A stretch of DNA of 64,000 bases, from positions 2,418,001 to 2,482,000 of the forward strand of contig NZ_CP018016.1 in the NCBI RefSeq assembly GCF_000280495.2. Direction: 5' to 3'. The position numbers and the translations under genes are program-made. Each line of letters starts with the position of its first letter. The first letter of the stretch is position 1. The DNA comes from Kosakonia radicincitans DSM 16656. Its GTDB lineage: Bacteria; Pseudomonadota; Gammaproteobacteria; Enterobacterales; Enterobacteriaceae. The notes beneath the pieces are model-generated. The model made no database searches. It was not told where the DNA came from and worked only from the letters and a program-made list of their open reading frames with translations. Positions 1 to 64,000 of the stretch are shown here, one piece after another.

Positions 1-1
1 C

Positions 2-2341
2 AGCGAAGCCTTCCGTAATGGCAGCATGTGGACGCGGATGCTCGACAGTTTTGAAGCGCACGCGGCGGTGATTGAGGTGCTGCAACCGGGCACCTGGAGC
101 AGCGTTCAGGATTATCCGGGTCGCCTTGGTTACTGGGATATCGGCGTGCCGCCTTCCGGCCCGATGGACGATTTTGCTTTCCGCCTGGCCAACCGCATTG
201 TCGGTAACCACGACGCGGCGGCGGGGCTGGAGTTCACCCTGCAAGGCCCGGTGCTGCAATTTCACAGCGCAGCGGTGATCGCTCTGACCGGGGCGGATTG
301 CCAGGCGACGCTGGATGGCGAAGCGGTGCCATTATGGCAACCGATCACCGTTAACGCCGGACAGATTCTGGCGTATGGGCGCGCGCAGGTCGGCTGCCGC
401 GCGTATCTCGCGGTACGTAACGGCATTGATGTGCCGCAATACCTTGGTAGCCGCTCCACCTTTGCGCTCGGGCAGTTTGGCGGCCACGCCGGACGCACGC
501 TGAAAGTCGCCGATTTGCTGCCGATTTCACGCCCGCAACTGGCCGCCTGCACCACGCCCGCGCCGGTGAGCGAACCCCAGGCGATAAGCCCGTCGCTGAT
601 CCCGGAGTATGGCGAACTGTGGCGCATCGGCGTGCTGTACGGGCCGCACGGCGCGCCGGATTTCTTTACCCAGGACGCGATCGACGAGTTCTTCGCCAGC
701 GACTGGCAAGTGCATTACAACTCTAACCGCCTCGGCGTGCGGCTGGTCGGGCCGAAACCAGGCTGGACGCGGCCAAACGGCGGCGAGGCCGGTCTGCACC
801 CCTCTAACGTTCACGACTGCGAATACGCCATCGGCGCGATTAACTTTACCGGCGACTTCCCGGTGATCCTCACCCGCGATGGCCCAAGCCTCGGCGGTTT
901 TGTCTGCCCGGTGACCATCGCTAAAGCAGAGTTGTGGAAAGTCGGGCAGGTCAAACCGGGCGATCGCATCCGCTTCTACCCGATCAGCGTGGAAGAGGCG
1001 GTGGCGCGGGAAAAAGCGCAGGAGCGCAGCATTGAGACGCTGCATGCCAGCCATCTGGCGGAATTCGCCACGCCATCCCTTGCCGATCGCGACGGGGTTT
1101 CCGCCACCGCGCTGGTGTCGCTGCCCGCTGCTGCTGGCGCGCCTGCGATTGTCTATCGCCAGGCCGGGGATAACTACATTCTGATTGAGTATGGCGACAA
1201 CGTGCTGGATCTGGCGCTGCGTCTGCGCGTTCACCTGTTGATGGAACAACTGCGCAAACGGGCGCATCCGGGCGTGAAAGAGCTGTCGCCAGGCGTGCGC
1301 TCTTTGCAGGTGCGTTATGACAGTCTCGCTATTAGCCAGCAGGAACTGGTGGCGCTGCTGCTGGAGCTGGAGTCGCACATTGGCGATGTCAGCCAGATGA
1401 AAGTGCCGTCACGCATTGTGCATCTGCCGATGGCGTTTGAAGACAACGCCACGCTGGATGCGGTCAGCCGCTACAAAGACACGGTGCGCGCGACAGCGCC
1501 GTGGTTGCCCAACAATGTGGACTTTATTCAGCGCATCAACGGTCTGGCGAGCCGCGAAGCGGTGAAGGCGACGATTTTTGACGCCAGCTATCTGATCCTG
1601 GGCCTTGGCGATGTCTATCTCGGCGCGCCCTGCGCGGTGCCGATTGATCCACGCCATCGTCTGCTGAGTTCCAAATATAACCCGGCGCGCACCTTTACCG
1701 CCGAAGGCACCGTCGGGATCGGCGGGATGTACATGTGCATCTACGGCATGGATTCCCCCGGCGGCTATCAACTGGTGGGCCGCACGCTGCCTATCTGGAA
1801 CAAGTTCCTCAAAAACGCGCAATTTGCCGCCAACGAGCCGTGGCTGCTGCACTTCTTCGACCAGGTGCGTTTCTACCCGGTAAGTGAAGCGGAACTCACC
1901 CAGTTGCGTGACGATTTCCGTGAAGGCCGCGCCACCATCCGCATTGAAGAGACGGTGTTTGATTTCCCGCAGCATTTGCAGTTCCTGCGTGATAACGCCG
2001 CCGACATTGCCGAATTCCGCACCCGCCAGGCGGAAGCCTTCGAGGCGGAAGTGGAGCGCTGGCAACTGGACGATCAGGCCAGCGTAGCGGAAAGCCTGCC
2101 GCCGGAAGCGATCGCCGAGGATGACGACGCATTGCCGGTGTGCGCCGATATGAGCGGCAACATCTGGAAAGTGCTGGTTAATCCCGGCGATGCGGTGACA
2201 GAAGGCCAGCCGCTGGTGATCGTCGAAGCGATGAAGATGGAGCTGGCCATCAACGCGCCACAGAGCGGCAAGGTTAAACGCATAGCCTGCCAGCCGGGGC
2301 GTCCGGTCAGCCCTGGCGACACGCTGCTGTGGCTGGAATAA
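2..2341 (+). CDS. uca: Urea carboxylase, C-terminal part (5' end outside window)
   Basis: Biotin-dependent, ATP-driven carboxylation of urea to allophanate, the first step of the urea amidolyase route in the cytosol. The open frame runs in from the left edge, so the biotin carboxylase domain is missing from view. Visible in order are an AHS2/KipA-like domain (about residues 20-330 of the visible protein), an AHS1/KipI-like domain (about 370-600) and a C-terminal biotinyl domain with the EAMKM motif; the biotinylated lysine codon is at 2234-2236. This domain order is that of urea carboxylase rather than acetyl-CoA or pyruvate carboxylases. The gene is followed 9 bp later by a GntR regulator and then by urtABCDE, which supports the substrate. 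Allophanate hydrolase is not in the window and should lie to the left or elsewhere. Confidence 0.93.
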   Translation, partial: SEAFRNGSMWTRMLDSFEAHAAVIEVLQPGTWSSVQDYPGRLGYWDIGVPPSGPMDDFAFRLANRIVGNHDAAAGLEFTLQGPVLQFHSAAVIALTGADCQATLDGEAVPLWQPITVNAGQILAYGRAQVGCRAYLAVRNGIDVPQYLGSRSTFALGQFGGHAGRTLKVADLLPISRPQLAACTTPAPVSEPQAISPSLIPEYGELWRIGVLYGPHGAPDFFTQDAIDEFFASDWQVHYNSNRLGVRLVGPKPGWTRPNGGEAGLHPSNVHDCEYAIGAINFTGDFPVILTRDGPSLGGFVCPVTIAKAELWKVGQVKPGDRIRFYPISVEEAVAREKAQERSIETLHASHLAEFATPSLADRDGVSATALVSLPAAAGAPAIVYRQAGDNYILIEYGDNVLDLALRLRVHLLMEQLRKRAHPGVKELSPGVRSLQVRYDSLAISQQELVALLLELESHIGDVSQMKVPSRIVHLPMAFEDNATLDAVSRYKDTVRATAPWLPNNVDFIQRINGLASREAVKATIFDASYLILGLGDVYLGAPCAVPIDPRHRLLSSKYNPARTFTAEGTVGIGGMYMCIYGMDSPGGYQLVGRTLPIWNKFLKNAQFAANEPWLLHFFDQVRFYPVSEAELTQLRDDFREGRATIRIEETVFDFPQHLQFLRDNAADIAEFRTRQAEAFEAEVERWQLDDQASVAESLPPEAIAEDDDALPVCADMSGNIWKVLVNPGDAVTEGQPLVIVEAMKMELAINAPQSGKVKRIACQPGRPVSPGDTLLWLE

Positions 2342-2350
2342 GGGAGACGG

Positions 2351-3052
2351 ATGATGAGCGAAAAGGGCAGTAAAAAACGCGCCGTCGGTCTGGCGGAGCG
2401 CATTTATCACGAACTGAAAAACGACATCTTTGATTTTCGCTTAATGCCGGGCGCGCATTTCAGCGAAAACGAGATTTCCGAGCGGATGTCCGCCAGCCGT
2501 ACCCCGGTACGGCAGGCGCTGTTCTGGCTTGAACATGAAGGGTATGTGCAGGTTTACTCGCGCAGCGGCTGGCAGGTGAAACCTTTTGATTTCAATTATT
2601 TCGAGGCGCTGTACGACTTTCGTATCGTGCTGGAAAGGGAAGCGGTGCGTCGCCTGTGCGGCATGCCGCCGGGCATCTGTTCAGAACATCTGGCGCCGCT
2701 GGTCAGCTTCTGGATCGACGCGCCGCGCATGGAGCCGAGCAAAGCGTTATCGCTGCAGGATGAGCAATTTCACACCACGCTGGTACGCGCCAGCGGCAAC
2801 AGTGAAATGGTACGGGTACATGTGGAGTTGACCGAGAAGATGCGCATCATTCGCCATCTTGATTTCACCCGCAATGACCGTGTGGATGCGACCTACAACG
2901 AACATGCCCGTGTTTTACAGGCGATCCTGAAACAGCAAACCGAGGAGGCGCAGCGCATTCTGACCGAGCACATTTCTCAGAGCAAAGCCGAGGTCAGGAA
3001 AATCACCTTACACATGCTCCAGCAGGCAAGTTTACAACCCGTTTCACCGTAG
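2351..3052 (+). CDS. GntR family regulator (FadR/FCD subfamily)
   Basis: Cytosolic DNA-binding regulator of 233 residues. The first 75 residues form a winged helix-turn-helix with the GntR signature around SASRTPVRQAL; the remainder is an all-helical FCD ligand-binding domain containing the expected Asp/His-type metal or acid ligand positions. An AGGGAG ribosome site at 2341-2346 serves two adjacent ATGs (2351 and 2354); the second has the better spacing. It sits between urea carboxylase and urtA on the same strand, so it most likely controls urea uptake and breakdown in response to a pathway metabolite. The effector is not known from sequence. Confidence 0.9.
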   Translation: MMSEKGSKKRAVGLAERIYHELKNDIFDFRLMPGAHFSENEISERMSASRTPVRQALFWLEHEGYVQVYSRSGWQVKPFDFNYFEALYDFRIVLEREAVRRLCGMPPGICSEHLAPLVSFWIDAPRMEPSKALSLQDEQFHTTLVRASGNSEMVRVHVELTEKMRIIRHLDFTRNDRVDATYNEHARVLQAILKQQTEEAQRILTEHISQSKAEVRKITLHMLQQASLQPVSP

Positions 3053-3117
3053 CCGTGGTTCCGCCCCTTCGTCCGGCGGGGAATTTTAATCACTCAATAT
3101 CATTTAGGGGTTTTGTA

Positions 3118-4389
3118 ATGAAAAGACGTTCTTTACTGAAAGCTTTTGCCCTGTCAGCCACTTTTTTGAGCATGGGCTTGTCGTTACAGGCATACGCAGC
3201 AGACACCATCAAAGTGGGGATCATGCACTCTCTCTCCGGCACCATGGCCATTTCAGAAACGCCGTTGAAAGACATGGCGCTGATGACCATTGATGAAATT
3301 AACGCCAAAGGCGGCGTGCTGGGTAAAAAGCTGGAGCCGGTGGTGGTCGATCCCGCCTCTAACTGGCCGCTGTTTGCAGAAAAAGCGCGTCAACTGTTGA
3401 CCCAGGATAAAGCCGCGGTGGTTTTTGGCTGCTGGACCTCGGTTTCGCGCAAATCGGTGCTGCCAGTGTTTGAAGAGCTGAACGGCCTGCTGTTCTACCC
3501 GGTGCAATATGAAGGGGAAGAGATGTCGCCGAACGTGTTCTACACCGGCGCGGCGCCAAACCAGCAGGCGATCCCGGCGGTGGAATACATGATGAGTGAA
3601 GACGGCGGCAGCGCAAAACGCTTCTTCCTGCTCGGCACCGACTATGTCTACCCGCGCACCACCAACAAAATTCTGCGCGCCTTCCTGCACTCCAAAGGCG
3701 TACAGGATAAAGACATTGAAGAAGTCTATACCCCGTTTGGTTACAGCGATTACCAGACTATCGTTGCCAATATCAAGAAATTCTCCGCAGGCGGCAAAAC
3801 GGCTGTGATTTCCACCATCAACGGTGACTCCAACGTGCCGTTCTATAAAGAGCTGGCGAACCAGGGCATCAAAGCGACCGATGTGCCGGTGGTGGCCTTC
3901 TCGGTCGGCGAAGAGGAACTGCGCGGTATCGACACCAAACCGCTGGTCGGCCATCTGGCGGCGTGGAACTACTTTGAGTCGGTCAGCAACCCGGTGAACA
4001 CCAAATTTGTGGCGGATTACCGTGCCTATGCCAAAGCGCACAAACTGCCGAACGCCGATACCGTAGTGACCAACGATCCAATGGAAGCAACCTATGTCGG
4101 CATCCATATGTGGGCGCAGGCGGTTGAGAAAGCGGGAACCACCGACGTGGATAAAGTCCGTGCGGCGATGGCTGGCCAGACGTTTGCCGCGCCAAGTGGC
4201 TTTACGTTGACCATGGATGCCACCAATCACCACTTACACAAACCAGTGATGATTGGCGAAATCGAAGAGAACGGTCAGTTCAATGTGGTGTGGAATACCG
4301 ATAAGCCGATCCGCGCCCAGCCGTGGAGCCCGTACATTGCGGGCAACGATAAAAAACCGGATTACCCGGTAAAAACCGGCGGTAAATAA
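3118..4389 (+). CDS. urtA: Urea ABC transporter substrate-binding protein UrtA
   Basis: Periplasmic receptor that delivers urea (or short-chain amides) to the UrtBCDE transporter. The mature part begins DTIKVGIMHSLSGTMA, the hallmark of Leu/Ile/Val-type binding proteins of the urea branch. The start at 3118 is chosen because AGGGG at 3106-3110 is correctly spaced and because it yields a clean signal peptide (MKRRSL, hydrophobic core, cleavage after AYA near residue 27). An open frame extends upstream to 3055 but lacks a leader. Length of 423 residues is normal. It is followed by a strong hairpin and then urtB. Confidence 0.95.
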   Translation: MKRRSLLKAFALSATFLSMGLSLQAYAADTIKVGIMHSLSGTMAISETPLKDMALMTIDEINAKGGVLGKKLEPVVVDPASNWPLFAEKARQLLTQDKAAVVFGCWTSVSRKSVLPVFEELNGLLFYPVQYEGEEMSPNVFYTGAAPNQQAIPAVEYMMSEDGGSAKRFFLLGTDYVYPRTTNKILRAFLHSKGVQDKDIEEVYTPFGYSDYQTIVANIKKFSAGGKTAVISTINGDSNVPFYKELANQGIKATDVPVVAFSVGEEELRGIDTKPLVGHLAAWNYFESVSNPVNTKFVADYRAYAKAHKLPNADTVVTNDPMEATYVGIHMWAQAVEKAGTTDVDKVRAAMAGQTFAAPSGFTLTMDATNHHLHKPVMIGEIEENGQFNVVWNTDKPIRAQPWSPYIAGNDKKPDYPVKTGGK

Positions 4390-4403
4390 GCCCGTGCGGT
4401 ACG

Positions 4404-4432
4404 TGTCAGGGGCAGGCGTACTGCCCCTGACA
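4404..4432 (+). other. 12-bp perfect hairpin between urtA and urtB
   Basis: Positions 4404-4415 and 4421-4432 are exact reverse complements (arm TGTCAGGGGCAG) around a 5-base loop. No T-run follows, so it is more likely an mRNA-stabilising or partial-attenuation structure than a full terminator. Such a hairpin after the binding-protein gene would give more UrtA than membrane components; this role is inferred. Confidence 0.6.
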
Positions 4433-4482
4433 GTGGTTGAATGTTCCGGCCTGGCCGGATAACCATCAAAAGACGCTGACAC

Positions 4483-6057
4483 ATGAAAATATTCCCGGCT
4501 TTGGGCTTTCTCCTTTTCGGCTGCCTGCTGATGACCGCGACGGCGCAGGCCGGGCCTGCCGCTGATTATGGCAAGGCCAGCCGCACGCAGCAGGCGCAAC
4601 TGCTTCAGCAGTGGTCTGCCGCGCCGGAGGCATCGCGTTTGCCGTTGTTGCAGGCGCTGAATGACGAAACGGTGGTCACCGATGCGAATGGTCAACTCTT
4701 CAGCGAGCAGAACGGCAAACTAACGGCGCTGGAAGGCGACGCAGCGCCTGCGGGTGCGACGAAAAAAGTGTTTATGAATAACCGCATTCGCGGCCTGGTG
4801 GCCAGCGCGCTGGCAACGCACCAACTGGTCAGCCCGGACGACAGCGTCCGCCTGCGCGCGGCATTGACGTTGCAAAACAGCGCGCAGGCCGATCAACTGC
4901 CGTTTCTCAGCGCACGGCTGGCGGCGGAAAAAAACGACGGCGTACATACTGCGCTCGCCATTGCGGTGGCGAACCTGCAACTTGCTGATAGCCGCGCCGA
5001 ACGGCGTTTGCAGGCGGTGAAACTATTGGGCGAAGCCAGCGATCCGCAGGTGCAGGCCAGCCTGCAACGTCTGATGCAGCCGCAAAATGAGCCGGACTCC
5101 GCGGTGCGTGAAGCCGCCGCTGACAGCCTGAAGCAGGTACAGCAACGCCTGAGATGGGGCGACTGGCTCGGACAAGCGTTCAGCGGGATTTCGCTCGGAT
5201 CGATCCTGCTGCTGGCGGCGCTGGGGCTGGCGATCACTTACGGTTTGCTCGGCGTGATTAATATGGCGCACGGCGAAATGTTGATGCTGGGCGCGTACTC
5301 CACCTGGCTGGTGCAGGATCTGTTTCAGCGCTTTGCCCCCGACTGGCTGGCGATTTACCCGCTGGTGGCGCTGCCGGTGGCATTTTTTATCACCGCCATC
5401 ATTGGCATGCTGCTGGAGCGCACCATTATTCGTCATCTCTACGGACGGCCGCTGGAAACCCTGCTCGCCACCTGGGGAATTAGCCTGATGCTGATTCAAC
5501 TGGTGCGCGTGCTGTTTGGCACGCAGAACCTGGAAGTCGCCAACCCGGCATGGCTCTCCGGCGGCTGGTCGGTACTGCCGAACCTGGTGCTGCCCTGGAA
5601 CCGTATCGCGGTGATTGTGTTTGTTATCGGCGTGCTGATCCTCACCTGGCTGCTGCTGAACAAAACCCGCCTCGGCATGAACGTGCGGGCGGTGACGCAA
5701 AACCGCCGCATGGCGGATTGCTGCGGTGTACCGACCGGGCGCGTCGATATGCTGGCTTTCGGTTTAGGTTCCGGTATTGCCGGGTTGGGCGGGGTGGCGC
5801 TGTCGCAACTCGGTAACGTCGGCCCGGAACTGGGACAGGGCTACATTATTGACTCTTTCCTCGTGGTGGTAACCGGCGGCGTCGGACAACTGGCGGGCAC
5901 GGTCGTGGCGGCGCTGGGCCTCGGCGTGCTGAACAAAGTCCTTGAGCCGCAAATCGGCGCGGTGCTGGGCAAGATCGCGATCCTGGTATTGATCGTGCTG
6001 TTTATTCAGAAACGACCGCAAGGGTTGTTTGCATTCAAAGGGCGGGTAATTGACTGA
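4483..6057 (+). CDS. urtB: Urea ABC transporter permease UrtB
   Basis: Inner-membrane permease of the urea transporter. Residues 1-24 form a signal sequence. Residues about 25-225 form a hydrophilic, helical region with degenerate HEAT-like repeats (for example SDPQVQASLQRLM). From about 230 onward comes a LivH-type multi-spanning permease domain starting near GISLGSILLLAALGLAITYG. The 524-residue length with this periplasmic extension is typical of UrtB and distinguishes it from LivH. No strong ribosome site is visible before 4483. Its stop codon overlaps the urtC start by one base (TGATG), indicating translational coupling. Confidence 0.94.
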   Translation: MKIFPALGFLLFGCLLMTATAQAGPAADYGKASRTQQAQLLQQWSAAPEASRLPLLQALNDETVVTDANGQLFSEQNGKLTALEGDAAPAGATKKVFMNNRIRGLVASALATHQLVSPDDSVRLRAALTLQNSAQADQLPFLSARLAAEKNDGVHTALAIAVANLQLADSRAERRLQAVKLLGEASDPQVQASLQRLMQPQNEPDSAVREAAADSLKQVQQRLRWGDWLGQAFSGISLGSILLLAALGLAITYGLLGVINMAHGEMLMLGAYSTWLVQDLFQRFAPDWLAIYPLVALPVAFFITAIIGMLLERTIIRHLYGRPLETLLATWGISLMLIQLVRVLFGTQNLEVANPAWLSGGWSVLPNLVLPWNRIAVIVFVIGVLILTWLLLNKTRLGMNVRAVTQNRRMADCCGVPTGRVDMLAFGLGSGIAGLGGVALSQLGNVGPELGQGYIIDSFLVVVTGGVGQLAGTVVAALGLGVLNKVLEPQIGAVLGKIAILVLIVLFIQKRPQGLFAFKGRVID

Positions 6058-7133
6058 TGAGCCAACCTATTACGTTAACTATCGCCCGACGCGCGCCGCG
6101 CCTGACCTGCATGCTCGCTTCACTGCTGCTGGCCGCGTTGCTGATCCTGCCCTTTTTCGCGCTGCTTCCGGCGGAAAATCCGCTGGCGATTTCCACCTAT
6201 ACGCTGACGCTGATTGGCAAAATTCTCTGCTACGCCATTGTCGCGGTGGCGCTGGATCTGGTGTGGGGCTACGCGGGGCTGCTGTCGCTGGGGCACGGGT
6301 TGTTTTTCGCCCTCGGCGGTTATGCGATGGGAATGTATCTGATGCGCCAGGCCGCCGGTGACGGGCTGCCGGCGTTTATGTCGTTTCTCTCGTGGACGGA
6401 ATTACCGTGGTTCTGGGCCGGAACGCAGTACTTTGCCTGGGCGCTGTGCCTGGTGATCCTGGTGCCGGGCCTGCTGGCACTGGTGTTCGGCTATTTCGCC
6501 TTTCGCTCGCGCATTAAAGATGTCTACTTCTCGATCATGACCCAGGCGCTGACCTACGCCGGGATGCTGCTGTTTTTTCGCAACGAAACCGGCTTTGGCG
6601 GCAACAACGGCTTTACCGGTTTTACCACGCTGCTCGGCTTTCCGGTATCGGCAACCGGTACGCGCATCGCGCTGTTTGTGGCAACGGTGCTGCTGCTGGC
6701 AGGATCGCTGGCGATTGGCGTGATGCTGACGCGCAGCAAGTTCGGCCGGGTGCTCACTGCCGTGCGCGACGCGGAAAACCGGCTGATGTTCTGCGGCTAC
6801 GATCCGAAAGGCTACAAGCTTTTCGTCTGGACGCTCTCCGCCGTGCTGTGCGGGCTGGCGGGCGCGCTGTATGTGCCGCAGGTGGGGATTATCAACCCCA
6901 GCGAAATGTCGCCGACCAACTCGATTGAAGCGGCGATTTGGGTGGCGCTCGGCGGGCGCGGTTCGCTGATTGGGCCGATCCTCGGTGCCGGGATCGTGAA
7001 CGGCGCGAAGAGCTGGTTTACCGTTGCTTTCCCGGATGTGTGGCTCTTTTTCCTTGGGTTGATGTTTATTCTTGTGACGCTGTTCCTGCCGCGCGGCGTG
7101 ATTGGCCTGCTCAAACGGAGGAAGCATGACTGA
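6057..7133 (+). CDS. urtC: Urea ABC transporter permease UrtC
   Basis: Second inner-membrane permease, LivM type, 358 residues. It has about ten hydrophobic segments, and the conserved stretch AVALDLVWGYAGLLSLGHG characteristic of LivM/UrtC. It pairs with UrtB to form the channel. Its start overlaps urtB by 1 nt and its end overlaps urtD by 8 nt, so the genes are one transcript. Confidence 0.94.
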   Translation: MSQPITLTIARRAPRLTCMLASLLLAALLILPFFALLPAENPLAISTYTLTLIGKILCYAIVAVALDLVWGYAGLLSLGHGLFFALGGYAMGMYLMRQAAGDGLPAFMSFLSWTELPWFWAGTQYFAWALCLVILVPGLLALVFGYFAFRSRIKDVYFSIMTQALTYAGMLLFFRNETGFGGNNGFTGFTTLLGFPVSATGTRIALFVATVLLLAGSLAIGVMLTRSKFGRVLTAVRDAENRLMFCGYDPKGYKLFVWTLSAVLCGLAGALYVPQVGIINPSEMSPTNSIEAAIWVALGGRGSLIGPILGAGIVNGAKSWFTVAFPDVWLFFLGLMFILVTLFLPRGVIGLLKRRKHD

Positions 7134-7917
7134 TTCCCTTTTTACCCAGCCGCAGTTGCAGGACCGCTACCGCGAAACTACCGATCCGGTGCTGCAACTG
7201 GAAAAAATCAACGTCACCTTTGATTCGTTTCGCGCATTGACGGATTTGTCACTGTCGATTGGCGTGGGGGAACTGCGCTGCGTGATCGGGCCAAATGGCG
7301 CAGGCAAAACCACGCTGATGGATATCATTACCGGTAAAACACGGCCGGACAGCGGCACGATAACCTACGATCAGAACATCGATCTTACCGGGATGTCGCC
7401 GGTGGACATTAGCCGTGCGGGCATTGGGCGTAAGTTCCAGAAACCCACGGTGTTTGAAGCGTTAAGCGTGACGGAAAACCTCGAAATTGCGCTGAAAATG
7501 GATAAGTCGGTGTGGACCAGCCTGCGCGCCAGGCTCAGCGGCGAGCAGCGGGATCGCATTGATGAAGTGCTGCTGTTGTTGCGGCTGACCGAGCATCGAC
7601 ATCGCCCGTCCGGGCTGCTTTCCCACGGGCAAAAACAGTTTCTGGAAATTGGCATGCTGCTGGTTCAGGAACCGCATTTGCTGTTGCTGGATGAGCCCGC
7701 CGCCGGTCTGACGGATGCCGAAACGGATTATATTGCCGAGCTGTTTCGCACGCTGGCGGGCAAACACTCGCTGATGGTGGTGGAGCATGATATGGGCTTT
7801 GTCGAAACCATTGCCGACTATGTGACCGTGCTGCATCAGGGGCAAGTGCTGGCAGAAGGTTCGCTGCGCGAAGTACAGGCCAACGAGCAGGTTATCGACG
7901 TTTATCTGGGGCGCTAA
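7126..7917 (+). CDS. urtD: Urea ABC transporter ATP-binding protein UrtD
   Basis: Cytosolic ATPase of the LivG class, 263 residues. Walker A GPNGAGKTT, signature LSHGQKQ (a variant of LSGGQ usual for UrtD) and Walker B LLLLDEPAAGL are all present, followed by the His switch in VEHDMGF. The start at 7126 follows GGAGGA at 7117-7122 and lies inside the end of urtC. An upstream TTG at 7102 is possible but needless. Confidence 0.94.
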   Translation: MTDSLFTQPQLQDRYRETTDPVLQLEKINVTFDSFRALTDLSLSIGVGELRCVIGPNGAGKTTLMDIITGKTRPDSGTITYDQNIDLTGMSPVDISRAGIGRKFQKPTVFEALSVTENLEIALKMDKSVWTSLRARLSGEQRDRIDEVLLLLRLTEHRHRPSGLLSHGQKQFLEIGMLLVQEPHLLLLDEPAAGLTDAETDYIAELFRTLAGKHSLMVVEHDMGFVETIADYVTVLHQGQVLAEGSLREVQANEQVIDVYLGR

Positions 7918-7918
7918 T

Positions 7919-8617
7919 ATGTTGCAGGTGAAAGAGTTAAACCAGTATTACGGCGGCAGCCACATTTTGCGTGGCTTGTCGTTCGAGACCACGCCGGGTG
8001 AAATTACCTGCCTGCTGGGGCGCAATGGTGTGGGAAAAACCACGCTGCTGAAGTGCCTGATGGGGCTGATCCCGGCGAAATCCGGCACGGTTCACTGGCA
8101 GGGCAAACTGATCAATAACAGCAAGCCGCACCAGCGGGTGCAGCAGGGGATCGCCTACGTTCCGCAGGGGCGGGAGATTTTCCCCCGTCTGACCGTCGAA
8201 GAGAATCTGCTGATGGGGCTGTCGCGCTTTTCGGGACGCCAGGCGAAAACTGTTCCCGACGAGATTTACGATCTCTTCCCGGTGCTGCGCGAGATGAAGC
8301 AGCGGCGGGGCGGCGATCTCTCCGGCGGGCAACAGCAGCAGCTTGCCATCGGGCGGGCGCTGGCCTGCAAGCCACAGTTGTTGCTCCTCGACGAGCCGAC
8401 GGAAGGTATTCAGCCCTCGGTTATCAAGGAGATTGGCGCGGTGATCCGCAGCCTGGCGAATCGCGGCGATATGGCCATTCTGCTGGTGGAGCAGTTTTAC
8501 GATTTTGCCGCCGAGCTGGCCGATCAGTATCTGGTGATGTCGCGCGGCACCATTATCCAGCGTGGGCGCGGCGATGAGATGGAAGCGCAGGGCGTGAGAC
8601 AACTGGTGGCGATTTAA
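7919..8617 (+). CDS. urtE: Urea ABC transporter ATP-binding protein UrtE
   Basis: Second ATPase, LivF class, 232 residues, partner of UrtD. It contains Walker A GRNGVGKTT, signature LSGGQQQQ and Walker B LLLLDEPTEGIQPS; the TEGIQPS extension is typical of UrtE. It starts one base after the urtD stop. Last gene of the urtABCDE operon. Confidence 0.94.
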   Translation: MLQVKELNQYYGGSHILRGLSFETTPGEITCLLGRNGVGKTTLLKCLMGLIPAKSGTVHWQGKLINNSKPHQRVQQGIAYVPQGREIFPRLTVEENLLMGLSRFSGRQAKTVPDEIYDLFPVLREMKQRRGGDLSGGQQQQLAIGRALACKPQLLLLDEPTEGIQPSVIKEIGAVIRSLANRGDMAILLVEQFYDFAAELADQYLVMSRGTIIQRGRGDEMEAQGVRQLVAI

Positions 8618-8625
8618 AGGGTAGG

Positions 8626-8657
8626 CGTTCCTGCCGGTTATTCCGTCGGCAGGAACG
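8626..8657. terminator. Hairpin at the convergent end of urtE
   Basis: An 11-bp perfect stem (CGTTCCTGCCG at 8626-8636 paired with 8647-8657) with a 10-base loop lies between urtE and the convergent gene ending at 8664. A T-rich tail is weak on both strands, so termination strength is uncertain. Confidence 0.5.
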
Positions 8658-8663
8658 GTTTAC

Positions 8664-9320
8664 TCAGACTTTGACCAGCTTCAGCCGCTGGTTCTGCCCC
8701 TGGAGCTGGATATAGCGTTCGAAAAGGTGGTGTTCCACTTGCTGGCCGCCATTCAACTGGGCGAGAAAATATTCTGCGTCCGCTTTAGTGGCGAAGTTTT
8801 CATGTCGCCAGTCACCTTCAAGGTTGTACAGCAGGCCAAAAGCTTCGCTGCACGGTAGCCGTATCTGGAATGTGGCTGCCAGCTCGCCCTGCATATAGCC
8901 GGTGAGCTGAAGCATTGCCGTTTCGCTGTGATAAAACGCGATACCGTCCCGGGCTTTGTTGTTATGCCACTGGCACTCGGGCATTAAATAACAGCTCCCG
9001 CCGACAGGCACATTTCCGTCGCTGGAGGGCGTCATATGACCGCCGACGGAAAAATCGGGATGGCTGGTGCCAACCGGAACAGCATTGGTAATATAGCAAG
9101 GGCTGCCTGACGGAATGCCTTTCGCAATGAGTAAATCCTTCCAGCTTTTATCTTTATATCCCGGCACTCTTTTGGGATCCGCTGTACTGCCATCAACGTT
9201 ATAAAGTGTGCCGCTAATATTGACGACACTGGCACCGGTAGAGGTAATGACTTCATCCTCATTGCTCACCAACTGGATAAATTCATTAATTTTCTGCCTG
9301 TCATATTGTTCTTTGTCCAT
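8664..9320 (-). CDS. Unknown protein with an HNH-like GGH/C..HN pattern
   Basis: A 218-residue soluble protein without signal peptide or membrane segment; I do not recognise a named family. The middle (about residues 95-150) contains GGHMTP, then CYLMPECQWHN, a spacing of His, Cys and His-Asn that resembles small HNH-like modules in uncharacterised bacterial proteins. The paired upstream cysteines of such zinc sites are only partly present. The C-terminal third is hydrophilic and helical. A good ribosome site (AGGGGA) precedes the ATG. It is the last of three leftward genes of lower GC than their neighbours, behind a RhiA-like gene and a Mor-like regulator. Nuclease activity is only a suggestion. 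Confidence 0.6.
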   Translation of the reverse strand: MDKEQYDRQKINEFIQLVSNEDEVITSTGASVVNISGTLYNVDGSTADPKRVPGYKDKSWKDLLIAKGIPSGSPCYITNAVPVGTSHPDFSVGGHMTPSSDGNVPVGGSCYLMPECQWHNNKARDGIAFYHSETAMLQLTGYMQGELAATFQIRLPCSEAFGLLYNLEGDWRHENFATKADAEYFLAQLNGGQQVEHHLFERYIQLQGQNQRLKLVKV

Positions 9321-9409
9321 TTCATTCCCCTTCTGAAAGGAATTATAAAGAGGGAAGGGCGTGCGGGATAAAATAATGGCCTCACACCTTTCCCCGCTGT
9401 TGTTAACGC

Positions 9410-10027
9410 TTAACTGTTGCTGGCGACAACCCAGCTATTATTTCTTTGCAGCGTCACATCAAGTTCATAACTGCCCATCGGGAACGTTAATTGCTGCGCA
9501 TTGCTGATATCGCTGATCTGAATAACCTGGCCGGGGATATAATTACCATAAGTGATCCAGTACGTCGGCGTAACAGAAAATACCAGATCCATATTCGGCT
9601 GCGCTGGCTGGACAAATGTTCCTGCGCCCGACATGGCGATCCCGACTGCGGCGCTATTAACGGGGTTAATACTTTCATGGCCGGTAATAAATAATGTGCC
9701 ATTACGCCCGCCATTATTCAGCCCGGTAAAATTGTAAGCGCCGTTGCTGTACATCAGCGTGATATTATTATTGCCGGAGGGATCGCACGGAACGCTTTGC
9801 GATGCTGTGAATACGCTGCCCACATTCAGCGGCCCTGAATCATCCCAGACAAAGCTGTAGTCAATTCCCCACTCGAAAGAGAGCAACGTGCCGGGAAAGG
9901 CCGATTTTGTCAGCCAGGCCAATGACATAATATTCGGATTACTGATGTCCGGTAATGACTGATAGATACAGAAAGAGCCAAAAATCGTTGAATTATTGGT
10001 AACATTGACAGTGTATTGCTGAGACAT
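9410..10027 (-). CDS. Small beta-rich protein, possibly RhiA-like
   Basis: A 205-residue protein rich in Asn, Ser, Gly and Thr, with no signal peptide, starting MSQQYTVNVTNNS. The opening, the CIYQ segment near residue 19, and the SLAW and WGIDYSFVW stretches recall the rhizosphere-expressed RhiA protein family, but I cannot confirm this without a search. The ATG at 10027 is preferred over a GTG at 10036, because an AAGG ribosome site ends 8 bases upstream. Located 52 bp downstream of the Mor-like gene and probably co-transcribed with it. Confidence 0.6.
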   Translation of the reverse strand: MSQQYTVNVTNNSTIFGSFCIYQSLPDISNPNIMSLAWLTKSAFPGTLLSFEWGIDYSFVWDDSGPLNVGSVFTASQSVPCDPSGNNNITLMYSNGAYNFTGLNNGGRNGTLFITGHESINPVNSAAVGIAMSGAGTFVQPAQPNMDLVFSVTPTYWITYGNYIPGQVIQISDISNAQQLTFPMGSYELDVTLQRNNSWVVASNS

Positions 10028-10079
10028 AATATCCACCTTGTTTATTGAGTGAAAATAAAACGTGATGACAACTGCCTGC

Positions 10080-10562
10080 TTACAGATAGGTATTTCGTGA
10101 TTTTATGAGCCTTATACTCCTCATGGTGACGCCAAACGTTTTCACTAACGATTTTGGTGAAACCTGGTCCTGCATCGCTATCTGCATGGCCGCGCGACGA
10201 ATGGCCACGAATACGCCCCATGCTGATGGCATTTCGATGTTCCCGGCCGAATCCGCATATTTGCATAACCGGGAATACTGTTTTTTGGGAATGTCAATCT
10301 CGTATAATTTATAAAATTTTGATGCATCCTTGGGGATATATATTTTTCGCCCGCCATGATGAGAAATGAGCTGAAAAAGGGATTTAAACCCGCAGGTACC
10401 TGCAATCTCTGAAGCCGCCCATGGCATCGCAGATAAAACATGTTCCTTATGCTGTTCGCAGAACTGCACTAACTCCCTTTCGTTTTCAGAGCTTATTGCT
10501 GGCAAGCCGGAAAATAGCAAAGGATAATCCTGTAATAAAACATCGTGTATTGTATTATTCAC
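10080..10562 (-). CDS. Mor-like transcriptional activator (putative)
   Basis: A 160-residue protein. The central GGRKIYIPK motif followed by a C-terminal helix-turn-helix region (VSPKSLVKTFGVTMRSIRLIK) has the layout of the Mor/C family of phage Mu-type activators, where a G-G-x-x-(I/V)-Y-(I/V)-P-K turn precedes the DNA-binding helices. The protein is somewhat longer than Mu Mor (129 residues), with an insertion between the two elements. As the first gene of a three-gene leftward set it may activate the two following genes. No phage structural genes are nearby. Confidence 0.6.
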   Translation of the reverse strand: MNNTIHDVLLQDYPLLFSGLPAISSENERELVQFCEQHKEHVLSAMPWAASEIAGTCGFKSLFQLISHHGGRKIYIPKDASKFYKLYEIDIPKKQYSRLCKYADSAGNIEMPSAWGVFVAIRRAAMQIAMQDQVSPKSLVKTFGVTMRSIRLIKSRNTYL

Positions 10563-11046
10563 ATTTACCTCATGCCGATGGTCTTATTTCGTAAGGGCTA
10601 CCACAGTTGTGAGATAAAGTATTAACCGCGAATATCCATGGCAGCACGGAGGAAGTGTTCCCCCGCAAAGCGCGCGGGTACAACAAGAGTAGTTGCACGA
10701 TTACCCGATATATAATATGTGCGTGCTGAAAACGTTTATCGCGAATGCGCACACCGCGTAATGTATTACACGAGGGCTGTGGATTGCTGCGTGAATGAAG
10801 GCGAGAGGCGCGCAGTGATGAAGGGCGCGGCGTTATTAATTCGGAATTATCATGCGAAAAAGTCGCCGTTCGATATTAACCGATCTGCCTCTCGCGTTCA
10901 TTTTTGCAAGGCAACGATCAATATCGTGACGCTTTTTAAGCAAAGGGGAAGTCAATGCGCTTTTCGAACGCTGGAATGCGCATTGGGGGAATATGCCAGC
11001 GCGAATGGCACCGATTTTGGGCTGGCCGGGGGATAACCGACCGCAT
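10563..11046. other. Gene-free gap upstream of the Mor-like gene
   Basis: About 480 bases with no convincing gene. Short open frames on both strands (for example 10719-11036, forward) have no ribosome site, are Cys/Arg-rich and look random. An AT-rich TATATAATATG stretch near 10709-10719 could be a promoter element, but I cannot assign it to a gene. Confidence 0.4.
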
Positions 11047-11442
11047 TCAGGGCGTTGTCTGGCACACAACTTCGATATTATTGCCATCAGGATCAAAAAC
11101 ATAGGCTGCGTAGTACGACTCATGGTAGTGGCAACGTATTCCGGGAGAACCGTTGCTTTTCCCACCAGCCTGTAATGCAGCCTCCCAGAATTTATCCACT
11201 GTAGAACGGTCTTGAGCGGTGAACGCGATATGTACTGCTGCACCCGGTTTGTCATTATCATGCAGCCACAGGCGTGGATAGTACCCTGGGCCGAGCCCGT
11301 AACGTAAACCTCCCGTACGCGTCTGGCTCTGCGCGACGGCGATGATGAGCCGGAATTTCAGCGGCGCGAGTGCTTGTTCGTAGAAATGCCGGGATATAGT
11401 GGCATCGTTGACGGCTATTTCAATGTGATCAATAACGGACAC
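11047..11442 (-). CDS. VOC (glyoxalase/dioxygenase fold) protein
   Basis: A 131-residue single-domain vicinal-oxygen-chelate protein beginning with the family pattern IDHIEIAVND and ending FDPDGNNIEVVCQ, whose Glu is a usual metal ligand. His in DHIEI and His in VHIAF are further candidate ligands. A GTG at 11442 is taken as start because AGGAGAG lies immediately upstream; the longer open frame to 11511 overlaps that ribosome site and the neighbouring gene. It lies 53 bp downstream of a second VOC gene, and the pair is divergent from an AraC regulator. Likely roles are detoxification of an aldehyde or antibiotic, or ring cleavage; the substrate is unknown. Confidence 0.82.
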   Translation of the reverse strand: MSVIDHIEIAVNDATISRHFYEQALAPLKFRLIIAVAQSQTRTGGLRYGLGPGYYPRLWLHDNDKPGAAVHIAFTAQDRSTVDKFWEAALQAGGKSNGSPGIRCHYHESYYAAYVFDPDGNNIEVVCQTTP

Positions 11443-11495
11443 GGTTCTCTCCTGCGCGTGTAAAAGGGGGAATAAGTCGCCTGCCGCGCCACCCA

Positions 11496-11894
11496 TTATG
11501 CGTGCTGCCAACTTTTGTAGACAAATTCGAGGCTGTAGCCATCGGGATCGCGAACCTGCGCGGCGTAATAGCGTGGGTCATAGTGATGTTGTGCGCCAGG
11601 TGGGTGGATCTCCGTCGCCCCGGCAGCCAGCGCTTCACCCCAGGCCTGGTTAACCTGCGCCTGAGAGTTGGCAACAAAACCGACATGGACAGCGCCGGGG
11701 GAGGGCTCACCCTGGCGTAACCAGAAAAACATACGGCCATTCGCACCAAAGCCCTTCAGGTCGGGATGGCCCTGCGGGCCCTCTTTTCCGTCATAATCAT
11801 GGCGAAGGTTAATGTCCAGAACAGGGAGTACCCTTTCATAAAAGTCTACCGATCGCGCGATGTCGCTGACGGTAATAAACAGATGATCCAGCAT
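11496..11894 (-). CDS. VOC (glyoxalase/dioxygenase fold) protein
   Basis: A 132-residue VOC protein with MLDHLFITVSDIARSVDFYE at the N-terminus and VRDPDGYSLEFVYK at the C-terminus, the two paired beta-alpha-beta modules of this fold. Candidate metal ligands are His4, the His in VHVGF and the Glu in SLEFV. An AGGAG site precedes the ATG. It shares the module order with the next gene (11047-11442), so the two are probably diverged duplicates expressed together, perhaps under the AraC regulator starting at 12143. Confidence 0.85.
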   Translation of the reverse strand: MLDHLFITVSDIARSVDFYERVLPVLDINLRHDYDGKEGPQGHPDLKGFGANGRMFFWLRQGEPSPGAVHVGFVANSQAQVNQAWGEALAAGATEIHPPGAQHHYDPRYYAAQVRDPDGYSLEFVYKSWQHA

Positions 11895-12142
11895 GCTGTG
11901 CTCCTGTTGTCAGATGATATAACTGCCCACAACCTGAAGGCGATTGACGGTTTTAGCGGCTGCTTGCTCGCTGTTACGCAGAGTAAAAATGACGCCGTAC
12001 TCACGACTAGCCCACCTGGCTGTCGGATAACCAGACAAAGCGTACGCGGAGCAGGTGTTGCATGCTGATGCGATCCTCTTTAAACGTTGCCTGATACTGC
12101 TTTTATCTTGTTGCTCATCTGATGGCATGCTATTTATCGGCG

Positions 12143-13021
12143 ATGGAAAATCAATTACACGAATTGCGCGAACTGGCATCGGTGGCGGGAAATCAACGCA
12201 CTGAAACCGGCATTCCACGCCTTGCGATGGTGCAGGGTGAGATCCCTGAGCACCGGTTGTCTGCCGTTTATGAACCAATGATCAACCTGATTCTGACCGG
12301 CTCGAAAAGCATGTCAGTAGGGGACAGAACCTACCGCTATGACCCCGCAACCTATTTTGTGATGTCGGTGGATTTGCCTGCCATTGGCCGCGTTTACCCG
12401 GATGAGCAGACCGGGGCGCCTTATCTGGCTGTCAGCCTGACGCCGGATCCGGGGATCCTTGCTGATTTGCAGAACTGTTTGCCTGATTCTGGCTCCGCTG
12501 CGCTCTTTCATTCGGGATTTTCCGTTGCGCCAGTGACTGTGGAATTGCTGGATGCCTGGGTGCGCATGCTACGTCTGATGCGTACCCCGGAGGCGATCCC
12601 GGCTCTGGCTCCCGCCTATGAAAGGGAAATACTGTTCCGTGTGTTGCAGGGACCGCTTGGCTGGATGCTGCGTGATATTGCGCGACCAGAGTCGCATCTG
12701 TCGCGTATTTATACGGTGATTAACTGGATAAAACAGAACTATATGCAGGCCGTGCGGGTGGAAGCGCTGGCCGAAATGGCGGCACTCAGCGTTTCCGCGT
12801 TTCATCGCCATTTCCTGACGATTACGGCCCTCAGCCCGGTTCAGTATCAAAAACGGATAAGGCTGATGCAGGCGCGTGAAAAAATGCGTACAACAAACGC
12901 GAGTATCATGACAATTGCATTAGCGGTCGGTTATCAAAGCCATACGCAATTCAGTCGGGAATATGCCCGGCTGTTTGGTTTACCGCCTTCTGTCGATCGC
13001 CGACAAATACTGAAAAGGTAA
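12143..13021 (+). CDS. AraC family regulator with AraC_N (YqhC-type) domain
   Basis: A 292-residue transcription factor. Residues about 20-175 match the AraC_N sensor domain (MVQGEIPEHRLSAVYEPMIN); residues about 195-290 hold the double helix-turn-helix, with QKRIRLMQAREKM and a C-terminal VGYQSHTQFSREYARLFG. Homologues of this subtype, such as YqhC, respond to aldehydes or redox stress, which fits the divergent pair of VOC genes. The start at 12143 (MENQLHELREL) matches the family N-terminus; an ATG at 12122 is also in frame. Neither has a strong ribosome site. Confidence 0.88.
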   Translation: MENQLHELRELASVAGNQRTETGIPRLAMVQGEIPEHRLSAVYEPMINLILTGSKSMSVGDRTYRYDPATYFVMSVDLPAIGRVYPDEQTGAPYLAVSLTPDPGILADLQNCLPDSGSAALFHSGFSVAPVTVELLDAWVRMLRLMRTPEAIPALAPAYEREILFRVLQGPLGWMLRDIARPESHLSRIYTVINWIKQNYMQAVRVEALAEMAALSVSAFHRHFLTITALSPVQYQKRIRLMQAREKMRTTNASIMTIALAVGYQSHTQFSREYARLFGLPPSVDRRQILKR

Positions 13022-13059
13022 GATCTCCAATAATCTGTGCCGGGAAAGGCGCTTTTATT

Positions 13060-14625
13060 TCAATCCACCATGTTGTGCACATCCTCTTTCTTCCGCGCTG
13101 TATCAACAACCACCTTCACTTTGGGTTTTGACAGCAGAATTTTGATCAGATCCTGGAAGTTGACCGGCTTATAGAAGTAGTAACCCTGCAGGAAAGTGAT
13201 GTTGTTTTGATTCAGGTAATCGAGCTGTTCTTTCGTTTCGACGCCTTCGGCGACAATGCTTAAAGAGAGTTTGCGCGCCAGATCCAGCACGCAGTCTAAA
13301 ATCCGCGTCGAGTCCTGCTCGGCATTCACTCTGGCAACGAAACTCTGGTCGATTTTAATGTAATCGATATGCAGATCGTGCAGGTAAGAAAGCCCTGAGT
13401 AGCCAGTACCGAAATCATCCAGCGCGATAACAAATCCATTTTCATGCAGGACATTTAGCCGTTGTACAAGATCTTCATCCACGTTTAAGGGTTCGCGTTC
13501 GGTGACTTCAATCACCAGATTGAGCGCAGGGTGTCTGAAACTCTCTTTGAATTTCAGACACTCCGCGACAAAATCGGGCGAAGTGATATGGGACGCACTG
13601 AAGTTAATACCGATGTGAAAACCTTCCGGCAACCGGTGGGCAATGGCGTTCATATGGGCCACGACCTGCCGCATCAGGCTTTGCGTAAGCGGTATGATCA
13701 GATCTGATTTTTCGGCTAAAGGGATAAAGGATGCGGGCGGAATATAGCCGGATCGCGGGTGTTTCCAGCGCGCCAGCACCTCGACACCGCGCAGGGTTCC
13801 CTCTCTGCCATTCACCACTGGCTGGTAAAAAGGCACGATCTCACCGTTGGTAATGGCCCGGCGCAATGTCTCTGCCGGCGTGGCATTTTTATTCAGGTAC
13901 TTAATCAGCGCGTAGGCCGTCGCGCAGGAGATTAACAGGATGAAAATCAGGATGCCCGGCCCCAGCGAGACGAGCCGGAACAAGCTAAACAGCGGCGGTT
14001 GATTGTAGATGATACTGAAGGGATAGGCTTTCGAATTGGCTTGTCCCGAAGGGGGCGTTTTTTCGCTAAGCGCGGCAATATCCCCCGACAGACCGATAAC
14101 ATGATTCCCGACGCGCAATCTGTAGATAACACCCTCTAACGGTGCATTCAGCGCCTCGCGAATATGCTGATCGCTGATGGTGACCAGCACGCGGCTCGCG
14201 GCAAATCGCGTTTGATAGACGAGGAATGGCTGTTCGTTTGCTGCGTCCTCTGCCGGTGCGAGAAACAGACTGGCCGCAGACATTCTGGGAATACGCGCCA
14301 GCAGCCCGCGATTTCCCGGTAGCGATGAGCACCAGACTTCCCCGCCTTTAACAATCAGGATTGTGCGCAGATGTGGTTGCAGGGCAGCTTCAGTGCCGAG
14401 CTGAAATTGTCCCTCCGGATCGCATCCTTTACCCGCGATGTCAACGGCGAGACGGGTAGCATGGGACGCTTCATCAAGAATGTTGTTGATGTTATTCACC
14501 GCGTATCTGGCTCCTTCAAGGCGATCTGCCCGGGTGGAGAACCAAAGCTGCATATTAAGAATAAAAACGCCGGTAATAAAAAGAAGCACAGCCGCGATTA
14601 GAGGAATAAGGGCATTGCGCATCAT
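13060..14625 (-). CDS. c-di-GMP phosphodiesterase with CSS sensor and EAL domain
   Basis: Inner-membrane enzyme of 521 residues. An N-terminal membrane helix (about 7-28) is followed by a periplasmic CSS domain (Cys in GKGCDPEG and the CSS triplet in VWCSSLPG), a second membrane helix near 220-240 and a cytosolic EAL domain. The EAL motif is EVLAR; the other catalytic segments INFSAS, VTERE and DDFGTGYSGLSYL are intact, so the enzyme should hydrolyse c-di-GMP to pGpG. CSS-EAL proteins are regulated by periplasmic disulfide status. An ATG at 14622 is an equally good start. Transcribed alone. Confidence 0.93.
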   Translation of the reverse strand: MMRNALIPLIAAVLLFITGVFILNMQLWFSTRADRLEGARYAVNNINNILDEASHATRLAVDIAGKGCDPEGQFQLGTEAALQPHLRTILIVKGGEVWCSSLPGNRGLLARIPRMSAASLFLAPAEDAANEQPFLVYQTRFAASRVLVTISDQHIREALNAPLEGVIYRLRVGNHVIGLSGDIAALSEKTPPSGQANSKAYPFSIIYNQPPLFSLFRLVSLGPGILIFILLISCATAYALIKYLNKNATPAETLRRAITNGEIVPFYQPVVNGREGTLRGVEVLARWKHPRSGYIPPASFIPLAEKSDLIIPLTQSLMRQVVAHMNAIAHRLPEGFHIGINFSASHITSPDFVAECLKFKESFRHPALNLVIEVTEREPLNVDEDLVQRLNVLHENGFVIALDDFGTGYSGLSYLHDLHIDYIKIDQSFVARVNAEQDSTRILDCVLDLARKLSLSIVAEGVETKEQLDYLNQNNITFLQGYYFYKPVNFQDLIKILLSKPKVKVVVDTARKKEDVHNMVD

Positions 14626-15135
14626 CGTGTCCTGGGGCGAAGGGAGTGATTTCTCTTGTCAAAATGTCAGTACAAAAAGCATGGTCGAGAGACGCTGAAA
14701 TCGCCAGCGCACGGCGGGTATCGCTATGGCTGAAATGGTGTTGCTGCGCTATTACGTTATGGTAAACACCGGAGAATTTACGCCTCTTTTTTGCTGACAA
14801 CCCAACAACGTCGGCAATTAGCTTTGACGGCGAGTGAATAGTCTCAACAATTAATGCTGGCACCTGAAAATCGCCTGTCAGAATCTGCATGAATGATAAA
14901 ATAAAATTAACGCTAACGCAGATAAGATAATTTGCTGAGGCATTCATGAATGAGCATGATAGCTATTATCATTTCAACGCCAGGGTATATAAAAATCAGT
15001 AGATCCTGGATTTTACTCATTCACTCTTAATGTGGCGTTAAGGCTGACAGAATAAATTAACACCTGCTCAACGCGATTTTTTTAATATCAGCAATGCCGG
15101 GCAGATTCATTCACGGATAAAAGGAAAACATCATC
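14626..15135. other. Divergent promoter region between pde and VIT genes
   Basis: About 510 bases without a convincing gene. Frames crossing it on the reverse strand (14555-14947) have atypical composition and overlap the phosphodiesterase start. The part from about 14880 to 15100 is AT-rich and probably holds the promoters of both divergent genes; I cannot pin down boxes. Confidence 0.45.
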
Positions 15136-15825
15136 ATGCATCTGGAACTACACAGCATTGGAAGAGTGGGGTGGCTCCGGGCGGCAGTGCTGGGTGCCAA
15201 TGATGGCATTGTGTCGACGGCCAGCCTTGTTCTCGGTGTTGCGTCTGCAGGGAGCTCCTCCTCTGGGGTGTTGCTGGCGGGCGTTGCCGGGCTGGTTGCA
15301 GGCGCCATGTCAATGGCGACCGGAGAATATGTTTCCGTCTCATCACAAGCTGATACCGAAAAGGCCGCGCTGGCACAGGAAAGGAGGGAGCTGGCGACGG
15401 ATTATGAGGGGGAGGTACAGGAACTGACGTCACTGTATAGGCAACGAGGGCTGGCGCCTTCGCTTGCCCGCGAGGTTGCGGAACAACTGATGGCAAAGGA
15501 TGCGCTCGACGCGCATGCCCGGGAAGAACTGGGCCTGACGGAGACGAATTCAGCACAGCCGCTGCAGGCTGCAATTTTTTCAGCCATCAGTTTTTCTGCC
15601 GGCGCGGTGTTGCCGGTTCTGGTGGCGTGGTTAACGCCGGCACCGCTGGTTTTGCTGTTCGTCATCCTTTCCACGCTTTTTTCACTGGCGCTCCTCGGCT
15701 ATATCTCGTCGGTCGCAGGCAAAGCGCCGCCGGTGAAAGCCATTATTCGAATCACCTTCTGGAGCGCCATGGCGATGGCTTTGTCGATGGGTGCGGGTTC
15801 GCTCGCCGGACAGGCGCTGGCTTAG
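15136..15825 (+). CDS. VIT1/CCC1 family Fe2+/Mn2+ transporter
   Basis: Membrane protein of 229 residues with about five membrane helices. The start, about residues 15-70, carries the family signature RAAVLGANDGIVSTASLVLG and GAMSMATGEYVSVSSQ, whose Asp, Met and Glu residues form the metal path. A hydrophilic helical stretch (about 70-130) follows, rich in Glu, as in the metal-binding domain of VIT1. Bacterial members probably export or move Fe2+ and Mn2+. AAGGA precedes the ATG. A cytochrome b561 gene follows after 30 bp. Confidence 0.9.
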   Translation: MHLELHSIGRVGWLRAAVLGANDGIVSTASLVLGVASAGSSSSGVLLAGVAGLVAGAMSMATGEYVSVSSQADTEKAALAQERRELATDYEGEVQELTSLYRQRGLAPSLAREVAEQLMAKDALDAHAREELGLTETNSAQPLQAAIFSAISFSAGAVLPVLVAWLTPAPLVLLFVILSTLFSLALLGYISSVAGKAPPVKAIIRITFWSAMAMALSMGAGSLAGQALA

Positions 15826-15855
15826 ATAATCGTTTCATTCTCAGGACAGAAAAAA

Positions 15856-16392
15856 ATGAAGAAATACTCAGGTGGGCAGATAGCACTACACTGGCTGGTT
15901 TTATTGCTAATCGTGATCGCATATGCCGCGATGGAATTCAGGGATATTTTCCCAAAAGATTCTGTCGGTCGTTACTGGATGGCAATAACTCATTACACTT
16001 GTGGTGTCAGTGTATTTATTCTGATGTTAATCAGAATGGTATTTAGATTTATTTTCCCGGAACCGCCGGTTGTTCCCGCGCTGCCACAATGGCAAAAGCT
16101 CAGCGCCACCGTTGTACATTTTGTTTTATATGCGCTGTTTATTTTTCTTCCGCTGCTGGGGGTGGTGTCGCTCTATTACGGCCAGAAAGAGTGGAGTTTT
16201 CTGTTTATTAACATGCCGATTGCGGCGGAAAAAAATAGTGTACTGCAACATAGCCTGAAAGAGGTTCATGAATTACTGGCTAATACGGGCTATTTTATCA
16301 TCGGCTTGCATGCGGCGGCGGCGCTGCTGCACCACTATATACTGCGGGATAATACCTTGCTGAGAATGATGCCTGGCAAGCGCCCGGATTAA
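15856..16392 (+). CDS. Cytochrome b561 (CybB/YodB family)
   Basis: A 178-residue inner-membrane di-heme b cytochrome with four membrane helices. Histidines suited to heme ligation are present in the helices (ALHWLVL near residue 12, ITHYTCG near 46, GLHAAAALLHHY near 153). CybB-type proteins oxidise quinol and reduce superoxide in the membrane. It follows the VIT gene closely and may be co-transcribed with it, which would link metal handling and redox balance. AGGA precedes the start. Confidence 0.9.
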   Translation: MKKYSGGQIALHWLVLLLIVIAYAAMEFRDIFPKDSVGRYWMAITHYTCGVSVFILMLIRMVFRFIFPEPPVVPALPQWQKLSATVVHFVLYALFIFLPLLGVVSLYYGQKEWSFLFINMPIAAEKNSVLQHSLKEVHELLANTGYFIIGLHAAAALLHHYILRDNTLLRMMPGKRPD

Positions 16393-16445
16393 CCGGGTTT
16401 TCTCAGGACGGAAAAGAAGCAACATTCTGCGCGCTTCTTACTCAT

Positions 16446-16481
16446 CACCCGCGCTGGCTGCCGGTACGCCAGCGCGTGGTG
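16446..16481. other. Long GC-rich hairpin between convergent genes
   Basis: A perfect 9-bp stem (16450-16458 with 16468-16476), extended by CACC/GGTG with one bulged base, separates cytochrome b561 from the convergent cold-shock-domain gene. No T-run follows, so it is a possible rather than a certain terminator. Confidence 0.4.
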
Positions 16482-16518
16482 CTGAAAGTTACCTGAAGGA
16501 GCAGGGCAACGGCGCTGC

Positions 16519-16995
16519 TCAGACTTTGAGCATTTTCACCGTCGTATCAATGTCGATTTCATCTTCTGAGAAAATGGAGGTTGTGCCCTGAAAAGTGGTG
16601 ATCGCCAGTTTTTTCACTGAGCGCATTTCACCCGGTTTCGTGGTGGTTTTCGGCCGGATGTTTCCCATTAGCAGACCCACAGACAACACGGCATTTTCTT
16701 TATCGATGCGGGCATCAGCGGGGACTTCTTCGCTGTACACCAGATACGATTTGATCGACGCAAGCTTAAAACGTTCGCCTGCGATATAGATGTATTTGCT
16801 GTCAGGGATGACTTTCACGGCGTAAGCCGATAACCCTTTGTTATTGGTGGTGGGTTCGAAAGTCACCGCGGCATCTTTCTTAATTAGTTCAGGGTTAGCG
16901 ACCTTAATCACATGAAAATAGCGGTTATCGCCGTTTTCATCTTTGATAAAGCCAAAACCTTTATCTTTAAACCACGTTGTGATCGTTCCGTTCAT
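16519..16995 (-). CDS. Cold-shock-domain protein with an extra C-terminal domain
   Basis: A 158-residue protein. Residues 1-65 are a cold-shock OB fold with RNP1-like KGFGFI and RNP2-like RYFHV, expected to bind single-stranded RNA or DNA. Residues about 70-158 form a second, beta-rich module of unknown function, so the protein is twice the length of CspA. AGGCGG precedes the ATG. It is transcribed alone, with a leader of over 100 bases before the divergent pseudouridine synthase gene. Confidence 0.8.
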   Translation of the reverse strand: MNGTITTWFKDKGFGFIKDENGDNRYFHVIKVANPELIKKDAAVTFEPTTNNKGLSAYAVKVIPDSKYIYIAGERFKLASIKSYLVYSEEVPADARIDKENAVLSVGLLMGNIRPKTTTKPGEMRSVKKLAITTFQGTTSIFSEDEIDIDTTVKMLKV

Positions 16996-17244
16996 CGCTG
17001 TACCGCCTGGTTAATCGTTTATCTACTCAGTTTTTTGCAGCGCGCAGTGTAAAGCACAATGCCTGCGCAGGCCATGCCTGGTTAAGTGTGAATGATAAAT
17101 TTCTGCTCTGCGAGTGAGGAAAGCCTCGGAACGCGAAGCTGCAGGGGGAAAACGCCGATCGCGTCCGTTTAAACCAACGGACGGATTCGCCAGTGCGGTG
17201 AAAATCCGTTATTATCCGCAGCCATTCTCCACTCGGGCAGCCGG

Positions 17245-17940
17245 ATGTCTACGATCGATACTTTTATTGCCCCGCCGTGTCACGACAACATTGAAACGCT
17301 CTATCAGGACGAGCACCTGGTGCTGATCAATAAACCCAGCGGATTACTCAGCCTGTCGGGGAAAAACCCGCAAAATCTCGATTCGGTGCATTATCGGCTG
17401 GTGCAGATATTCCCCGGCTGCACGCTGGTGCACCGCCTCGATTTTGGCACATCCGGGTTGATGGTGGTTGCCCGCAATAAGGCCATTAATGCCGCGCTCT
17501 GCCAGCAGTTCAGCCAGCGCACCGTCACTAAGGTTTACAGCGCATTGCTCTGCGGACACGTGCACGACGACGAAGGGGTGATCGCTGCGGCGATCGTCAA
17601 AGACCCGGCGTGCTTCCCGCTGATGTCGATTTGTGCGACCGGCGGCAAGCCAGCGCGTTCCCGTTTTCGGGTCATTGAGCGTTTTTACCAGACGCAGGAA
17701 GACGGTAATTTACTGCCGTTGTCACGCGTTGAGCTGATTCCTGAAACCGGGCGCACGCACCAGCTACGCATTCACTGCCAGCATTTGGGACATCCGATTC
17801 TGGGATGCGATCTGTATGGCGGTCGCCTGATGCCTGGTGCTGAACGGGCGTCGCGGCTGATGCTGCATGCCAGCGCGTTGCATTTTGTTCATCCCATCAG
17901 CAACACGTGGATCAACGCCCGTCATGACAGCCCATTCTGA
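17245..17940 (+). CDS. RluA family RNA pseudouridine synthase
   Basis: A 231-residue enzyme that isomerises uridine to pseudouridine in rRNA or tRNA. The catalytic motif HRLDFGTSGLM (Asp66) and the later ETGRTHQLRIH and LMLHA motifs are intact. It lacks an S4 domain, like RluA and TruC. Size and motifs fit RluA itself, but a second paralogue in the genome cannot be ruled out, so no symbol is given. Convergent with the yaiL homologue, 8 bp away. Confidence 0.88.
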   Translation: MSTIDTFIAPPCHDNIETLYQDEHLVLINKPSGLLSLSGKNPQNLDSVHYRLVQIFPGCTLVHRLDFGTSGLMVVARNKAINAALCQQFSQRTVTKVYSALLCGHVHDDEGVIAAAIVKDPACFPLMSICATGGKPARSRFRVIERFYQTQEDGNLLPLSRVELIPETGRTHQLRIHCQHLGHPILGCDLYGGRLMPGAERASRLMLHASALHFVHPISNTWINARHDSPF

Positions 17941-17948
17941 AACGCGAA

Positions 17949-18488
17949 TTACCACATCAAATCATCGGGCACTTTGAAGTCCGCATATGGGTCATCTTCA
18001 TCCTGTGCTTCCTGCGTGAGCGCGCTGTGCAGCACAATACAGTTGGCATCGCGCTGGGCAATTTTATCGGCAACAGCCGCCGGGATAATGGCGTATGGGT
18101 TATCACCGTTGTTGTCGGACACCAGGCGGGCAATGGCGAGACGGCCATTGATCAGCTGCGCCTGAGTCACTTTATCGACCTCTATTTTTTTAATCAGGTT
18201 ATTGTCGGTGAAGTTAAAACTGATATTGCCTTTCGTTATTGTGATGCGGTTCATCTCAATAAGCTGCTTGATCTGCGCTTTATACTCTTTCGATAACGCA
18301 GCCTGTTTTTGCTGTTCGCTAAGCTGCTTATCACGCTCAAGTTGCGCTTTCTTATTTTCTTCTACCGCTTCTCTGGCCTCACGCGCCTGAACGCGGGACT
18401 TTTTCGCCGTTCTCTGGACTTTGGCCATCTTCTTGCTGGTGACTAATCCAGCTTTTAACATCTGCTCTTGCAAGGTAAGTTTTGTCAT
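17949..18488 (-). CDS. yaiL: YaiL-like protein (DUF2058)
   Basis: A 179-residue protein almost identical in layout to E. coli YaiL: it starts MTKLTLQEQMLKAGLVTSKK, has a highly charged coiled-coil (about 15-75) and ends DEDDPYADFKVPDDLMW. The family is reported to associate with nucleoid or ribosomal fractions but has no settled function. Transcribed alone with a typical ribosome site. Confidence 0.92.
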   Translation of the reverse strand: MTKLTLQEQMLKAGLVTSKKMAKVQRTAKKSRVQAREAREAVEENKKAQLERDKQLSEQQKQAALSKEYKAQIKQLIEMNRITITKGNISFNFTDNNLIKKIEVDKVTQAQLINGRLAIARLVSDNNGDNPYAIIPAAVADKIAQRDANCIVLHSALTQEAQDEDDPYADFKVPDDLMW

Positions 18489-18545
18489 CGTCGTCGTTAA
18501 ACCCGTTGGAGTGTTAGCGGGATTATAACAGCCAAATCGGGCAAG

Positions 18546-19694
18546 TCAGTCAAACAACCTGCGCCGCAGGATCCCTGCATCAATCGCAGCAACATGGGTC
18601 TTGCCGCAAAAAGCCATCGACAAATCGAATTCATTACGAATGATATTCAGCGCCATGGTGACACCTGCTTCGCCCATCGCCCCTAATCCATACAGCATAC
18701 TGCGCCCGATATAGGTTCCTTTAGCCCCCAGCGCAATCGCTTTCAGCACATCCTGCCCGGAACGTATCCCGCCGTCGAAATGGACTTCAATATCATTACC
18801 CACTGCGGCGACAATCTCTGGTAATAAAGTACTTGAGGACGACACTCCATCCAGCTGACGGCCGCCGTGATTGGAGACAATGAGCGCATCTGCGCCTGCC
18901 GCCACCGCCTGGCGTGCATCTTCCACGTCCATAATGCCTTTAACGATCAGCTTGCCGCCCCAGCGCCGTTTAATCCACTCAATATCCTGCCAGGAGAGGT
19001 GCGGGTCGAACTGCTGCGCTGTCCATTCCACCATGGCATCAATGTTATTAACACCGCTGGCGTGACCGATAATATTGCCAAAGTTACGGTTGCGTGTGGC
19101 GAGCATATTGCGGCACCAGCGTGGTTTGCTGGCAATATTCAGCAGGTTGCGCAGCGTCATTTTCGGCGGGGTCGACAGGCCATTTTTAATGTCTTTATGG
19201 CGCTGCCCAAACACCTGGAGATCCATGGTGACGACCAGCGCACCGCAGTGGGCGGCTTTCGCGCGATCGATAAGATTCGCGACAAACTGGCGATCGCGCA
19301 TGACATAGAGCTGGAACCAGAAGGGATGGTAATCCGTGGCCTGCGCTACGGTTTCAATGGAGCAAATGCTCATGGTCGAAAGTGTAAAGGGGATGCCGAA
19401 CGTTTTCGCTGCCCGCGCCGCAAGGATTTCGCCGTCGGGATGGATCATGCCGGTTAACCCCGTGGGGGCAATGGCTACAGGCATTGTTACGGGCTGTCCG
19501 AGCATCACGCTGGCGGTGCTGCGGGCGGCAATATCGACCGCCACGCGCTGGCGAAACTCAAGGCGACGTAAATCCGCTTCATTGGCACGATAGCTATATT
19601 CGCTCCAGGAGCCGGCATCCACATAGTCATAAAACATTTTGGGCACCCGCTTACGCGCCAGTTGCCGTAGATCTTCAATGCAGGTGATGATCAT
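18546..19694 (-). CDS. FMN-dependent alpha-hydroxyacid dehydrogenase (LldD/GOX family)
   Basis: A 382-residue TIM-barrel flavoenzyme that oxidises an L-2-hydroxyacid to the 2-ketoacid. It shows the family N-terminus (FYDYVDAGSWSEYSYR), FMN-binding PVAIAPTG, and the active-site SNHGGRQLDG with catalytic His276. It resembles L-lactate and mandelate dehydrogenases, but the substrate is not decided by these motifs. The ATG at 19694 (MIITCIEDLRQLA) aligns with the LldD start; a GTG at 19739 is an alternative. It ends the operon that starts with the binding protein at 23918, 71 bp after the flavin monooxygenase gene. Confidence 0.9.
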   Translation of the reverse strand: MIITCIEDLRQLARKRVPKMFYDYVDAGSWSEYSYRANEADLRRLEFRQRVAVDIAARSTASVMLGQPVTMPVAIAPTGLTGMIHPDGEILAARAAKTFGIPFTLSTMSICSIETVAQATDYHPFWFQLYVMRDRQFVANLIDRAKAAHCGALVVTMDLQVFGQRHKDIKNGLSTPPKMTLRNLLNIASKPRWCRNMLATRNRNFGNIIGHASGVNNIDAMVEWTAQQFDPHLSWQDIEWIKRRWGGKLIVKGIMDVEDARQAVAAGADALIVSNHGGRQLDGVSSSSTLLPEIVAAVGNDIEVHFDGGIRSGQDVLKAIALGAKGTYIGRSMLYGLGAMGEAGVTMALNIIRNEFDLSMAFCGKTHVAAIDAGILRRRLFD

Positions 19695-19765
19695 GTCGTT
19701 ATCCAGGACGGTGTGGCTAAATAACGATGATTTAGCCACCGGTGACGATCAGAATACGTAGACAA

Positions 19766-21016
19766 TTATGATTTAACGTAGTCGGTATAAGCGTTCTGCA
19801 AAACAATATGATCGGCAATATATTTCGCATCGTGCCATACACCATAAATAAACGATGAGGCACGGTTTACTAAATTAGGCAGACCGAGAAAATAAATACC
19901 GCGCTCGGCGGAAATACCGCGTTTATGGAATGGCAGGCCTTTTTCGTCGAAGGCATCCACTTGCAGCCAGCTAAAATCAAATTTAAAACCCGTCGCCCAG
20001 ATAATAGTGGTAATACCCGCTGCGGCAATATCTAATTGCGCCAGCGGATTGAGCAGACATTGCGGATCCGGCAGCAGTTCCCACGCCTGCGGCTCGGGCG
20101 GCAGATCCAGCCCGTTGCGTTCGATATAAGCATCGGCATCGCGCAGCACGTCAAAGTAGGCGTTATCGCCCGCAGCGATATTCTCCGCCAGGCCGTCGGC
20201 AAAGCTCAGGACGCCGTTATCCCAGCTTTGGGTGATGCCTACCAGCGTAATGCCCATATGCGCCAGACGACGGAAATCCACGGTTTTACCGCCTTCATAA
20301 CCGCTTACCGCAAAGGCAACGTGCTCTTTCTTCGGTTTTATTTTCACTTCATCCCACAGACCCAGCGCGCCGAGCCACCAGCAGTAATCGCGGTCGCGGT
20401 AGGCGCGCGGCGGGCGATAATGTTCGCCAACCGACAGATAAACGTCCCGACCCGCTTTACGCAGCTCTTCGGCAATTTGTGTACCAGAAGCGCCAGCACC
20501 CACCACCAGCACGCCGCCTGCGGGCAACTGCTGCGGATTTTTGTAGACCGAAGAGTGAATCTGCTGCACGCCTGCGCTTTCTGGCACGATCTGCGGGAAT
20601 GAGGGTTTCTGAAACGGGCCGGTGGCGGCCACCACATTCGCGGCCTCAAATTCACCGGCGGAGGTCACCACTTTAAAGCCGCTGCGCCCTGCCAGGCGCA
20701 CAACCTGATGCACGTCAACGCCGGTCCGTACGGGAGCGTTAATCATGCTGGCATACTCTTCAAAATATTGCGCCATGCGCTCTTTCGGCGGAAAAGCTTC
20801 CTGGGAAATATTGTCGAATTTCAGCGACGGGAAGCGGTCGTGCCACGCAGGACCGTTTGCCACCAGCGAATCCCAACGTTCCGAGCGCCAGCGTTCAGCG
20901 ATGCGGCTACGTTCCAGTACGACGTGAGGCACGCCCATCAATGCCAGATGTTCGCTCATGGCAATACCGGCCTGACCAGCGCCGACAATGACGGTATTAA
21001 TTTTTTCTACTGACAT
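19766..21016 (-). CDS. Flavin-containing monooxygenase (CzcO/FMO type)
   Basis: A 416-residue NADPH-dependent flavoprotein. An FAD-binding GAGQAG is at residues 12-17, the NADPH-binding GAGASG near 173, and ATGF close to the C-terminal part, as in class B flavin monooxygenases and related indole or N-hydroxylating enzymes. The order after the transporter permeases, and before the hydroxyacid dehydrogenase, suggests that it oxygenates the imported compound at N, S or an aromatic ring. The substrate is unknown. Confidence 0.85.
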   Translation of the reverse strand: MSVEKINTVIVGAGQAGIAMSEHLALMGVPHVVLERSRIAERWRSERWDSLVANGPAWHDRFPSLKFDNISQEAFPPKERMAQYFEEYASMINAPVRTGVDVHQVVRLAGRSGFKVVTSAGEFEAANVVAATGPFQKPSFPQIVPESAGVQQIHSSVYKNPQQLPAGGVLVVGAGASGTQIAEELRKAGRDVYLSVGEHYRPPRAYRDRDYCWWLGALGLWDEVKIKPKKEHVAFAVSGYEGGKTVDFRRLAHMGITLVGITQSWDNGVLSFADGLAENIAAGDNAYFDVLRDADAYIERNGLDLPPEPQAWELLPDPQCLLNPLAQLDIAAAGITTIIWATGFKFDFSWLQVDAFDEKGLPFHKRGISAERGIYFLGLPNLVNRASSFIYGVWHDAKYIADHIVLQNAYTDYVKS

Positions 21017-21146
21017 GTTGAATCCCTAAATTCAGGCGACCCTCGATAATTTTATCGCGAAGCGTAATCGGGTGTCGTATTAATGATAATCAGGCGTCTT
21101 AAAGGCAGCGCACGGGAAAATCCAGTGCGCCTTCATTCACGGTTAA

Positions 21147-21965
21147 TTAATGTCTGGTCTCAATATTCAATATTTTCCCCAGGCCTAAAAACTTATTGGC
21201 GATAATTAATAACGTGGCGGTGACGGCAATATAAATGACCGACAGGGCTGCCAGTGTTGGGTCAGCAAATTCACGCACATAGTTGTACATTGCCACCGGT
21301 AAGGTCTGTGTTGCCTGGGTAGTAATAAACAACGACGCGGTAAATTCGTTAAACGAGAGGATCGCGGCAAACAGCCAGCCGCCAAACAGGCCCGGCAAAA
21401 TCAGCGGCACGGTGATGGTCCACACCACGCGCAACGGCGATGCGCCAAGGCTTGCCGCCGCCAGTTCAATGCGCTGTTCAAGGTTTTTTATCGACACATA
21501 AACGCTGCGCAGCACAAACGGCAGGACCAGCACGATGTGGCAGAAAATCACCAGCGGATAACCGCGCCCCAGGTTGAGTTGCGACACCAGCATCAGCAGG
21601 CCCAGGCCAATGGTGAAGTGCGGGATAAACAGCGGTGACAGCAAAATCCCTTCCAGCACCTGTTTGCAGGGAAACGAATAGCGTTCGATAGCAATCGCCA
21701 GCGTGGTGCCGATGATCACCGCCAGTGACGATGCCCATGCGGTAACAATTAACCCGGAGTAGAAGCCGTGACGGAAATCATCGTAATTCACCGCGCGCTC
21801 GAACCAGCGCAGCGACCAGCCTTTCGGCGGAAAGAACAACACGGCGGTACTGCTGAACGAGGAGATCAATACCACGATAGTCGGCAGCATCACGAAGAGC
21901 AGAATAGCGGCAACCAGCAGGCGGCCCGCCAGTACACTCAGTTTGTCGTTGAGCGAACGGGTCAT
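21147..21965 (-). CDS. ABC transporter permease, PotC-like
   Basis: A 272-residue inner-membrane protein with six predicted helices and the binding-protein-dependent permease EAA loop (LAAASLGASPLRVVWTITVPLI near the middle). It belongs to the spermidine/putrescine-type (PotC/YdcV) branch. Its start is separated from the PotB-like gene by one base, so the two are coupled. The ATPase partner lies in the neighbouring operon at 28308-29456. Confidence 0.9.
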   Translation of the reverse strand: MTRSLNDKLSVLAGRLLVAAILLFVMLPTIVVLISSFSSTAVLFFPPKGWSLRWFERAVNYDDFRHGFYSGLIVTAWASSLAVIIGTTLAIAIERYSFPCKQVLEGILLSPLFIPHFTIGLGLLMLVSQLNLGRGYPLVIFCHIVLVLPFVLRSVYVSIKNLEQRIELAAASLGASPLRVVWTITVPLILPGLFGGWLFAAILSFNEFTASLFITTQATQTLPVAMYNYVREFADPTLAALSVIYIAVTATLLIIANKFLGLGKILNIETRH

Positions 21966-21966
21966 A

Positions 21967-22821
21967 TCAATGCTCTCCCATCGTGCGCAGGAATCGGGTC
22001 ATGCGTTTGAGCGCCAGCAACAGCAGGATGGTCAGGATCAAACCGGCGATGCTCAGCGCGGCAGCAAACGGGAAGTTCATCGACGAGAAACCCAACTGAT
22101 AGACCATGGTCGCCACGGTGCTGACGCGTCCGCCGCCAATAAGTTGCGGTGTGGCAAAGGCGCTAAAGGTCCAGGCAAACGCGGTAGTGAGGCTGGAGAC
22201 AATGCCGGGAATTGAGAGGGGAATCGTCACGGTCAGCAAGGTGCGGATCGGCCCTGCGCCCAGGCTGGCGGCGGCTTTCTCATAATCCGGGTTGATGTGC
22301 GACAAGGCGGTCGCCAGCATCAGCACCATGATTGGCATGGTAACGTGCACCAGCGCCAGCACCACGCCGGTTTGCGTAAACATAAACTGAATCGGCGTGG
22401 AGATAACGCCCAGCGCCAGCAGCAGACTATTAAGGAAGCCGCTGTTACCCAGCACGATAATCCAGGAATAGGTGCGCACCACTTCGCCGAGAAACATCGG
22501 CGTAATCGCAATAATCAAAATCGCGGATTTGATCCACGTAGTACGGGTGCGCACCAGCGCATACGCCAGCGGATAACTCATCAGCAGGCCAAAAATAGCG
22601 GTTTTCGCGCTCAGTATGACGGTGTTAATAAACGCATCGGCATAGATGCTTTTGAACAGGCCTTTGAAGTTCGCCAGCGTAAATCCGCCCACGTCGAGCG
22701 AACCGGGAATATAAGCGCGCACGCTGAACTGCATCACCGCGAACATCGCGACAACCAGTCCGACTGCGGCGAGCGTCGCGGGGATTATGAACCAGGGTAA
22801 AAATGTTGGTTTTCTCGTCAT
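21967..22821 (-). CDS. ABC transporter permease, PotB-like
   Basis: A 284-residue inner-membrane permease with six helices and the EAA loop (KAAASLGAGPIRTLLTVTIPLS). The start at 22821 (MTRKPTFLPWFIIPA) is preferred; the open frame reaches 22890, but there it overlaps the end of the binding-protein gene and lacks a leader. AAGG sits just upstream. Second gene of the transporter operon. Confidence 0.9.
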   Translation of the reverse strand: MTRKPTFLPWFIIPATLAAVGLVVAMFAVMQFSVRAYIPGSLDVGGFTLANFKGLFKSIYADAFINTVILSAKTAIFGLLMSYPLAYALVRTRTTWIKSAILIIAITPMFLGEVVRTYSWIIVLGNSGFLNSLLLALGVISTPIQFMFTQTGVVLALVHVTMPIMVLMLATALSHINPDYEKAAASLGAGPIRTLLTVTIPLSIPGIVSSLTTAFAWTFSAFATPQLIGGGRVSTVATMVYQLGFSSMNFPFAAALSIAGLILTILLLLALKRMTRFLRTMGEH

Positions 22822-22886
22822 AGACCTTGCTGCCTGAGTAATGTGCTGCCGGTAGAACCCGGGCGGCCCGCAAGCCGCCCGATAAA

Positions 22887-23918
22887 TCAATGAGACATGA
22901 TGTTTTCAGAGAACCACTGACGCCACTCTGCGGTTTTCTCGGCACGCAGCTGCGGATCGGTATTGATGGTGGCATTCCACTGCGCAGGCGTGGTGAGCAT
23001 GCCCGGCAGTTTCGCCAGTTCAGGATCGATATGCGCGTTGGTTACCGTTGGGCTGCCGTGATAAATCTTTGCCACTTGCTCCTGAATTTCGGGCTTCAGG
23101 GCAATATTCATGAACTTATATGCAAGATCGCTATGTTTGGTGCCTTTGTTGATACCAATGGTATCGACGCCCAAAATCGCCCCCTCTTTGGGGATCGCCA
23201 GTTTGACGTCCACCCCTTCAGCCATCATGTTGTAGGCGTTCATCGACAGCATCACCTGTACCGGGGTTTCGCCAGTGGAGATCAATTGCTGGCTGTTGGC
23301 ATCATCGGTATAGAAAGATTTGATATTCGGGATCAGCGCTTTCAGCTTCGCCTGGCCTTGCTGCCAGTGCGCCGCATCGGTGCCGGAGAGTTTGGCGGCC
23401 ACCGCAATGATATGGCTCGGGTCCCAGTCCGGCAGCGCCAGCGTGCCTTTCAGCTCGGGCTTCCACAGATCGTTCCAGCTGGTAAAGGTTTCACCTTTGG
23501 GCACCAGGTCCGGGCGATAGCCGATGGTGTAAACGTAGCCCCACACGCCGAGGTGATAAGGGCTGACTTTCGCCTGTTGCACCAGGTTTGCTGCGTTCGG
23601 GATTTTGCTCATATCGAGTTTTTCAAACAGGCCTGAGTTGGCGTACAGATAGCCCACATGCGCGGTGGTAAAGGTCACGTCAGTTTCAGGTGAACCGCCC
23701 GCCAGCTTGGCTTTGTTGAGGCGATCAATGGTGCCGCCGGTGACAAATTGCACTTCTACGCCGGTCTCTTTGGTGAACTCTTTGGCAATGGTTTCATCGA
23801 TCAGATCTTTAAAACCGCCGCCCCAGGTGCTGACAATCAGCTTGTCAGCGGCCATCGCATTGCCCGCGCTGAGCACGCATGTGGTCAACAACGTTAAGGC
23901 ACAAATCTTACGCAACAT
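22887..23918 (-). CDS. ABC transporter substrate-binding protein, PotD-like
   Basis: Periplasmic receptor of 343 residues. The start at 23918 gives a signal peptide (MLRKICALTLLTTCVLSAG, cleavage after AMA near residue 24) followed by DKLIVSTWGGGFKDLIDE, the pattern of family 1 polyamine and opine-type receptors. Ligand identity cannot be read from motifs; the neighbouring enzymes suggest an N-acylated or amine-bearing organic acid. First gene of the leftward operon that ends with the hydroxyacid dehydrogenase. Confidence 0.9.
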   Translation of the reverse strand: MLRKICALTLLTTCVLSAGNAMAADKLIVSTWGGGFKDLIDETIAKEFTKETGVEVQFVTGGTIDRLNKAKLAGGSPETDVTFTTAHVGYLYANSGLFEKLDMSKIPNAANLVQQAKVSPYHLGVWGYVYTIGYRPDLVPKGETFTSWNDLWKPELKGTLALPDWDPSHIIAVAAKLSGTDAAHWQQGQAKLKALIPNIKSFYTDDANSQQLISTGETPVQVMLSMNAYNMMAEGVDVKLAIPKEGAILGVDTIGINKGTKHSDLAYKFMNIALKPEIQEQVAKIYHGSPTVTNAHIDPELAKLPGMLTTPAQWNATINTDPQLRAEKTAEWRQWFSENIMSH

Positions 23919-24259
23919 ATTCTCATCCCCACTTATGAAATGGCTGTTGTAGCAATCTGAAACCCGACGCGCCGGAACGGTGCAAACGGTGTTCCCTGGT
24001 GTGAAATCGATAATGACGTTGCGAGTTGATTCCGTAAAACAGCCTTTTCCTCGTCGTTGCATCAGGATTTCTGACGCTAAAAAAGGCGCTGCTTTGCAAC
24101 GGATTTTCTTAACCAGTGATAAGGCTGAAGGAATGGTGGCACAACAAAACCAGGGAATTATGCTGTTATTTAGCGTTTGGCATGATAAATGCATGAAAAT
24201 AAGCACTATTAGAATGACTGACGCGACATGATCGCGTCGGCGATCTCAGGAGAACCTGC
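23919..24259. promoter_or_regulatory. Divergent control region between SBP operon and LysR gene
   Basis: Gene-free 340 bases. A 13-bp palindrome GCAT-GATAA-ATGC at 24180-24192, 68 bases before the LysR start, is a candidate LysR operator of the T-N11-A kind. Being placed between divergent transcripts, it could govern both. The exact promoters are not clear. Confidence 0.4.
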
Positions 24260-25222
24260 ATGCTCAGTCGCATTACCCAGCGTCAGCTGGAATATTTTGT
24301 CGCCTCCGGAGAGGCTGGCAGCATTATTGGCGCTTCAGAACGTATCCACGTTTCGTCGCCGTCGATCTCTGCTGCTATCACCCATATCGAATCTGAACTG
24401 GGCGTACAGCTTTTTGTGCGCCATCACGCGCAGGGCGTTTCGCTCACGGCGATCGGTCATCAGGTTCTGAAAGAGGCGAAGCTCATTCTGGAGCAGATGT
24501 TGAACCTCTATACTATCGCGTCGGAATCCATGAACAATGTACGCGGCCCGCTGCGCGTGGGCTGTCTGGATACGCTGGCGCCCATGCTGACCCCCGAACT
24601 GGTGTTCGGCTTTGGCCGCGCGTTTCCCGGTGTGCGCATTACGCTTGTCGAAGGCAACCATGAACAGTTGCTGAAACAGTTACGCACCGCCGATATTGAT
24701 ATCGCGCTGACCTACGATTTAGTCCCCGCCAGCGACATCGCATTTACATCGCTGGCACAGTTGCCACCGTATGTGATGGTGGGTGAACATCATCCGCTGG
24801 CGACGCAATCGGCGGTGACCATTCAGGATCTGGCGACGATGCCGATGGTGTTGCTGGATATGCCGTGGAGCCGTGAATACTTCCTTGGCCTGTTTAGCGA
24901 GGCGGGCGTGACGCCGAATGTGGTAATGCGCTCCAGCAATATGGAAGTGGTGCGTGCGATGGTGGCGAACGGCGTGGGGTTTGGTATCGCCAACGTGCGG
25001 CCGAAAGCGCATCTCTCCCAGGATGGCAAACGCCTGATTCGCGTACGGCTGGCGGGGACCAACAGGGCGATGCAACTCGGTTATGCGACCGCCGCCCACA
25101 CCCAGCACTCGATGGTGGTTAACGCCTTCGCTGAGCGCTGCCGCGTTTTTATCTCCGACCAGTATATTCCTGGCATGGCGGCACCAAGCTATTTCGATCC
25201 GCAGGTGGTGCGGGTGGCGTGA
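24260..25222 (+). CDS. LysR family transcriptional regulator
   Basis: A 320-residue regulator. Residues 1-65 form the winged helix (LSRITQRQLEYFVASGEAGS, later SSPSISAAITHIESELGVQL); the rest is a periplasmic-binding-like effector domain. AGGAGAA is well placed before the ATG. It is divergent from the transporter operon and convergent with the hydroxyacid dehydrogenase operon, making it the likely controller of the 18.5-31.9 kb catabolic cluster. The effector is unknown. Confidence 0.92.
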   Translation: MLSRITQRQLEYFVASGEAGSIIGASERIHVSSPSISAAITHIESELGVQLFVRHHAQGVSLTAIGHQVLKEAKLILEQMLNLYTIASESMNNVRGPLRVGCLDTLAPMLTPELVFGFGRAFPGVRITLVEGNHEQLLKQLRTADIDIALTYDLVPASDIAFTSLAQLPPYVMVGEHHPLATQSAVTIQDLATMPMVLLDMPWSREYFLGLFSEAGVTPNVVMRSSNMEVVRAMVANGVGFGIANVRPKAHLSQDGKRLIRVRLAGTNRAMQLGYATAAHTQHSMVVNAFAERCRVFISDQYIPGMAAPSYFDPQVVRVA

Positions 25223-25254
25223 CTGATGCCTGGCAGCGCAATTTAACGCGTACA

Positions 25255-25286
25255 GCAATGTCGGCAGCATGGCTGCCAGACATTGC
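25255..25286. terminator. Strong hairpin between convergent lysR and hydroxyacid dehydrogenase genes
   Basis: A 14-bp stem (25255-25268 with 25272-25286, one bulged A) with a 3-base ATG loop. The position between two convergent stop codons suggests bidirectional termination, although the T-tail is short on both strands. Confidence 0.55.
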
Positions 25287-25309
25287 GCCATAAATTGCGT
25301 GGTTTTCCG

Positions 25310-26239
25310 TTAATACCCGCGCTCCGGGAACACCTGATTGGTCACCGATTCACCGCGTGCGGCGCGCTGGATGTTTTCTGCCACCTGCTGTGCGGCGCTG
25401 GCAGGGATGGCGACCGAGGCCAGATGCGGCGTGATCAGCACGTTGTCCATCCGCCACAGCGGATCGCAGGAAGGCAGCGGTTCGCGGTCAAACACATCCA
25501 GCGTAGCTTCAGCGATCTGCCCTGAGCGCAGCGCGTCAGTCAGCGCCGCCTGATCGACAATCGCCCCGCGCGAAACATTAATGAACGCCGCGCCATACGG
25601 CAGGCGCGACAGCCGCTCAGCACTGAGCAAGCCAGCCGTGTGTGGTGTAAGTGGCAGCATGACCACCAGAATGTCGCTCTGGCTGAGAAAATCATTCAGC
25701 GACGCCAGCCCACTGCTGCACTTCATACCCGTCATCGCTTTTGGCGAACGCGACCAGCCGCGCACGTCGAACCCCTGTCGTACCAGTTCCCGCGCCGTAT
25801 ATGCGCCCAACTCTCCCAGGCCCAGCACACCGACCCGGATGTCGGAAGGTTTGCGTGGATGCAGGTAATGCCAGCGCTGTTCACGCTGCGCGCGTTCAAA
25901 GGCCGGGATATCGCGCGCGTAGCGCAGCACGGCAAACAGCACGTAACCGGCCATCATGCGCGCCATATCCGGATCGGAGAGACGAATTATCGGAATATCC
26001 GGCAGATCGTCGCGTCCCACCAGCGAATCAACGCCCGCGCCAAGATTCACCAACAGTTTGAGATTGCGGTACGGCGCAAAGAAGCCATGAGGCGGCTTCC
26101 ATGCCAGCGCATAGTGCACCTCATCGGGGTTTTGCACCGTTTCGGCGCGGCAAATTGTCACGCCGGGCAAATGTGGGGCAAGTAAATGGGACCACTCTTC
26201 GAAGCTGTCGAATTCGCTGTAAAACACTAATGTACTCAT
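25310..26239 (-). CDS. D-2-hydroxyacid dehydrogenase (GhrA-like)
   Basis: A 309-residue NAD(P)H-dependent reductase of the D-isomer 2-hydroxyacid family. The Rossmann motif GVLGLGELG is near residue 140, catalytic Arg in NVSRGAIVD, Glu in FDREPLP and His in TPHLAS. Closest in size and motif to glyoxylate/hydroxypyruvate reductase GhrA. It overlaps the AroQ-like gene by four bases (ATGA) and is the last gene of the 25.3-31.9 kb operon. It would reduce a 2-ketoacid, the opposite of the FMN enzyme at 18546. Confidence 0.88.
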   Translation of the reverse strand: MSTLVFYSEFDSFEEWSHLLAPHLPGVTICRAETVQNPDEVHYALAWKPPHGFFAPYRNLKLLVNLGAGVDSLVGRDDLPDIPIIRLSDPDMARMMAGYVLFAVLRYARDIPAFERAQREQRWHYLHPRKPSDIRVGVLGLGELGAYTARELVRQGFDVRGWSRSPKAMTGMKCSSGLASLNDFLSQSDILVVMLPLTPHTAGLLSAERLSRLPYGAAFINVSRGAIVDQAALTDALRSGQIAEATLDVFDREPLPSCDPLWRMDNVLITPHLASVAIPASAAQQVAENIQRAARGESVTNQVFPERGY

Positions 26240-26691
26240 GCAGCGCGCGTTCCCACCAGGTTGACCACCGCATCGATCGCCAGCTCGTAACCGACTGCAC
26301 CCAGCCCGGCAATCACACCGGTTGCCGCTTTCGACACCAGAGAGTGATGGCGGAACGGCTCGCGCTTCCAGATGTTGCTCATATGCGTTTCAATGATTGG
26401 ACCATCAAACATCAGTAACGCATCAAGAATGGGTACCGAACTGTAGGTCAAACCCGCGGCGTTGATAATTAATCCCACCGCGTTCTGGCGCGCTTCCTGA
26501 ATCCAGTCAACCAGCACACCTTCATGGTTGCTCTGGCGGAAATGCAATATCACACCGTGTGACGCGGCGCGGCGCTGACAGCGCGCTTCGATGCTGACAA
26601 AGCTTTCGCTGCCGTAGGTGCCGTTTTTATCCAGCCCATACAAGTTGGCGTTCGGCCCATTGAGAAAATAGATCTGCTGTGACATGCACAC
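26236..26691 (-). CDS. Type II 3-dehydroquinate dehydratase-like protein (AroQ fold)
   Basis: A 151-residue protein of the small dodecameric type II dehydroquinase family. Kept features are NGPN at the N-terminus, the Tyr-Gly of the active-site lid, ETHMSN with the catalytic His, and REPFRHHS. Unusual are the lid, where the normally essential Arg of the R-E-P-x-x-Y-G motif is replaced (DKNGTYG), and the substrate loop TYSS in place of THTS. The shikimate-pathway copy of enterics is usually the unrelated type I AroD, so this one is probably catabolic, and may act on a different hydroxy-cyclic or 2-hydroxyacid substrate. An ATG at 26685 (MSQQIYF) is an alternative start. Confidence 0.82.
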   Translation of the reverse strand: MCMSQQIYFLNGPNANLYGLDKNGTYGSESFVSIEARCQRRAASHGVILHFRQSNHEGVLVDWIQEARQNAVGLIINAAGLTYSSVPILDALLMFDGPIIETHMSNIWKREPFRHHSLVSKAATGVIAGLGAVGYELAIDAVVNLVGTRAA

Positions 26692-26697
26692 TCCTGA

Positions 26698-27309
26698 TTA
26701 ATACGGACGCGTCGCGGCCATTGCCGGATGCGCATCGAAGAGGGCGAACCAGGCGGCGGTAAGCGGGTGGCCAGCGCGCCAGTTGAGCCCGGCAAAGCGA
26801 AAGTCGAGATAACCGAGCGCACAGCCAATGGCAATCAGCCCGATATCGTTGGGATGAGCGCTGAAACTGCTGACCTGGCCTTCGATCTCTGCCAGTGCGG
26901 CGGCGACTTTTTTCAGTTGCGCGTCAGCCCAGTTCTGCCACTGTTTCTCCGGTGGACGCGCACTGAATTCGTAGCGCGCCAGTAATGCGGCATCGATCAT
27001 CCCGTCGCCCAGCGCCTGGCGTGCCAGACTTCTCCAGCGCGCATCGCCTTGTGCCGGGTATAAATCGCCCCCGGCCCGCGCGTTGAGGTATTCGCAGATG
27101 ACCCGGCTGTCATAAAGACAGAGCCCGTTTTCGGTGCGCAGCGCCGGTACTTTTGCCAGAGGATTAAACACGGCAATACGTTCGTCACGTTCGATCGGAT
27201 GGGCGGCAGAATCCAGCCGTTCTATCTCATCAGCAAGACCCAGTACGCTTGCGCACACCATCACTTTGCGTACATAAGCGGACGTGGTGGCAAAAAAGAG
27301 TTGCATCAT
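26698..27309 (-). CDS. Glutathione S-transferase family protein
   Basis: A 203-residue cytosolic protein with the thioredoxin-like N-domain (residues 1-80: LFFATTSAYVRKVMV, NPLAKVPAL, DSRVICEYL) and a helical C-domain. Ser near residue 9 or 10 would be the glutathione-activating residue, as in YibF-type enzymes. It overlaps the quinone oxidoreductase gene by four bases. Within this operon it may conjugate or isomerise an electrophilic intermediate. Confidence 0.88.
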   Translation of the reverse strand: MMQLFFATTSAYVRKVMVCASVLGLADEIERLDSAAHPIERDERIAVFNPLAKVPALRTENGLCLYDSRVICEYLNARAGGDLYPAQGDARWRSLARQALGDGMIDAALLARYEFSARPPEKQWQNWADAQLKKVAAALAEIEGQVSSFSAHPNDIGLIAIGCALGYLDFRFAGLNWRAGHPLTAAWFALFDAHPAMAATRPY

Positions 27310-28301
27310 GACGCCACCTGCAGCAGCACTTTGCCGATGTTGGCGTTGGCTTCAAGGATACGATGAGCGTCAGCCGCTTGCGCTAGCGGCAAGGTTTGAT
27401 ACAGCGTCGGCGCGACTTTGCCTGCGGCGATCAGCGGCAGCAGATGCTTGCTGATGCACTGCGCCAGCCGCATTTTCTCGGCCACGCTTTTGGGGCGCAG
27501 GGTAGAAGAGGTGATGCTCAGCCCTTTGCGCATCACCAGTTGCAGATCGAGTTCAATCTTCGCACCCTGCATAAATGAAAGACTGATATGACGTCCGCCC
27601 GGCGCTAACACGCTCAGGTTGCGCGCCACGTAATCGCCACCGACATTATCCAGCACCACATCGACACCGCGTCCTTCGGTTGCGGCAAGCACGACGGCGA
27701 CGAAATCTTCGTTGTGGCGGTTGATGGCGCGCCATACACCGAGTTGTCGCAGCGCCGCAATCTTTTCACTCCCGCCAGCCGTCGCAATCACTCGCGCCCC
27801 GCATGCCTGCGCACACTGAATAGCAAAGGTGCCAACGCCGCTCGCCGCACCGTGAATCAGTACGGTTTCGCCCGGCTGCAAACGCCCCAGTTCAAACAGG
27901 TTATGCCACACGGTAAATGCTGCTTCCGGCACGCCTGCGGCCTGCGCGAGCGGCAGCGTTTCTGGCACGGATAAACAGAGTTCAGCGCGCGCTACGCAGT
28001 AGTCCGCATAACCGCCGCCATTGAGCAGCGCCATGACCGGCGAGCCAACAGCGGGGAATTCAACGCCTGCGCCCAGCGCTACCACGGTGCCGGAGACTTC
28101 CAGCCCCAGCACATCGGTTACCCCTGGCGGCAGCGGCATACCGTTGCGCTGCAGGATATCGGGGCGATTGACCCCCGCACTGGCAACACGAATCAGCACC
28201 TCACCGGCGCCAGGCAGCGGGACAGGGCGCTGTACGCGCTCTAATACCTCAGGGCCTCCAGGCCGGCACGCAATCACGGCATTCATCATTTCAGGTATCA
28301 T
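27306..28301 (-). CDS. NAD(P)H quinone oxidoreductase, zinc-free MDR family
   Basis: A 331-residue medium-chain dehydrogenase of the PIG3/QOR branch: SAGVNRPDILQRNG, GLEVSGTV, and the nucleotide motif IHGAASGVGTFAIQ near residue 145. The zinc-ligand cysteines of alcohol dehydrogenases are absent. It probably reduces an enone or quinone with NADPH. It starts six bases after the ABC ATPase gene and overlaps the GST gene, so the operon is tightly packed. Confidence 0.9.
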   Translation of the reverse strand: MIPEMMNAVIACRPGGPEVLERVQRPVPLPGAGEVLIRVASAGVNRPDILQRNGMPLPPGVTDVLGLEVSGTVVALGAGVEFPAVGSPVMALLNGGGYADYCVARAELCLSVPETLPLAQAAGVPEAAFTVWHNLFELGRLQPGETVLIHGAASGVGTFAIQCAQACGARVIATAGGSEKIAALRQLGVWRAINRHNEDFVAVVLAATEGRGVDVVLDNVGGDYVARNLSVLAPGGRHISLSFMQGAKIELDLQLVMRKGLSITSSTLRPKSVAEKMRLAQCISKHLLPLIAAGKVAPTLYQTLPLAQAADAHRILEANANIGKVLLQVAS

Positions 28302-28307
28302 CGCGGC

Positions 28308-29456
28308 TTACCCCTGGTTTGCCGTGCTAAAGGCGCACACGCCTTCGTCATCGACACTCACGCCAACCAGACTACCGACTGGCCAGCGCGTCAGCGAATT
28401 CAGGCCGGACTGGCGGGCAAACAGCGCGGCGTTGCCCAGTGCAGGCACATCAAGATGGACATCAACATGATCGCCCTGAAAGACATGGGCGATAACCGTG
28501 GCGCTAAACAGTGAATGCGGGCCAAGCGCGGCCAGTTGAATATTTTCCGGACGGACGTAGACATCAAGGCGCTCGCCAATCGTGGCATGAACGCGCTCTG
28601 CTGGCAGACGCAGCACATTACCGCCCAGATCGAGTATTGCATCGCCATCGCGACCGGCGTAGCGCCCCGGCAGAATGTTTACATCACCGACAAAACCTGC
28701 GACAAACGGATCCTGCGGACGGCGATAAATCTCATCCGGTGTGCCGATCTGGCGTACATGGCCTGCCGACATCACCACCACGCGATCGCTCATGCTCAGC
28801 GCTTCCCCCTGATCGTGCGTCACGAAGACGGTGGTGACGCCAAGTTTGCGCTGAATCGCTTTCAACTCAACCTGCATTGACAGGCGCAGGTTTTTATCCA
28901 GCGCGGAGAAAGGCTCATCCAGCAGCAGCACTTTGGGGCGAATGACCAGCGCGCGGGCCAGCGCCACACGCTGCTGCTGGCCACCAGACAGTTCACGTGG
29001 CTTACGGTGGCCGTAACCAGCAAGCTTCACCAGCGCCAGCGCCTGCTCAACGCGTTCAGCAATCTCGGCTTTGGGCACACCGCGCATACGCAGGCCGTAA
29101 CCCACATTCTTCTCGACTGTCATATGCGGAAACAGCGCGTAGTTCTGAAAGACAATGCCGATTTCCCGCTGCCAGGGCGGTATATCGGTCACCAGATCGC
29201 CATCAATAAAGATCTCGCCGCCATCCGCTTCGGCGAAACCCGCCATCAGATTCAGCAGCGTGGTTTTACCGCAGCCTGAAGGGCCGAGCAGCGTAATAAA
29301 TTCCCCTTCCTCAATCATCAGGGAAATTTTATGTAGGGCGATGGCGTCGCCAAAGCGTTTCAGTACGCCATCAAGCCGTACGGCAACGTTAGCGTTGCGC
29401 GCGACGGGGGGCAGCGTGTCGGGCTGCGGGAATGTGGTGATTTCTGCACTGACCAT
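28308..29456 (-). CDS. ABC transporter ATP-binding protein, PotA-like
   Basis: A 382-residue ATPase with Walker A GPSGCGKTT, Q-loop FQNYALFPHMTV, signature LSGGQQQR and Walker B VLLLDEPFSALD, followed by a C-terminal TOBE regulatory domain (about 295-380). Polyamine/iron class. It is the only ATPase near the PotB/PotC/PotD-like genes in the other operon, so it very likely completes that transporter. It has about 180 bp upstream of its start and may have its own promoter. Confidence 0.92.
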   Translation of the reverse strand: MVSAEITTFPQPDTLPPVARNANVAVRLDGVLKRFGDAIALHKISLMIEEGEFITLLGPSGCGKTTLLNLMAGFAEADGGEIFIDGDLVTDIPPWQREIGIVFQNYALFPHMTVEKNVGYGLRMRGVPKAEIAERVEQALALVKLAGYGHRKPRELSGGQQQRVALARALVIRPKVLLLDEPFSALDKNLRLSMQVELKAIQRKLGVTTVFVTHDQGEALSMSDRVVVMSAGHVRQIGTPDEIYRRPQDPFVAGFVGDVNILPGRYAGRDGDAILDLGGNVLRLPAERVHATIGERLDVYVRPENIQLAALGPHSLFSATVIAHVFQGDHVDVHLDVPALGNAALFARQSGLNSLTRWPVGSLVGVSVDDEGVCAFSTANQG

Positions 29457-29639
29457 GGAATCTCCAGAAACGGGGCTATCAAATACTGTCCACCAGCATA
29501 CGGCTTAAGCGTGCATCACGCGGTTAGTGCTTCCTGAAGCTGGCATTTGGAAAAGTTAAAGCAGTAAAGAGTGGGGGATAAATGCCGGGCGGCCAGGATG
29601 CGCCCTGCATTTACGGTGCGATGGTGTTGGACGGCAACG

Positions 29640-30797
29640 TCATGCTTTCTGGCACATCCACGTCGCAAGACGACGTAGCAGGGCATCGCAGGCCTCCATC
29701 TGTTCGATGGTGATAAATTCATCCGGTTTATGGCCCTGCGCCATACTACCCGGCCCGCAGACCACGCTGGGAATACCTGCCTGATGGAACAACCCGCCTT
29801 CCGTACCGAATGCGACGGTGCTGAACGCGTCAGAACCGGTGAGATGGGCAAGCAGCCGGGCCGCGGCGCTTTGCGCGTCGGTGTACAAACCGGGATAACC
29901 GCTAATGGGATAAAAGCGGATCGCTGCCTCGCCATTCACGGCGTGCATTTGCGGCAGGAGTTCGCGCTGCGCGTAATTCTCCAGTTCCCGTGCCACTTCC
30001 TGCGCATCATCCTGCGGCAATGTGCGTACCTCGAAGTCAAACGTACATTCGGCAGGCACAATATTGAGCGCCCGGCCGCCCAGGATGACGCCCGTTTGTA
30101 CGGTGGTAAACGGCGGATCAAAACGCGCATCCTGATGTTCCGGCGCGGCCAGCCGCTGGCCTATCACCGTAAGCTTATGGATAAGCTTTGCGGCATATTC
30201 GATGGCATTCACGCCCTGTGGTGCGTAAGCCGAATGGCAGGCGGCACCCTGTACTTCACAACGCACGCCGAGCTTGCCTTTGTGGCCGAGCACGGGTTGC
30301 AGTTCGGTGGGTTCGCCAATCAGGCAGATATCGGGCTTTTCCGGGCGCCGGGAGAGGGCATCCAGCAGGGTTCGCACGCCAAGGCATCCCACTTCCTCAT
30401 CATAGGAAATGGCCAGATGCAGCGGTTGCGCCAGCGGCTGCGTAAGAAAATAGGGGACGGCAGCCAGCACGCAGGCGATAAAGCCTTTCATGTCCGCCGT
30501 GCCGCGACCGTACAGTTTGCCTTCTCGTTCAGTCAGTACAAAAGGGGGAACGCTCCAGCTCTGCCCGTCAACGGGCACCACGTCGCTGTGGCCCGAAAGC
30601 ATCACGCCGCCGCTACCCGCCGGGCCAAGCCGGGCATACAGATTCGCTTTGCTGCCTTCGGCGTTGTGAATCAGTTCGCACTCGACACCAAGCCCGGTTA
30701 AGTAGCGACGAACAAAGTCGATCAGCGCCAGATTAGATTCGCGGCTGGTGGTGTTAAACGCCACCAGTTGTTCCAGCAGTTTGCGGCTGCTCATCAT
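29640..30797 (-). CDS. M20 peptidase, acetylornithine deacetylase (ArgE)-like
   Basis: A 385-residue zinc amidohydrolase. Metal ligands are visible: His in SGHSDVVP, Asp in GRGTADMKG, the Glu pair in SYDEEVG, Glu in IGEPTE, and His in AQGHKPDEF near the end. The central lid domain is normal. Because this copy lies in a transporter/oxidase operon and not in the arg cluster, it more probably removes an N-acyl group from an imported compound. AAGGAG lies upstream of two adjacent ATGs (30797, 30794). Confidence 0.88.
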   Translation of the reverse strand: MMSSRKLLEQLVAFNTTSRESNLALIDFVRRYLTGLGVECELIHNAEGSKANLYARLGPAGSGGVMLSGHSDVVPVDGQSWSVPPFVLTEREGKLYGRGTADMKGFIACVLAAVPYFLTQPLAQPLHLAISYDEEVGCLGVRTLLDALSRRPEKPDICLIGEPTELQPVLGHKGKLGVRCEVQGAACHSAYAPQGVNAIEYAAKLIHKLTVIGQRLAAPEHQDARFDPPFTTVQTGVILGGRALNIVPAECTFDFEVRTLPQDDAQEVARELENYAQRELLPQMHAVNGEAAIRFYPISGYPGLYTDAQSAAARLLAHLTGSDAFSTVAFGTEGGLFHQAGIPSVVCGPGSMAQGHKPDEFITIEQMEACDALLRRLATWMCQKA

Positions 30798-30812
30798 CGG
30801 ATCTCCTTGCGG

Positions 30813-31487
30813 TTACTCGTCGCCCGGCACGCCATAACCCGGCGCACTGCGGGGATCGAGTGCGCGGGTTAAATAGTCCTGCATCTGCGGTTTATAGGCG
30901 TGCCAGAGGTTACTAAGTTCAGCAATCGGATCGGCATCGGTCCAGTCAACGCGCAAATCAACAATCGGCCAGACTGGCGAATCGACAATCGACAGCGCCG
31001 CCGAATGCACCGGACCGGCTTCCCCGCCCGCTTGCAGGCCCACCTGCATCGCGGCAATGAGCCTGTCAGCAAGATGCCCGGACTGCTGTTCGAAGGCGTT
31101 GACCATCGCGGTAATAACATCAGTATTTGCCAGCAGATTACCCGCCGCCACGCAGTTCTCCCCGCGCAGTGCGTGGTTGACGCCCAGCGTCTTTTCGCCG
31201 CTGTAGAACGCGCTTTCACCGCTGGCTGTCAACACGGTAACCTGTCGGTACATGAAGTAGTCATCCGTGTCGAGCCCGAATTGCAGTGCGGTTTCGGCAG
31301 CATCGCCTTGCTGTAACCGATCAAGAATGCGCGGCCCCAGCGCCGGTAAGGTGATGTTTTGCGTTGATACCGCGCCAACCTTGCTGCGCAGCCAGGGGCA
31401 GCGCGCGCCGACCGCGATGCTGGAAGAGCTAATAGCAATGCCGATCTGGCCGGTTTGCGCGCAGCGTCCGATAATCGATAACGTCAT
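30813..31487 (-). CDS. DUF1028 family protein (Ntn-hydrolase-like)
   Basis: A 224-residue cytosolic protein beginning MTLSIIGRCAQTGQIGIAIS and continuing with SIAVGARCPW and STQN, the conserved face of the DUF1028 fold, which is related to N-terminal-nucleophile hydrolases. The biochemical role is not established. It lies four bases after the RidA-like gene and just before the M20 deacylase, a frequent grouping in amino-acid-derivative catabolism. Confidence 0.85.
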   Translation of the reverse strand: MTLSIIGRCAQTGQIGIAISSSSIAVGARCPWLRSKVGAVSTQNITLPALGPRILDRLQQGDAAETALQFGLDTDDYFMYRQVTVLTASGESAFYSGEKTLGVNHALRGENCVAAGNLLANTDVITAMVNAFEQQSGHLADRLIAAMQVGLQAGGEAGPVHSAALSIVDSPVWPIVDLRVDWTDADPIAELSNLWHAYKPQMQDYLTRALDPRSAPGYGVPGDE

Positions 31488-31491
31488 GATT

Positions 31492-31926
31492 TTAGGCTCC
31501 TGATTGCGGCTGCCAGTCGTCCGGAATCACCGCGATAACATCAATTTCCATCAGCCATTGCGGCTGACCAAGCGCAGAAATGACCAGCCCGGTTGAGATC
31601 GGAAATACACCCTTCAGCCATTTGCCAACCACTTGATAAACCGGTTCGCGGTAGCGGGGGTCGATGATATAGGTGGTGGTTTTAACGATGTGTGACAGAT
31701 CGCTGCCCGCTTCTTCCAGCAGTTGTTTTACGTTCTTCATCGCTTGCTCGGCCTGCGCTGCTGGATCGCCAAGCCCCACCAGGTTGCCTTCGAAATCGGT
31801 ACCAATCTGGCCGCGAACGTACACGGTATTGCCTGCGCGCACGGCCTGGCAAAGATCGTTATCAAGTGACTGATTTGGATAAGTGTCTTTGGTGTTGAAT
31901 TTACGAATGCGGGTATGTGTGCTCAT
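31492..31926 (-). CDS. RidA/YjgF family protein lacking the usual catalytic arginine
   Basis: A 144-residue trimeric-fold Rid protein: VYVRGQIGTD, QAMKNVKQLLEEAGSDLSHIVKTTTY and the final EIDVIAV are typical. At the position of the imine-hydrolysing Arg of E. coli RidA (FPARS) this protein has FPIST, so Ser replaces Arg. It therefore belongs to a Rid subgroup whose imine deaminase activity is doubtful. First gene of the 25.3-31.9 kb operon. Confidence 0.88.
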   Translation of the reverse strand: MSTHTRIRKFNTKDTYPNQSLDNDLCQAVRAGNTVYVRGQIGTDFEGNLVGLGDPAAQAEQAMKNVKQLLEEAGSDLSHIVKTTTYIIDPRYREPVYQVVGKWLKGVFPISTGLVISALGQPQWLMEIDVIAVIPDDWQPQSGA

Positions 31927-32493
31927 GTCTGCCTGCCTGGAAATGGATTCCCGGCAAGGTATACCTTCTCAGGCATAACAAACAAAACAGAATAATCCGA
32001 GGCGTTAGTTTAGAAAATGCGAACACCCCTCCAGACCTGCACCGCTTTTGTCATCATCAAACGACGGAGCGCCCCGGCGCAAAAGGCCTGATAACGTTTT
32101 TTCCACATTTCAATCGCCGCCTCGTAAAAGTCTTGCGGGTCGCTGATGAATCTACATGGATATCAGCGCGTTACATTTCCTTACCTAAAGCCGCTTTGAT
32201 GAAATAATAACGTAATTAAATTAATGAAAAGTGAATGATGTGTTCAGGCGCCTGGTTTGCCGCTTATTCCCGCAGGTGCCTTTGTTCAGCCAGTGTCAAT
32301 CACGTAATTGTGTATCTGAAACAGAGAGCTTGTTAGCCGCCAGCGCGGGAGCCATAAGCGTTGCGGGGTAACGAGCGCGAGGAAAAGCTGGCTTTGCTTA
32401 TAACAAAGCTCTTACATCCAGAAACGAAATAGTAATCTTTAGTTATATTTGCGCGGGTAAATTAAATGTCTCACCTTTCTTTGAGGAATGGTT
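31927..32493. other. Gene-free region upstream of ridA-like and chorismate mutase genes
   Basis: 567 bases between divergent genes. No frame in it has both a ribosome site and sensible composition. It should contain the promoters of the leftward catabolic operon and of the rightward chorismate mutase gene; AT-rich stretches near 32200-32230 and 32430-32465 are the likely places. Confidence 0.45.
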
Positions 32494-33027
32494 ATGAAGA
32501 ATTTCGCATCAACTCTACTCATGTCCGGAAGCGTTTTTGCGGGAGCATCAGCTTCCATCTGTCTTAATGCCCTTTCGTTAATCCTGACCGAACGCATGCA
32601 GATAATGAGAGACGTTGCGGCTTACAAGGCGAAGTATGATTTACCCGTGGAGGATTTAGCGCGGGAAGAAAAAGTGCTGTCGGCGGCGCGGAACACGGCG
32701 CAAGAAGCCGGGCTGGAACCTCAGTCAGTGGAGTCGTTCATCAGTGCGTTGATGACTGCGGGTAAAACGATACAGTATCGCTATCTGGCAGATGGGTTTG
32801 CGCCAGCAGATTTATCTGTCACCCAACGGGATCTTGAGGGAATCAGACAGCGTATCAATGAACTGGACAAGCATTTGCTCATGACCATCAGCCAGCGGCT
32901 TCGCACAGGTCAACTCTCTTATTCTGAGCGGGCCTGGCTGGCTGAGAGAACAGCGTCTCCGAATCTGACTGTAGCCGAGAAGGATAATCTACTGGACACC
33001 ATGCGCTATATTCAGCGCGCCGGGTAG
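32494..33027 (+). CDS. Periplasmic chorismate mutase, AroQ-gamma type
   Basis: A 177-residue exported enzyme converting chorismate to prephenate. A signal peptide ends near residue 20 (FAGASAS). The mature helical protein carries the AroQ-gamma set: LTERMQIMRDVAAYKAKY, EDLAREEKVL, and KTIQYRYLADG, supplying the Arg, Lys, Glu and Gln of the active site. The start at 32494 is chosen because GAGGA sits 7 bases upstream; the ATG at 32488 is too close. Exported forms occur in plant- and animal-associated bacteria; a role in the host or in scavenging is unproven. Confidence 0.9.
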   Translation: MKNFASTLLMSGSVFAGASASICLNALSLILTERMQIMRDVAAYKAKYDLPVEDLAREEKVLSAARNTAQEAGLEPQSVESFISALMTAGKTIQYRYLADGFAPADLSVTQRDLEGIRQRINELDKHLLMTISQRLRTGQLSYSERAWLAERTASPNLTVAEKDNLLDTMRYIQRAG

Positions 33028-33586
33028 GAGAGCGCTACTGCGCTGCCAGGCGATTCAGCGTCCGGGCTGGTAAGTGTTTTCGGGCCACTGATCATTCAGA
33101 CCGATTCGATTAACGCTTTGGATGCATATGCGGTACGGAAGAAATATTTCATCACGATTATTCAATCCGACAGGGTCGGCTGGCGGCAATATCAAACCCG
33201 ATAATTCAGGCGCTGGAAATTAACGATAATTCATCATTATCTGATTCCTCTTACAGCGCTTCTGTTTTCTCATTTGCAAAACGAATTGACGCAATTCCGT
33301 CATATTTCAGATTTACCGATATCTTCAGGTTCACGTGATACCCGGTTTTTATGTCGCTGAAAGCCTTTTATCGTTATACCACTGGCGATATTTAAAAGCG
33401 TTATTGCAGTAAAGTTTAATTTTATAATGTTAAATTTGTCTAATGAAAATGAGAACCTCCGCGGGTAACGTCCCGACGGTGTTTTTACAGATATTGCAAT
33501 ACAGTTTACTTTTGTATGCCTCCGGAGAATAACATCAACGATACCGGGTGACAGTGTTGGCATTAATGACTTTTTACGGAGTGAAC
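33028..33586. other. AT-rich gap upstream of an unknown gene
   Basis: About 560 bases of falling GC content without a supported gene. A reverse frame at 33300-33593 lacks a ribosome site and looks random. No repeat or RNA gene was seen. Confidence 0.4.
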
Positions 33587-33964
33587 ATGGCATCTGAAAC
33601 GCGTAATTTTATTAACTCTATCATTAAAAATTTTAAAGAAGCCATTGGGTTGATTAACGTGTTGATCCTGGAACCCGAGGAGCCTGACACCTTGCGGTTG
33701 CTGCACTTTAAACTGGATGTTATCAAGGCGGGTATTGAACAGGATATTCGCCTGTTAAGCAGGGCCAGCCTGGACAGCAACGCGATGCTTTGTCTTTACC
33801 CGATACACAATGCACTAAACGCGCTGAACTATTGTCTTGGGATCCTGAAACATATGCCGATAAATAATCAGTTTTATCATGACTTCGAAGAGGTTAAGCA
33901 TGCTGTCAATGCCCTTGATGCCATATCCGGACGGGTTTTTACAAATCCGGGAAGTGATGAATAA
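33587..33964 (+). CDS. Hypothetical small helical protein
   Basis: A 125-residue protein I do not recognise. It is predicted to be almost wholly alpha-helical, soluble, and without signal peptide, with Leu/Ile heptads (NFINSIIKNFKEAIGLINVL) suggesting a helical bundle. The start at 33587 (MASETRN) follows GGAG at 33580-33583; an in-frame ATG at 33548 lacks a leader. GC content is lower than that of its neighbours and it stands alone between the chorismate mutase and polygalacturonase genes, so it may be recently acquired. Confidence 0.65.
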   Translation: MASETRNFINSIIKNFKEAIGLINVLILEPEEPDTLRLLHFKLDVIKAGIEQDIRLLSRASLDSNAMLCLYPIHNALNALNYCLGILKHMPINNQFYHDFEEVKHAVNALDAISGRVFTNPGSDE

Positions 33965-34193
33965 TCATAAATTTCCCTTTTACATGAAATAAAAAACCGT
34001 ACGAGTTGCTAAAGCCAGCGCGATTTAATCAATGAACGCCTGTTCACTGACTGTTGTAAAAATGAAGAGGCGAAAAATTATATCTTTTTTTTCGCAACAA
34101 ACATAAACGCCACTTCAACTGAACACCTGTTTGCTACATTTTTTTATCGCGGCGACGCTACAATACGTTAATAATTCTGATGTCGGGATCATT

Positions 34194-35534
34194 ATGTTTA
34201 TTCTTCGCTGTCATTTGAAAGTAATAATCGCTGGCATGTTAGCCGTCCTGGTATCAGGGTTCAGCGCGACGATATTGGCCCAGGATAGCCCTGATTTACC
34301 TGAGCCTGTACTGCCCGCGCATATCTGCGCAAAACTGGCTCCCCGGCAGACTTATTCAGCAGGCGACGATACCCAACGGCTTCAGTCGGCGATTAATCAC
34401 TGCCCCCGGGGTGAGGCTTTACAACTCCTTGCCGGTCGTTTCTCCAGTGGACCTTTGACCATGAAATCTGGCGTTACACTCTGGATTTCACATGGCGCAA
34501 TGCTCACAGCAAATACTGACCCACGTGTTTACGACAAAAATGGGCGCTGTGGAACCCTTGATCATAAGGGGAATGGCTGTCGGCCCTTTATTCTTTTTAA
34601 GAACAGCGACGGTGGAGGTATTGTCGGGGAGGGGATTATTGATGGGCAGGGCGGTGAGCTGATGAAAGGCGAGGATGAATCATGGTGGCAGCTGGCTCGC
34701 CGCGCGCAGACTGAAGGTGCGGCGCAGAATGTGCCTCGCCTGATTGAAATAGATGATGGCTCAAATATTATTTTTCACGGCATTACGCTGCGAAATTCAC
34801 CTGGATTCCATGTCACCCTGAAGAATGTGCGCAATGCGACTTTCTGGGGCGTACGTATTGATACACCCGCAAATGCCCGTAATACCGACGGCATTGATCC
34901 TGTTTCGTCGCAGAATATCGTTATTGCTCACAGCTTCATCAGAACCGGTGACGACAATGTGGCGATTAAAGCTGGCGCCGCTGGACCCACGCGCCATGTA
35001 CTGTTAGTGGACAACCATTTTTATTGGGGACACGGCATGTCGATTGGTAGCGAGACGGTGGGCGGTGTCAGCGACATTCGGGTGCGTGATTTGACGCTTG
35101 ACGGTACGACTTCAGGGCTTCGTATCAAAAGTGATATCAGCCGGGGCGGAATGGTCAGTGATATCCGCTACGACAATGTTTGTATGCGGGGGAACCGGCG
35201 GCCGCTCGACTTTGATACGCATTATGATGCACACGCGATCGGGAACAACATTCCCGTCTACCGTGATATCTCGCTGAGTCATATTTCCGGCGAAACCGGC
35301 CAGTTGGTGTTACGCGGTTATGATGCCGTTCATCCTTTGTATTTTGCCTTGAACGGTGTCTCTTTCAGCAATGCGGCTCGTTGGCTAATTGAATCGGCGC
35401 AGATCCGCATTGGCCCAGGCGGTGTCTCGCCTGTTCCGCCGGGAGAAGCATCGGTACAGCGATCGGTTGTTTCTGCTGATTGCGCAAAAAACTGGATCTC
35501 TTTTCCCGTGACGGATGCGCCATCCGTAAAATGA
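34194..35534 (+). CDS. Secreted polygalacturonase (GH28)
   Basis: A 446-residue pectin-degrading glycosidase that hydrolyses alpha-1,4-galacturonan. An N-terminal signal peptide ends near residue 30 (ATILAQ). The parallel beta-helix carries all GH28 motifs: NTDGID (230-235), GDD (252-254), GHG (279-281) and RIK (310-312), which hold the catalytic Asp residues, the general His and the substrate-binding Arg-Lys. The start at 34194 is chosen for the signal peptide; the frame is open from 34131. A plant-associated lifestyle is suggested. No pectate lyase or exporter genes adjoin it. Confidence 0.92.
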   Translation: MFILRCHLKVIIAGMLAVLVSGFSATILAQDSPDLPEPVLPAHICAKLAPRQTYSAGDDTQRLQSAINHCPRGEALQLLAGRFSSGPLTMKSGVTLWISHGAMLTANTDPRVYDKNGRCGTLDHKGNGCRPFILFKNSDGGGIVGEGIIDGQGGELMKGEDESWWQLARRAQTEGAAQNVPRLIEIDDGSNIIFHGITLRNSPGFHVTLKNVRNATFWGVRIDTPANARNTDGIDPVSSQNIVIAHSFIRTGDDNVAIKAGAAGPTRHVLLVDNHFYWGHGMSIGSETVGGVSDIRVRDLTLDGTTSGLRIKSDISRGGMVSDIRYDNVCMRGNRRPLDFDTHYDAHAIGNNIPVYRDISLSHISGETGQLVLRGYDAVHPLYFALNGVSFSNAARWLIESAQIRIGPGGVSPVPPGEASVQRSVVSADCAKNWISFPVTDAPSVK

Positions 35535-35645
35535 ATGCCGCAGAAAGCGGCTATTTTAATGAAACATCAGATCGGACACGCCGGGTGGCCTGCGGTTGTC
35601 AGGCCGACGATTTCTCTCAACTTTCACGGCGAAAACCACGACGCA

Positions 35646-36008
35646 CTATGCTGATTGCTGGCGCAAATGCTGCGTTTTAGGGGAGCCGATACTGCGACGC
35701 CACGCGCCGGGTGCCTGGCCATACTGACGCTTGAAGCTGCGGTTGAAGGACTGCTGGGAGTCAAAGCCTAACGCCATCGCCACGTTCAGAATCGGTTCGT
35801 CGCTGTGGGCTAAGCGTTCGACCGATTTTTTCAGCTTTTGTGCTCGAATATACTCGGCGAGACGATAGCCGGTATGTTCTTTGAATATCCGCTGGAGGTG
35901 CCATTTCGAATAGCCGGCTCGCCTGGAAACGGTGGCAATGTCCAGACGGTTTTCCAGGTTGTTGTCGATCCAGTCGAGTAAATCGTGAATAAATGCGCCA
36001 GTGTTCAT
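35646..36008 (-). CDS. rarA: RarA, AraC-family regulator of the OqxAB pump
   Basis: A 120-residue single-domain AraC protein of the MarA/SoxS/RamA/Rob group: DWIDNNLENRLDIATVSRRAGYSKWHLQRIFKE forms the first helix-turn-helix and ALGFDSQQSFNRSFKRQYGQAPGAWRR the second. In Klebsiella and relatives RarA is encoded divergently from oqxA and activates it. The divergent placement here is the same. Confidence 0.93.
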   Translation of the reverse strand: MNTGAFIHDLLDWIDNNLENRLDIATVSRRAGYSKWHLQRIFKEHTGYRLAEYIRAQKLKKSVERLAHSDEPILNVAMALGFDSQQSFNRSFKRQYGQAPGAWRRSIGSPKTQHLRQQSA

Positions 36009-36047
36009 CTTGTTTCCTCACGCAGGCTATTAAAAGCATCTTTGTCT

Positions 36048-36105
36048 GTTGCATTTAAAGTGACCCGCTTTTGCATTAATTGCAAGTTTTATTGTTGCAT
36101 TTAAA
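36048..36105. promoter_or_regulatory. Repeats and palindrome on the rarA side of the oqx control region
   Basis: Two exact copies of GTTGCATTTAAA (36048-36059 and 36094-36105) flank the inverted repeat TTGCA-N5-TGCAA at 36071-36085. They lie 40-97 bases upstream of the rarA start on its template and share the TTGCA core with the oqxA operator. They are probable binding sites of OqxR or RarA; which protein binds is inferred. Confidence 0.5.
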
Positions 36106-36141
36106 TCCCTGTCCGAAACGGGGCATTTGCCGATGACTCAA

Positions 36142-36160
36142 ATAGCACATAAAGTGCAAC
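36142..36160 (+). promoter_or_regulatory. Candidate marbox upstream of the oqxA promoter
   Basis: ATAGCACAT...CAAC fits the MarA/SoxS/RarA recognition pattern AYnGCACnnWnnRYYAAAY with two mismatches. It lies immediately before the -35 element, a usual position for class II activation. Confidence 0.4.
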
Positions 36161-36197
36161 AATTATTCTTGCACTTAATTAAGCGCCTTCCTACAAT
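36152..36197 (+). promoter_or_regulatory. oqxAB promoter overlapped by an 8-bp inverted repeat
   Basis: A -35 box TTGCAC (36169-36174) and a -10 box TACAAT (36192-36197) are separated by exactly 17 bases. The -35 box lies inside a perfect inverted repeat, AAGTGCAA (36152-36159), N9, TTGCACTT (36169-36176). A repressor bound there would block RNA polymerase, which fits the Rrf2-type OqxR encoded downstream. Confidence 0.7.
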
Positions 36198-36339
36198 CGC
36201 CGCGATAGTGTATTCGAAACTGTTACAGTTTTGTGGCGATGAACGACACAAATGGCCTTAAGCCAGCCCGGACAAAGGAAGTGGCGCGGCATCTCCTGCT
36301 GCGTCTTGCCCGGCGGCTACAATTAGCGGAATAAAAATA

Positions 36340-37515
36340 ATGAGCCTGCAAAAACCTTGGGTTAATTTTCATCTGAATGCGCTGGGAGCGATGTTTCTCT
36401 CCGTACTGCTCGTCGGGTGTGATGAGGGTGTTGCGCAAAATGCCGTTCCACAAGCTCCCGCCGTCAGCGCAGCTAACGTGGTGGTGAAATCCATTAGTCA
36501 GTGGGATAGCTTTAATGGTCGGATTGAAGCGGTGGAAAGCGTTCAGCTACGCCCCCGTGTCTCCGGCTACATTGATAAAGTGAATTACACGGACGGCCAG
36601 GAGGTGAAAAAGGGCGAGGTGCTGTTCACGATTGATGACAGAACCTATCGCGCCGCGCTGGAACAGGCGCAGGCGACGTTGGCGAGAGCCAAAACGCAGG
36701 CCAGCCTGGCACAAAGCGAGGCTAACCGTACCGATAAACTGATCAATACCAACCTGGTATCCCGTGAAGAGTGGGAGCAGCGCCGTTCGGCCGCCGTCCA
36801 GGCACAGGCCGACATTCGCGCCGCGCAGGCGGCGGTTGATGCCGCGCAACTTAACCTGGATTTCACCAAAGTGACCGCGCCTATCGATGGCCGCGCCAGT
36901 CGTGCGTTGATCACCAGCGGTAATCTGGTCACTGCGGGTGACAGCGCCAGCGTGCTTACCACGCTGGTATCGCAGAAGACGGTTTACGTCTACTTTGACG
37001 TAGATGAGTCGACTTATCTTCACTATCAAAATCTCGCCCGCAGCGGGCAGGGGGCGTCCAGTAATCACCTGGCGCTACCGGTTGAGATTGGCCTTGTTGG
37101 CGAAGAGGGCTATCCCCATCAGGGCAAAGTGGATTTTCTTGATAATCAGTTAACGCCGAGTACCGGCACGATCCGTATGCGCGCACTGTTGGATAACGCT
37201 CAGCGTCAGTTCACGCCGGGACTGTTTGCCCGCGTACGCCTGCCTGGCAGCGCTGAATTCAAAGCCACACTTATCGACGACAAAGCGGTACTGACCGATC
37301 AGGATCGCAAATATGTTTATATCGTTGATAAAGATGGTAAAGCACAGCGTCGCGATATTACTCCAGGTCGTCTGGCAGACGGTTTACGCATCGTGCAGCA
37401 GGGGCTGACCCCTGGCGACAGAGTCATCGTCGACGGTTTACAAAAAGTGTTTATGCCGGGTATGCCGGTTAATGCGAAAACCGTTGCCATGACCGCCAGC
37501 ACTGCCCTCAACTGA
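36340..37515 (+). CDS. oqxA: OqxA, RND efflux periplasmic adaptor
   Basis: A 391-residue membrane fusion lipoprotein. The lipobox LLVGC puts the acylated Cys at residue 27. Then come the lipoyl half-motifs, an alpha hairpin (about 95-170: YRAALEQAQATLARAKTQAS), a beta-barrel and the membrane-proximal domain. It matches Klebsiella OqxA nearly throughout. It joins OqxB to a TolC-like outer membrane channel for export of quinolones, olaquindox, nitrofurantoin and chloramphenicol (known for the family). The oqxB start is 24 bases after its stop. Confidence 0.96.
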   Translation: MSLQKPWVNFHLNALGAMFLSVLLVGCDEGVAQNAVPQAPAVSAANVVVKSISQWDSFNGRIEAVESVQLRPRVSGYIDKVNYTDGQEVKKGEVLFTIDDRTYRAALEQAQATLARAKTQASLAQSEANRTDKLINTNLVSREEWEQRRSAAVQAQADIRAAQAAVDAAQLNLDFTKVTAPIDGRASRALITSGNLVTAGDSASVLTTLVSQKTVYVYFDVDESTYLHYQNLARSGQGASSNHLALPVEIGLVGEEGYPHQGKVDFLDNQLTPSTGTIRMRALLDNAQRQFTPGLFARVRLPGSAEFKATLIDDKAVLTDQDRKYVYIVDKDGKAQRRDITPGRLADGLRIVQQGLTPGDRVIVDGLQKVFMPGMPVNAKTVAMTASTALN

Positions 37516-37538
37516 TCCCTTACCTGAGAATCCGAAAC

Positions 37539-40500
37539 ATGGACTTTTCCCGCTTTTTTATCGACAGGCCGATTTTTGCCGCGGTGCTGTCGATTCTGAT
37601 TTTTATTACAGGATTAATCGCCATCCCGCTGTTGCCGGTCAGCGAATATCCTGACGTCGTACCGCCAAGCGTGCAGGTACGAGCGGAGTATCCAGGTGCC
37701 AACCCGAAAGTGATTGCAGAGACCGTGGCGACGCCGCTGGAAGAAGCGATCAACGGTGTTGAGAACATGATGTACATGAAATCCGTCGCAGGCTCCGACG
37801 GCGTACTGGTGACCACCGTAACGTTCCGTCCGGGTACAGACCCCGATCAGGCGCAGGTTCAGGTGCAAAACCGGGTATCACAGGCTGAAGCGCGTCTGCC
37901 GGAAGATGTGCGGCGTTTGGGCATTACTACCCAGAAACAATCGCCGACGCTCACGCTGGTGGTGCATCTGTTTTCGCCTGGCGGTAAATACGATTCACTG
38001 TATATGCGTAACTACGCCACGCTGAAAGTGAAGGATGAGCTGGCGCGTCTGCCCGGCGTTGGTCAAATTCAGATTTTTGGCGCGGGCGAATACGCGATGC
38101 GCATCTGGCTGGATCCCAATAAGGTGGCGGCACGCGGGTTGACTGCCTCGGATGTGGTGACAGCGATGCAGGAGCAAAACGTCCAGGTTTCCGCAGGGCA
38201 GCTTGGCGCCGAGCCGCTGCCGAAAGAGAGCGATTTCCTGATCTCGATTAATGCCCAGGGGCGTCTGCACACCGAAGAAGAGTTTGGCAATATTATTCTG
38301 AAAACGTCGGAAGACGGCTCGCTGGTACGCCTGCGCGACGTGGCACGTATAGAAATGGGTTCCGGCAGCTATGCGCTGCGTTCCCAGTTGAATAATAAAG
38401 ACGCGGTCGGGATTGGTATCTTCCAGTCTCCAGGGGCGAACGCCATCGATTTGTCGAATGCGGTGCGCGCCAAAATGAACGAACTGGCCACGCGTTTCCC
38501 GGAAGATATGAAATGGGCGGCACCTTACGATCCGACGGTTTTTGTTCGCGATTCCATTCGCGCGGTCGTACAAACGCTGCTGGAAGCGGTGGTGCTGGTG
38601 GTACTGGTGGTGATTCTGTTTCTGCAAACCTGGCGCGCGTCGATTATTCCGCTGATCGCGGTGCCGGTATCGGTCGTGGGAACGTTCAGTATTCTCTACC
38701 TGCTTGGCTTCTCGCTTAATACCCTGAGTTTGTTCGGGCTGGTATTGGCTATCGGTATCGTTGTGGATGACGCCATCGTGGTGGTGGAAAACGTTGAGCG
38801 TAATATTGAAGAGGGGCTGGCTCCTCTTCAGGCGGCGCATCAGGCGATGCGGGAAGTTTCCGGGCCGATTATCGCCATTGCGCTGGTGCTGTGCGCGGTG
38901 TTCGTGCCGATGGCATTTCTCTCCGGGGTGACCGGTCAGTTCTACAAACAGTTTGCGGTGACTATCGCGATTTCGACGGTGATCTCCGCCATCAACTCGC
39001 TGACGCTCTCTCCGGCACTGGCTGCTCTGTTGTTAAAGCCGCACGGCGCACCGAAAGACTTCCCGACCAGGCTTATTGATCGTCTGTTCGGTTGGATTTT
39101 CCGTCCGTTTAACCGCTTTTTCCACCGTAGCTCAAACGGCTATCAGGGGCTGGTTGGCAAAACGCTCGGACGACGTGGTGCGGTGTTTGTGGTTTATGTG
39201 CTGCTGCTCTGCGCCGCTGGCGTTATGTTTAAAGCCGTCCCCGGCGGGTTTATTCCTACTCAGGATAAGCTCTATTTAATTGGCGGTGTGAAAATGCCGG
39301 AAGGCTCTTCGCTGGCGCGCACCGATGCGGTGATCCGCAAAATGAGCGAAATCGGTATGAATACCGAAGGCGTGGATTATGCGGTCGCCTTTCCAGGGCT
39401 TAATGCGTTGCAGTTCACCAATACGCCGAATACCGGGACGGTCTTTTTTGGTCTGAAACCGTTCGACCAGCGTAAACATACTGCGGCGGAAATTAACGCT
39501 GAGATCAACGCGAAAATCGCACAAATCCAGCAGGGCTTTGGTTTCTCCATTTTGCCGCCGCCGATTTTAGGGCTGGGTCAGGGTTCTGGCTATTCGCTCT
39601 ACATCCAGGATCGCGCCGGTCTTGGTTATGGCGCGCTGCAAAACGCGGTGAATACGATGTCCGGTGCGATTATGCAGACGCCGGGGATGCATTTCCCGAT
39701 CTCAACCTACCAGGCCAACGTTCCGCAACTGGATGTGCAGGTCGATCGTGATAAAGCGAAAGCGCAGGGTGTGTCGCTGACCGACCTTTTCGGTACGCTG
39801 CAAACTTATCTGGGCTCGTCTTATGTGAACGATTTTAACCAGTTCGGGCGCACCTGGCGCGTGATGGCGCAGGCCGACGGGCCATTCCGTGACAGCGTGG
39901 AAAATATTGCTAATTTGCGCACCCGTAATAATCAGGGCGAAATGGTGCCGATCGGCAGTATGGTGCATATCACTACCACGTACGGGCCTGATCCGGTGAT
40001 TCGCTACAATGGTTATCCGGCGGCAGATCTTATTGGCGATGCCGATCCTCGCGTACTCTCTTCCGCACAGGCGATGACGCAACTTGCCGGGATGTCTAAG
40101 CAGATATTGCCGAATGGGATGAATATTGAGTGGACGGATCTGAGCTTCCAGCAGGCCACGCAGGGCAACACTGCGCTGATCGTCTTCCCGGTCGCGGTTC
40201 TGCTGGCTTTCCTGGTGCTGGCGGCACTGTATGAAAGCTGGACGCTGCCGCTGGCGGTGATCCTTATCGTCCCGATGACGATGCTGTCCGCGCTGTTTGG
40301 TGTCTGGCTGACCGGCGGTGATAACAACGTGTTTGTGCAGGTTGGTCTGGTGGTACTGATGGGGCTGGCCTGTAAAAACGCGATTCTTATCGTCGAGTTT
40401 GCCCGCGAGCTGGAAATTCAGGGGAAAGGTATCATGGAAGCGGCGCTGGAAGCTTGCCGCCTGCGTTTACGCCCGATTGTGATGACCTCCATCGCTTTTA

Positions 40501-40691
40501 TTGCCGGGACGATTCCGCTGATCCTCGGCCACGGCGCGGGTGCAGAAGTGCGCGGCGTCACCGGGATCACGGTGTTTTCCGGTATGCTGGGAGTAACGCT
40601 GTTTGGTCTGTTCCTGACGCCGGTGTTTTACGTTACGCTGCGTAAATTTGTTACGCGCGGCAAACCGGTAAGCGACGTTCTGCCTGCGTAG
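37539..40691 (+). CDS. oqxB: OqxB, RND efflux pump transporter
   Basis: A 1050-residue inner-membrane proton/drug antiporter of the HAE1 family with 12 membrane helices and two large periplasmic loops. The proton-relay Asp pair is in VVDDAIVVVENVERN (helix 4, around residue 410) and the lysine partner is in MGLACKNAILIVEFA (helix 10). The sequence begins MDFSRFFIDRPIFAAVLSI, typical of the family. The reading frame is intact. Confidence 0.96.
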   Translation: MDFSRFFIDRPIFAAVLSILIFITGLIAIPLLPVSEYPDVVPPSVQVRAEYPGANPKVIAETVATPLEEAINGVENMMYMKSVAGSDGVLVTTVTFRPGTDPDQAQVQVQNRVSQAEARLPEDVRRLGITTQKQSPTLTLVVHLFSPGGKYDSLYMRNYATLKVKDELARLPGVGQIQIFGAGEYAMRIWLDPNKVAARGLTASDVVTAMQEQNVQVSAGQLGAEPLPKESDFLISINAQGRLHTEEEFGNIILKTSEDGSLVRLRDVARIEMGSGSYALRSQLNNKDAVGIGIFQSPGANAIDLSNAVRAKMNELATRFPEDMKWAAPYDPTVFVRDSIRAVVQTLLEAVVLVVLVVILFLQTWRASIIPLIAVPVSVVGTFSILYLLGFSLNTLSLFGLVLAIGIVVDDAIVVVENVERNIEEGLAPLQAAHQAMREVSGPIIAIALVLCAVFVPMAFLSGVTGQFYKQFAVTIAISTVISAINSLTLSPALAALLLKPHGAPKDFPTRLIDRLFGWIFRPFNRFFHRSSNGYQGLVGKTLGRRGAVFVVYVLLLCAAGVMFKAVPGGFIPTQDKLYLIGGVKMPEGSSLARTDAVIRKMSEIGMNTEGVDYAVAFPGLNALQFTNTPNTGTVFFGLKPFDQRKHTAAEINAEINAKIAQIQQGFGFSILPPPILGLGQGSGYSLYIQDRAGLGYGALQNAVNTMSGAIMQTPGMHFPISTYQANVPQLDVQVDRDKAKAQGVSLTDLFGTLQTYLGSSYVNDFNQFGRTWRVMAQADGPFRDSVENIANLRTRNNQGEMVPIGSMVHITTTYGPDPVIRYNGYPAADLIGDADPRVLSSAQAMTQLAGMSKQILPNGMNIEWTDLSFQQATQGNTALIVFPVAVLLAFLVLAALYESWTLPLAVILIVPMTMLSALFGVWLTGGDNNVFVQVGLVVLMGLACKNAILIVEFARELEIQGKGIMEAALEACRLRLRPIVMTSIAFIAGTIPLILGHGAGAEVRGVTGITVFSGMLGVTLFGLFLTPVFYVTLRKFVTRGKPVSDVLPA

Positions 40692-40706
40692 GATGTTGCA
40701 AATAAC

Positions 40707-40741
40707 AAAAAACCGCCTTCACTGTGAAGGCGGTTTTTTTT
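40707..40741. terminator. Bidirectional terminator between oqxB and oqxR
   Basis: An 11-bp perfect stem (40711-40721 with 40725-40735) with a 3-base loop, preceded by an A-run and followed by eight T residues. It serves both oqxAB and the convergent oqxR. Confidence 0.93.
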
Positions 40742-40757
40742 CGCGATAAGGAAATAG

Positions 40758-41237
40758 TTAATGCGCTTTTTTATACCAGGTATCAATTTCAGGCACCGGA
40801 ACGCATCCGCTGGTATCGGCTTTTTTGACCTCTTCCAGCGCGCTTGCCACGGTATGCTGCGCTAATACCTCTAATGAAGCCCGCTCCGCTTCATCAGCAA
40901 TAGATTTGAAGTACCAGCAAGCGTTGGCGCTGACCACGCAGCGGGCCGGAATATCGGGACGCGACGCCCACAGCTTTTTATCTTCTGTGACGGAAACGTA
41001 GATATCGCGCAGGGTGATCTGTTCCGCCGGGCGACCAAGATGAATAGAACCGTTGCGGCCAAGCGTTGAGACAATAATGCCGTCACGCGTAAGTGGAACC
41101 ATTAATTTGCGGATAAAGCTCGGATTAGCTTCCAGGCCGTAGGCCAGAATCGCACTTGTCGAACGTTCACCTAATTGCTCCGCCATCGCTACGCTGAGAA
41201 CCATCTGCAAAGCTGTCGGGAAGCGGTAATCTAACAT
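40758..41237 (-). CDS. oqxR: OqxR, Rrf2-family repressor
   Basis: A 159-residue winged-helix regulator of the Rrf2 family (MLDYRFPTALQMVLSVAM, SFIRKLMVPLTRDGIIVSTLG). Two cysteines (near residues 111 and 117) are kept but do not form the three-Cys cluster of IscR. It represses oqxAB and is convergent with it. The start at 41237 has AGGA 10 bases upstream and agrees with known OqxR; the open frame extends to 41279 without a leader. Intact, so the pump is presumably repressed under normal growth. Confidence 0.94.
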   Translation of the reverse strand: MLDYRFPTALQMVLSVAMAEQLGERSTSAILAYGLEANPSFIRKLMVPLTRDGIIVSTLGRNGSIHLGRPAEQITLRDIYVSVTEDKKLWASRPDIPARCVVSANACWYFKSIADEAERASLEVLAQHTVASALEEVKKADTSGCVPVPEIDTWYKKAH

Positions 41238-41468
41238 TTTATTGTCCTGGGTTGCGGTGAATCTTGTTCTTTTTGGCACCGCAGAGGTGAAAAATCAATA
41301 AACAACAATATAACAAATACGGGATTTTTTTTGAAGACGTCCACGATTGACCTGGCTCGTAAAAAAGAGTTTCCAGCGCGCGCCGGATGTGAGCAAAGTA
41401 TCAATCTGTGTACTTTTTTCTTGCCGCGTTGCAGGGAGATCATGTGAGACTGAATCGTTACAGATTTG

Positions 41469-41581
41469 AGCGGTAAATGTTATCCCGAAGAGTTTGAAAT
41501 TGAAGCAGTCAAACGAGTCGTTGATTGTGGCCATTCTGTTTCCAGCGTTGTAACCGCTCTTGATATCACCACCCACACTCT
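41469..41581 (+). pseudogene. IS3-family transposase OrfA fragment
   Basis: An N-terminal piece of an IS3-type OrfA: GKCYPEEFEIEAVKRVVDCG, then SVSSVVTALDITTHTL, the leading helix-turn-helix of these proteins. It has no leader, stops matching at about 41581 where the next scrap begins in opposite orientation, and lacks OrfB. No terminal repeats were found. Confidence 0.7.
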
Positions 41582-41681
41582 TTTTTCTTCTTCCAGTTAT
41601 AAAGAGTGGCCTCAGAAATGCCCATCTTTTTGCAGAGTGCTCCAACGCTATCTGTTCTTCGGCATAGCGGGTCTTTTTCAT
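41582..41681 (-). pseudogene. Second IS3-type OrfA fragment (IS407 group-like), internally deleted
   Basis: On the reverse strand from ATG 41681 the protein starts MKKTRYAEEQIA, as in the IS407 group of IS3 elements. The continuing CKKMGISEATLYNWKKK is present but in a different frame, so a deletion has removed about 20 codons. It abuts the forward-strand OrfA fragment and marks repeated insertion and loss. Confidence 0.7.
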
Positions 41682-41886
41682 GGCTGATATGCCTCCCCCG
41701 GTAAAGTGGAAAAGAACCGAATACTCCGGTTTAGCCTGGCACTGTTTCAGGAGATCGCCTGTTCAGCCAAGTACTTAAGGCCGGACGTGTGCCGTCCCCC
41801 ACGCTCTGGCAGTGACAGTGCATGCCTGGGCTGCGCGTCTATATGGATAAACACCAAATCAATTACACAATAAAAAAACAGGCTAA

Positions 41887-41946
41887 TAGATGACTTGTCA
41901 TTGATTTTAGATGATGCGTCATCTATTTTAGATGACGCATCATCTA
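41887..41946. promoter_or_regulatory. Three tandem 18-bp palindromic operators at 21-bp spacing
   Basis: Units 41887-41904, 41908-41925 and 41929-41946 follow the pattern TAGATGA-N4-TCATCTA, the first with a weaker right arm (TCATTGA). Units 2 and 3 are exact reverse complements of each other. TTT follows the first two units as linker, giving 21-bp periodicity, two helical turns. They precede a MarR gene by about 90 bases, so the probable ligand is that MarR protein as an array of dimers. Confidence 0.75.
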
Positions 41947-42035
41947 TTTCATTAACTGAACCACTGCAAAAGTTGAAGGCAACTGCCCGTGAATTAACCC
42001 TGTCATGTTTTAAACAACCACAGGAAAACAAATTA

Positions 42036-42494
42036 ATGGCGAGTGATAAAAGAAAAGGCTTTGGTCGCCTGCTTCTGGCCGTAAGCCAGTCCTGGCGAAG
42101 AGCCCTGACCCAGCACCTGAGCAAGGAGGGGGTATCCGGAACCGCCGCATTACTGGTACTGGAAATGCTTCATCTGGGAAGCAGACAATTAAGACAGTAT
42201 GAACTGGCCCGGCGACTGGGGCTGGAAAACTCGGCAGTTGTCCGCCTGCTTGACGGACTTGAAAACAGCGGGTTTGTATGCAGGCAGGAAGATCCCGTTG
42301 ACCGGCGGGCAAAATTGCTGAGTCTGACGGAAAAGGGGATTGATCTCGGAAACCGGCTGGATCACCTTGCCGGTAGCCTGCGGCTGCAAATTCTCAGCAA
42401 TATTCCGCAGGAAGACCTCGAAATCGTTGAAAAAACCCTGAGCTGTATGCTGGAAAACCTGGATTCCTGCAATGAACGGGGTCGACGTCCATGA
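42036..42494 (+). CDS. MarR family regulator
   Basis: A 152-residue winged-helix protein: QYELARRLGLENSAVVRLLDGLENSGFVCRQ and the wing DPVDRRAKLLSLTEKG are diagnostic. The start at 42036 (MASDKRKGFG) follows AGGA at 42022-42025; the frame is open upstream to 41895, but that part is the operator array and would encode a repeated LDDASS. The stop overlaps the next start (ATGA), so it heads an efflux operon and probably represses it, releasing on a phenolic or aromatic acid. Confidence 0.9.
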   Translation: MASDKRKGFGRLLLAVSQSWRRALTQHLSKEGVSGTAALLVLEMLHLGSRQLRQYELARRLGLENSAVVRLLDGLENSGFVCRQEDPVDRRAKLLSLTEKGIDLGNRLDHLAGSLRLQILSNIPQEDLEIVEKTLSCMLENLDSCNERGRRP

Positions 42495-44518
42495 AAGCCC
42501 AGGTATCTGATATCTGGACGACGGAAGCGGTGATTTTTTCACTTAAAACATTCGCTGCCGCCATGCTGGCATACTGGATCGCAGTAAAGTTTAATCTTAA
42601 CAATCCCTACTGGTCTTTGGGCACCGTTTACATTGTCGCGCATCCCTTAATGGGTGCCACCACCTCTAAGGCGGTGTACCGGATGGGAGGAACCATTCTG
42701 GGCGCGATTGCCATCATAATTCTGGTTCCTAACCTGGTCTCATCGCCTGAGCTTCTTTCTGTCGGCATGGCATTATGGACGGCTGGCTGCCTTTTCATCA
42801 GCATGCTCGATCGTTCCCCGAAAAGTTATCTCTTCATGCTTGCCGGTTATACCGCCGTGCTCACGGGATCCACTATTGTGGACACGCCGGGCACCACGTT
42901 CGATGTAGCAGTCTCACGGGTTGAAGAAATCTTCGTGGGTATTCTCTGTATAGCATTGTTCAGCCGCGGCATTCTTCCCCAGAAAGCGAGCCAGGTACTG
43001 TCACGAAGGGTGGATTTGTGGCTTGAAAATGCGAATGCGCTGACCCGGGATGTGTTGTCAGGGAGTGTGAATTCCCCCCGTACTTTACAGTTACGACAGA
43101 CGCTGGCTACCGATGCCGTTGATCTTCGCAATTTCGCCACGCACGTGGGGTACGAAAGCCACGATGACAGAAGACTGGCTGAAAGAATGACCATCTTACT
43201 GGAGAGGATGGTCACCCTGCTGCCCTTACTGTCTGAAGTGTATGACCTCAGAATGAGGACAATATCGGACAATCAGGCAAAAGAGTGGTTTTCCAGGGTT
43301 TCCGGCTGGCTGGAAGAGCCTGCTGATAACCACAATGAAAAAGAAAATCTGCTGTCCTTGTTCAGCCAGGCACAAAATCACCCGCATGATAAAGAACCGA
43401 CCTGGGATACGTTGTACCGTAACCGTCTTGCAGGGCAACTGCATGAATTGACGGAAGTCTGGAGCGACTGCCTTACCCTCCGGCGCGATATTACCAGCGG
43501 AGAGGTTCATGAAACCGACTACAAACCCAGGCGTAAAGTCGGAATGCTTCCGGACTATGGCATGGCCTTTCTCTCTGCTGCCGCTGTTTGTGTTTCCATC
43601 ATACTGGCCTGTTCACTGTGGGTTTTAACCGGATGGAGCTATGGCAGCGCTGCCGTACAGATGGTGAGCGTTATATGCTGTACCATGGCCACCCTGGATG
43701 ATGCTGTTCCTGTAGTCAGAAAAATGCTTGAACTGACCCTGGCCACCGTGGGCATTTCTTTCGTCTATCAGTTCGGGATATTCCCTTTTATAGAGAGTCT
43801 GGGATTCATTCCCCTTATATCATCGCTGGGGTTATTTCTGATACCGGTTGGCGTTTTACTTGCCACCCCCTCAAAGTGGTTTACCGGGTTTGTGCTGAGT
43901 GTGAACCTGGTCTTCATGCTTCAGTTACGCCAGAAATTAACGCTGGATTTACCGACATTCCTGAATGCAAACATTGCGACAGTTGCCGGTATTGTCATAG
44001 CCATAATGACATTGTCCACATTTCGAACCATCGGCGCAGAGACAAGTGTAAGGCGACTACTGAAAGCCAGCTGGAGAATGATCGTACAGTTCATCAGTTC
44101 GGAGAGACGCGCCAGTGATGAGAGGATGACCCATCACATACTGAACCAATTGGGGCTGCTTGTTCCACGGATGGCGGCAGTACCACCCGAATCAGATATA
44201 TACGCCACTGATTTACTGAGGGATCTCAGAGCAGGTTTATGCGTAATGGATATACAGAATAATAAAATCTCTGTGACGGTTGCACAAAGGGACAGCCTCG
44301 AACAGCTGCTTCTCTGTGTTGCGGCTTATTACAAGGGAAAGATTAACGGACAGACCAGCATTCAGACACAGTTGGAATATCACCTTAATAACTGCCTTCA
44401 GGTCATGTCAGGATCAAATGACGGACAACCTGTGTCCGGTCCTCTTATCCGCAATGCCCTGGCTGGCCTTCATACGGCTTTATTACCACTCCAGAACAAC
44501 GCCGAGGTAAATAAATGA
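42491..44518 (+). CDS. FUSC family aromatic acid exporter, AaeB-like
   Basis: A 675-residue inner-membrane protein with two FUSC modules, each with about five to six membrane helices (about 15-155 and 350-505), separated by a soluble helical domain. The pairing with a DUF1656 protein and an HlyD adaptor is the same set as in aaeXAB of E. coli, which exports p-hydroxybenzoate, but the gene order is aaeB-like, aaeX-like, aaeA-like. Probably exports aromatic carboxylates or related drugs. Start and stop overlap neighbours by four bases. Confidence 0.88.
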   Translation: MKAQVSDIWTTEAVIFSLKTFAAAMLAYWIAVKFNLNNPYWSLGTVYIVAHPLMGATTSKAVYRMGGTILGAIAIIILVPNLVSSPELLSVGMALWTAGCLFISMLDRSPKSYLFMLAGYTAVLTGSTIVDTPGTTFDVAVSRVEEIFVGILCIALFSRGILPQKASQVLSRRVDLWLENANALTRDVLSGSVNSPRTLQLRQTLATDAVDLRNFATHVGYESHDDRRLAERMTILLERMVTLLPLLSEVYDLRMRTISDNQAKEWFSRVSGWLEEPADNHNEKENLLSLFSQAQNHPHDKEPTWDTLYRNRLAGQLHELTEVWSDCLTLRRDITSGEVHETDYKPRRKVGMLPDYGMAFLSAAAVCVSIILACSLWVLTGWSYGSAAVQMVSVICCTMATLDDAVPVVRKMLELTLATVGISFVYQFGIFPFIESLGFIPLISSLGLFLIPVGVLLATPSKWFTGFVLSVNLVFMLQLRQKLTLDLPTFLNANIATVAGIVIAIMTLSTFRTIGAETSVRRLLKASWRMIVQFISSERRASDERMTHHILNQLGLLVPRMAAVPPESDIYATDLLRDLRAGLCVMDIQNNKISVTVAQRDSLEQLLLCVAAYYKGKINGQTSIQTQLEYHLNNCLQVMSGSNDGQPVSGPLIRNALAGLHTALLPLQNNAEVNK

Positions 44519-44721
44519 ACACTGATATTGATGTTTATGGTGTTTATGTCCCGTCTCTCCTGTTCATCATGATCGCCTGTTATCTGTTATTCCGTACCCT
44601 GCACTGGGTTTTGTCTGTAGCCGGTTTTTACCGGTATGTATGGCACCGTCCGCTATTTGATATAGCCACATATTTCGTTCTCTTTTTCGGTTGCACATTA
44701 TTGTCAGGGACATTCAAATGA
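44515..44721 (+). CDS. DUF1656 small membrane protein, AaeX-like
   Basis: A 68-residue protein with two membrane helices, beginning MNTDIDVYGVYVPSLLFI; the family always lies between FUSC and HlyD genes. Its function is probably to stabilise or assemble the pump. It overlaps both neighbours by four bases. Confidence 0.88.
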   Translation: MNTDIDVYGVYVPSLLFIMIACYLLFRTLHWVLSVAGFYRYVWHRPLFDIATYFVLFFGCTLLSGTFK

Positions 44722-45587
44722 AACCATTTAATCTACGGTGGGGTCAGATCCTGTTAACGATGGCAATGCTGGCATGTGCTGCATTACTCGGCTGGCATGT
44801 CTGGGACTATTATATGTACGCGCCATGGACCCGCGATGGCAAGGTCAGTGCAGATGTGGTGCAGATAGCACCGGAAGTGTCCGGTACCGTTCTGAAAGTG
44901 AATGTGGCAGACAATCAGTTTGTGCATCGTGGTGAAATCCTTTACCAGATAGATCCTGAGCGCTTTCAGCTTGCCCTGCAGGAGGCTGAGGCCACCCTGG
45001 ATTCCAAAAACTTTTCCATGAATCTCAAGAAATCAATGGCAAATCGTCGAACGCTTCTTGGTACGGCATCGGAATCCAGAGAAACGATTGAGCAGGCGGC
45101 CAGCGACGCGAAGGTCGCGCTGGCGGACTTTCAGAGTGCGCAGACCGAGGTTAATATCGCCAGGCTGAATCTGGAGAAAACGACAGTACGGGCTCCGGCC
45201 GACGGTTATGTAACTAATCTGAGTCTGCGGACAGGGGATTTTGCCACCTCTGGTGTCACCAGTGTTTCGATCCTTGAAACGGACAGCTTCCGTGTTATTG
45301 GTTATTTTCAGGAGACACAACTCGGACGCATTAAAGTGGGTGATAAAGTGAAGATAAAACTGATGGGCAGTAACAGGCAACTGGCCGGACATGTGGAAAG
45401 CTTCGGAAGAGGCATCTCAGACAGTAACACAGCGGCAGACCACTTAGGGCTTCCAAACGTGGAGCCGGTGTTTAACTGGGTCAGGCTGGCGCAGCGCATT
45501 CCGGTCCGTATTAAAATTGATAATATTCCCCCGGAAACCAGACTTTCGTCAGGAATGACGGCGAGTGTTTCTGTCATTTATCAGTGA
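44718..45587 (+). CDS. HlyD family efflux adaptor, AaeA-like
   Basis: A 289-residue membrane fusion protein with one N-terminal membrane anchor (about 10-30) and the periplasmic MDGKVSADVVQIAPEVSGTV-type lipoyl start, a short coiled hairpin (about 90-145) and a beta-barrel end (ETRLSSGMTASVSV). It links the FUSC pump to an outer-membrane channel. The start at 44718 overlaps the upstream stop (ATGA); an earlier ATG at 44691 is unlikely. Last gene of the MarR operon. Confidence 0.9.
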   Translation: MKPFNLRWGQILLTMAMLACAALLGWHVWDYYMYAPWTRDGKVSADVVQIAPEVSGTVLKVNVADNQFVHRGEILYQIDPERFQLALQEAEATLDSKNFSMNLKKSMANRRTLLGTASESRETIEQAASDAKVALADFQSAQTEVNIARLNLEKTTVRAPADGYVTNLSLRTGDFATSGVTSVSILETDSFRVIGYFQETQLGRIKVGDKVKIKLMGSNRQLAGHVESFGRGISDSNTAADHLGLPNVEPVFNWVRLAQRIPVRIKIDNIPPETRLSSGMTASVSVIYQ

Positions 45588-45886
45588 TATTTCCCGGACG
45601 TGTTGCATGCAGTAAAAAAGATTAAATCAGTAAATATGTGAGTGGACGGAACATTCATTTCAGTCAACTCACTATTTTTAATGACGGGTTTTATTTCCTG
45701 CGGGAATTGTCTGACGGGTAAAGCTGGTGCGCTAATGAAGAGAGGAGAAATAAACCCTCCTGAAAATATGAGCTCCCTTTATAAAAGTCTGCTATGAGCG
45801 AAAAGGGACGCTCTGCCGCTTGCGCAGAACGTCCGCAACAGAATCTGCTCAGTGAAGGACCATCCCAAAATGGGCTGGTCAAGAAT
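45588..45886. other. Region with a hairpin downstream of the HlyD gene
   Basis: 300 bases with no convincing gene. A hairpin at 45806-45834 (GGACG-TCTGC arms, one mismatch) lies between the HlyD gene and the convergent acetyltransferase gene. There is no T-run, so it is only a possible terminator. Confidence 0.4.
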
Positions 45887-46429
45887 TTACAAACCCGAAT
45901 TAAGCGCTTTCTGGCGTACCAGTAATCGCACCTGCTTGCCACGGTAGTTAACATAATTTTGAAACTGAAATCCAAAGCGCTCAGCTAAATAATTTGAACG
46001 TTTATTTTCTTCATCAATAATACAGCACACCGGGGAGGAAAATGTCTTATCGGCCCACAGCAGAATTGCGGTCAGCGCTTCAGTTGCATAACCTTTGCCA
46101 CGCGCTTCTGGCATTAACGCCCATCCCGCTTCAGGATATTCCAGAGCAGGCGTGATATCCCGATGAGCATCCTGAAAGCCAAACGAACCAGCATAACGGT
46201 TTGTTGATTTTTCAAATACTGCCCAGTAACCATAACCCAACATCTGCCAGTGCCCGATATCGCGTAATAAACGGGTCCAGACCATATCTGTAGTCGGCAT
46301 TTCGCCGCCATTGATCTTAACCATTTCCGGAGTCGCCCAGCATTCCTTGAGCGCCGGGAAATCTTCGAGTGTAAATTGCTTTAAAATCAGGCGTTCTGTT
46401 TCAAGCTGCGGCGCTTGCTGTGTAATCAT
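45887..46429 (-). CDS. GNAT family N-acetyltransferase (RimJ/RimL-like)
   Basis: A 180-residue acetyl-CoA-dependent transferase: LETERLILKQFTLEDFPAL at the start, and the acetyl-CoA motif EARGKGYATEALTAILLWA near residue 105. It is a member of the RimJ/RimL group, whose substrates range from ribosomal proteins to antibiotics or small amines. The start at 46429 follows a GGGGGA site; an upstream ATG at 46441 overlaps that site. The substrate is unknown. Confidence 0.87.
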   Translation of the reverse strand: MITQQAPQLETERLILKQFTLEDFPALKECWATPEMVKINGGEMPTTDMVWTRLLRDIGHWQMLGYGYWAVFEKSTNRYAGSFGFQDAHRDITPALEYPEAGWALMPEARGKGYATEALTAILLWADKTFSSPVCCIIDEENKRSNYLAERFGFQFQNYVNYRGKQVRLLVRQKALNSGL

Positions 46430-46702
46430 TGTTTCCCCCATTATTCTTAGCTCTATGTTTGGTTAAATTTACCATCATGAGCGGTTCATCTCCGAAAAAA
46501 TCCATAAAAAGAGGGCCATATTCGCTTCACGCCCTCAAACATCCGACAAACTTTTTATGACATCTGTAAGGGTGGGGCACTCCGGTCAGGCACTGATTTC
46601 AGCCCAGGCCTCTGCAGGATAGTGATCGCCGATTGTTCACACTGTCATAAAACATAGCCGGATGACTGACATAGCCAGTTCAGAATACAGGGCTGCAGGT
46701 TA

Positions 46703-47668
46703 TTACGGTGCTGGCTTGCCGGCGGCGCGATGCTGGACTGCAGACAGGAGCCGTCCATCCAGAATCATTAGTCCGGCAGCCAGAATACTCATCCCGATGA
46801 GCTTATCAGCAGTCAGGGATTCGCCCAGCAACGCAAAGCCAGCCAGCACAGCCGTGACGGGGATAAGAAAGGTCACCAGCATCAGGTTGGTTGCTCCGGC
46901 GCTCGCTAGCAGACGGAAAAAAATCAGATACGCCACGGCGGTGGAGAAAATTGCCAGACCTGCAAGAGCCATCCAGCAGATGGCGTCTGCGTGCAGTAAT
47001 GTATTGATATTACCGTTCAGGAAAGCCACAGGTAACGTCAGCAACGCGGAGGCTGTCAGTTGTCCTGCAGCGGGTACCAGCGGTGACAGACCTGCCCGCA
47101 TAAACCGCCGTCCCCAGAGGCTGGCAATGGCATAGCTGAGGGCGGCAGCCAGCACGGCAAGTTCTGCGGCCAGGCTGTGATCCTCACCGGCAAGATTTTC
47201 ATGGCCCAGCATGTATGCAACGCCGCCAAAGCCGGTTAACAGGCCAACGCAACGACTCCAGGAAAGACGGTCATCTGATGTAAAACGGTGCGCCAGCAGT
47301 ATGGTAAAAAGCGGCGTGGTGGCGTTAAGTATGGCTGCCGTGCCGCTGGCAATGTGCGACTGTCCCCAGGCGATAAGCAGGAACGGCAGAACATTATTAA
47401 GCAATCCCATAACCATGAAACTACCCCAGAGTTTTGCGCTGTGCTGCACAGGTGTCCGGGAGATTAACAACACGCTCCACAGTACGGCTGCTGCAAGCGT
47501 GACTCGTGCCGCCACCAGTGGCAACGGAGGGATATATCTCACCAGAATGCCGTTGAAGAAAAAAGAACCGCCCCAAAGCAATGAGAGCAGGAAAAGCAGA
47601 CTCCAGTCGGAGTATTTCATGTGTTTTGCGTTCACAACAGCGTTGCTCCAGAGTGATCCCGTTGTCAT
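46703..47668 (-). CDS. EamA family (DMT superfamily) exporter
   Basis: A 321-residue inner-membrane protein with ten predicted helices in two EamA repeats (LLFLLSLLWGGSFFFNG; later AELAVLAAALSYAIASLWGRR). Probably exports an amino acid, metabolite or drug. Two starts are possible: 47668 and, better fitting homologues, 47620 (MKYSDWSLLF); neither has a strong ribosome site. It lies in the accessory segment between the IS and integrase remnants. Confidence 0.88.
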   Translation of the reverse strand: MTTGSLWSNAVVNAKHMKYSDWSLLFLLSLLWGGSFFFNGILVRYIPPLPLVAARVTLAAAVLWSVLLISRTPVQHSAKLWGSFMVMGLLNNVLPFLLIAWGQSHIASGTAAILNATTPLFTILLAHRFTSDDRLSWSRCVGLLTGFGGVAYMLGHENLAGEDHSLAAELAVLAAALSYAIASLWGRRFMRAGLSPLVPAAGQLTASALLTLPVAFLNGNINTLLHADAICWMALAGLAIFSTAVAYLIFFRLLASAGATNLMLVTFLIPVTAVLAGFALLGESLTADKLIGMSILAAGLMILDGRLLSAVQHRAAGKPAP

Positions 47669-47889
47669 ACGGTATTAATAACTCTGGGATATTGGCAGTA
47701 AAAACGATTTATATTCAGCCCCGTTTTTAGAAAAACTCAACGATGCGGGACAATCTTCCTTCTCACAGGGTTCCGAGAGTGTTTGAATCCGTTGCCAGGT
47801 ATCTCAATATGACCCGGACCGGAACCCCAACGGGGCCGTGAGTCTGCACATCAGAGACTTTGAGAGTCAGCCTGGCATTGTCTTTCTGG
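47669..47889. other. Gap between EamA gene and integrase remnant
   Basis: About 220 bases. Adjacent 47890-48124 holds the integrase remnant. No gene, tRNA or clear attachment repeat was found here. Confidence 0.4.
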
Positions 47890-47932
47890 TAAATGGCTGT
47901 GGACTGGCTCCTTCCGCGGCTTGCTTCGGCGC

Positions 47933-48124
47933 TTACTCGCATTTCTCTCGCGCTTCGGCGAGTTTTACTGCTGGATACTCATCTAATGCGAACTTGCTGG
48001 ATTTGCCGTTGTGCTTCACTTCAGGGCCGGGGCCGTTGAAGTCATTAAGTCGATAGAGTTTTTCTTTCAACCCGGCAGTGTGTGTCAGTGAGCATGGCGA
48101 GTCCTTGTCAGCTATTGCATTCAC
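47933..48124 (-). pseudogene. Decayed tyrosine integrase, N-terminal DUF4102 part
   Basis: The reverse strand encodes LKEKLYRLND, then PEVKHNGKSSKFALDEYPAVKLAEAREKC, the arm-binding domain of P4-type integrases. The expected start LTDTHCR is present in another frame (ATG at 48095), showing a frameshift. The frame ends in a stop after REKCE, with similarity fading beyond it. The catalytic domain is gone. It marks the right edge of an old integrated element. Confidence 0.7.
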
Positions 48125-48194
48125 TTAAAGTGAAGATGGAAACTGAGTGTTCTCATTTCTGTCTGCGTCGTGGCGAGATTATGTGTGAAGCCAT

Positions 48195-48228
48195 GAAAAG
48201 AAAAAATCCACGCAGCTGCGTGGATTTT
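48195..48228 (-). terminator. Terminator of ychF
   Basis: A perfect 13-bp inverted repeat, 48203-48215 with 48216-48228, is followed in the leftward direction by a long run of T residues. It is a rho-independent terminator for ychF; the central few bases form the loop. Confidence 0.9.
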
Positions 48229-48284
48229 CGGGGGATTGTTGATGAACATGCGATGCGTGAGATCGCATGAGACAACAGAAACGA

Positions 48285-49376
48285 TTAGACGTTGAACAGG
48301 AAGTTCATCACATCGCCATCTTTAACGATGTACTCTTTGCCTTCTGCACGCATTTTGCCGGCTTCTTTCGCGCCTTGCTCGCCTTTGTAAGCAATAAAGT
48401 CTTCATAAGCGATGGTTTGCGCGCGGATAAAGCCTTTTTCAAAGTCGGTGTGGATTTTACCGGCGGCCTGCGGAGCCGTTGCGCCAACCGGGATTGTCCA
48501 GGCGCGAACTTCTTTCACACCGGCGGTGAAGTAGGTTTGCAGGTTCAGCAGGGCATAACCTGCGCGGATCACGCGGTTCAGGCCCGGTTCTTCAAGACCC
48601 AGTTCGGCCATGAACTCATCACGCTCTTCGTCATCCAGCTCGGCGATATCCGATTCAACCGCGGCACAAACCGGCACGACTACAGAGCCTTCTTTTTCCG
48701 CGATGGCGCGAACCTGGTCCAGATACGGGTTGTTTTCGAAACCGTCTTCATTGACGTTAGCGATGTACATGGTTGGTTTCAGCGTCAGGAAGCTCAGATA
48801 ACGAATGGCTTCTTTCTCTTCTTTGCTCAGATCCAGCGCGCGCAGCATACCGGCGTTTTCCAGCTGCGGCAGGCATTTCTCCAGCGCGGCCAGTTCAACT
48901 TTCGCATCTTTATCGCCGCCTTTTGCTTTCTTGGACACGCGATGAATCGCGCGCTCGCAGGTTTCCAGATCGGACAGCGCCAGTTCGGTATTGATAACGT
49001 CGATATCTTCCGCCGGGTCAACTTTACCGGCAACGTGGATGATATTGTCGTTTTCAAAGCAGCGTACAACGTGGCCGATGGCTTCGGTTTCGCGGATGTT
49101 GGTCAGGAACTGGTTGCCCAGGCCTTCACCTTTGGACGCGCCTTTTACCAGGCCGGCGATATCAACAAATTCCATCGTGGTCGGCAGAATGCGCTGAGGC
49201 TTAACGATTTCCGCGAGTTTGTCCAGACGCGGATCGGGCATCGGTACGACACCGGTGTTCGGCTCAATAGTACAGAAGGGGAAGTTTGCCGCTTCAATAC
49301 CTGCTTTGGTGAGCGCGTTGAACAGGGTGGATTTACCTACGTTGGGCAGACCAACGATACCGCATTTGAATCCCAT
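48285..49376 (-). CDS. ychF: YchF, Obg-family ATPase/GTPase
   Basis: A 363-residue translation-associated P-loop ATPase of the Obg/TRAFAC class. The G1 loop GLPNVGKST is at residues 8-16, G3 DIAGLVKGA near 70, and a C-terminal TGS domain (about 280-363) ends in FLFNV. The NKxD-like motif is altered (NVNED), as in all YchF proteins, which accounts for ATP preference. It binds the ribosome and modulates the oxidative stress response. A single-copy core gene, with pth next to it as in E. coli. Confidence 0.97.
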
Positions 49377-49502
49377 GATGTAATTACCTTAATCTCTTGA
49401 TAATCAACCCGTTGAGTAAAACGGATTGTAGAAAAGTGAATAACTTTGCCTATTATACACGTAACCGATGTAACGCGCGGCAAAATTGCCGTTGCAGTGG
49501 GG

Positions 49503-50087
49503 TTACTGTGCCTTAAAGGCGTGCAGGCGGTTGGTGGCTTTGGTTAAACCGTCCTTCAGCCAGATCTCTGTACAACGTGCCGCTTCGTCAACGGCTTCAT
49601 CGATCAGCTTCTGTTCAGAAACCGGCGGTTTGCCCAGTACAAAACCGACAACTTTGTTTTTATCCCCCGGATGACCGATACCCACGCGCAAACGGTGAAA
49701 ATTGGGGTTATTCCCCAGTTTACTGATGATGTCTTTCAGGCCGTTATGGCCGCCGTGTCCACCGCCTAGTTTGAACTTCGCCACGCCAGGCGGCAGATCC
49801 AGCTCGTCATGCGCGACAAGGATTTCATCCGGATTGATGCGATAAAAAGTCGCCATCGCCGCCACCGCTTTGCCGCTCAGGTTCATAAAGGTGGTCGGCA
49901 CCAGCAGACGTACATCTTCGCCCGCCAGATTAATGCGCGAGGTATAACCGAAAAATTTCGGTTCATCGCGCAGCGGAGCGCGCGCGCGCTCTGCCAGTAA
50001 ATCGACATACCAGGCGCCCGCATTGTGGCGTGTCGCAGCGTATTCAGCGCCAGGGTTCGCCAGCCCGACAATCAGTTTAATCGTCAC
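49503..50087 (-). CDS. pth: Peptidyl-tRNA hydrolase
   Basis: A 194-residue monomeric esterase that frees tRNA from stalled peptidyl-tRNA. Start [19 protein letters not shown], catalytic His21 in TRHNAG, and conserved Asn and Asp in TFMNLSG and HDELDLP. Length is as in E. coli. Upstream of ychF on the same strand; transcription into ychF is likely. Confidence 0.97.
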
Positions 50088-50358
50088 TTTTTATTCCTGA
50101 CCAGGTCAATATCCGGCGCGTAGTTTACGTTGTGCGGGGCGCGATGACAAAATTCTCACGGTATCAGGTGGAAAATGATAATGATTGCTCACCTCAATCA
50201 TTCGAAATTCAAGTAGTTCAATCGCTTATTTGTAAATTTCTGTTAGTCAAACATATGTAATTGTGATCGTGCCCGCAACCGCCAAAAAGAGCACTGTCTA
50301 TACTTTATTCACAAGGATTGGGGTTTTCCCATCCAACCCGTCGTTCCGGAGGTGACAT

Positions 50359-50634
50359 ATGAAACGCAAAAACGCTTCGTTACTCGGTAATGTGCTCATG
50401 GGGTTGGGGTTGGTAGTGATGGTTGTCGGTGTTGGTTACTCTATTCTAAACCAGCTTCCACAGCTTAACCTGCCGCAATTTTTTGCGCACGGCGCGGTAC
50501 TCAGTATCTTCCTCGGAGCTGTTCTCTGGCTCGCAGGCGCCCGCGTAGGAGGCCATGAGCAGGTGTGCGATAAATACTGGTGGGTTCGCCACTATGACAA
50601 ACGCTGCCGCCGTGACCGGCAACATCACAGCTAA
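50359..50634 (+). CDS. ychH: YchH family stress membrane protein
   Basis: A 91-residue inner-membrane protein with two helices (about 9-30 and 44-62) and a basic C-terminus ending near CRRDRQHHS. It matches E. coli YchH, which is linked to stress and biofilm formation. Divergent from pth, with GGAGG before its ATG. It is followed by a strong terminator. Confidence 0.95.
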
Positions 50635-50650
50635 AGATGAATTTTTCAAT

Positions 50651-50679
50651 AACGGCTCCTGAGCGAGCCGTTTTTTTTT
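50651..50679 (+). terminator. Terminator of ychH
   Basis: An 8-bp stem (50651-50658 with 50665-50672) with a 6-base loop and then a run of nine T residues. Confidence 0.95.
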
Positions 50680-50688
50680 GTGTTCTGC

Positions 50689-50719
50689 TTGACCCTCACG
50701 TAACGTCAGGCCCGAAAGT
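50689..50719 (+). promoter_or_regulatory. MerR-type promoter with 19-bp spacer
   Basis: TTGACC (50689-50694) and GAAAGT (50714-50719) are separated by 19 bases, the long spacer typical of MerR-controlled promoters. Between them is a near-perfect dyad, CCTCACG, TAA, CGTCAGG (50694-50710). It probably serves autoregulation of the merR gene starting at 50748. Confidence 0.65.
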
Positions 50720-50747
50720 CCGGTCTGTGGAGAAGAAGGGGGAAGCC

Positions 50748-51803
50748 ATGTTGATTCAGGTTGGAGAGTTGTCGCGGCGGGCGGGAATCAGTGTGCGCAC
50801 GCTGCATCACTATGAACATATTGGTTTGCTGCTGCCTTCTGCCCGAAGTGCCGCCGGTTATCGGCTCTATAACCTTGCTGATGTGAAACGCCTGCATATG
50901 ATTCAGGCGCTGGCGAAATCAGGAATGGAACTGGCGGCAATTAATGATTATCTGGCGCAGGAGACGCGTCCGCTGGCGGAATTGCTGGATCAGCAAATTA
51001 CAATGCTTGATAAGCAAATGCGTGACATTGTCACATTACGTCATCAGCTCATAGCTTTGCGTGACGGTCTTGCCAGCGGTGCGGAGCCTGACCTGGAGTC
51101 ATGGCTACAGACACTGGAGATGATGAAAATGTACGATTGTTGGTTTACCCCGCAAGAGCTACAGGAATTGCCGTTTGCCACACCAGACGAGACGCGGGAG
51201 CAGGCCTGGGCCGAAATGGTGAGTGAAGCGCAGAAATTGTTGTCAGAAAATTGCCCGCCGGACGATACGCGTGCGATGGATCTGGCGACGCGCTGGATGA
51301 GCCGTCTTGAAGACGATACGGCGAATAAGCCGGAGTTTCTTACCCGCTTAAACGAGATGCACAGCGTCGAACCACAGATGCGCGAGCAAACCGGCATTAC
51401 GCAAAGCATCGTCGATTTTATTACCCGCAGTTTCGCAGAAAGTAAACTCGCTATCTGGCAGCGTTATCTGTCGCCAGAAGAGATGGCCTTCACACGGGCC
51501 CACTATTTTGACCGCATGATGGAGTGGCCGCCGCTGGTGGCAAAACTGCATCTCGCCCAGCGACAATCACTGGATCCGCAGTCGGAAGAGGCGCAGGCGT
51601 TGGCGCAAAACTGGCTGGCGCTGTTCCAGTCTTACGCCGGAACGGATGCGCAGACGCAACAAAAGTTTCGCACTGCGATGCAGCAGGAACCACACCTGAT
51701 GAAGGGGACATGGATGACGCCCGAAGTGCTGCAATGGCTACAACGGGCGATAGAGGTGATGATGCGGAATCGTTATTCCGCATCCGGTTCACAGATCGGC
51801 TAA
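50748..51803 (+). CDS. MerR family regulator with TipAS domain
   Basis: A 351-residue regulator. Residues 1-75 form the MerR helix-turn-helix ([27 protein letters not shown]), followed by a dimerisation helix and a long C-terminal domain (about 140-350) of the TipAS/SkgA type. TipAS proteins bind thiopeptide-like or other bulky ligands. GGGGGA precedes the ATG; the frame is open back to 50637 but includes the promoter dyad. It overlaps the end of the convergent dauA gene by 15 bases. Not part of the usual E. coli neighbourhood, where ychH adjoins dauA. Confidence 0.88.
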
Positions 51804-53468
51804 TGCCGCGTCGCGATTAGGGAAGAAAGACAGTCGGCCAGGGATGGGCTGCACACCGGCGCGCGCCAGCGTGCGTAACGGCTGAAACTCCAGATTGCTG
51901 ACACGCAGCTCGGTACCTTCCGGCAGGCGGGCAACAAAACGGCGGAAAGCATCCAGCCCGCCAGCATCGAGCACCGGCACGGCATCCCACTTCAGCACGA
52001 CAATTCGCTTACCGGCGATGCGGGTTTCCAGATCGCTGAACACACCTTCCGCAGCGGCAAAGAACAGCGGGCCAATAACGCGCAGCACCAGCACGTCATC
52101 CGGCACGCTGACATTCACTGCCGCCAGGTGCGTCATCCGCGCAATGCGGCGCATAAACAGCAGCGAGGCCAGCACAATCCCGACGCTAATGGCGATAACC
52201 ATATCGAACAACACCGTCAGCGACATACACATCAACATCACCACAATGTCATCGGCGGGCGCGCGACGCAGCAGATCGATCACTTTGTGCGCTTCACTCA
52301 TATTCCACGCCACCATTAACAGCAGCGCGGCCATCGCCGACAGCGGCAGCCAGGAGAGCAGAGGCGCCAGCGCCAGTAATGCCAGGATCACCAGCAGTGC
52401 GTGTATCACGGCCGAAATGGGCGAAGTGGCACCCGCGCGCACGTTGGCGGCAGAGCGGGCAATCGCTGCCGTCGCGGTGATACCGCCAAAGAACGGCGCG
52501 ATAATATTCCCCATGCCCTGGCCAATCAGTTCGCTGTTGGCTTTGTGTTTGGTGCCGGTCATTCCGTCCAGCACCACCGCGCAGAGCAGCGATTCAATGG
52601 CGCCCAGCATGGCCATCGAAAACGCGGCGGGCAGCATCGCCTGGAGTGAGTTCCAACTGAGGGTGAAATTCGAACCCGGCAGATCCCATGGCAATACCAG
52701 TTGCGGCAGAAGCTGAGGGATACCGTTGCCCTGTGTGCCATCTGCCAGCGTGTACTGGAACTGGGAACCGATAGTAGCAACATGACCGCCGAGCAGGTTC
52801 ACCACCAGCATAACCGCACAGCCAGCCAGCAGCGCAGGCAAGTGGCCGGGCAAACGTAAGCGTAAGCGCGGCCAGAGAACCAGCGTTGCCAGTGTTGTCA
52901 CACCGATTGCAGCATCACCAAAATTAATGGTGGGCAGCGCCATCACCAGTGCGCCAACTTTTTGCAGGTAATGTTCCGGGACATGCGTCATATGCAGCCC
53001 GAGAAAATCTTTAAGCTGCATTGTGGCGATGGTGATACCAATACCGGAGGTAAAACCGAGCGTCACGGAAAGCGGAATATATTCAATCAACCGGCCAAAA
53101 CGCGCCAGCCCGAAGAGGATCAGGAACACCCCGGACATCAACGTGGCAACCAGCAGGCCCGCAAGGCCAAACTGTTGTGACACCGGGTAGAGGATCACCA
53201 CAAACGCAGCGGTCGGGCCGGAAACGCTGTAGCGTGAACCACCGCTCAGGGCGATAACGATACCGGCAATCGCCGAGGTATACAGGCCATATTGTGGCGC
53301 GACACCGCTGCCAATCGCCAGCGCCATCGACAGGGGAATGGCGATAATCCCGACGGTGATACCGGCGATGAGATCGCGGGTAAAGCGAGCCATCGTGTAT
53401 TTTTCTTTCCAGCACGCCTCAATTAACGCGCGGAAAGGCAGAACATGTGGAGTGAAAAATTTATTCAC
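51789..53468 (-). CDS. dauA: DauA, SulP-family C4-dicarboxylate transporter
   Basis: A 559-residue inner-membrane protein with 12 or more helices in the SulP fold and a C-terminal STAS domain (about 445-559, ending AALADL). It corresponds to E. coli DauA (YchM), which takes up succinate and other dicarboxylates aerobically and regulates DctA. Signature [14 protein letters not shown] is near residue 80. It lies downstream of prs as in E. coli. Confidence 0.94.
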
Positions 53469-53540
53469 GATGTTATTTCATCCTGGAGGTGGAAATTAAT
53501 AACGACTTAATAAATCATACAAATGACATTCAAAGATAAA

Positions 53541-53562
53541 AAAACCCGCCGCAGCGGGTTTT
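53541..53562 (-). terminator. Terminator of prs
   Basis: A 9-bp stem AAAACCCGC (53541-53549) with 53554-53562 and a 4-base loop; on the leftward transcript it is followed by a T-run. Confidence 0.9.
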
Positions 53563-53576
53563 CTATTTAGCAGCGA

Positions 53577-54608
<1,032 letters not shown>

Positions 54609-54647
54609 TTAAAGAGCGCGATGCAACGTCTGGAACATGTGACGTTG

Positions 54648-56203
<1,556 letters not shown>

Positions 56204-56335
56204 CTACGTTCAAGTTGTCTTAAATCATTAAAATACCAATTACTCCGAAAGGAGAGTCTCTCTTTTATTGACCGTGCGCATCCTGTATGATGCGTGCAGT
56301 CTAACCTTATCAACGTTGGTACTATTCCCGCGCTC

Positions 56336-57592
56336 ATGACCCTTTTAGCTCTTGGCATCAACCACAAAACGGCACCCGTTTCGCTGCGAGAACGCATTGC
56401 ATTTTCGCCGGATACGCTTGACCAGGCGCTGGAAAGCCTGCTCTCGCAGCCGATGGTGCAGGGTGGAGTGGTGCTTTCAACCTGTAACCGCACCGAGCTT
56501 TATTTGAGCGTCGAAGAGCGGGAAAACCTGCGCGAAGCGCTGGTTCGCTGGTTGTGTGATTACCATCACCTGAGCGAAGAGGAAGTGCGCCAGAGTCTTT
56601 ACTGGCATCAGGATAATGACGCCGTCAGCCATTTAATGCGCGTAGCGAGCGGGCTGGATTCTCTGGTGCTTGGCGAGCCGCAAATTCTCGGTCAGGTGAA
56701 AAAAGCCTACGCCGATTCGCAGCGCGGGCATGACAATGCCAGCGATCTGGAACGCATGTTCCAGAAATCTTTCTCCGTGGCTAAACGGGTGCGTACGGAA
56801 ACCGATATAGGCGCCAGCGCCGTGTCGGTCGCCTTTGCCGCCTGTACGCTGGCGCGGCAGATCTTTGAATCCCTCTCGACGGTCACCGTATTGCTGGTTG
56901 GCGCGGGCGAAACCATTGAGCTGGTTGCCCGCCATCTGCGCGAACACAAAGTGCAGAAGATGATCATTGCTAACCGTACGCGTGAACGCGCGCAGGTGCT
57001 GGCGGAAGAAGTCGGCGCGGACGTTATCTCCCTGAGCGAAATCGACGAGCGTCTGAAAGACGCTGATATTGTTATCAGTTCTACCGCCAGCCCGCTGCCG
57101 ATCATCGGTAAAGGGATGGTGGAACGCGCAATGAAAGCGCGACGCAACCAGCCGATGCTGCTGGTGGATATCGCCGTGCCGCGCGACGTTGAGCCGGAAG
57201 TGGGGAAAGTGGCCAACGCTTATCTCTACAGCGTCGACGATCTGCAAAGCATCATTCAGCATAATCTGGCGCAACGTAAAGCCGCTGCGGTGCAGGCGGA
57301 AACCATCGTCGCCCAGGAAACCAGCGAATTTATGTCATGGCTGCGCGCGCAAAGCGCCAGCGAGACTATCCGTGAATACCGCAGCCATTCCGAAGCCGTG
57401 CGCGATGAGCTGACCGCTAAAGCGCTGGCTGCGCTGGAGCAGGGCGGCGATCCGCAGGTTATCATGCAGGACCTCGCGTGGAAGCTGACTAACCGGCTGA
57501 TCCACGCCCCAACCAAATCTCTTCAGCAGGCCGCCCGTGACGGGGATGATGAGCGCCTGCATACTTTGCGCAACAGCCTCGGGCTGGATTAG
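56336..57592 (+). CDS. hemA: Glutamyl-tRNA reductase
   Basis: A 418-residue enzyme reducing glutamyl-tRNA to glutamate-1-semialdehyde, the first step of heme synthesis. The catalytic Cys50 is in STCNRTE, the NADPH loop VGAGETIEL near 190, and the C-terminal dimer helix ends [10 protein letters not shown]. The start at 56336 ([14 protein letters not shown]) is as in E. coli; the frame is open to 56294. Operon hemA-prfA-prmC follows. Confidence 0.97.
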
Positions 57593-57634
57593 CACAACAC
57601 CACTCTCTGATTATTAAAAGGTGCATTTACGCCT

Positions 57635-58717
57635 ATGAAGCCTTCTATCGTTGCCAAACTGGAAGCCCTGCATGAACGCCATGAAGAAGTTCAGGCGCTG
57701 CTGGGTGATGCGCAAACTATTGCCGACCAGGATCGTTTCCGTGCGCTGTCGCGGGAATATGCGCAGCTAAGCGATGTGTCGCGCTGTTTTACTGACTGGC
57801 AAAAGGTTCAGGAAGATATTGAAACGGCACAGATGATGCTCGACGACCCGGAAATGCGTGAAATGGCGCAGGAAGAGTTGCGCGATGCGAAAGAGAAAAG
57901 TGAGCAACTGGAGCAGCATTTACAGGTTTTACTCTTGCCGAAAGATCCGGATGACGAACGCAATGCCTTCGTTGAAGTGCGCGCGGGTACGGGCGGTGAC
58001 GAAGCAGCATTATTTGCCGGCGATCTGTTCCGCATGTACAGCCGCTACGCGGAAGCCCGCCGCTGGCGCGTGGAGATCATGAGCGCTAACGAAGGCGAAC
58101 ATGGCGGCTATAAAGAAGTGATCGCCAAAATCAGCGGCGAAGGCGTCTACGGGCGTCTGAAGTTTGAATCGGGCGGCCATCGCGTGCAGCGCGTCCCGGC
58201 GACCGAATCACAGGGGCGTATTCACACTTCGGCCTGTACTGTTGCCGTCATGCCGGAGTTGCCTGAAGCTGAGCTACCGGATATCAACCCGGCGGATCTG
58301 CGTATTGATACTTTCCGCTCCTCCGGGGCTGGCGGCCAGCACGTTAACACCACCGACTCGGCAATCCGTATTACCCACCTGCCGACGGGGATTGTGGTCG
58401 AATGCCAGGACGAACGTTCACAGCATAAAAACAAAGCCAAAGCGATGTCGGTGCTGGGCGCGCGTATCCACGCGGCAGAGATGGCGAAACGCCAGCAGGC
58501 GGAAGCATCAACCCGCCGCAATCTGCTGGGCAGCGGCGATCGCAGCGATCGCAACCGCACATACAATTTTCCGCAGGGGCGCGTTACCGATCACCGCATC
58601 AACTTGACGCTCTACCGTCTTGATGAGGTGATGGAAGGCAAGCTCGATATGCTGATCGAGCCGATTGTGCAGGAATACCAGGCCGATCAACTGGCGGCGC
58701 TTTCCGAGCAGGAATAA
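57635..58717 (+). CDS. prfA: Peptide chain release factor 1
   Basis: A 360-residue class I release factor for UAA and UAG. The anticodon tripeptide PAT lies in [13 protein letters not shown], and the catalytic GGQ in [13 protein letters not shown] near residue 235; its Gln is methylated by PrmC, whose gene follows with a one-base overlap. Length normal. Confidence 0.97.
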
Positions 58718-59556
58718 TGGACTATCAACAGTGGTTGCGTACGACGATAAGCCAGTTGCAGACGAGCGAAAGCCCGCGCCGCGACGCTGAAATTCTGCTG
58801 GGGTTTGTAACCGGCAAAACGCGCACCTTCATTCTCGCTTTTGGTGAAACGGTGCTTACGGCGGAACAGCAGCAGCAACTGGATGCGCTGCTGGCGCGAC
58901 GTGCGCTTGGCGAACCGGTGGCGCATCTGGTCGGTGAGCGCGAATTCTGGTCGCTGCCGCTGTTTGTTTCTCCGGCGACGCTGATCCCGCGCCCGGACAC
59001 GGAGTGCCTGGTTGAGCAGGCGTTAAACCGTCTTCCCGCTTCGCCGTGTCGCATTCTCGATCTGGGTACCGGCACCGGCGCGATCGCGCTGGCGCTGGCC
59101 AGCGAACGGCCGGATTGCCACGTTACTGCCGTCGATGTGGTTGCTGAAGCGGTAGCACTGGCGCAACGCAATGCGGAACACCTGGCGATTACCAATGTCA
59201 ATATCCTGCAAAGTCGTTGGTTCAGTGCGCTTGCAGGGCAGCAGTTCGCCATGATTGTCAGCAATCCTCCCTATATTGACGAGCAGGATCCGCATCTCGC
59301 GCAGGGCGATGTCCGCTTTGAACCGCTGAGCGCGCTGGTGGCGGCCGATCATGGTCTCGCCGATTTACAGACCATCATTTGCGACGCGCGACGCTTTCTG
59401 CAGCCGGGTGGCTGGCTGCTGCTGGAACATGGCTGGCAGCAGGGCGCGGCGGTGCGTGCGCTGTTTTCACAATATGGCTGGCAGGAAGTGGAAACCTGCC
59501 GGGATTATGGCGGTAATGAGCGGCTGACGCTGGGAAAGCGGCCTTTACAGGAGTAA
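58717..59556 (+). CDS. prmC: Release factor glutamine methyltransferase
   Basis: A 279-residue SAM-dependent enzyme that methylates the GGQ Gln of RF1 and RF2. An N-terminal helical domain precedes the Rossmann fold with DLGTGTGAIALALA near 115 and the active-site NPPYID near 183. It starts within the prfA stop (TAATGG). Confidence 0.96.
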   Translation: MDYQQWLRTTISQLQTSESPRRDAEILLGFVTGKTRTFILAFGETVLTAEQQQQLDALLARRALGEPVAHLVGEREFWSLPLFVSPATLIPRPDTECLVEQALNRLPASPCRILDLGTGTGAIALALASERPDCHVTAVDVVAEAVALAQRNAEHLAITNVNILQSRWFSALAGQQFAMIVSNPPYIDEQDPHLAQGDVRFEPLSALVAADHGLADLQTIICDARRFLQPGGWLLLEHGWQQGAAVRALFSQYGWQEVETCRDYGGNERLTLGKRPLQE

Positions 59557-59562
59557 TGCGCG

Positions 59563-59955
59563 ATGCACGCCTTTAACATACTGATTACATTGCATTTGAC
59601 CTGCGTTGCGTTGACCATTAGCCTGTTCGTTTTACGCTACTGGTGGCGCTGGGCGAACAACCCACGCGCGCAGGCCCGCTGGGTGCGGGTGGTGCCGCAT
59701 GTGGTCGACAGCCTATTGCTGTTAAGCGGTGGCGGGTTGATGTGGGTAACGGGCTATTTACCTTTTACTGTTAAAGGCGCTTGGCTGACTGAAAAGCTGT
59801 TTGGCGTTATCATCTACATCGTTTTGGGTTTTATCGCGCTTGGACGACATCGTCCGCGCAGCCAGCAAACGGGTTTTATCGCCTTTATGCTGGGGCTGGT
59901 GGTGCTGTACATCATCATTAAACTCGCCGCCACAAAAGTACCGATACTGGGGTAA
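59563..59955 (+). CDS. sirB2: SirB2 family membrane protein (YchQ)
   Basis: A 130-residue inner-membrane protein with four helices, MHAFNILITLHLTCVALTI at the start. It equals E. coli YchQ/SirB2 in place and size. SirB2 was named for an effect on sirA-dependent invasion gene expression; the function is unclear. It lies between prmC and sirB1 in an operon-like series. Confidence 0.93.
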   Translation: MHAFNILITLHLTCVALTISLFVLRYWWRWANNPRAQARWVRVVPHVVDSLLLLSGGGLMWVTGYLPFTVKGAWLTEKLFGVIIYIVLGFIALGRHRPRSQQTGFIAFMLGLVVLYIIIKLAATKVPILG

Positions 59956-59958
59956 GAA

Positions 59959-60768
59959 ATGAGGTCGTTAGCTGATTTCGAATTTAACAACGCGCCATTA
60001 TGCGACGGGATGATCCTTGTTTCAGAGCTGATTCGCGATGATTTTCCTTCATTGTACGTGCATGAAGAGCTGGAGCGTCTGCTGAGCCTGGCGCGAGAGG
60101 AAATAAGTCAGGCGAAGCCTCAGGACTGGCAGCTGGAAAAGCTCATTGAGTTGTTTTACGGCGAATGGGGTTTTAAAGACACGCGTGGGGTTTACCGTCT
60201 GTCTGATGCACTGTGGCTGGATAAAGTGCTGGAAAATCGTCAGGGAAGCGCCGTCTCTCTGGGGGCGATTTTATTGTGGGTCGCCGGGCGTCTCGACATT
60301 CCGCTGACGCCGGTCATTTTCCCGACGCAGCTGATCCTGCGTGCCGAGTGGCTGGACGGCGAAATGTGGCTCATTAACCCGTTTAATGGCGACACGCTGG
60401 ACGAGCATACGCTCGAAGTCTGGCTGAAGGGCAATATCAGCCCGGTCGCCGAGCTGTTTAACGAAGATCTGGATGAAGCCGACAACGCTGAAGTGATCCG
60501 CAAGCTGCTGGATACCTTAAAGTCAGCGCTGATGGAAGAGCAACAGATGGAGCTGGCATTGCGCGCCAGTGAAGCGCTGTTACAGTTTAATCCGGAAGAT
60601 CCCTATGAAATCCGTGACCGCGGGCTGATTTACGCCCAGCTTGATTGCGATCATGTGGCGCTGCACGACCTGAGTTACTTCGTCGAGCAGTGTCCGGAGG
60701 ATCCGATTAGCGAGATGATCCGCGCGCAAATCAACACGATTTCGCACAAACAGATTACCCTGCATTAA
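59959..60768 (+). CDS. sirB1: SirB1 family protein (YchA)
   Basis: A 269-residue cytosolic protein with a transglutaminase-like N-domain and C-terminal TPR-like helices (AALRASEALLQFNPEDPYEIRDRGLIYAQ). It equals E. coli YchA. The role is not established. It starts 3 bases after sirB2. Confidence 0.93.
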   Translation: MRSLADFEFNNAPLCDGMILVSELIRDDFPSLYVHEELERLLSLAREEISQAKPQDWQLEKLIELFYGEWGFKDTRGVYRLSDALWLDKVLENRQGSAVSLGAILLWVAGRLDIPLTPVIFPTQLILRAEWLDGEMWLINPFNGDTLDEHTLEVWLKGNISPVAELFNEDLDEADNAEVIRKLLDTLKSALMEEQQMELALRASEALLQFNPEDPYEIRDRGLIYAQLDCDHVALHDLSYFVEQCPEDPISEMIRAQINTISHKQITLH

Positions 60769-60795
60769 AAGTAAGTTCCGATTCACACTTGATAA

Positions 60796-61656
<861 letters not shown>

Positions 61657-61662
61657 AAAAAT

Positions 61663-61688
61663 AAAACCCCGCAAATGCGGGGTTTTTT
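61663..61688. terminator. Terminator between kdsA and chaA
   Basis: A 10-bp stem AAAACCCCGC (61663-61672) with 61677-61686, a 4-base loop, T-run after it and A-run before it. Suited to both convergent genes. Confidence 0.95.
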
Positions 61689-61708
61689 ATCGGCCAGGTA
61701 AAAGGGCG

Positions 61709-62809
61709 TCAGGCAAATATCGTCATCAGGTAAGCCGCAAACAGCGCCATATGCGCCGCGCCGTTCAGCACATTAGTACGGCCGGTCGAGAAGGAGAGCT
61801 GGCACAGCAGCAGGGAGGACACCATCACAATCATCTCGGGCGCGCCAAGGCCAAAAACCAGGTGATTACCAGTGAGCCACGCAATCAGCGTAACGACCGG
61901 GACCGTCAGGGAAATGGTTGCCAGCACCGAACCAAAAAACAGATTCATGGCGCGCTGAACCTGATTATTCAGCACCGCTTTCAGCGCCCCAAGGCCTTCC
62001 GGCGACAGGATCAGCAGCGCCACCAGGAAACCGGTAAACGCGACGGGCGCATTCATCTCTGTCAGCAGTGCCTCCAGCGGTTTCGCGTTCATTTTGGTCA
62101 CCGCGATCACTGCAATCAGATGCACGATCAGCCATACGGTATGCCACAAATTCCCGTGTGCAGACGGTTTGCCGTGATGCGGATCGTCGTCGTCGCTCTC
62201 GTCTTCATGCTCGTAAACAAACAGACTCTGGTGCGTTTTGGTCTGAATCAGCAAAAACACGCCGTACATCGCTGCCGAGATTAATGCCACCAGCAGCGAC
62301 TGACCAATAGTGAAATTGGCCTCCGGCAGCGCCATCGGGAACACCAGCACAATAACCGCCAACGGGAACAGGGCGATGAGATACTGTTTGATGCCGAACA
62401 GATTCATATACTGGGTGGCGAATTTACGCCCGCCGAGCAGCAGAGAGAACCCTACCAGCCCGCCGGTAACAATCATGATGATAGAGTAAAGCGTGTCGCG
62501 CATCAGCGTTGGCGCCGCATCGCCTGTCGCCATCAGCGCGGAAATCAGGCTCACTTCGAGGATCACCACCGAGAGACTCAGAATCAGCGAACCATAGGGC
62601 TCGCCCAGGCGGTGTGCGAGTACGTCAGCATGGCGAACCACGCTAAAGGCGCTGGAAAGAATACCGACCAGCGCCAGAATATTGATGCCAATCACCACTG
62701 GCAATGACTGCGAACTTCCCCAGAAAAGCAGCACGGCCAGCGCCAGCACCGGGAAAATGAGGGATGTCTCCTTGTGGCGGGTTTTAACCGCTTCGTGCGT
62801 TGTTGTCAT
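61709..62809 (-). CDS. chaA: Ca2+/Na+(K+):H+ antiporter ChaA
   Basis: A 366-residue inner-membrane antiporter of the CaCA family with about eleven helices and two repeats, the first containing GEPYGSLILSLSVVILEVSLI and the second SPEGLGALKAVLNNQ. An acidic, His-rich cytosolic loop (EHEDESDDDDPHHGK, about residue 200) separates them. Matches E. coli ChaA throughout. Confidence 0.96.
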   Translation of the reverse strand: MTTTHEAVKTRHKETSLIFPVLALAVLLFWGSSQSLPVVIGINILALVGILSSAFSVVRHADVLAHRLGEPYGSLILSLSVVILEVSLISALMATGDAAPTLMRDTLYSIIMIVTGGLVGFSLLLGGRKFATQYMNLFGIKQYLIALFPLAVIVLVFPMALPEANFTIGQSLLVALISAAMYGVFLLIQTKTHQSLFVYEHEDESDDDDPHHGKPSAHGNLWHTVWLIVHLIAVIAVTKMNAKPLEALLTEMNAPVAFTGFLVALLILSPEGLGALKAVLNNQVQRAMNLFFGSVLATISLTVPVVTLIAWLTGNHLVFGLGAPEMIVMVSSLLLCQLSFSTGRTNVLNGAAHMALFAAYLMTIFA

Positions 62810-63084
62810 TATGATGCTCCGTCATAGTGCAGGTGTATGTGGATTATAGATAAAATTATCAGCGGCCTAAGATAGCAAAAAATCGCCAGTTTCAGTCGGG
62901 TTTTTACTTAGTTTTACTATCTCGATATCATTTTTATTCTAATGCCTGAAAAAATGATATCTCATGAAAATTATATTTATATAACAATGTGATGTGATTT
63001 TTTATTCGCAATAAATCATGGTGTGGTGGCAGTCGGCGGGATTATCAACCAGGCTTATTCATTTAGCCCAAAAGGAGCCAAAAC

Positions 63085-63315
63085 ATGCCCTATAAAGAGA
63101 AATCCGATCTTCCTGACAGCGTCCAGCATGTACTGCCTGCTCATGCGCAGGAAATTTATAAAGAGGCGTTTAATAGCGCCTGGGAGCAGTATAAAGACAA
63201 AGCCGATCGGCGCGATGACGCCAGCCGCGAAGAGACTGCGCATCGCGTGGCCTGGGCGGCCGTTAAACAGGATTATGAAAAAGGCGATGACGATCGCTGG
63301 CACAAAAAGAAGTAA
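63085..63315 (+). CDS. chaB: ChaB, putative cation transport regulator
   Basis: A 76-residue charged helical cytosolic protein beginning MPYKEKSDLPDSVQHVLPAHA. It equals E. coli ChaB; a regulator of ChaA by position, but a direct role is unproven. AAGGAG precedes the ATG. Divergent from chaA across 275 AT-rich bases. Confidence 0.94.
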   Translation: MPYKEKSDLPDSVQHVLPAHAQEIYKEAFNSAWEQYKDKADRRDDASREETAHRVAWAAVKQDYEKGDDDRWHKKK

Positions 63316-63487
63316 CACAATGAAATAATTACACTTCGCCATTTATAGCCATATTCAATGTGTTGGTGCTATTGCAAGCGGCCTGCGAATTGCATATGGT
63401 GCGTAGTAAGCTGCGCTTAAAGCAGCATTTGTCGGGAAGACAGCAGTAGAGCAGTCGCAGGGAAGCAGGCAGTGGCGGAGGTAAAAG

Positions 63488-64000
63488 ATGTTAACACGTG
63501 ATTTCTTGCGAACAGCCGATTGTAAAACGGCGTTTGGCGACATTGAGGAGTCGCTGTTATGGTCAGCGGAACAACGGGCCGCATCGCTGGCAGCGACGCT
63601 CGCTTGTCGTCCGGATGAGGGGCCAGTGTGGATTTTCGGCTACGGTTCGCTGATGTGGAACCCGGCGCTGGAATTTGAAGAGTCATGCACCGGAACGCTG
63701 GTTGGCTGGCATCGCGCATTTTGCCTGCGTTTAACCGCAGGGCGCGGAACGGCCTGTCAGCCTGGCCGCATGCTGGCGCTGAAAGAGGGCGGCCGTACGA
63801 CCGGTGTCGCTTACCGTCTGCCGCAGGAAACGCTTACGGAAGAACTGTCGCTGCTGTGGAAACGCGAAATGATCACCGGCTGCTATATGCCGAGCTGGTG
63901 CAAGCTGGCGCTGGACGATGGCCGTGTTATTAACGCGCTGGTGTTTATTATGGATCCACGCCATCCACTCTACGAATCCGATACCCGCACGCAAACTATC
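63488..64000 (+). CDS. chaC: Gamma-glutamylcyclotransferase ChaC (3' end outside window)
   Basis: The first 171 codons of a protein matching E. coli ChaC (231 residues), beginning MLTRDFL and containing the substrate-binding FGYGSLMWNPALEF near residue 50. It degrades glutathione to 5-oxoproline and Cys-Gly. GGAGG lies upstream of the ATG. Truncated only by the window edge. Confidence 0.95.
   Translation, partial: MLTRDFLRTADCKTAFGDIEESLLWSAEQRAASLAATLACRPDEGPVWIFGYGSLMWNPALEFEESCTGTLVGWHRAFCLRLTAGRGTACQPGRMLALKEGGRTTGVAYRLPQETLTEELSLLWKREMITGCYMPSWCKLALDDGRVINALVFIMDPRHPLYESDTRTQTI

Follow-up and report, generated by a model that had tools for sequence, protein, structure and literature searches.

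A mobile gene cluster with a Hin-like ring-opening core, probably for import and degradation of an imidazole compound

Introduction

Which compound do the genes in a 13-kb block of the window (the whole 64-kb stretch of DNA analysed here) serve to import and degrade, and do the genes on both sides of its single regulator act in one pathway? The first-pass annotation had seen thirteen genes in two operons, read them as one catabolic unit whose PotABCD-like importer is split, and known of no named pathway with this set. We computed the gene set, its conservation, the match of its core to HinFLHG, the operator of the relatives, the fold of the DUF1028 protein and the active-site change of the AroQ-like protein (AroQL). 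The block is probably a mobile catabolic cluster for the import and degradation of an imidazole compound.

Results and Discussion

Gene content and layout

All families named in the first-pass annotation are present at 18546-31926, but the genes number 14, each an uninterrupted ORF in the 64-kb window, with 13 on the minus strand and a single divergent LysR gene on the plus strand (Table 1). The binding protein was taken to start at ATG 23918 and the first permease at ATG 22821, the longer ORFs being open upstream extensions. The genes do flank one regulator. Intergenic distances of 183 bp between M20 and ATPase and of 130 bp between permease and FMO, however, could divide them into four short transcription units instead of two operons. 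No Rfam match at the gathering score was found in 18300-32600, and scanning for promoter and terminator consensus sequences produced no excess over shuffles.

Table 1. Genes and predicted operators of the cluster (window coordinates)
Feature	Position	Strand	Family, model or remark
RidA-family protein, HinL-like (enamine/imine hydrolase, Ser type)	31492..31926	-	PF01042
DUF1028 protein, HinH-like; predicted N-terminal-threonine amidohydrolase (Ntn fold, Thr2 nucleophile)	30813..31487	-	
M20 deacylase, HinG-like (N-formylaspartate-type deformylase)	29640..30797	-	PF01546/PF07687, NF005710
ABC transporter ATPase, PotA/PhnT-like	28308..29456	-	PF00005 + TOBE_2
NAD(P)H:quinone oxidoreductase (QOR), PIG3-type MDR	27306..28301	-	TIGR02824
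Glutathione S-transferase-like protein (GST)	26698..27309	-	PF13409/PF13410
AroQ-like protein (AroQL), type II dehydroquinase fold, altered active site	26236..26691	-	PF01220
D-2-hydroxyacid dehydrogenase, GhrA-like	25310..26239	-	PF02826
LysR-type regulator, HinK type	24260..25222	+	closest solved relatives 6m5f/3fzv
Periplasmic binding protein, ABC importer	22887..23918	-	PF13416
ABC permease 1, PotB-like	21967..22821	-	PF00528
ABC permease 2, PotC-like	21147..21965	-	PF00528
Flavin monooxygenase (FMO), HinF-like, predicted imidazole-ring oxygenase, type I clade	19766..21016	-	Pyr_redox_3/FMO-like
FMN-dependent L-2-hydroxyacid dehydrogenase/oxidase	18546..19739	-	PF01070, NF008398
Predicted composite LysR-type operator: T-N11-A dyad 24059-24077 plus AAAAGGCTGTTTT	24034..24077	-	precedes binding-protein operon
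Weak candidate operator before RidA operon	31982..32026	-	top site of that upstream region, score 6.0

Distribution, conservation and mobility

The cluster is a mobile catabolic unit, found on conjugative plasmids and in dissimilar chromosomal sites. It matches 164 plasmid records, mostly from Klebsiella, of which 107 cover at least 80% of the cluster query and 98 are typed as conjugative. Since the block recurs on plasmids at ~85% nucleotide identity, it lies far beyond chance. Gene order is identical in two annotated plasmid copies, IS elements lie close to two copies, and in Variovorax the complete 14-gene set is clustered in a rearranged order. Such a unit, common to soil, plant and root bacteria and to conjugative Klebsiella plasmids, could provide its carriers with a private nutrient.

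Conservation across Enterobacteriaceae, proposed earlier as a check on the gene set, was borne out by the presence of the cluster in related members of the family. In 18 regions from other genomes (FMO 78-99% identical), ten genes, beginning with FMO, ending with the ATPase and counting LysR, keep the same order in every case. The M20 gene follows next in 15 of them, is separated in one (L127), absent from another (L130) and beyond the stretch covered in a third (L132), while the FMN enzyme is present in 12.

Regarding the split importer, the ATPase gene is accompanied by at least one receptor or permease gene in 51 of 58 related loci; many of the loci counted here are near copies. The ATPase occurs alone in none, receptor genes alone in one (a 6.6-kb contig), and neither half in six, all from Pseudomonas. 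The arrangement named beforehand as refuting a single pathway, the two operons apart and each with its own complete transporter, was thus not encountered, and the proposed unit with its divided importer holds. Two separate adjacent pathways were rejected on the same counts and also because the halves remain joined when rearranged. A second cluster on S. meliloti pSymB was likewise rejected, as the FMN enzyme is the sole close match there and the ATPase and QOR reach at most 30%.

The ring-opening core

The FMO, RidA, DUF1028 and M20 proteins resemble HinF, HinL, HinH and HinG by family and order, a likeness that rests on these two features, the regulator and published descriptions. The genes hinF-hinL-hinH-hinG encode an FAD monooxygenase (EC 1.14.13.5), an enamine deaminase, an amidase and an amidase of EC 3.5.1.8 (PMC6467879), the Hin ring-opening enzymes convert imidazoleacetate to aspartate, and hinA, hinC and hinD are unlinked to hinFLHG in P. 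aeruginosa (PMC8231116). Compared with the Hin systems of Pseudomonas putida U and P. aeruginosa PAO1, the cluster has the same four enzyme families and a HinK-type LysR, but instead of HinA, HinC and HinD it carries an ABC importer and a module of AroQL, GhrA-like enzyme, QOR, GST and FMN enzyme. None of the 14 genes encodes a HinA permease, HinC aminotransferase or HinD aldehyde dehydrogenase. That none has a known role in imidazoleacetate formation counts against degradation of an imidazole compound. A comparison set of 49 further, hin-type loci (L066-L114, mostly Pseudomonas) holds the four core genes together in 48 cases and contiguously in the order FMO-RidA-DUF1028-M20 in 40. AroQL, the GhrA-like enzyme and the FMN enzyme are missing from all of these loci, as is any transporter closely related to that of the cluster. 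Within the stretch covered, the class III aminotransferase family occurs in only 10 and aldehyde dehydrogenase in only 13, which also speaks against the imidazole reading. Thus, the view that no named pathway has this gene set needs to be narrowed: a resemblance to the Hin route is seen for four of the enzymes and for the regulator, and only for the importer and side-chain enzymes was no described pathway found. The cluster appears to reuse Hin-type ring opening and to add these components. In the open-licence literature we found no pathway combining this importer and these side-chain enzymes with the ring-opening core, no such named gene cluster and no mention of DUF1028.

In the trees, the FMOs of clusters of the present kind (type I) form one clade separate from hin-type FMOs (support 100), so their substrate may differ from imidazoleacetate. 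No exchange of the oxygenase between cluster types is seen, whereas RidA and M20 were swapped, with seven label changes each, of which strong branches force at least two for RidA and at least five for M20; the late intermediates are therefore probably the same. Furthermore, in two loci (L173 and L174) the FMO position is taken by an HpaB-type (phenol-hydroxylase-type) oxygenase, accompanied in L173 by a flavin reductase, and in both the highest-scoring operator site lies directly before this oxygenase. The separate FMO clade and this replacement would fit a non-imidazole N-heterocycle, for whose analogous N-formyl or N-acyl intermediates the Hin-route enzymes were recruited. We consider such an origin unlikely, given the HinK type of the regulator, the repeated RidA/M20 exchange and a RidA with a median identity of 91% to hin-type RidA. 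Assignment of the FMO to the MSMEG_0569 type (TIGR04046) was dropped, its 345.5 bits being below the cut-off of 498.35.

Within the fold family that it shares with archetypal RidA imine deaminase, the RidA protein has Ser in place of the essential Arg (Arg105/107) that binds carboxylate and is required for imine hydrolysis. The same Ser is found in 78 of 80 readable relatives, five further ones being unreadable there, and Ser-type proteins are reported to make up roughly 10% of RidA proteins (PMC4433059). The structure model of the DUF1028 protein is that of an Ntn hydrolase, with 2imh and then taspase-1 as nearest structures, and predicts an N-terminal Thr as nucleophile. Through the link to imidazole-ring opening, DUF1028 and the Ser-type RidA proteins gain a concrete proposed reaction. 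Taspase-1 is a threonine aspartase.

The M20 protein passes one acetylornithine deacetylase equivalog (TIGR01892, 393.8 bits, cut-off 297.7) and misses the other (NF003474, 266 of 460), and its median identity to hin-type M20 is 66%. In public records it is labelled ArgE. The passed model weakens the imidazole reading, yet gene context points to a substrate other than acetylornithine. The same model, the enzyme families listed by the first-pass annotation and the suitability of the FMN enzyme and GhrA-like reductase for 2-hydroxy and 2-oxo acids would agree with that annotation's own proposal, in which an imported N-acylated or amine-bearing acid is deacylated by M20, then oxygenated and its 2-keto and 2-hydroxy forms interconverted outside any named pathway. 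This order of events is highly improbable, since the FMO-RidA-DUF1028-M20 core has a described role and order with M20 read as the last step. By homology, a HinG-like M20 would remove the formyl group formed at ring opening, so import of an N-acylated acid is unlikely, and the acyl group that is cut probably arises in the cluster's own reactions. Interconversion of 2-keto and 2-hydroxy acids stays plausible, but for the side chain.

The importer

The importer subunits score under the Pot equivalog cut-offs; for the ATPase, the PotA equivalog gives 385.5 bits against an NCBIfam cut-off of 482, and the polyamine-ATPase subfamily TIGR01187 is passed (368.9 bits, cut-off 355.6). In family and subunit make-up it is comparable to PotABCD/PotFGHI, but its ATPase gene sits in another operon than the permeases and receptor, and the aromatic and acidic residues of the polyamine pocket are mostly gone. 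At what we take to be the ligand-pocket positions of PotD, two Asp are retained and the equivalents of Trp34, Tyr37, Tyr85, Glu171, Trp229 and Trp255 are lost. As the pocket is not retained, polyamine import is unlikely.

The regulator and its operator

The LysR protein of the window resembles a HinK-type regulator, judged by its best match at 205 bits (next best 99.8) to PDB 6m5f/3fzv, which we take to be HinK/PA0218; a LysR adjoining a hin-type core (L068) reaches 538 bits with the same entries. HinK senses imidazoleacetate.

A LysR-type operator is common to the promoters of many relatives. The site before the binding-protein operon scores 20.0, more than any other in the 64-kb window and above the 17.2 that 12 random sequences reached at most; the matrix was built from Pseudomonas and Salinicola sites that were themselves located via a dyad first noticed in this window. 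In 25 of the 28 type I loci outside the training set, the best site precedes a cluster gene by no more than 300 bp (4.6 expected). Hin loci are also above chance (21 of 49, 3.5 expected), so the operator is not confined to type I clusters. The weak candidate before the RidA operon is kept in plasmid copies and partly in Pantoea. A 15-mer comparison of both window promoters gave nothing clear, whereas the dyad and matrix approach did yield sites.

Side-chain enzymes

AroQL passes three DHQase subfamily models and misses the aroQ equivalog (150.7 of 169.85). It shares the fold of type II 3-dehydroquinate dehydratase (AroQ), but in all 20 aligned copies, that of the window included, the catalytic lid Arg and active-site His are replaced. 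One active-site His is changed to Tyr, and the His of VHAR to Trp. The active-site Asn of NGPN, the Tyr before Gly, and Asn, Asp, Glu and His are kept. A separate AroQ, 47% identical, is encoded elsewhere in the host genome. These replacements make a spare dehydroquinase unlikely, and AroQL, to judge from its residues, keeps the AroQ fold but probably serves a new function. The GhrA-like enzyme reaches 222 of 403 bits against the GhrA model, QOR passes TIGR02824 (408.6 bits, cut-off 296.8), and the FMN enzyme is optional (26 of the 58 related loci at 40% identity or more).

It could also be that the cluster simply scavenges imidazoleacetate or serves histamine degradation, with imported or endogenous imidazoleacetate as direct substrate and AroQL, the GhrA-like enzyme, QOR, GST and the FMN enzyme acting on by-products or a second compound. 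The full ring-opening set and the HinK-type regulator agree with this, as does a host genome that yields a single FMO match at E <= 1e-100 and has a single DUF1028 gene. Nevertheless, it seems improbable: AroQL (55 of 58 loci) and the GhrA-like enzyme (51 of 58) are too constant for accessories, the FMO is specific to the cluster type, and some genomes (G601, G078, G100 and P. aylmerensis S1E40, with L036 and L092) hold both cluster types, so type I is no mere substitute.

Proposed pathway

Returning to import and degradation of an imidazole compound, we infer the imidazole identity of the ring, the order of steps and all side-chain steps. A HinK-type LysR would turn on the operons via the shared operator, and the PotABCD-like importer would take up the compound. 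AroQL, the GhrA-like reductase, QOR, GST and often the FMN hydroxyacid oxidase could trim its side chain to imidazoleacetate or a close analogue, whose ring the FMO would oxygenate. The RidA-like and DUF1028 (N-terminal-threonine) hydrolases would then open the ring to an N-formyl amino acid, from which M20 would cleave off formate, leaving aspartate or a homologue. Our best guess for the substrate is an imidazole bearing a 2-hydroxy- or 2-oxo-acid side chain. A bolder version is tentative, although conceivable: a novel, horizontally spread pathway for such imidazoles (imidazolelactate, imidazolepyruvate), with AroQL, diverted from the shikimate pathway, performing the side-chain chemistry and DUF1028 as a new N-terminal-threonine amidohydrolase on the opened ring. 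Catabolism of mimosine, opines, ectoine or mercapturates was set aside, as the key genes of these routes are missing.

The link to imidazole-ring opening makes a testable pathway of orphan enzymes. The public labels argE, 3-dehydroquinate dehydratase and polyamine transporter, carried by some of the cluster genes, are probably misleading.

Organization and spread of the cluster

The cluster is best read as a variant of imidazole-ring catabolism, in which the ring-opening core and the type of regulator are known parts, and the importer and the side-chain module are new ones. It comprises 14 genes, one more than the 13 counted in the first-pass annotation, and all of them read as ORFs without interruption. 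Genes for RidA-like, DUF1028, M20, ABC ATPase, PIG3-type quinone oxidoreductase (QOR), GST and AroQ-like (AroQL) proteins and a GhrA-like reductase are followed by the divergent LysR gene, the binding protein, two permeases, the flavin monooxygenase (FMO) and an FMN hydroxyacid dehydrogenase. The window occupies 2.418-2.482 Mb of a 5.82-Mb contig, the genome totalling 6.12 Mb. A polygalacturonase-like gene near the cluster agrees with a plant-associated host.

Coordinates of the cluster, its candidate operator and additional features in the window and in compared loci
Sequence	Coordinates	Strand	Feature	Remarks
Window	18546-31926		Gene cluster	
Window	24034-24077		Candidate operator	Top site in 64 kb; matrix from four sites, Pseudomonas and Salinicola together
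Window	24087-24101	-	Terminator-like hairpin and T run, binding-protein leader	Just upstream of the operator; sequence conserved in many relatives, not all
Window	34131-35534		Glycoside hydrolase, polygalacturonase-like	By eye
L005, Pseudomonas silvicola megaplasmid	8241-21247		Broken cluster copy	Nearly all genes match only as separate, apparently frame-shifted pieces
L007, Raoultella sp. HC6 plasmid	11968-14055		Cluster relic	FMN enzyme gene adjoining IS903B
L008, S. meliloti pSymB	14857-15993		64% relative of the FMN enzyme	Adjoins guanine-deaminase-like and xanthine-dehydrogenase-like genes (by eye from translations)
L010, Cronobacter plasmid	8001-8118		118-bp relic of the RidA upstream region	Near a vapBC pair
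L110, MAG contig labelled Proteobacteria	8440-9987		HpaB-like oxygenase gene	L173-like by eye

The cluster is real and conserved. An FMO of at least 96% identity is present in 6 of the 15 genomes of the genus, and one of at least 78% in 15 of the 295 genomes of the family sample, the window's own genome being included in both. In all 18 regions examined from FMO-bearing genomes (5 from the genus set, 13 from the family set), the run from FMO to ATPase, including LysR, keeps its order. M20 comes next in 15 of them, is split off in L127, missing in L130 and beyond the fetched stretch in L132, and the FMN enzyme is found in 12. In Variovorax, the complete 14-gene set is kept together in a different order and orientation.

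A scan of the genome collection with the FMO gave 591 relatives, of which the best 80 were taken; the first 31 (69-89% identity) were labelled type I, and the other 49 (62-66% identity, mostly Pseudomonas) hin-type. The type I comparison covers 58 loci picked by FMO, AroQL or DNA similarity, many of them near copies and some cut short (plasmid copies L003, L004, L006 and L009; L035-L065; L115-L132; L173, L174 and L176-L178), with the broken L005, a product of either decay or sequencing error, left out. The ATPase is accompanied by one or more receptor or permease genes in 51 of these loci and occurs alone in none; the receptor side stands alone in one, on a 6.6-kb contig, and six have neither. 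Two separable operons, each with its own transporter, are therefore not what the relatives present, and the single unit proposed in the first-pass annotation holds. RidA, DUF1028, ATPase, AroQL, GhrA-like reductase, binding protein and both permeases are all present in 32/58.

This unit is mobile. Among 72,556 records of the plasmid collection, 164 match the block; in 107 of them the match spans 80% or more of the block, and 98 of the 164 were typed as conjugative. By organism, Klebsiella accounts for 103 of the matches, Sinorhizobium for 28, Pantoea for 13 and Escherichia for 7, and the few remaining ones come from other organisms. In the annotation of two full copies, one on a Klebsiella IncFIB/IncFII plasmid and one on an E. 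coli plasmid, the genes follow the same order as in the window, and the block is surrounded by IS elements. Only one of 5,426 complete E. coli genomes holds a match, plasmid-borne, its best place covering 53%, and in Pantoea dispersa a megaplasmid carries the cluster without the FMN enzyme. Plasmids seem to lose the cluster as well as gain it; two relics are listed in the table.

Ring-opening core

Among the 49 hin-type loci from the best 80 of 591 FMO relatives, RidA, DUF1028 and M20 (at least 40% identity) are kept in 48, and FMO-RidA-DUF1028-M20 are contiguous on one strand in 40; L111 has the FMO without the other three. AroQL, GhrA-like reductase and FMN enzyme were found in none of the 49, where matches to the transporter genes and QOR do not exceed 47%. 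Around these loci, the NCS1 permease (34/49), aldehyde dehydrogenase (13/49) and class III aminotransferase (10/49) families occur, as counted with an ORF caller that overlooks some genes (representatives were checked).

The order and make-up of this core are those of hinFLHG. As described in PMC8231116, histamine is converted into imidazoleacetate by HinC and HinD, HinFLHG lead from imidazole-4-acetate to aspartate, and HinK, of the LysR type, is the regulator that responds to imidazoleacetate. Table 3 of PMC6467879 lists HinF as an FAD monooxygenase (EC 1.14.13.5), HinL as an enamine deaminase, HinH as an amidase and HinG as an amidase (EC 3.5.1.8). The first-pass annotation had recognized no named pathway; this stands for the whole set, for which no name was found in the open-licence literature, but not for the core, which resembles the named Hin route. 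What counts against a Hin-type ring opening is that the window M20 passes the NCBIfam acetylornithine deacetylase model TIGR01892 (393.8 bits, cut-off 297.7). In public plasmid records, M20 is labelled argE and AroQL 3-dehydroquinate dehydratase, labels that may mislead for this cluster even though M20 passes that model. The window LysR matches PDB entries 6m5f and 3fzv with 205 bits (next entry 99.8), and the LysR adjoining the core of hin-type locus L068 matches the same two with 538 bits; these entries, titled only probable transcriptional regulators, are presumably HinK/PA0218. Ordinary histidine use is probably handled elsewhere in the genome, where a histidine ammonia-lyase scores above the family cut-off.

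Exchange between cluster types

Window RidA, DUF1028 and M20 show median identities of 91, 62 and 66% to hin-type proteins, against 67, 48 and 43% to betaproteobacterial type I proteins; the window FMO shows 79% to type I versus 64% to hin-type. In trees built by a quick method, with L044 taken as type I, the FMOs of type I group in a single clade (support 100). The RidA tree, on few columns, has seven changes between type I and hin labels, two forced by strong branches, and the M20 tree, with some long branches, also has seven, five of them forced. Judged from these trees and identities, the late enzymes have been exchanged between type I and hin-type clusters. This suggests that the late intermediates are the same in both, while the oxygenase is type-specific and could act on a different substrate. 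Both types occur together in G601, G078, G100 and P. aylmerensis S1E40.

Putative side-chain module and importer

Among the 58 type I loci, AroQL is present in 55, GhrA-like reductase in 51, QOR in 49, GST in 46 and the FMN enzyme in 26. In 20 AroQL copies compared, the window's included, the AroQ lid arginine is gone, one active-site histidine is tyrosine and the VHAR histidine tryptophan, and other active-site residues are kept. AroQL passes three dehydroquinase subfamily models and not the aroQ equivalog, and a second AroQ in the genome is 47% identical to it. FMN enzymes of about 35-40% identity lie in or beside the clusters L057 and L059, as if enzymes for this step had been recruited on separate occasions. 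In a Pseudomonas variant (L036, L039, L041, L043, L054), AroQL, FMO, RidA, DUF1028 and M20 are kept, and in the stretch examined a polar-amino-acid type ABC system and a class II aldolase replace importer, GST and GhrA-like reductase, joined in 4/5 loci by a PhyH dioxygenase. Unlike PotD, the binding protein has lost most of the polyamine pocket. Together, the side-chain enzymes, this variant and the lost pocket point to a predicted substrate that would be an imidazole with a carboxyl group, its side chain being a 2-hydroxy or 2-oxo acid from the start or becoming one during breakdown.

The surroundings of the FMN-enzyme relative on S. meliloti pSymB hint at a hydroxyacid step near purine breakdown there. 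An arylmalonate decarboxylase/EutA-like gene adjoins type I clusters L046, L050, L057, L058, L062, L063, L174 and L176 (PF17645 in L174 only, the rest called by similarity or eye), in several of them with TRAP-transporter-like genes.

Candidate operator

A dyad between the LysR and binding-protein genes, with a LysR-type T-N11-A core and then AAAAGGCTGTTTT, is kept from Pantoea to Klebsiella plasmids. In Salinicola (L178), sites scoring 48.1 and 47.2, both part of the matrix training set, precede the two operons, and the next best scores 5.5. With the matrix of four Pseudomonas and Salinicola sites, the window site scores 20.0, and the highest score in 12 random sequences is 17.2, a test that is not fully independent because the training sites were found via the dyad first seen in the window. 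A later matrix, to which two Enterobacterales sites were added, was applied to 28 type I loci outside training, many of them related species (L035, L036, L038, L039, L041, L043, L054 and L178 being excluded). In 25 of these, the top-scoring site is no more than 300 bp upstream of a gene of the cluster, where 4.6 were expected. The same holds for 21 of the 49 hin-type loci from the best 80 of 591 FMO relatives, above the 3.5 expected, and a related operator may thus be at work in hin clusters as well. At the window RidA promoter there is only a weak candidate site (6.0), and control of the RidA operon by the window LysR is thus inferred mainly from relatives.

Probable replacement of the oxygenase

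Of the 398 genomes in a sample of the phylum, 6 (own genome included) carry AroQL of at least 67%, and 4, all among those 6, carry type I FMO of at least 69%; a further 27 have an FMO of 57-65%. A seventh AroQL-like match (L175, 54%) stands without neighbours from the cluster. In loci L173 and L174, which have AroQL and no FMO, the importer genes, GhrA-like reductase, RidA, DUF1028 and M20 are present; an HpaB-family flavin oxygenase takes the place of the FMO, accompanied in L173 by a flavin reductase. The best operator site of each lies 95-100 bp before the HpaB gene (scores 13.4 and 24.3). It seems that a non-homologous enzyme has here taken over the oxygenation step. The HpaB-like gene of L110 lies directly before a hin-type FMO-RidA-DUF1028 set.
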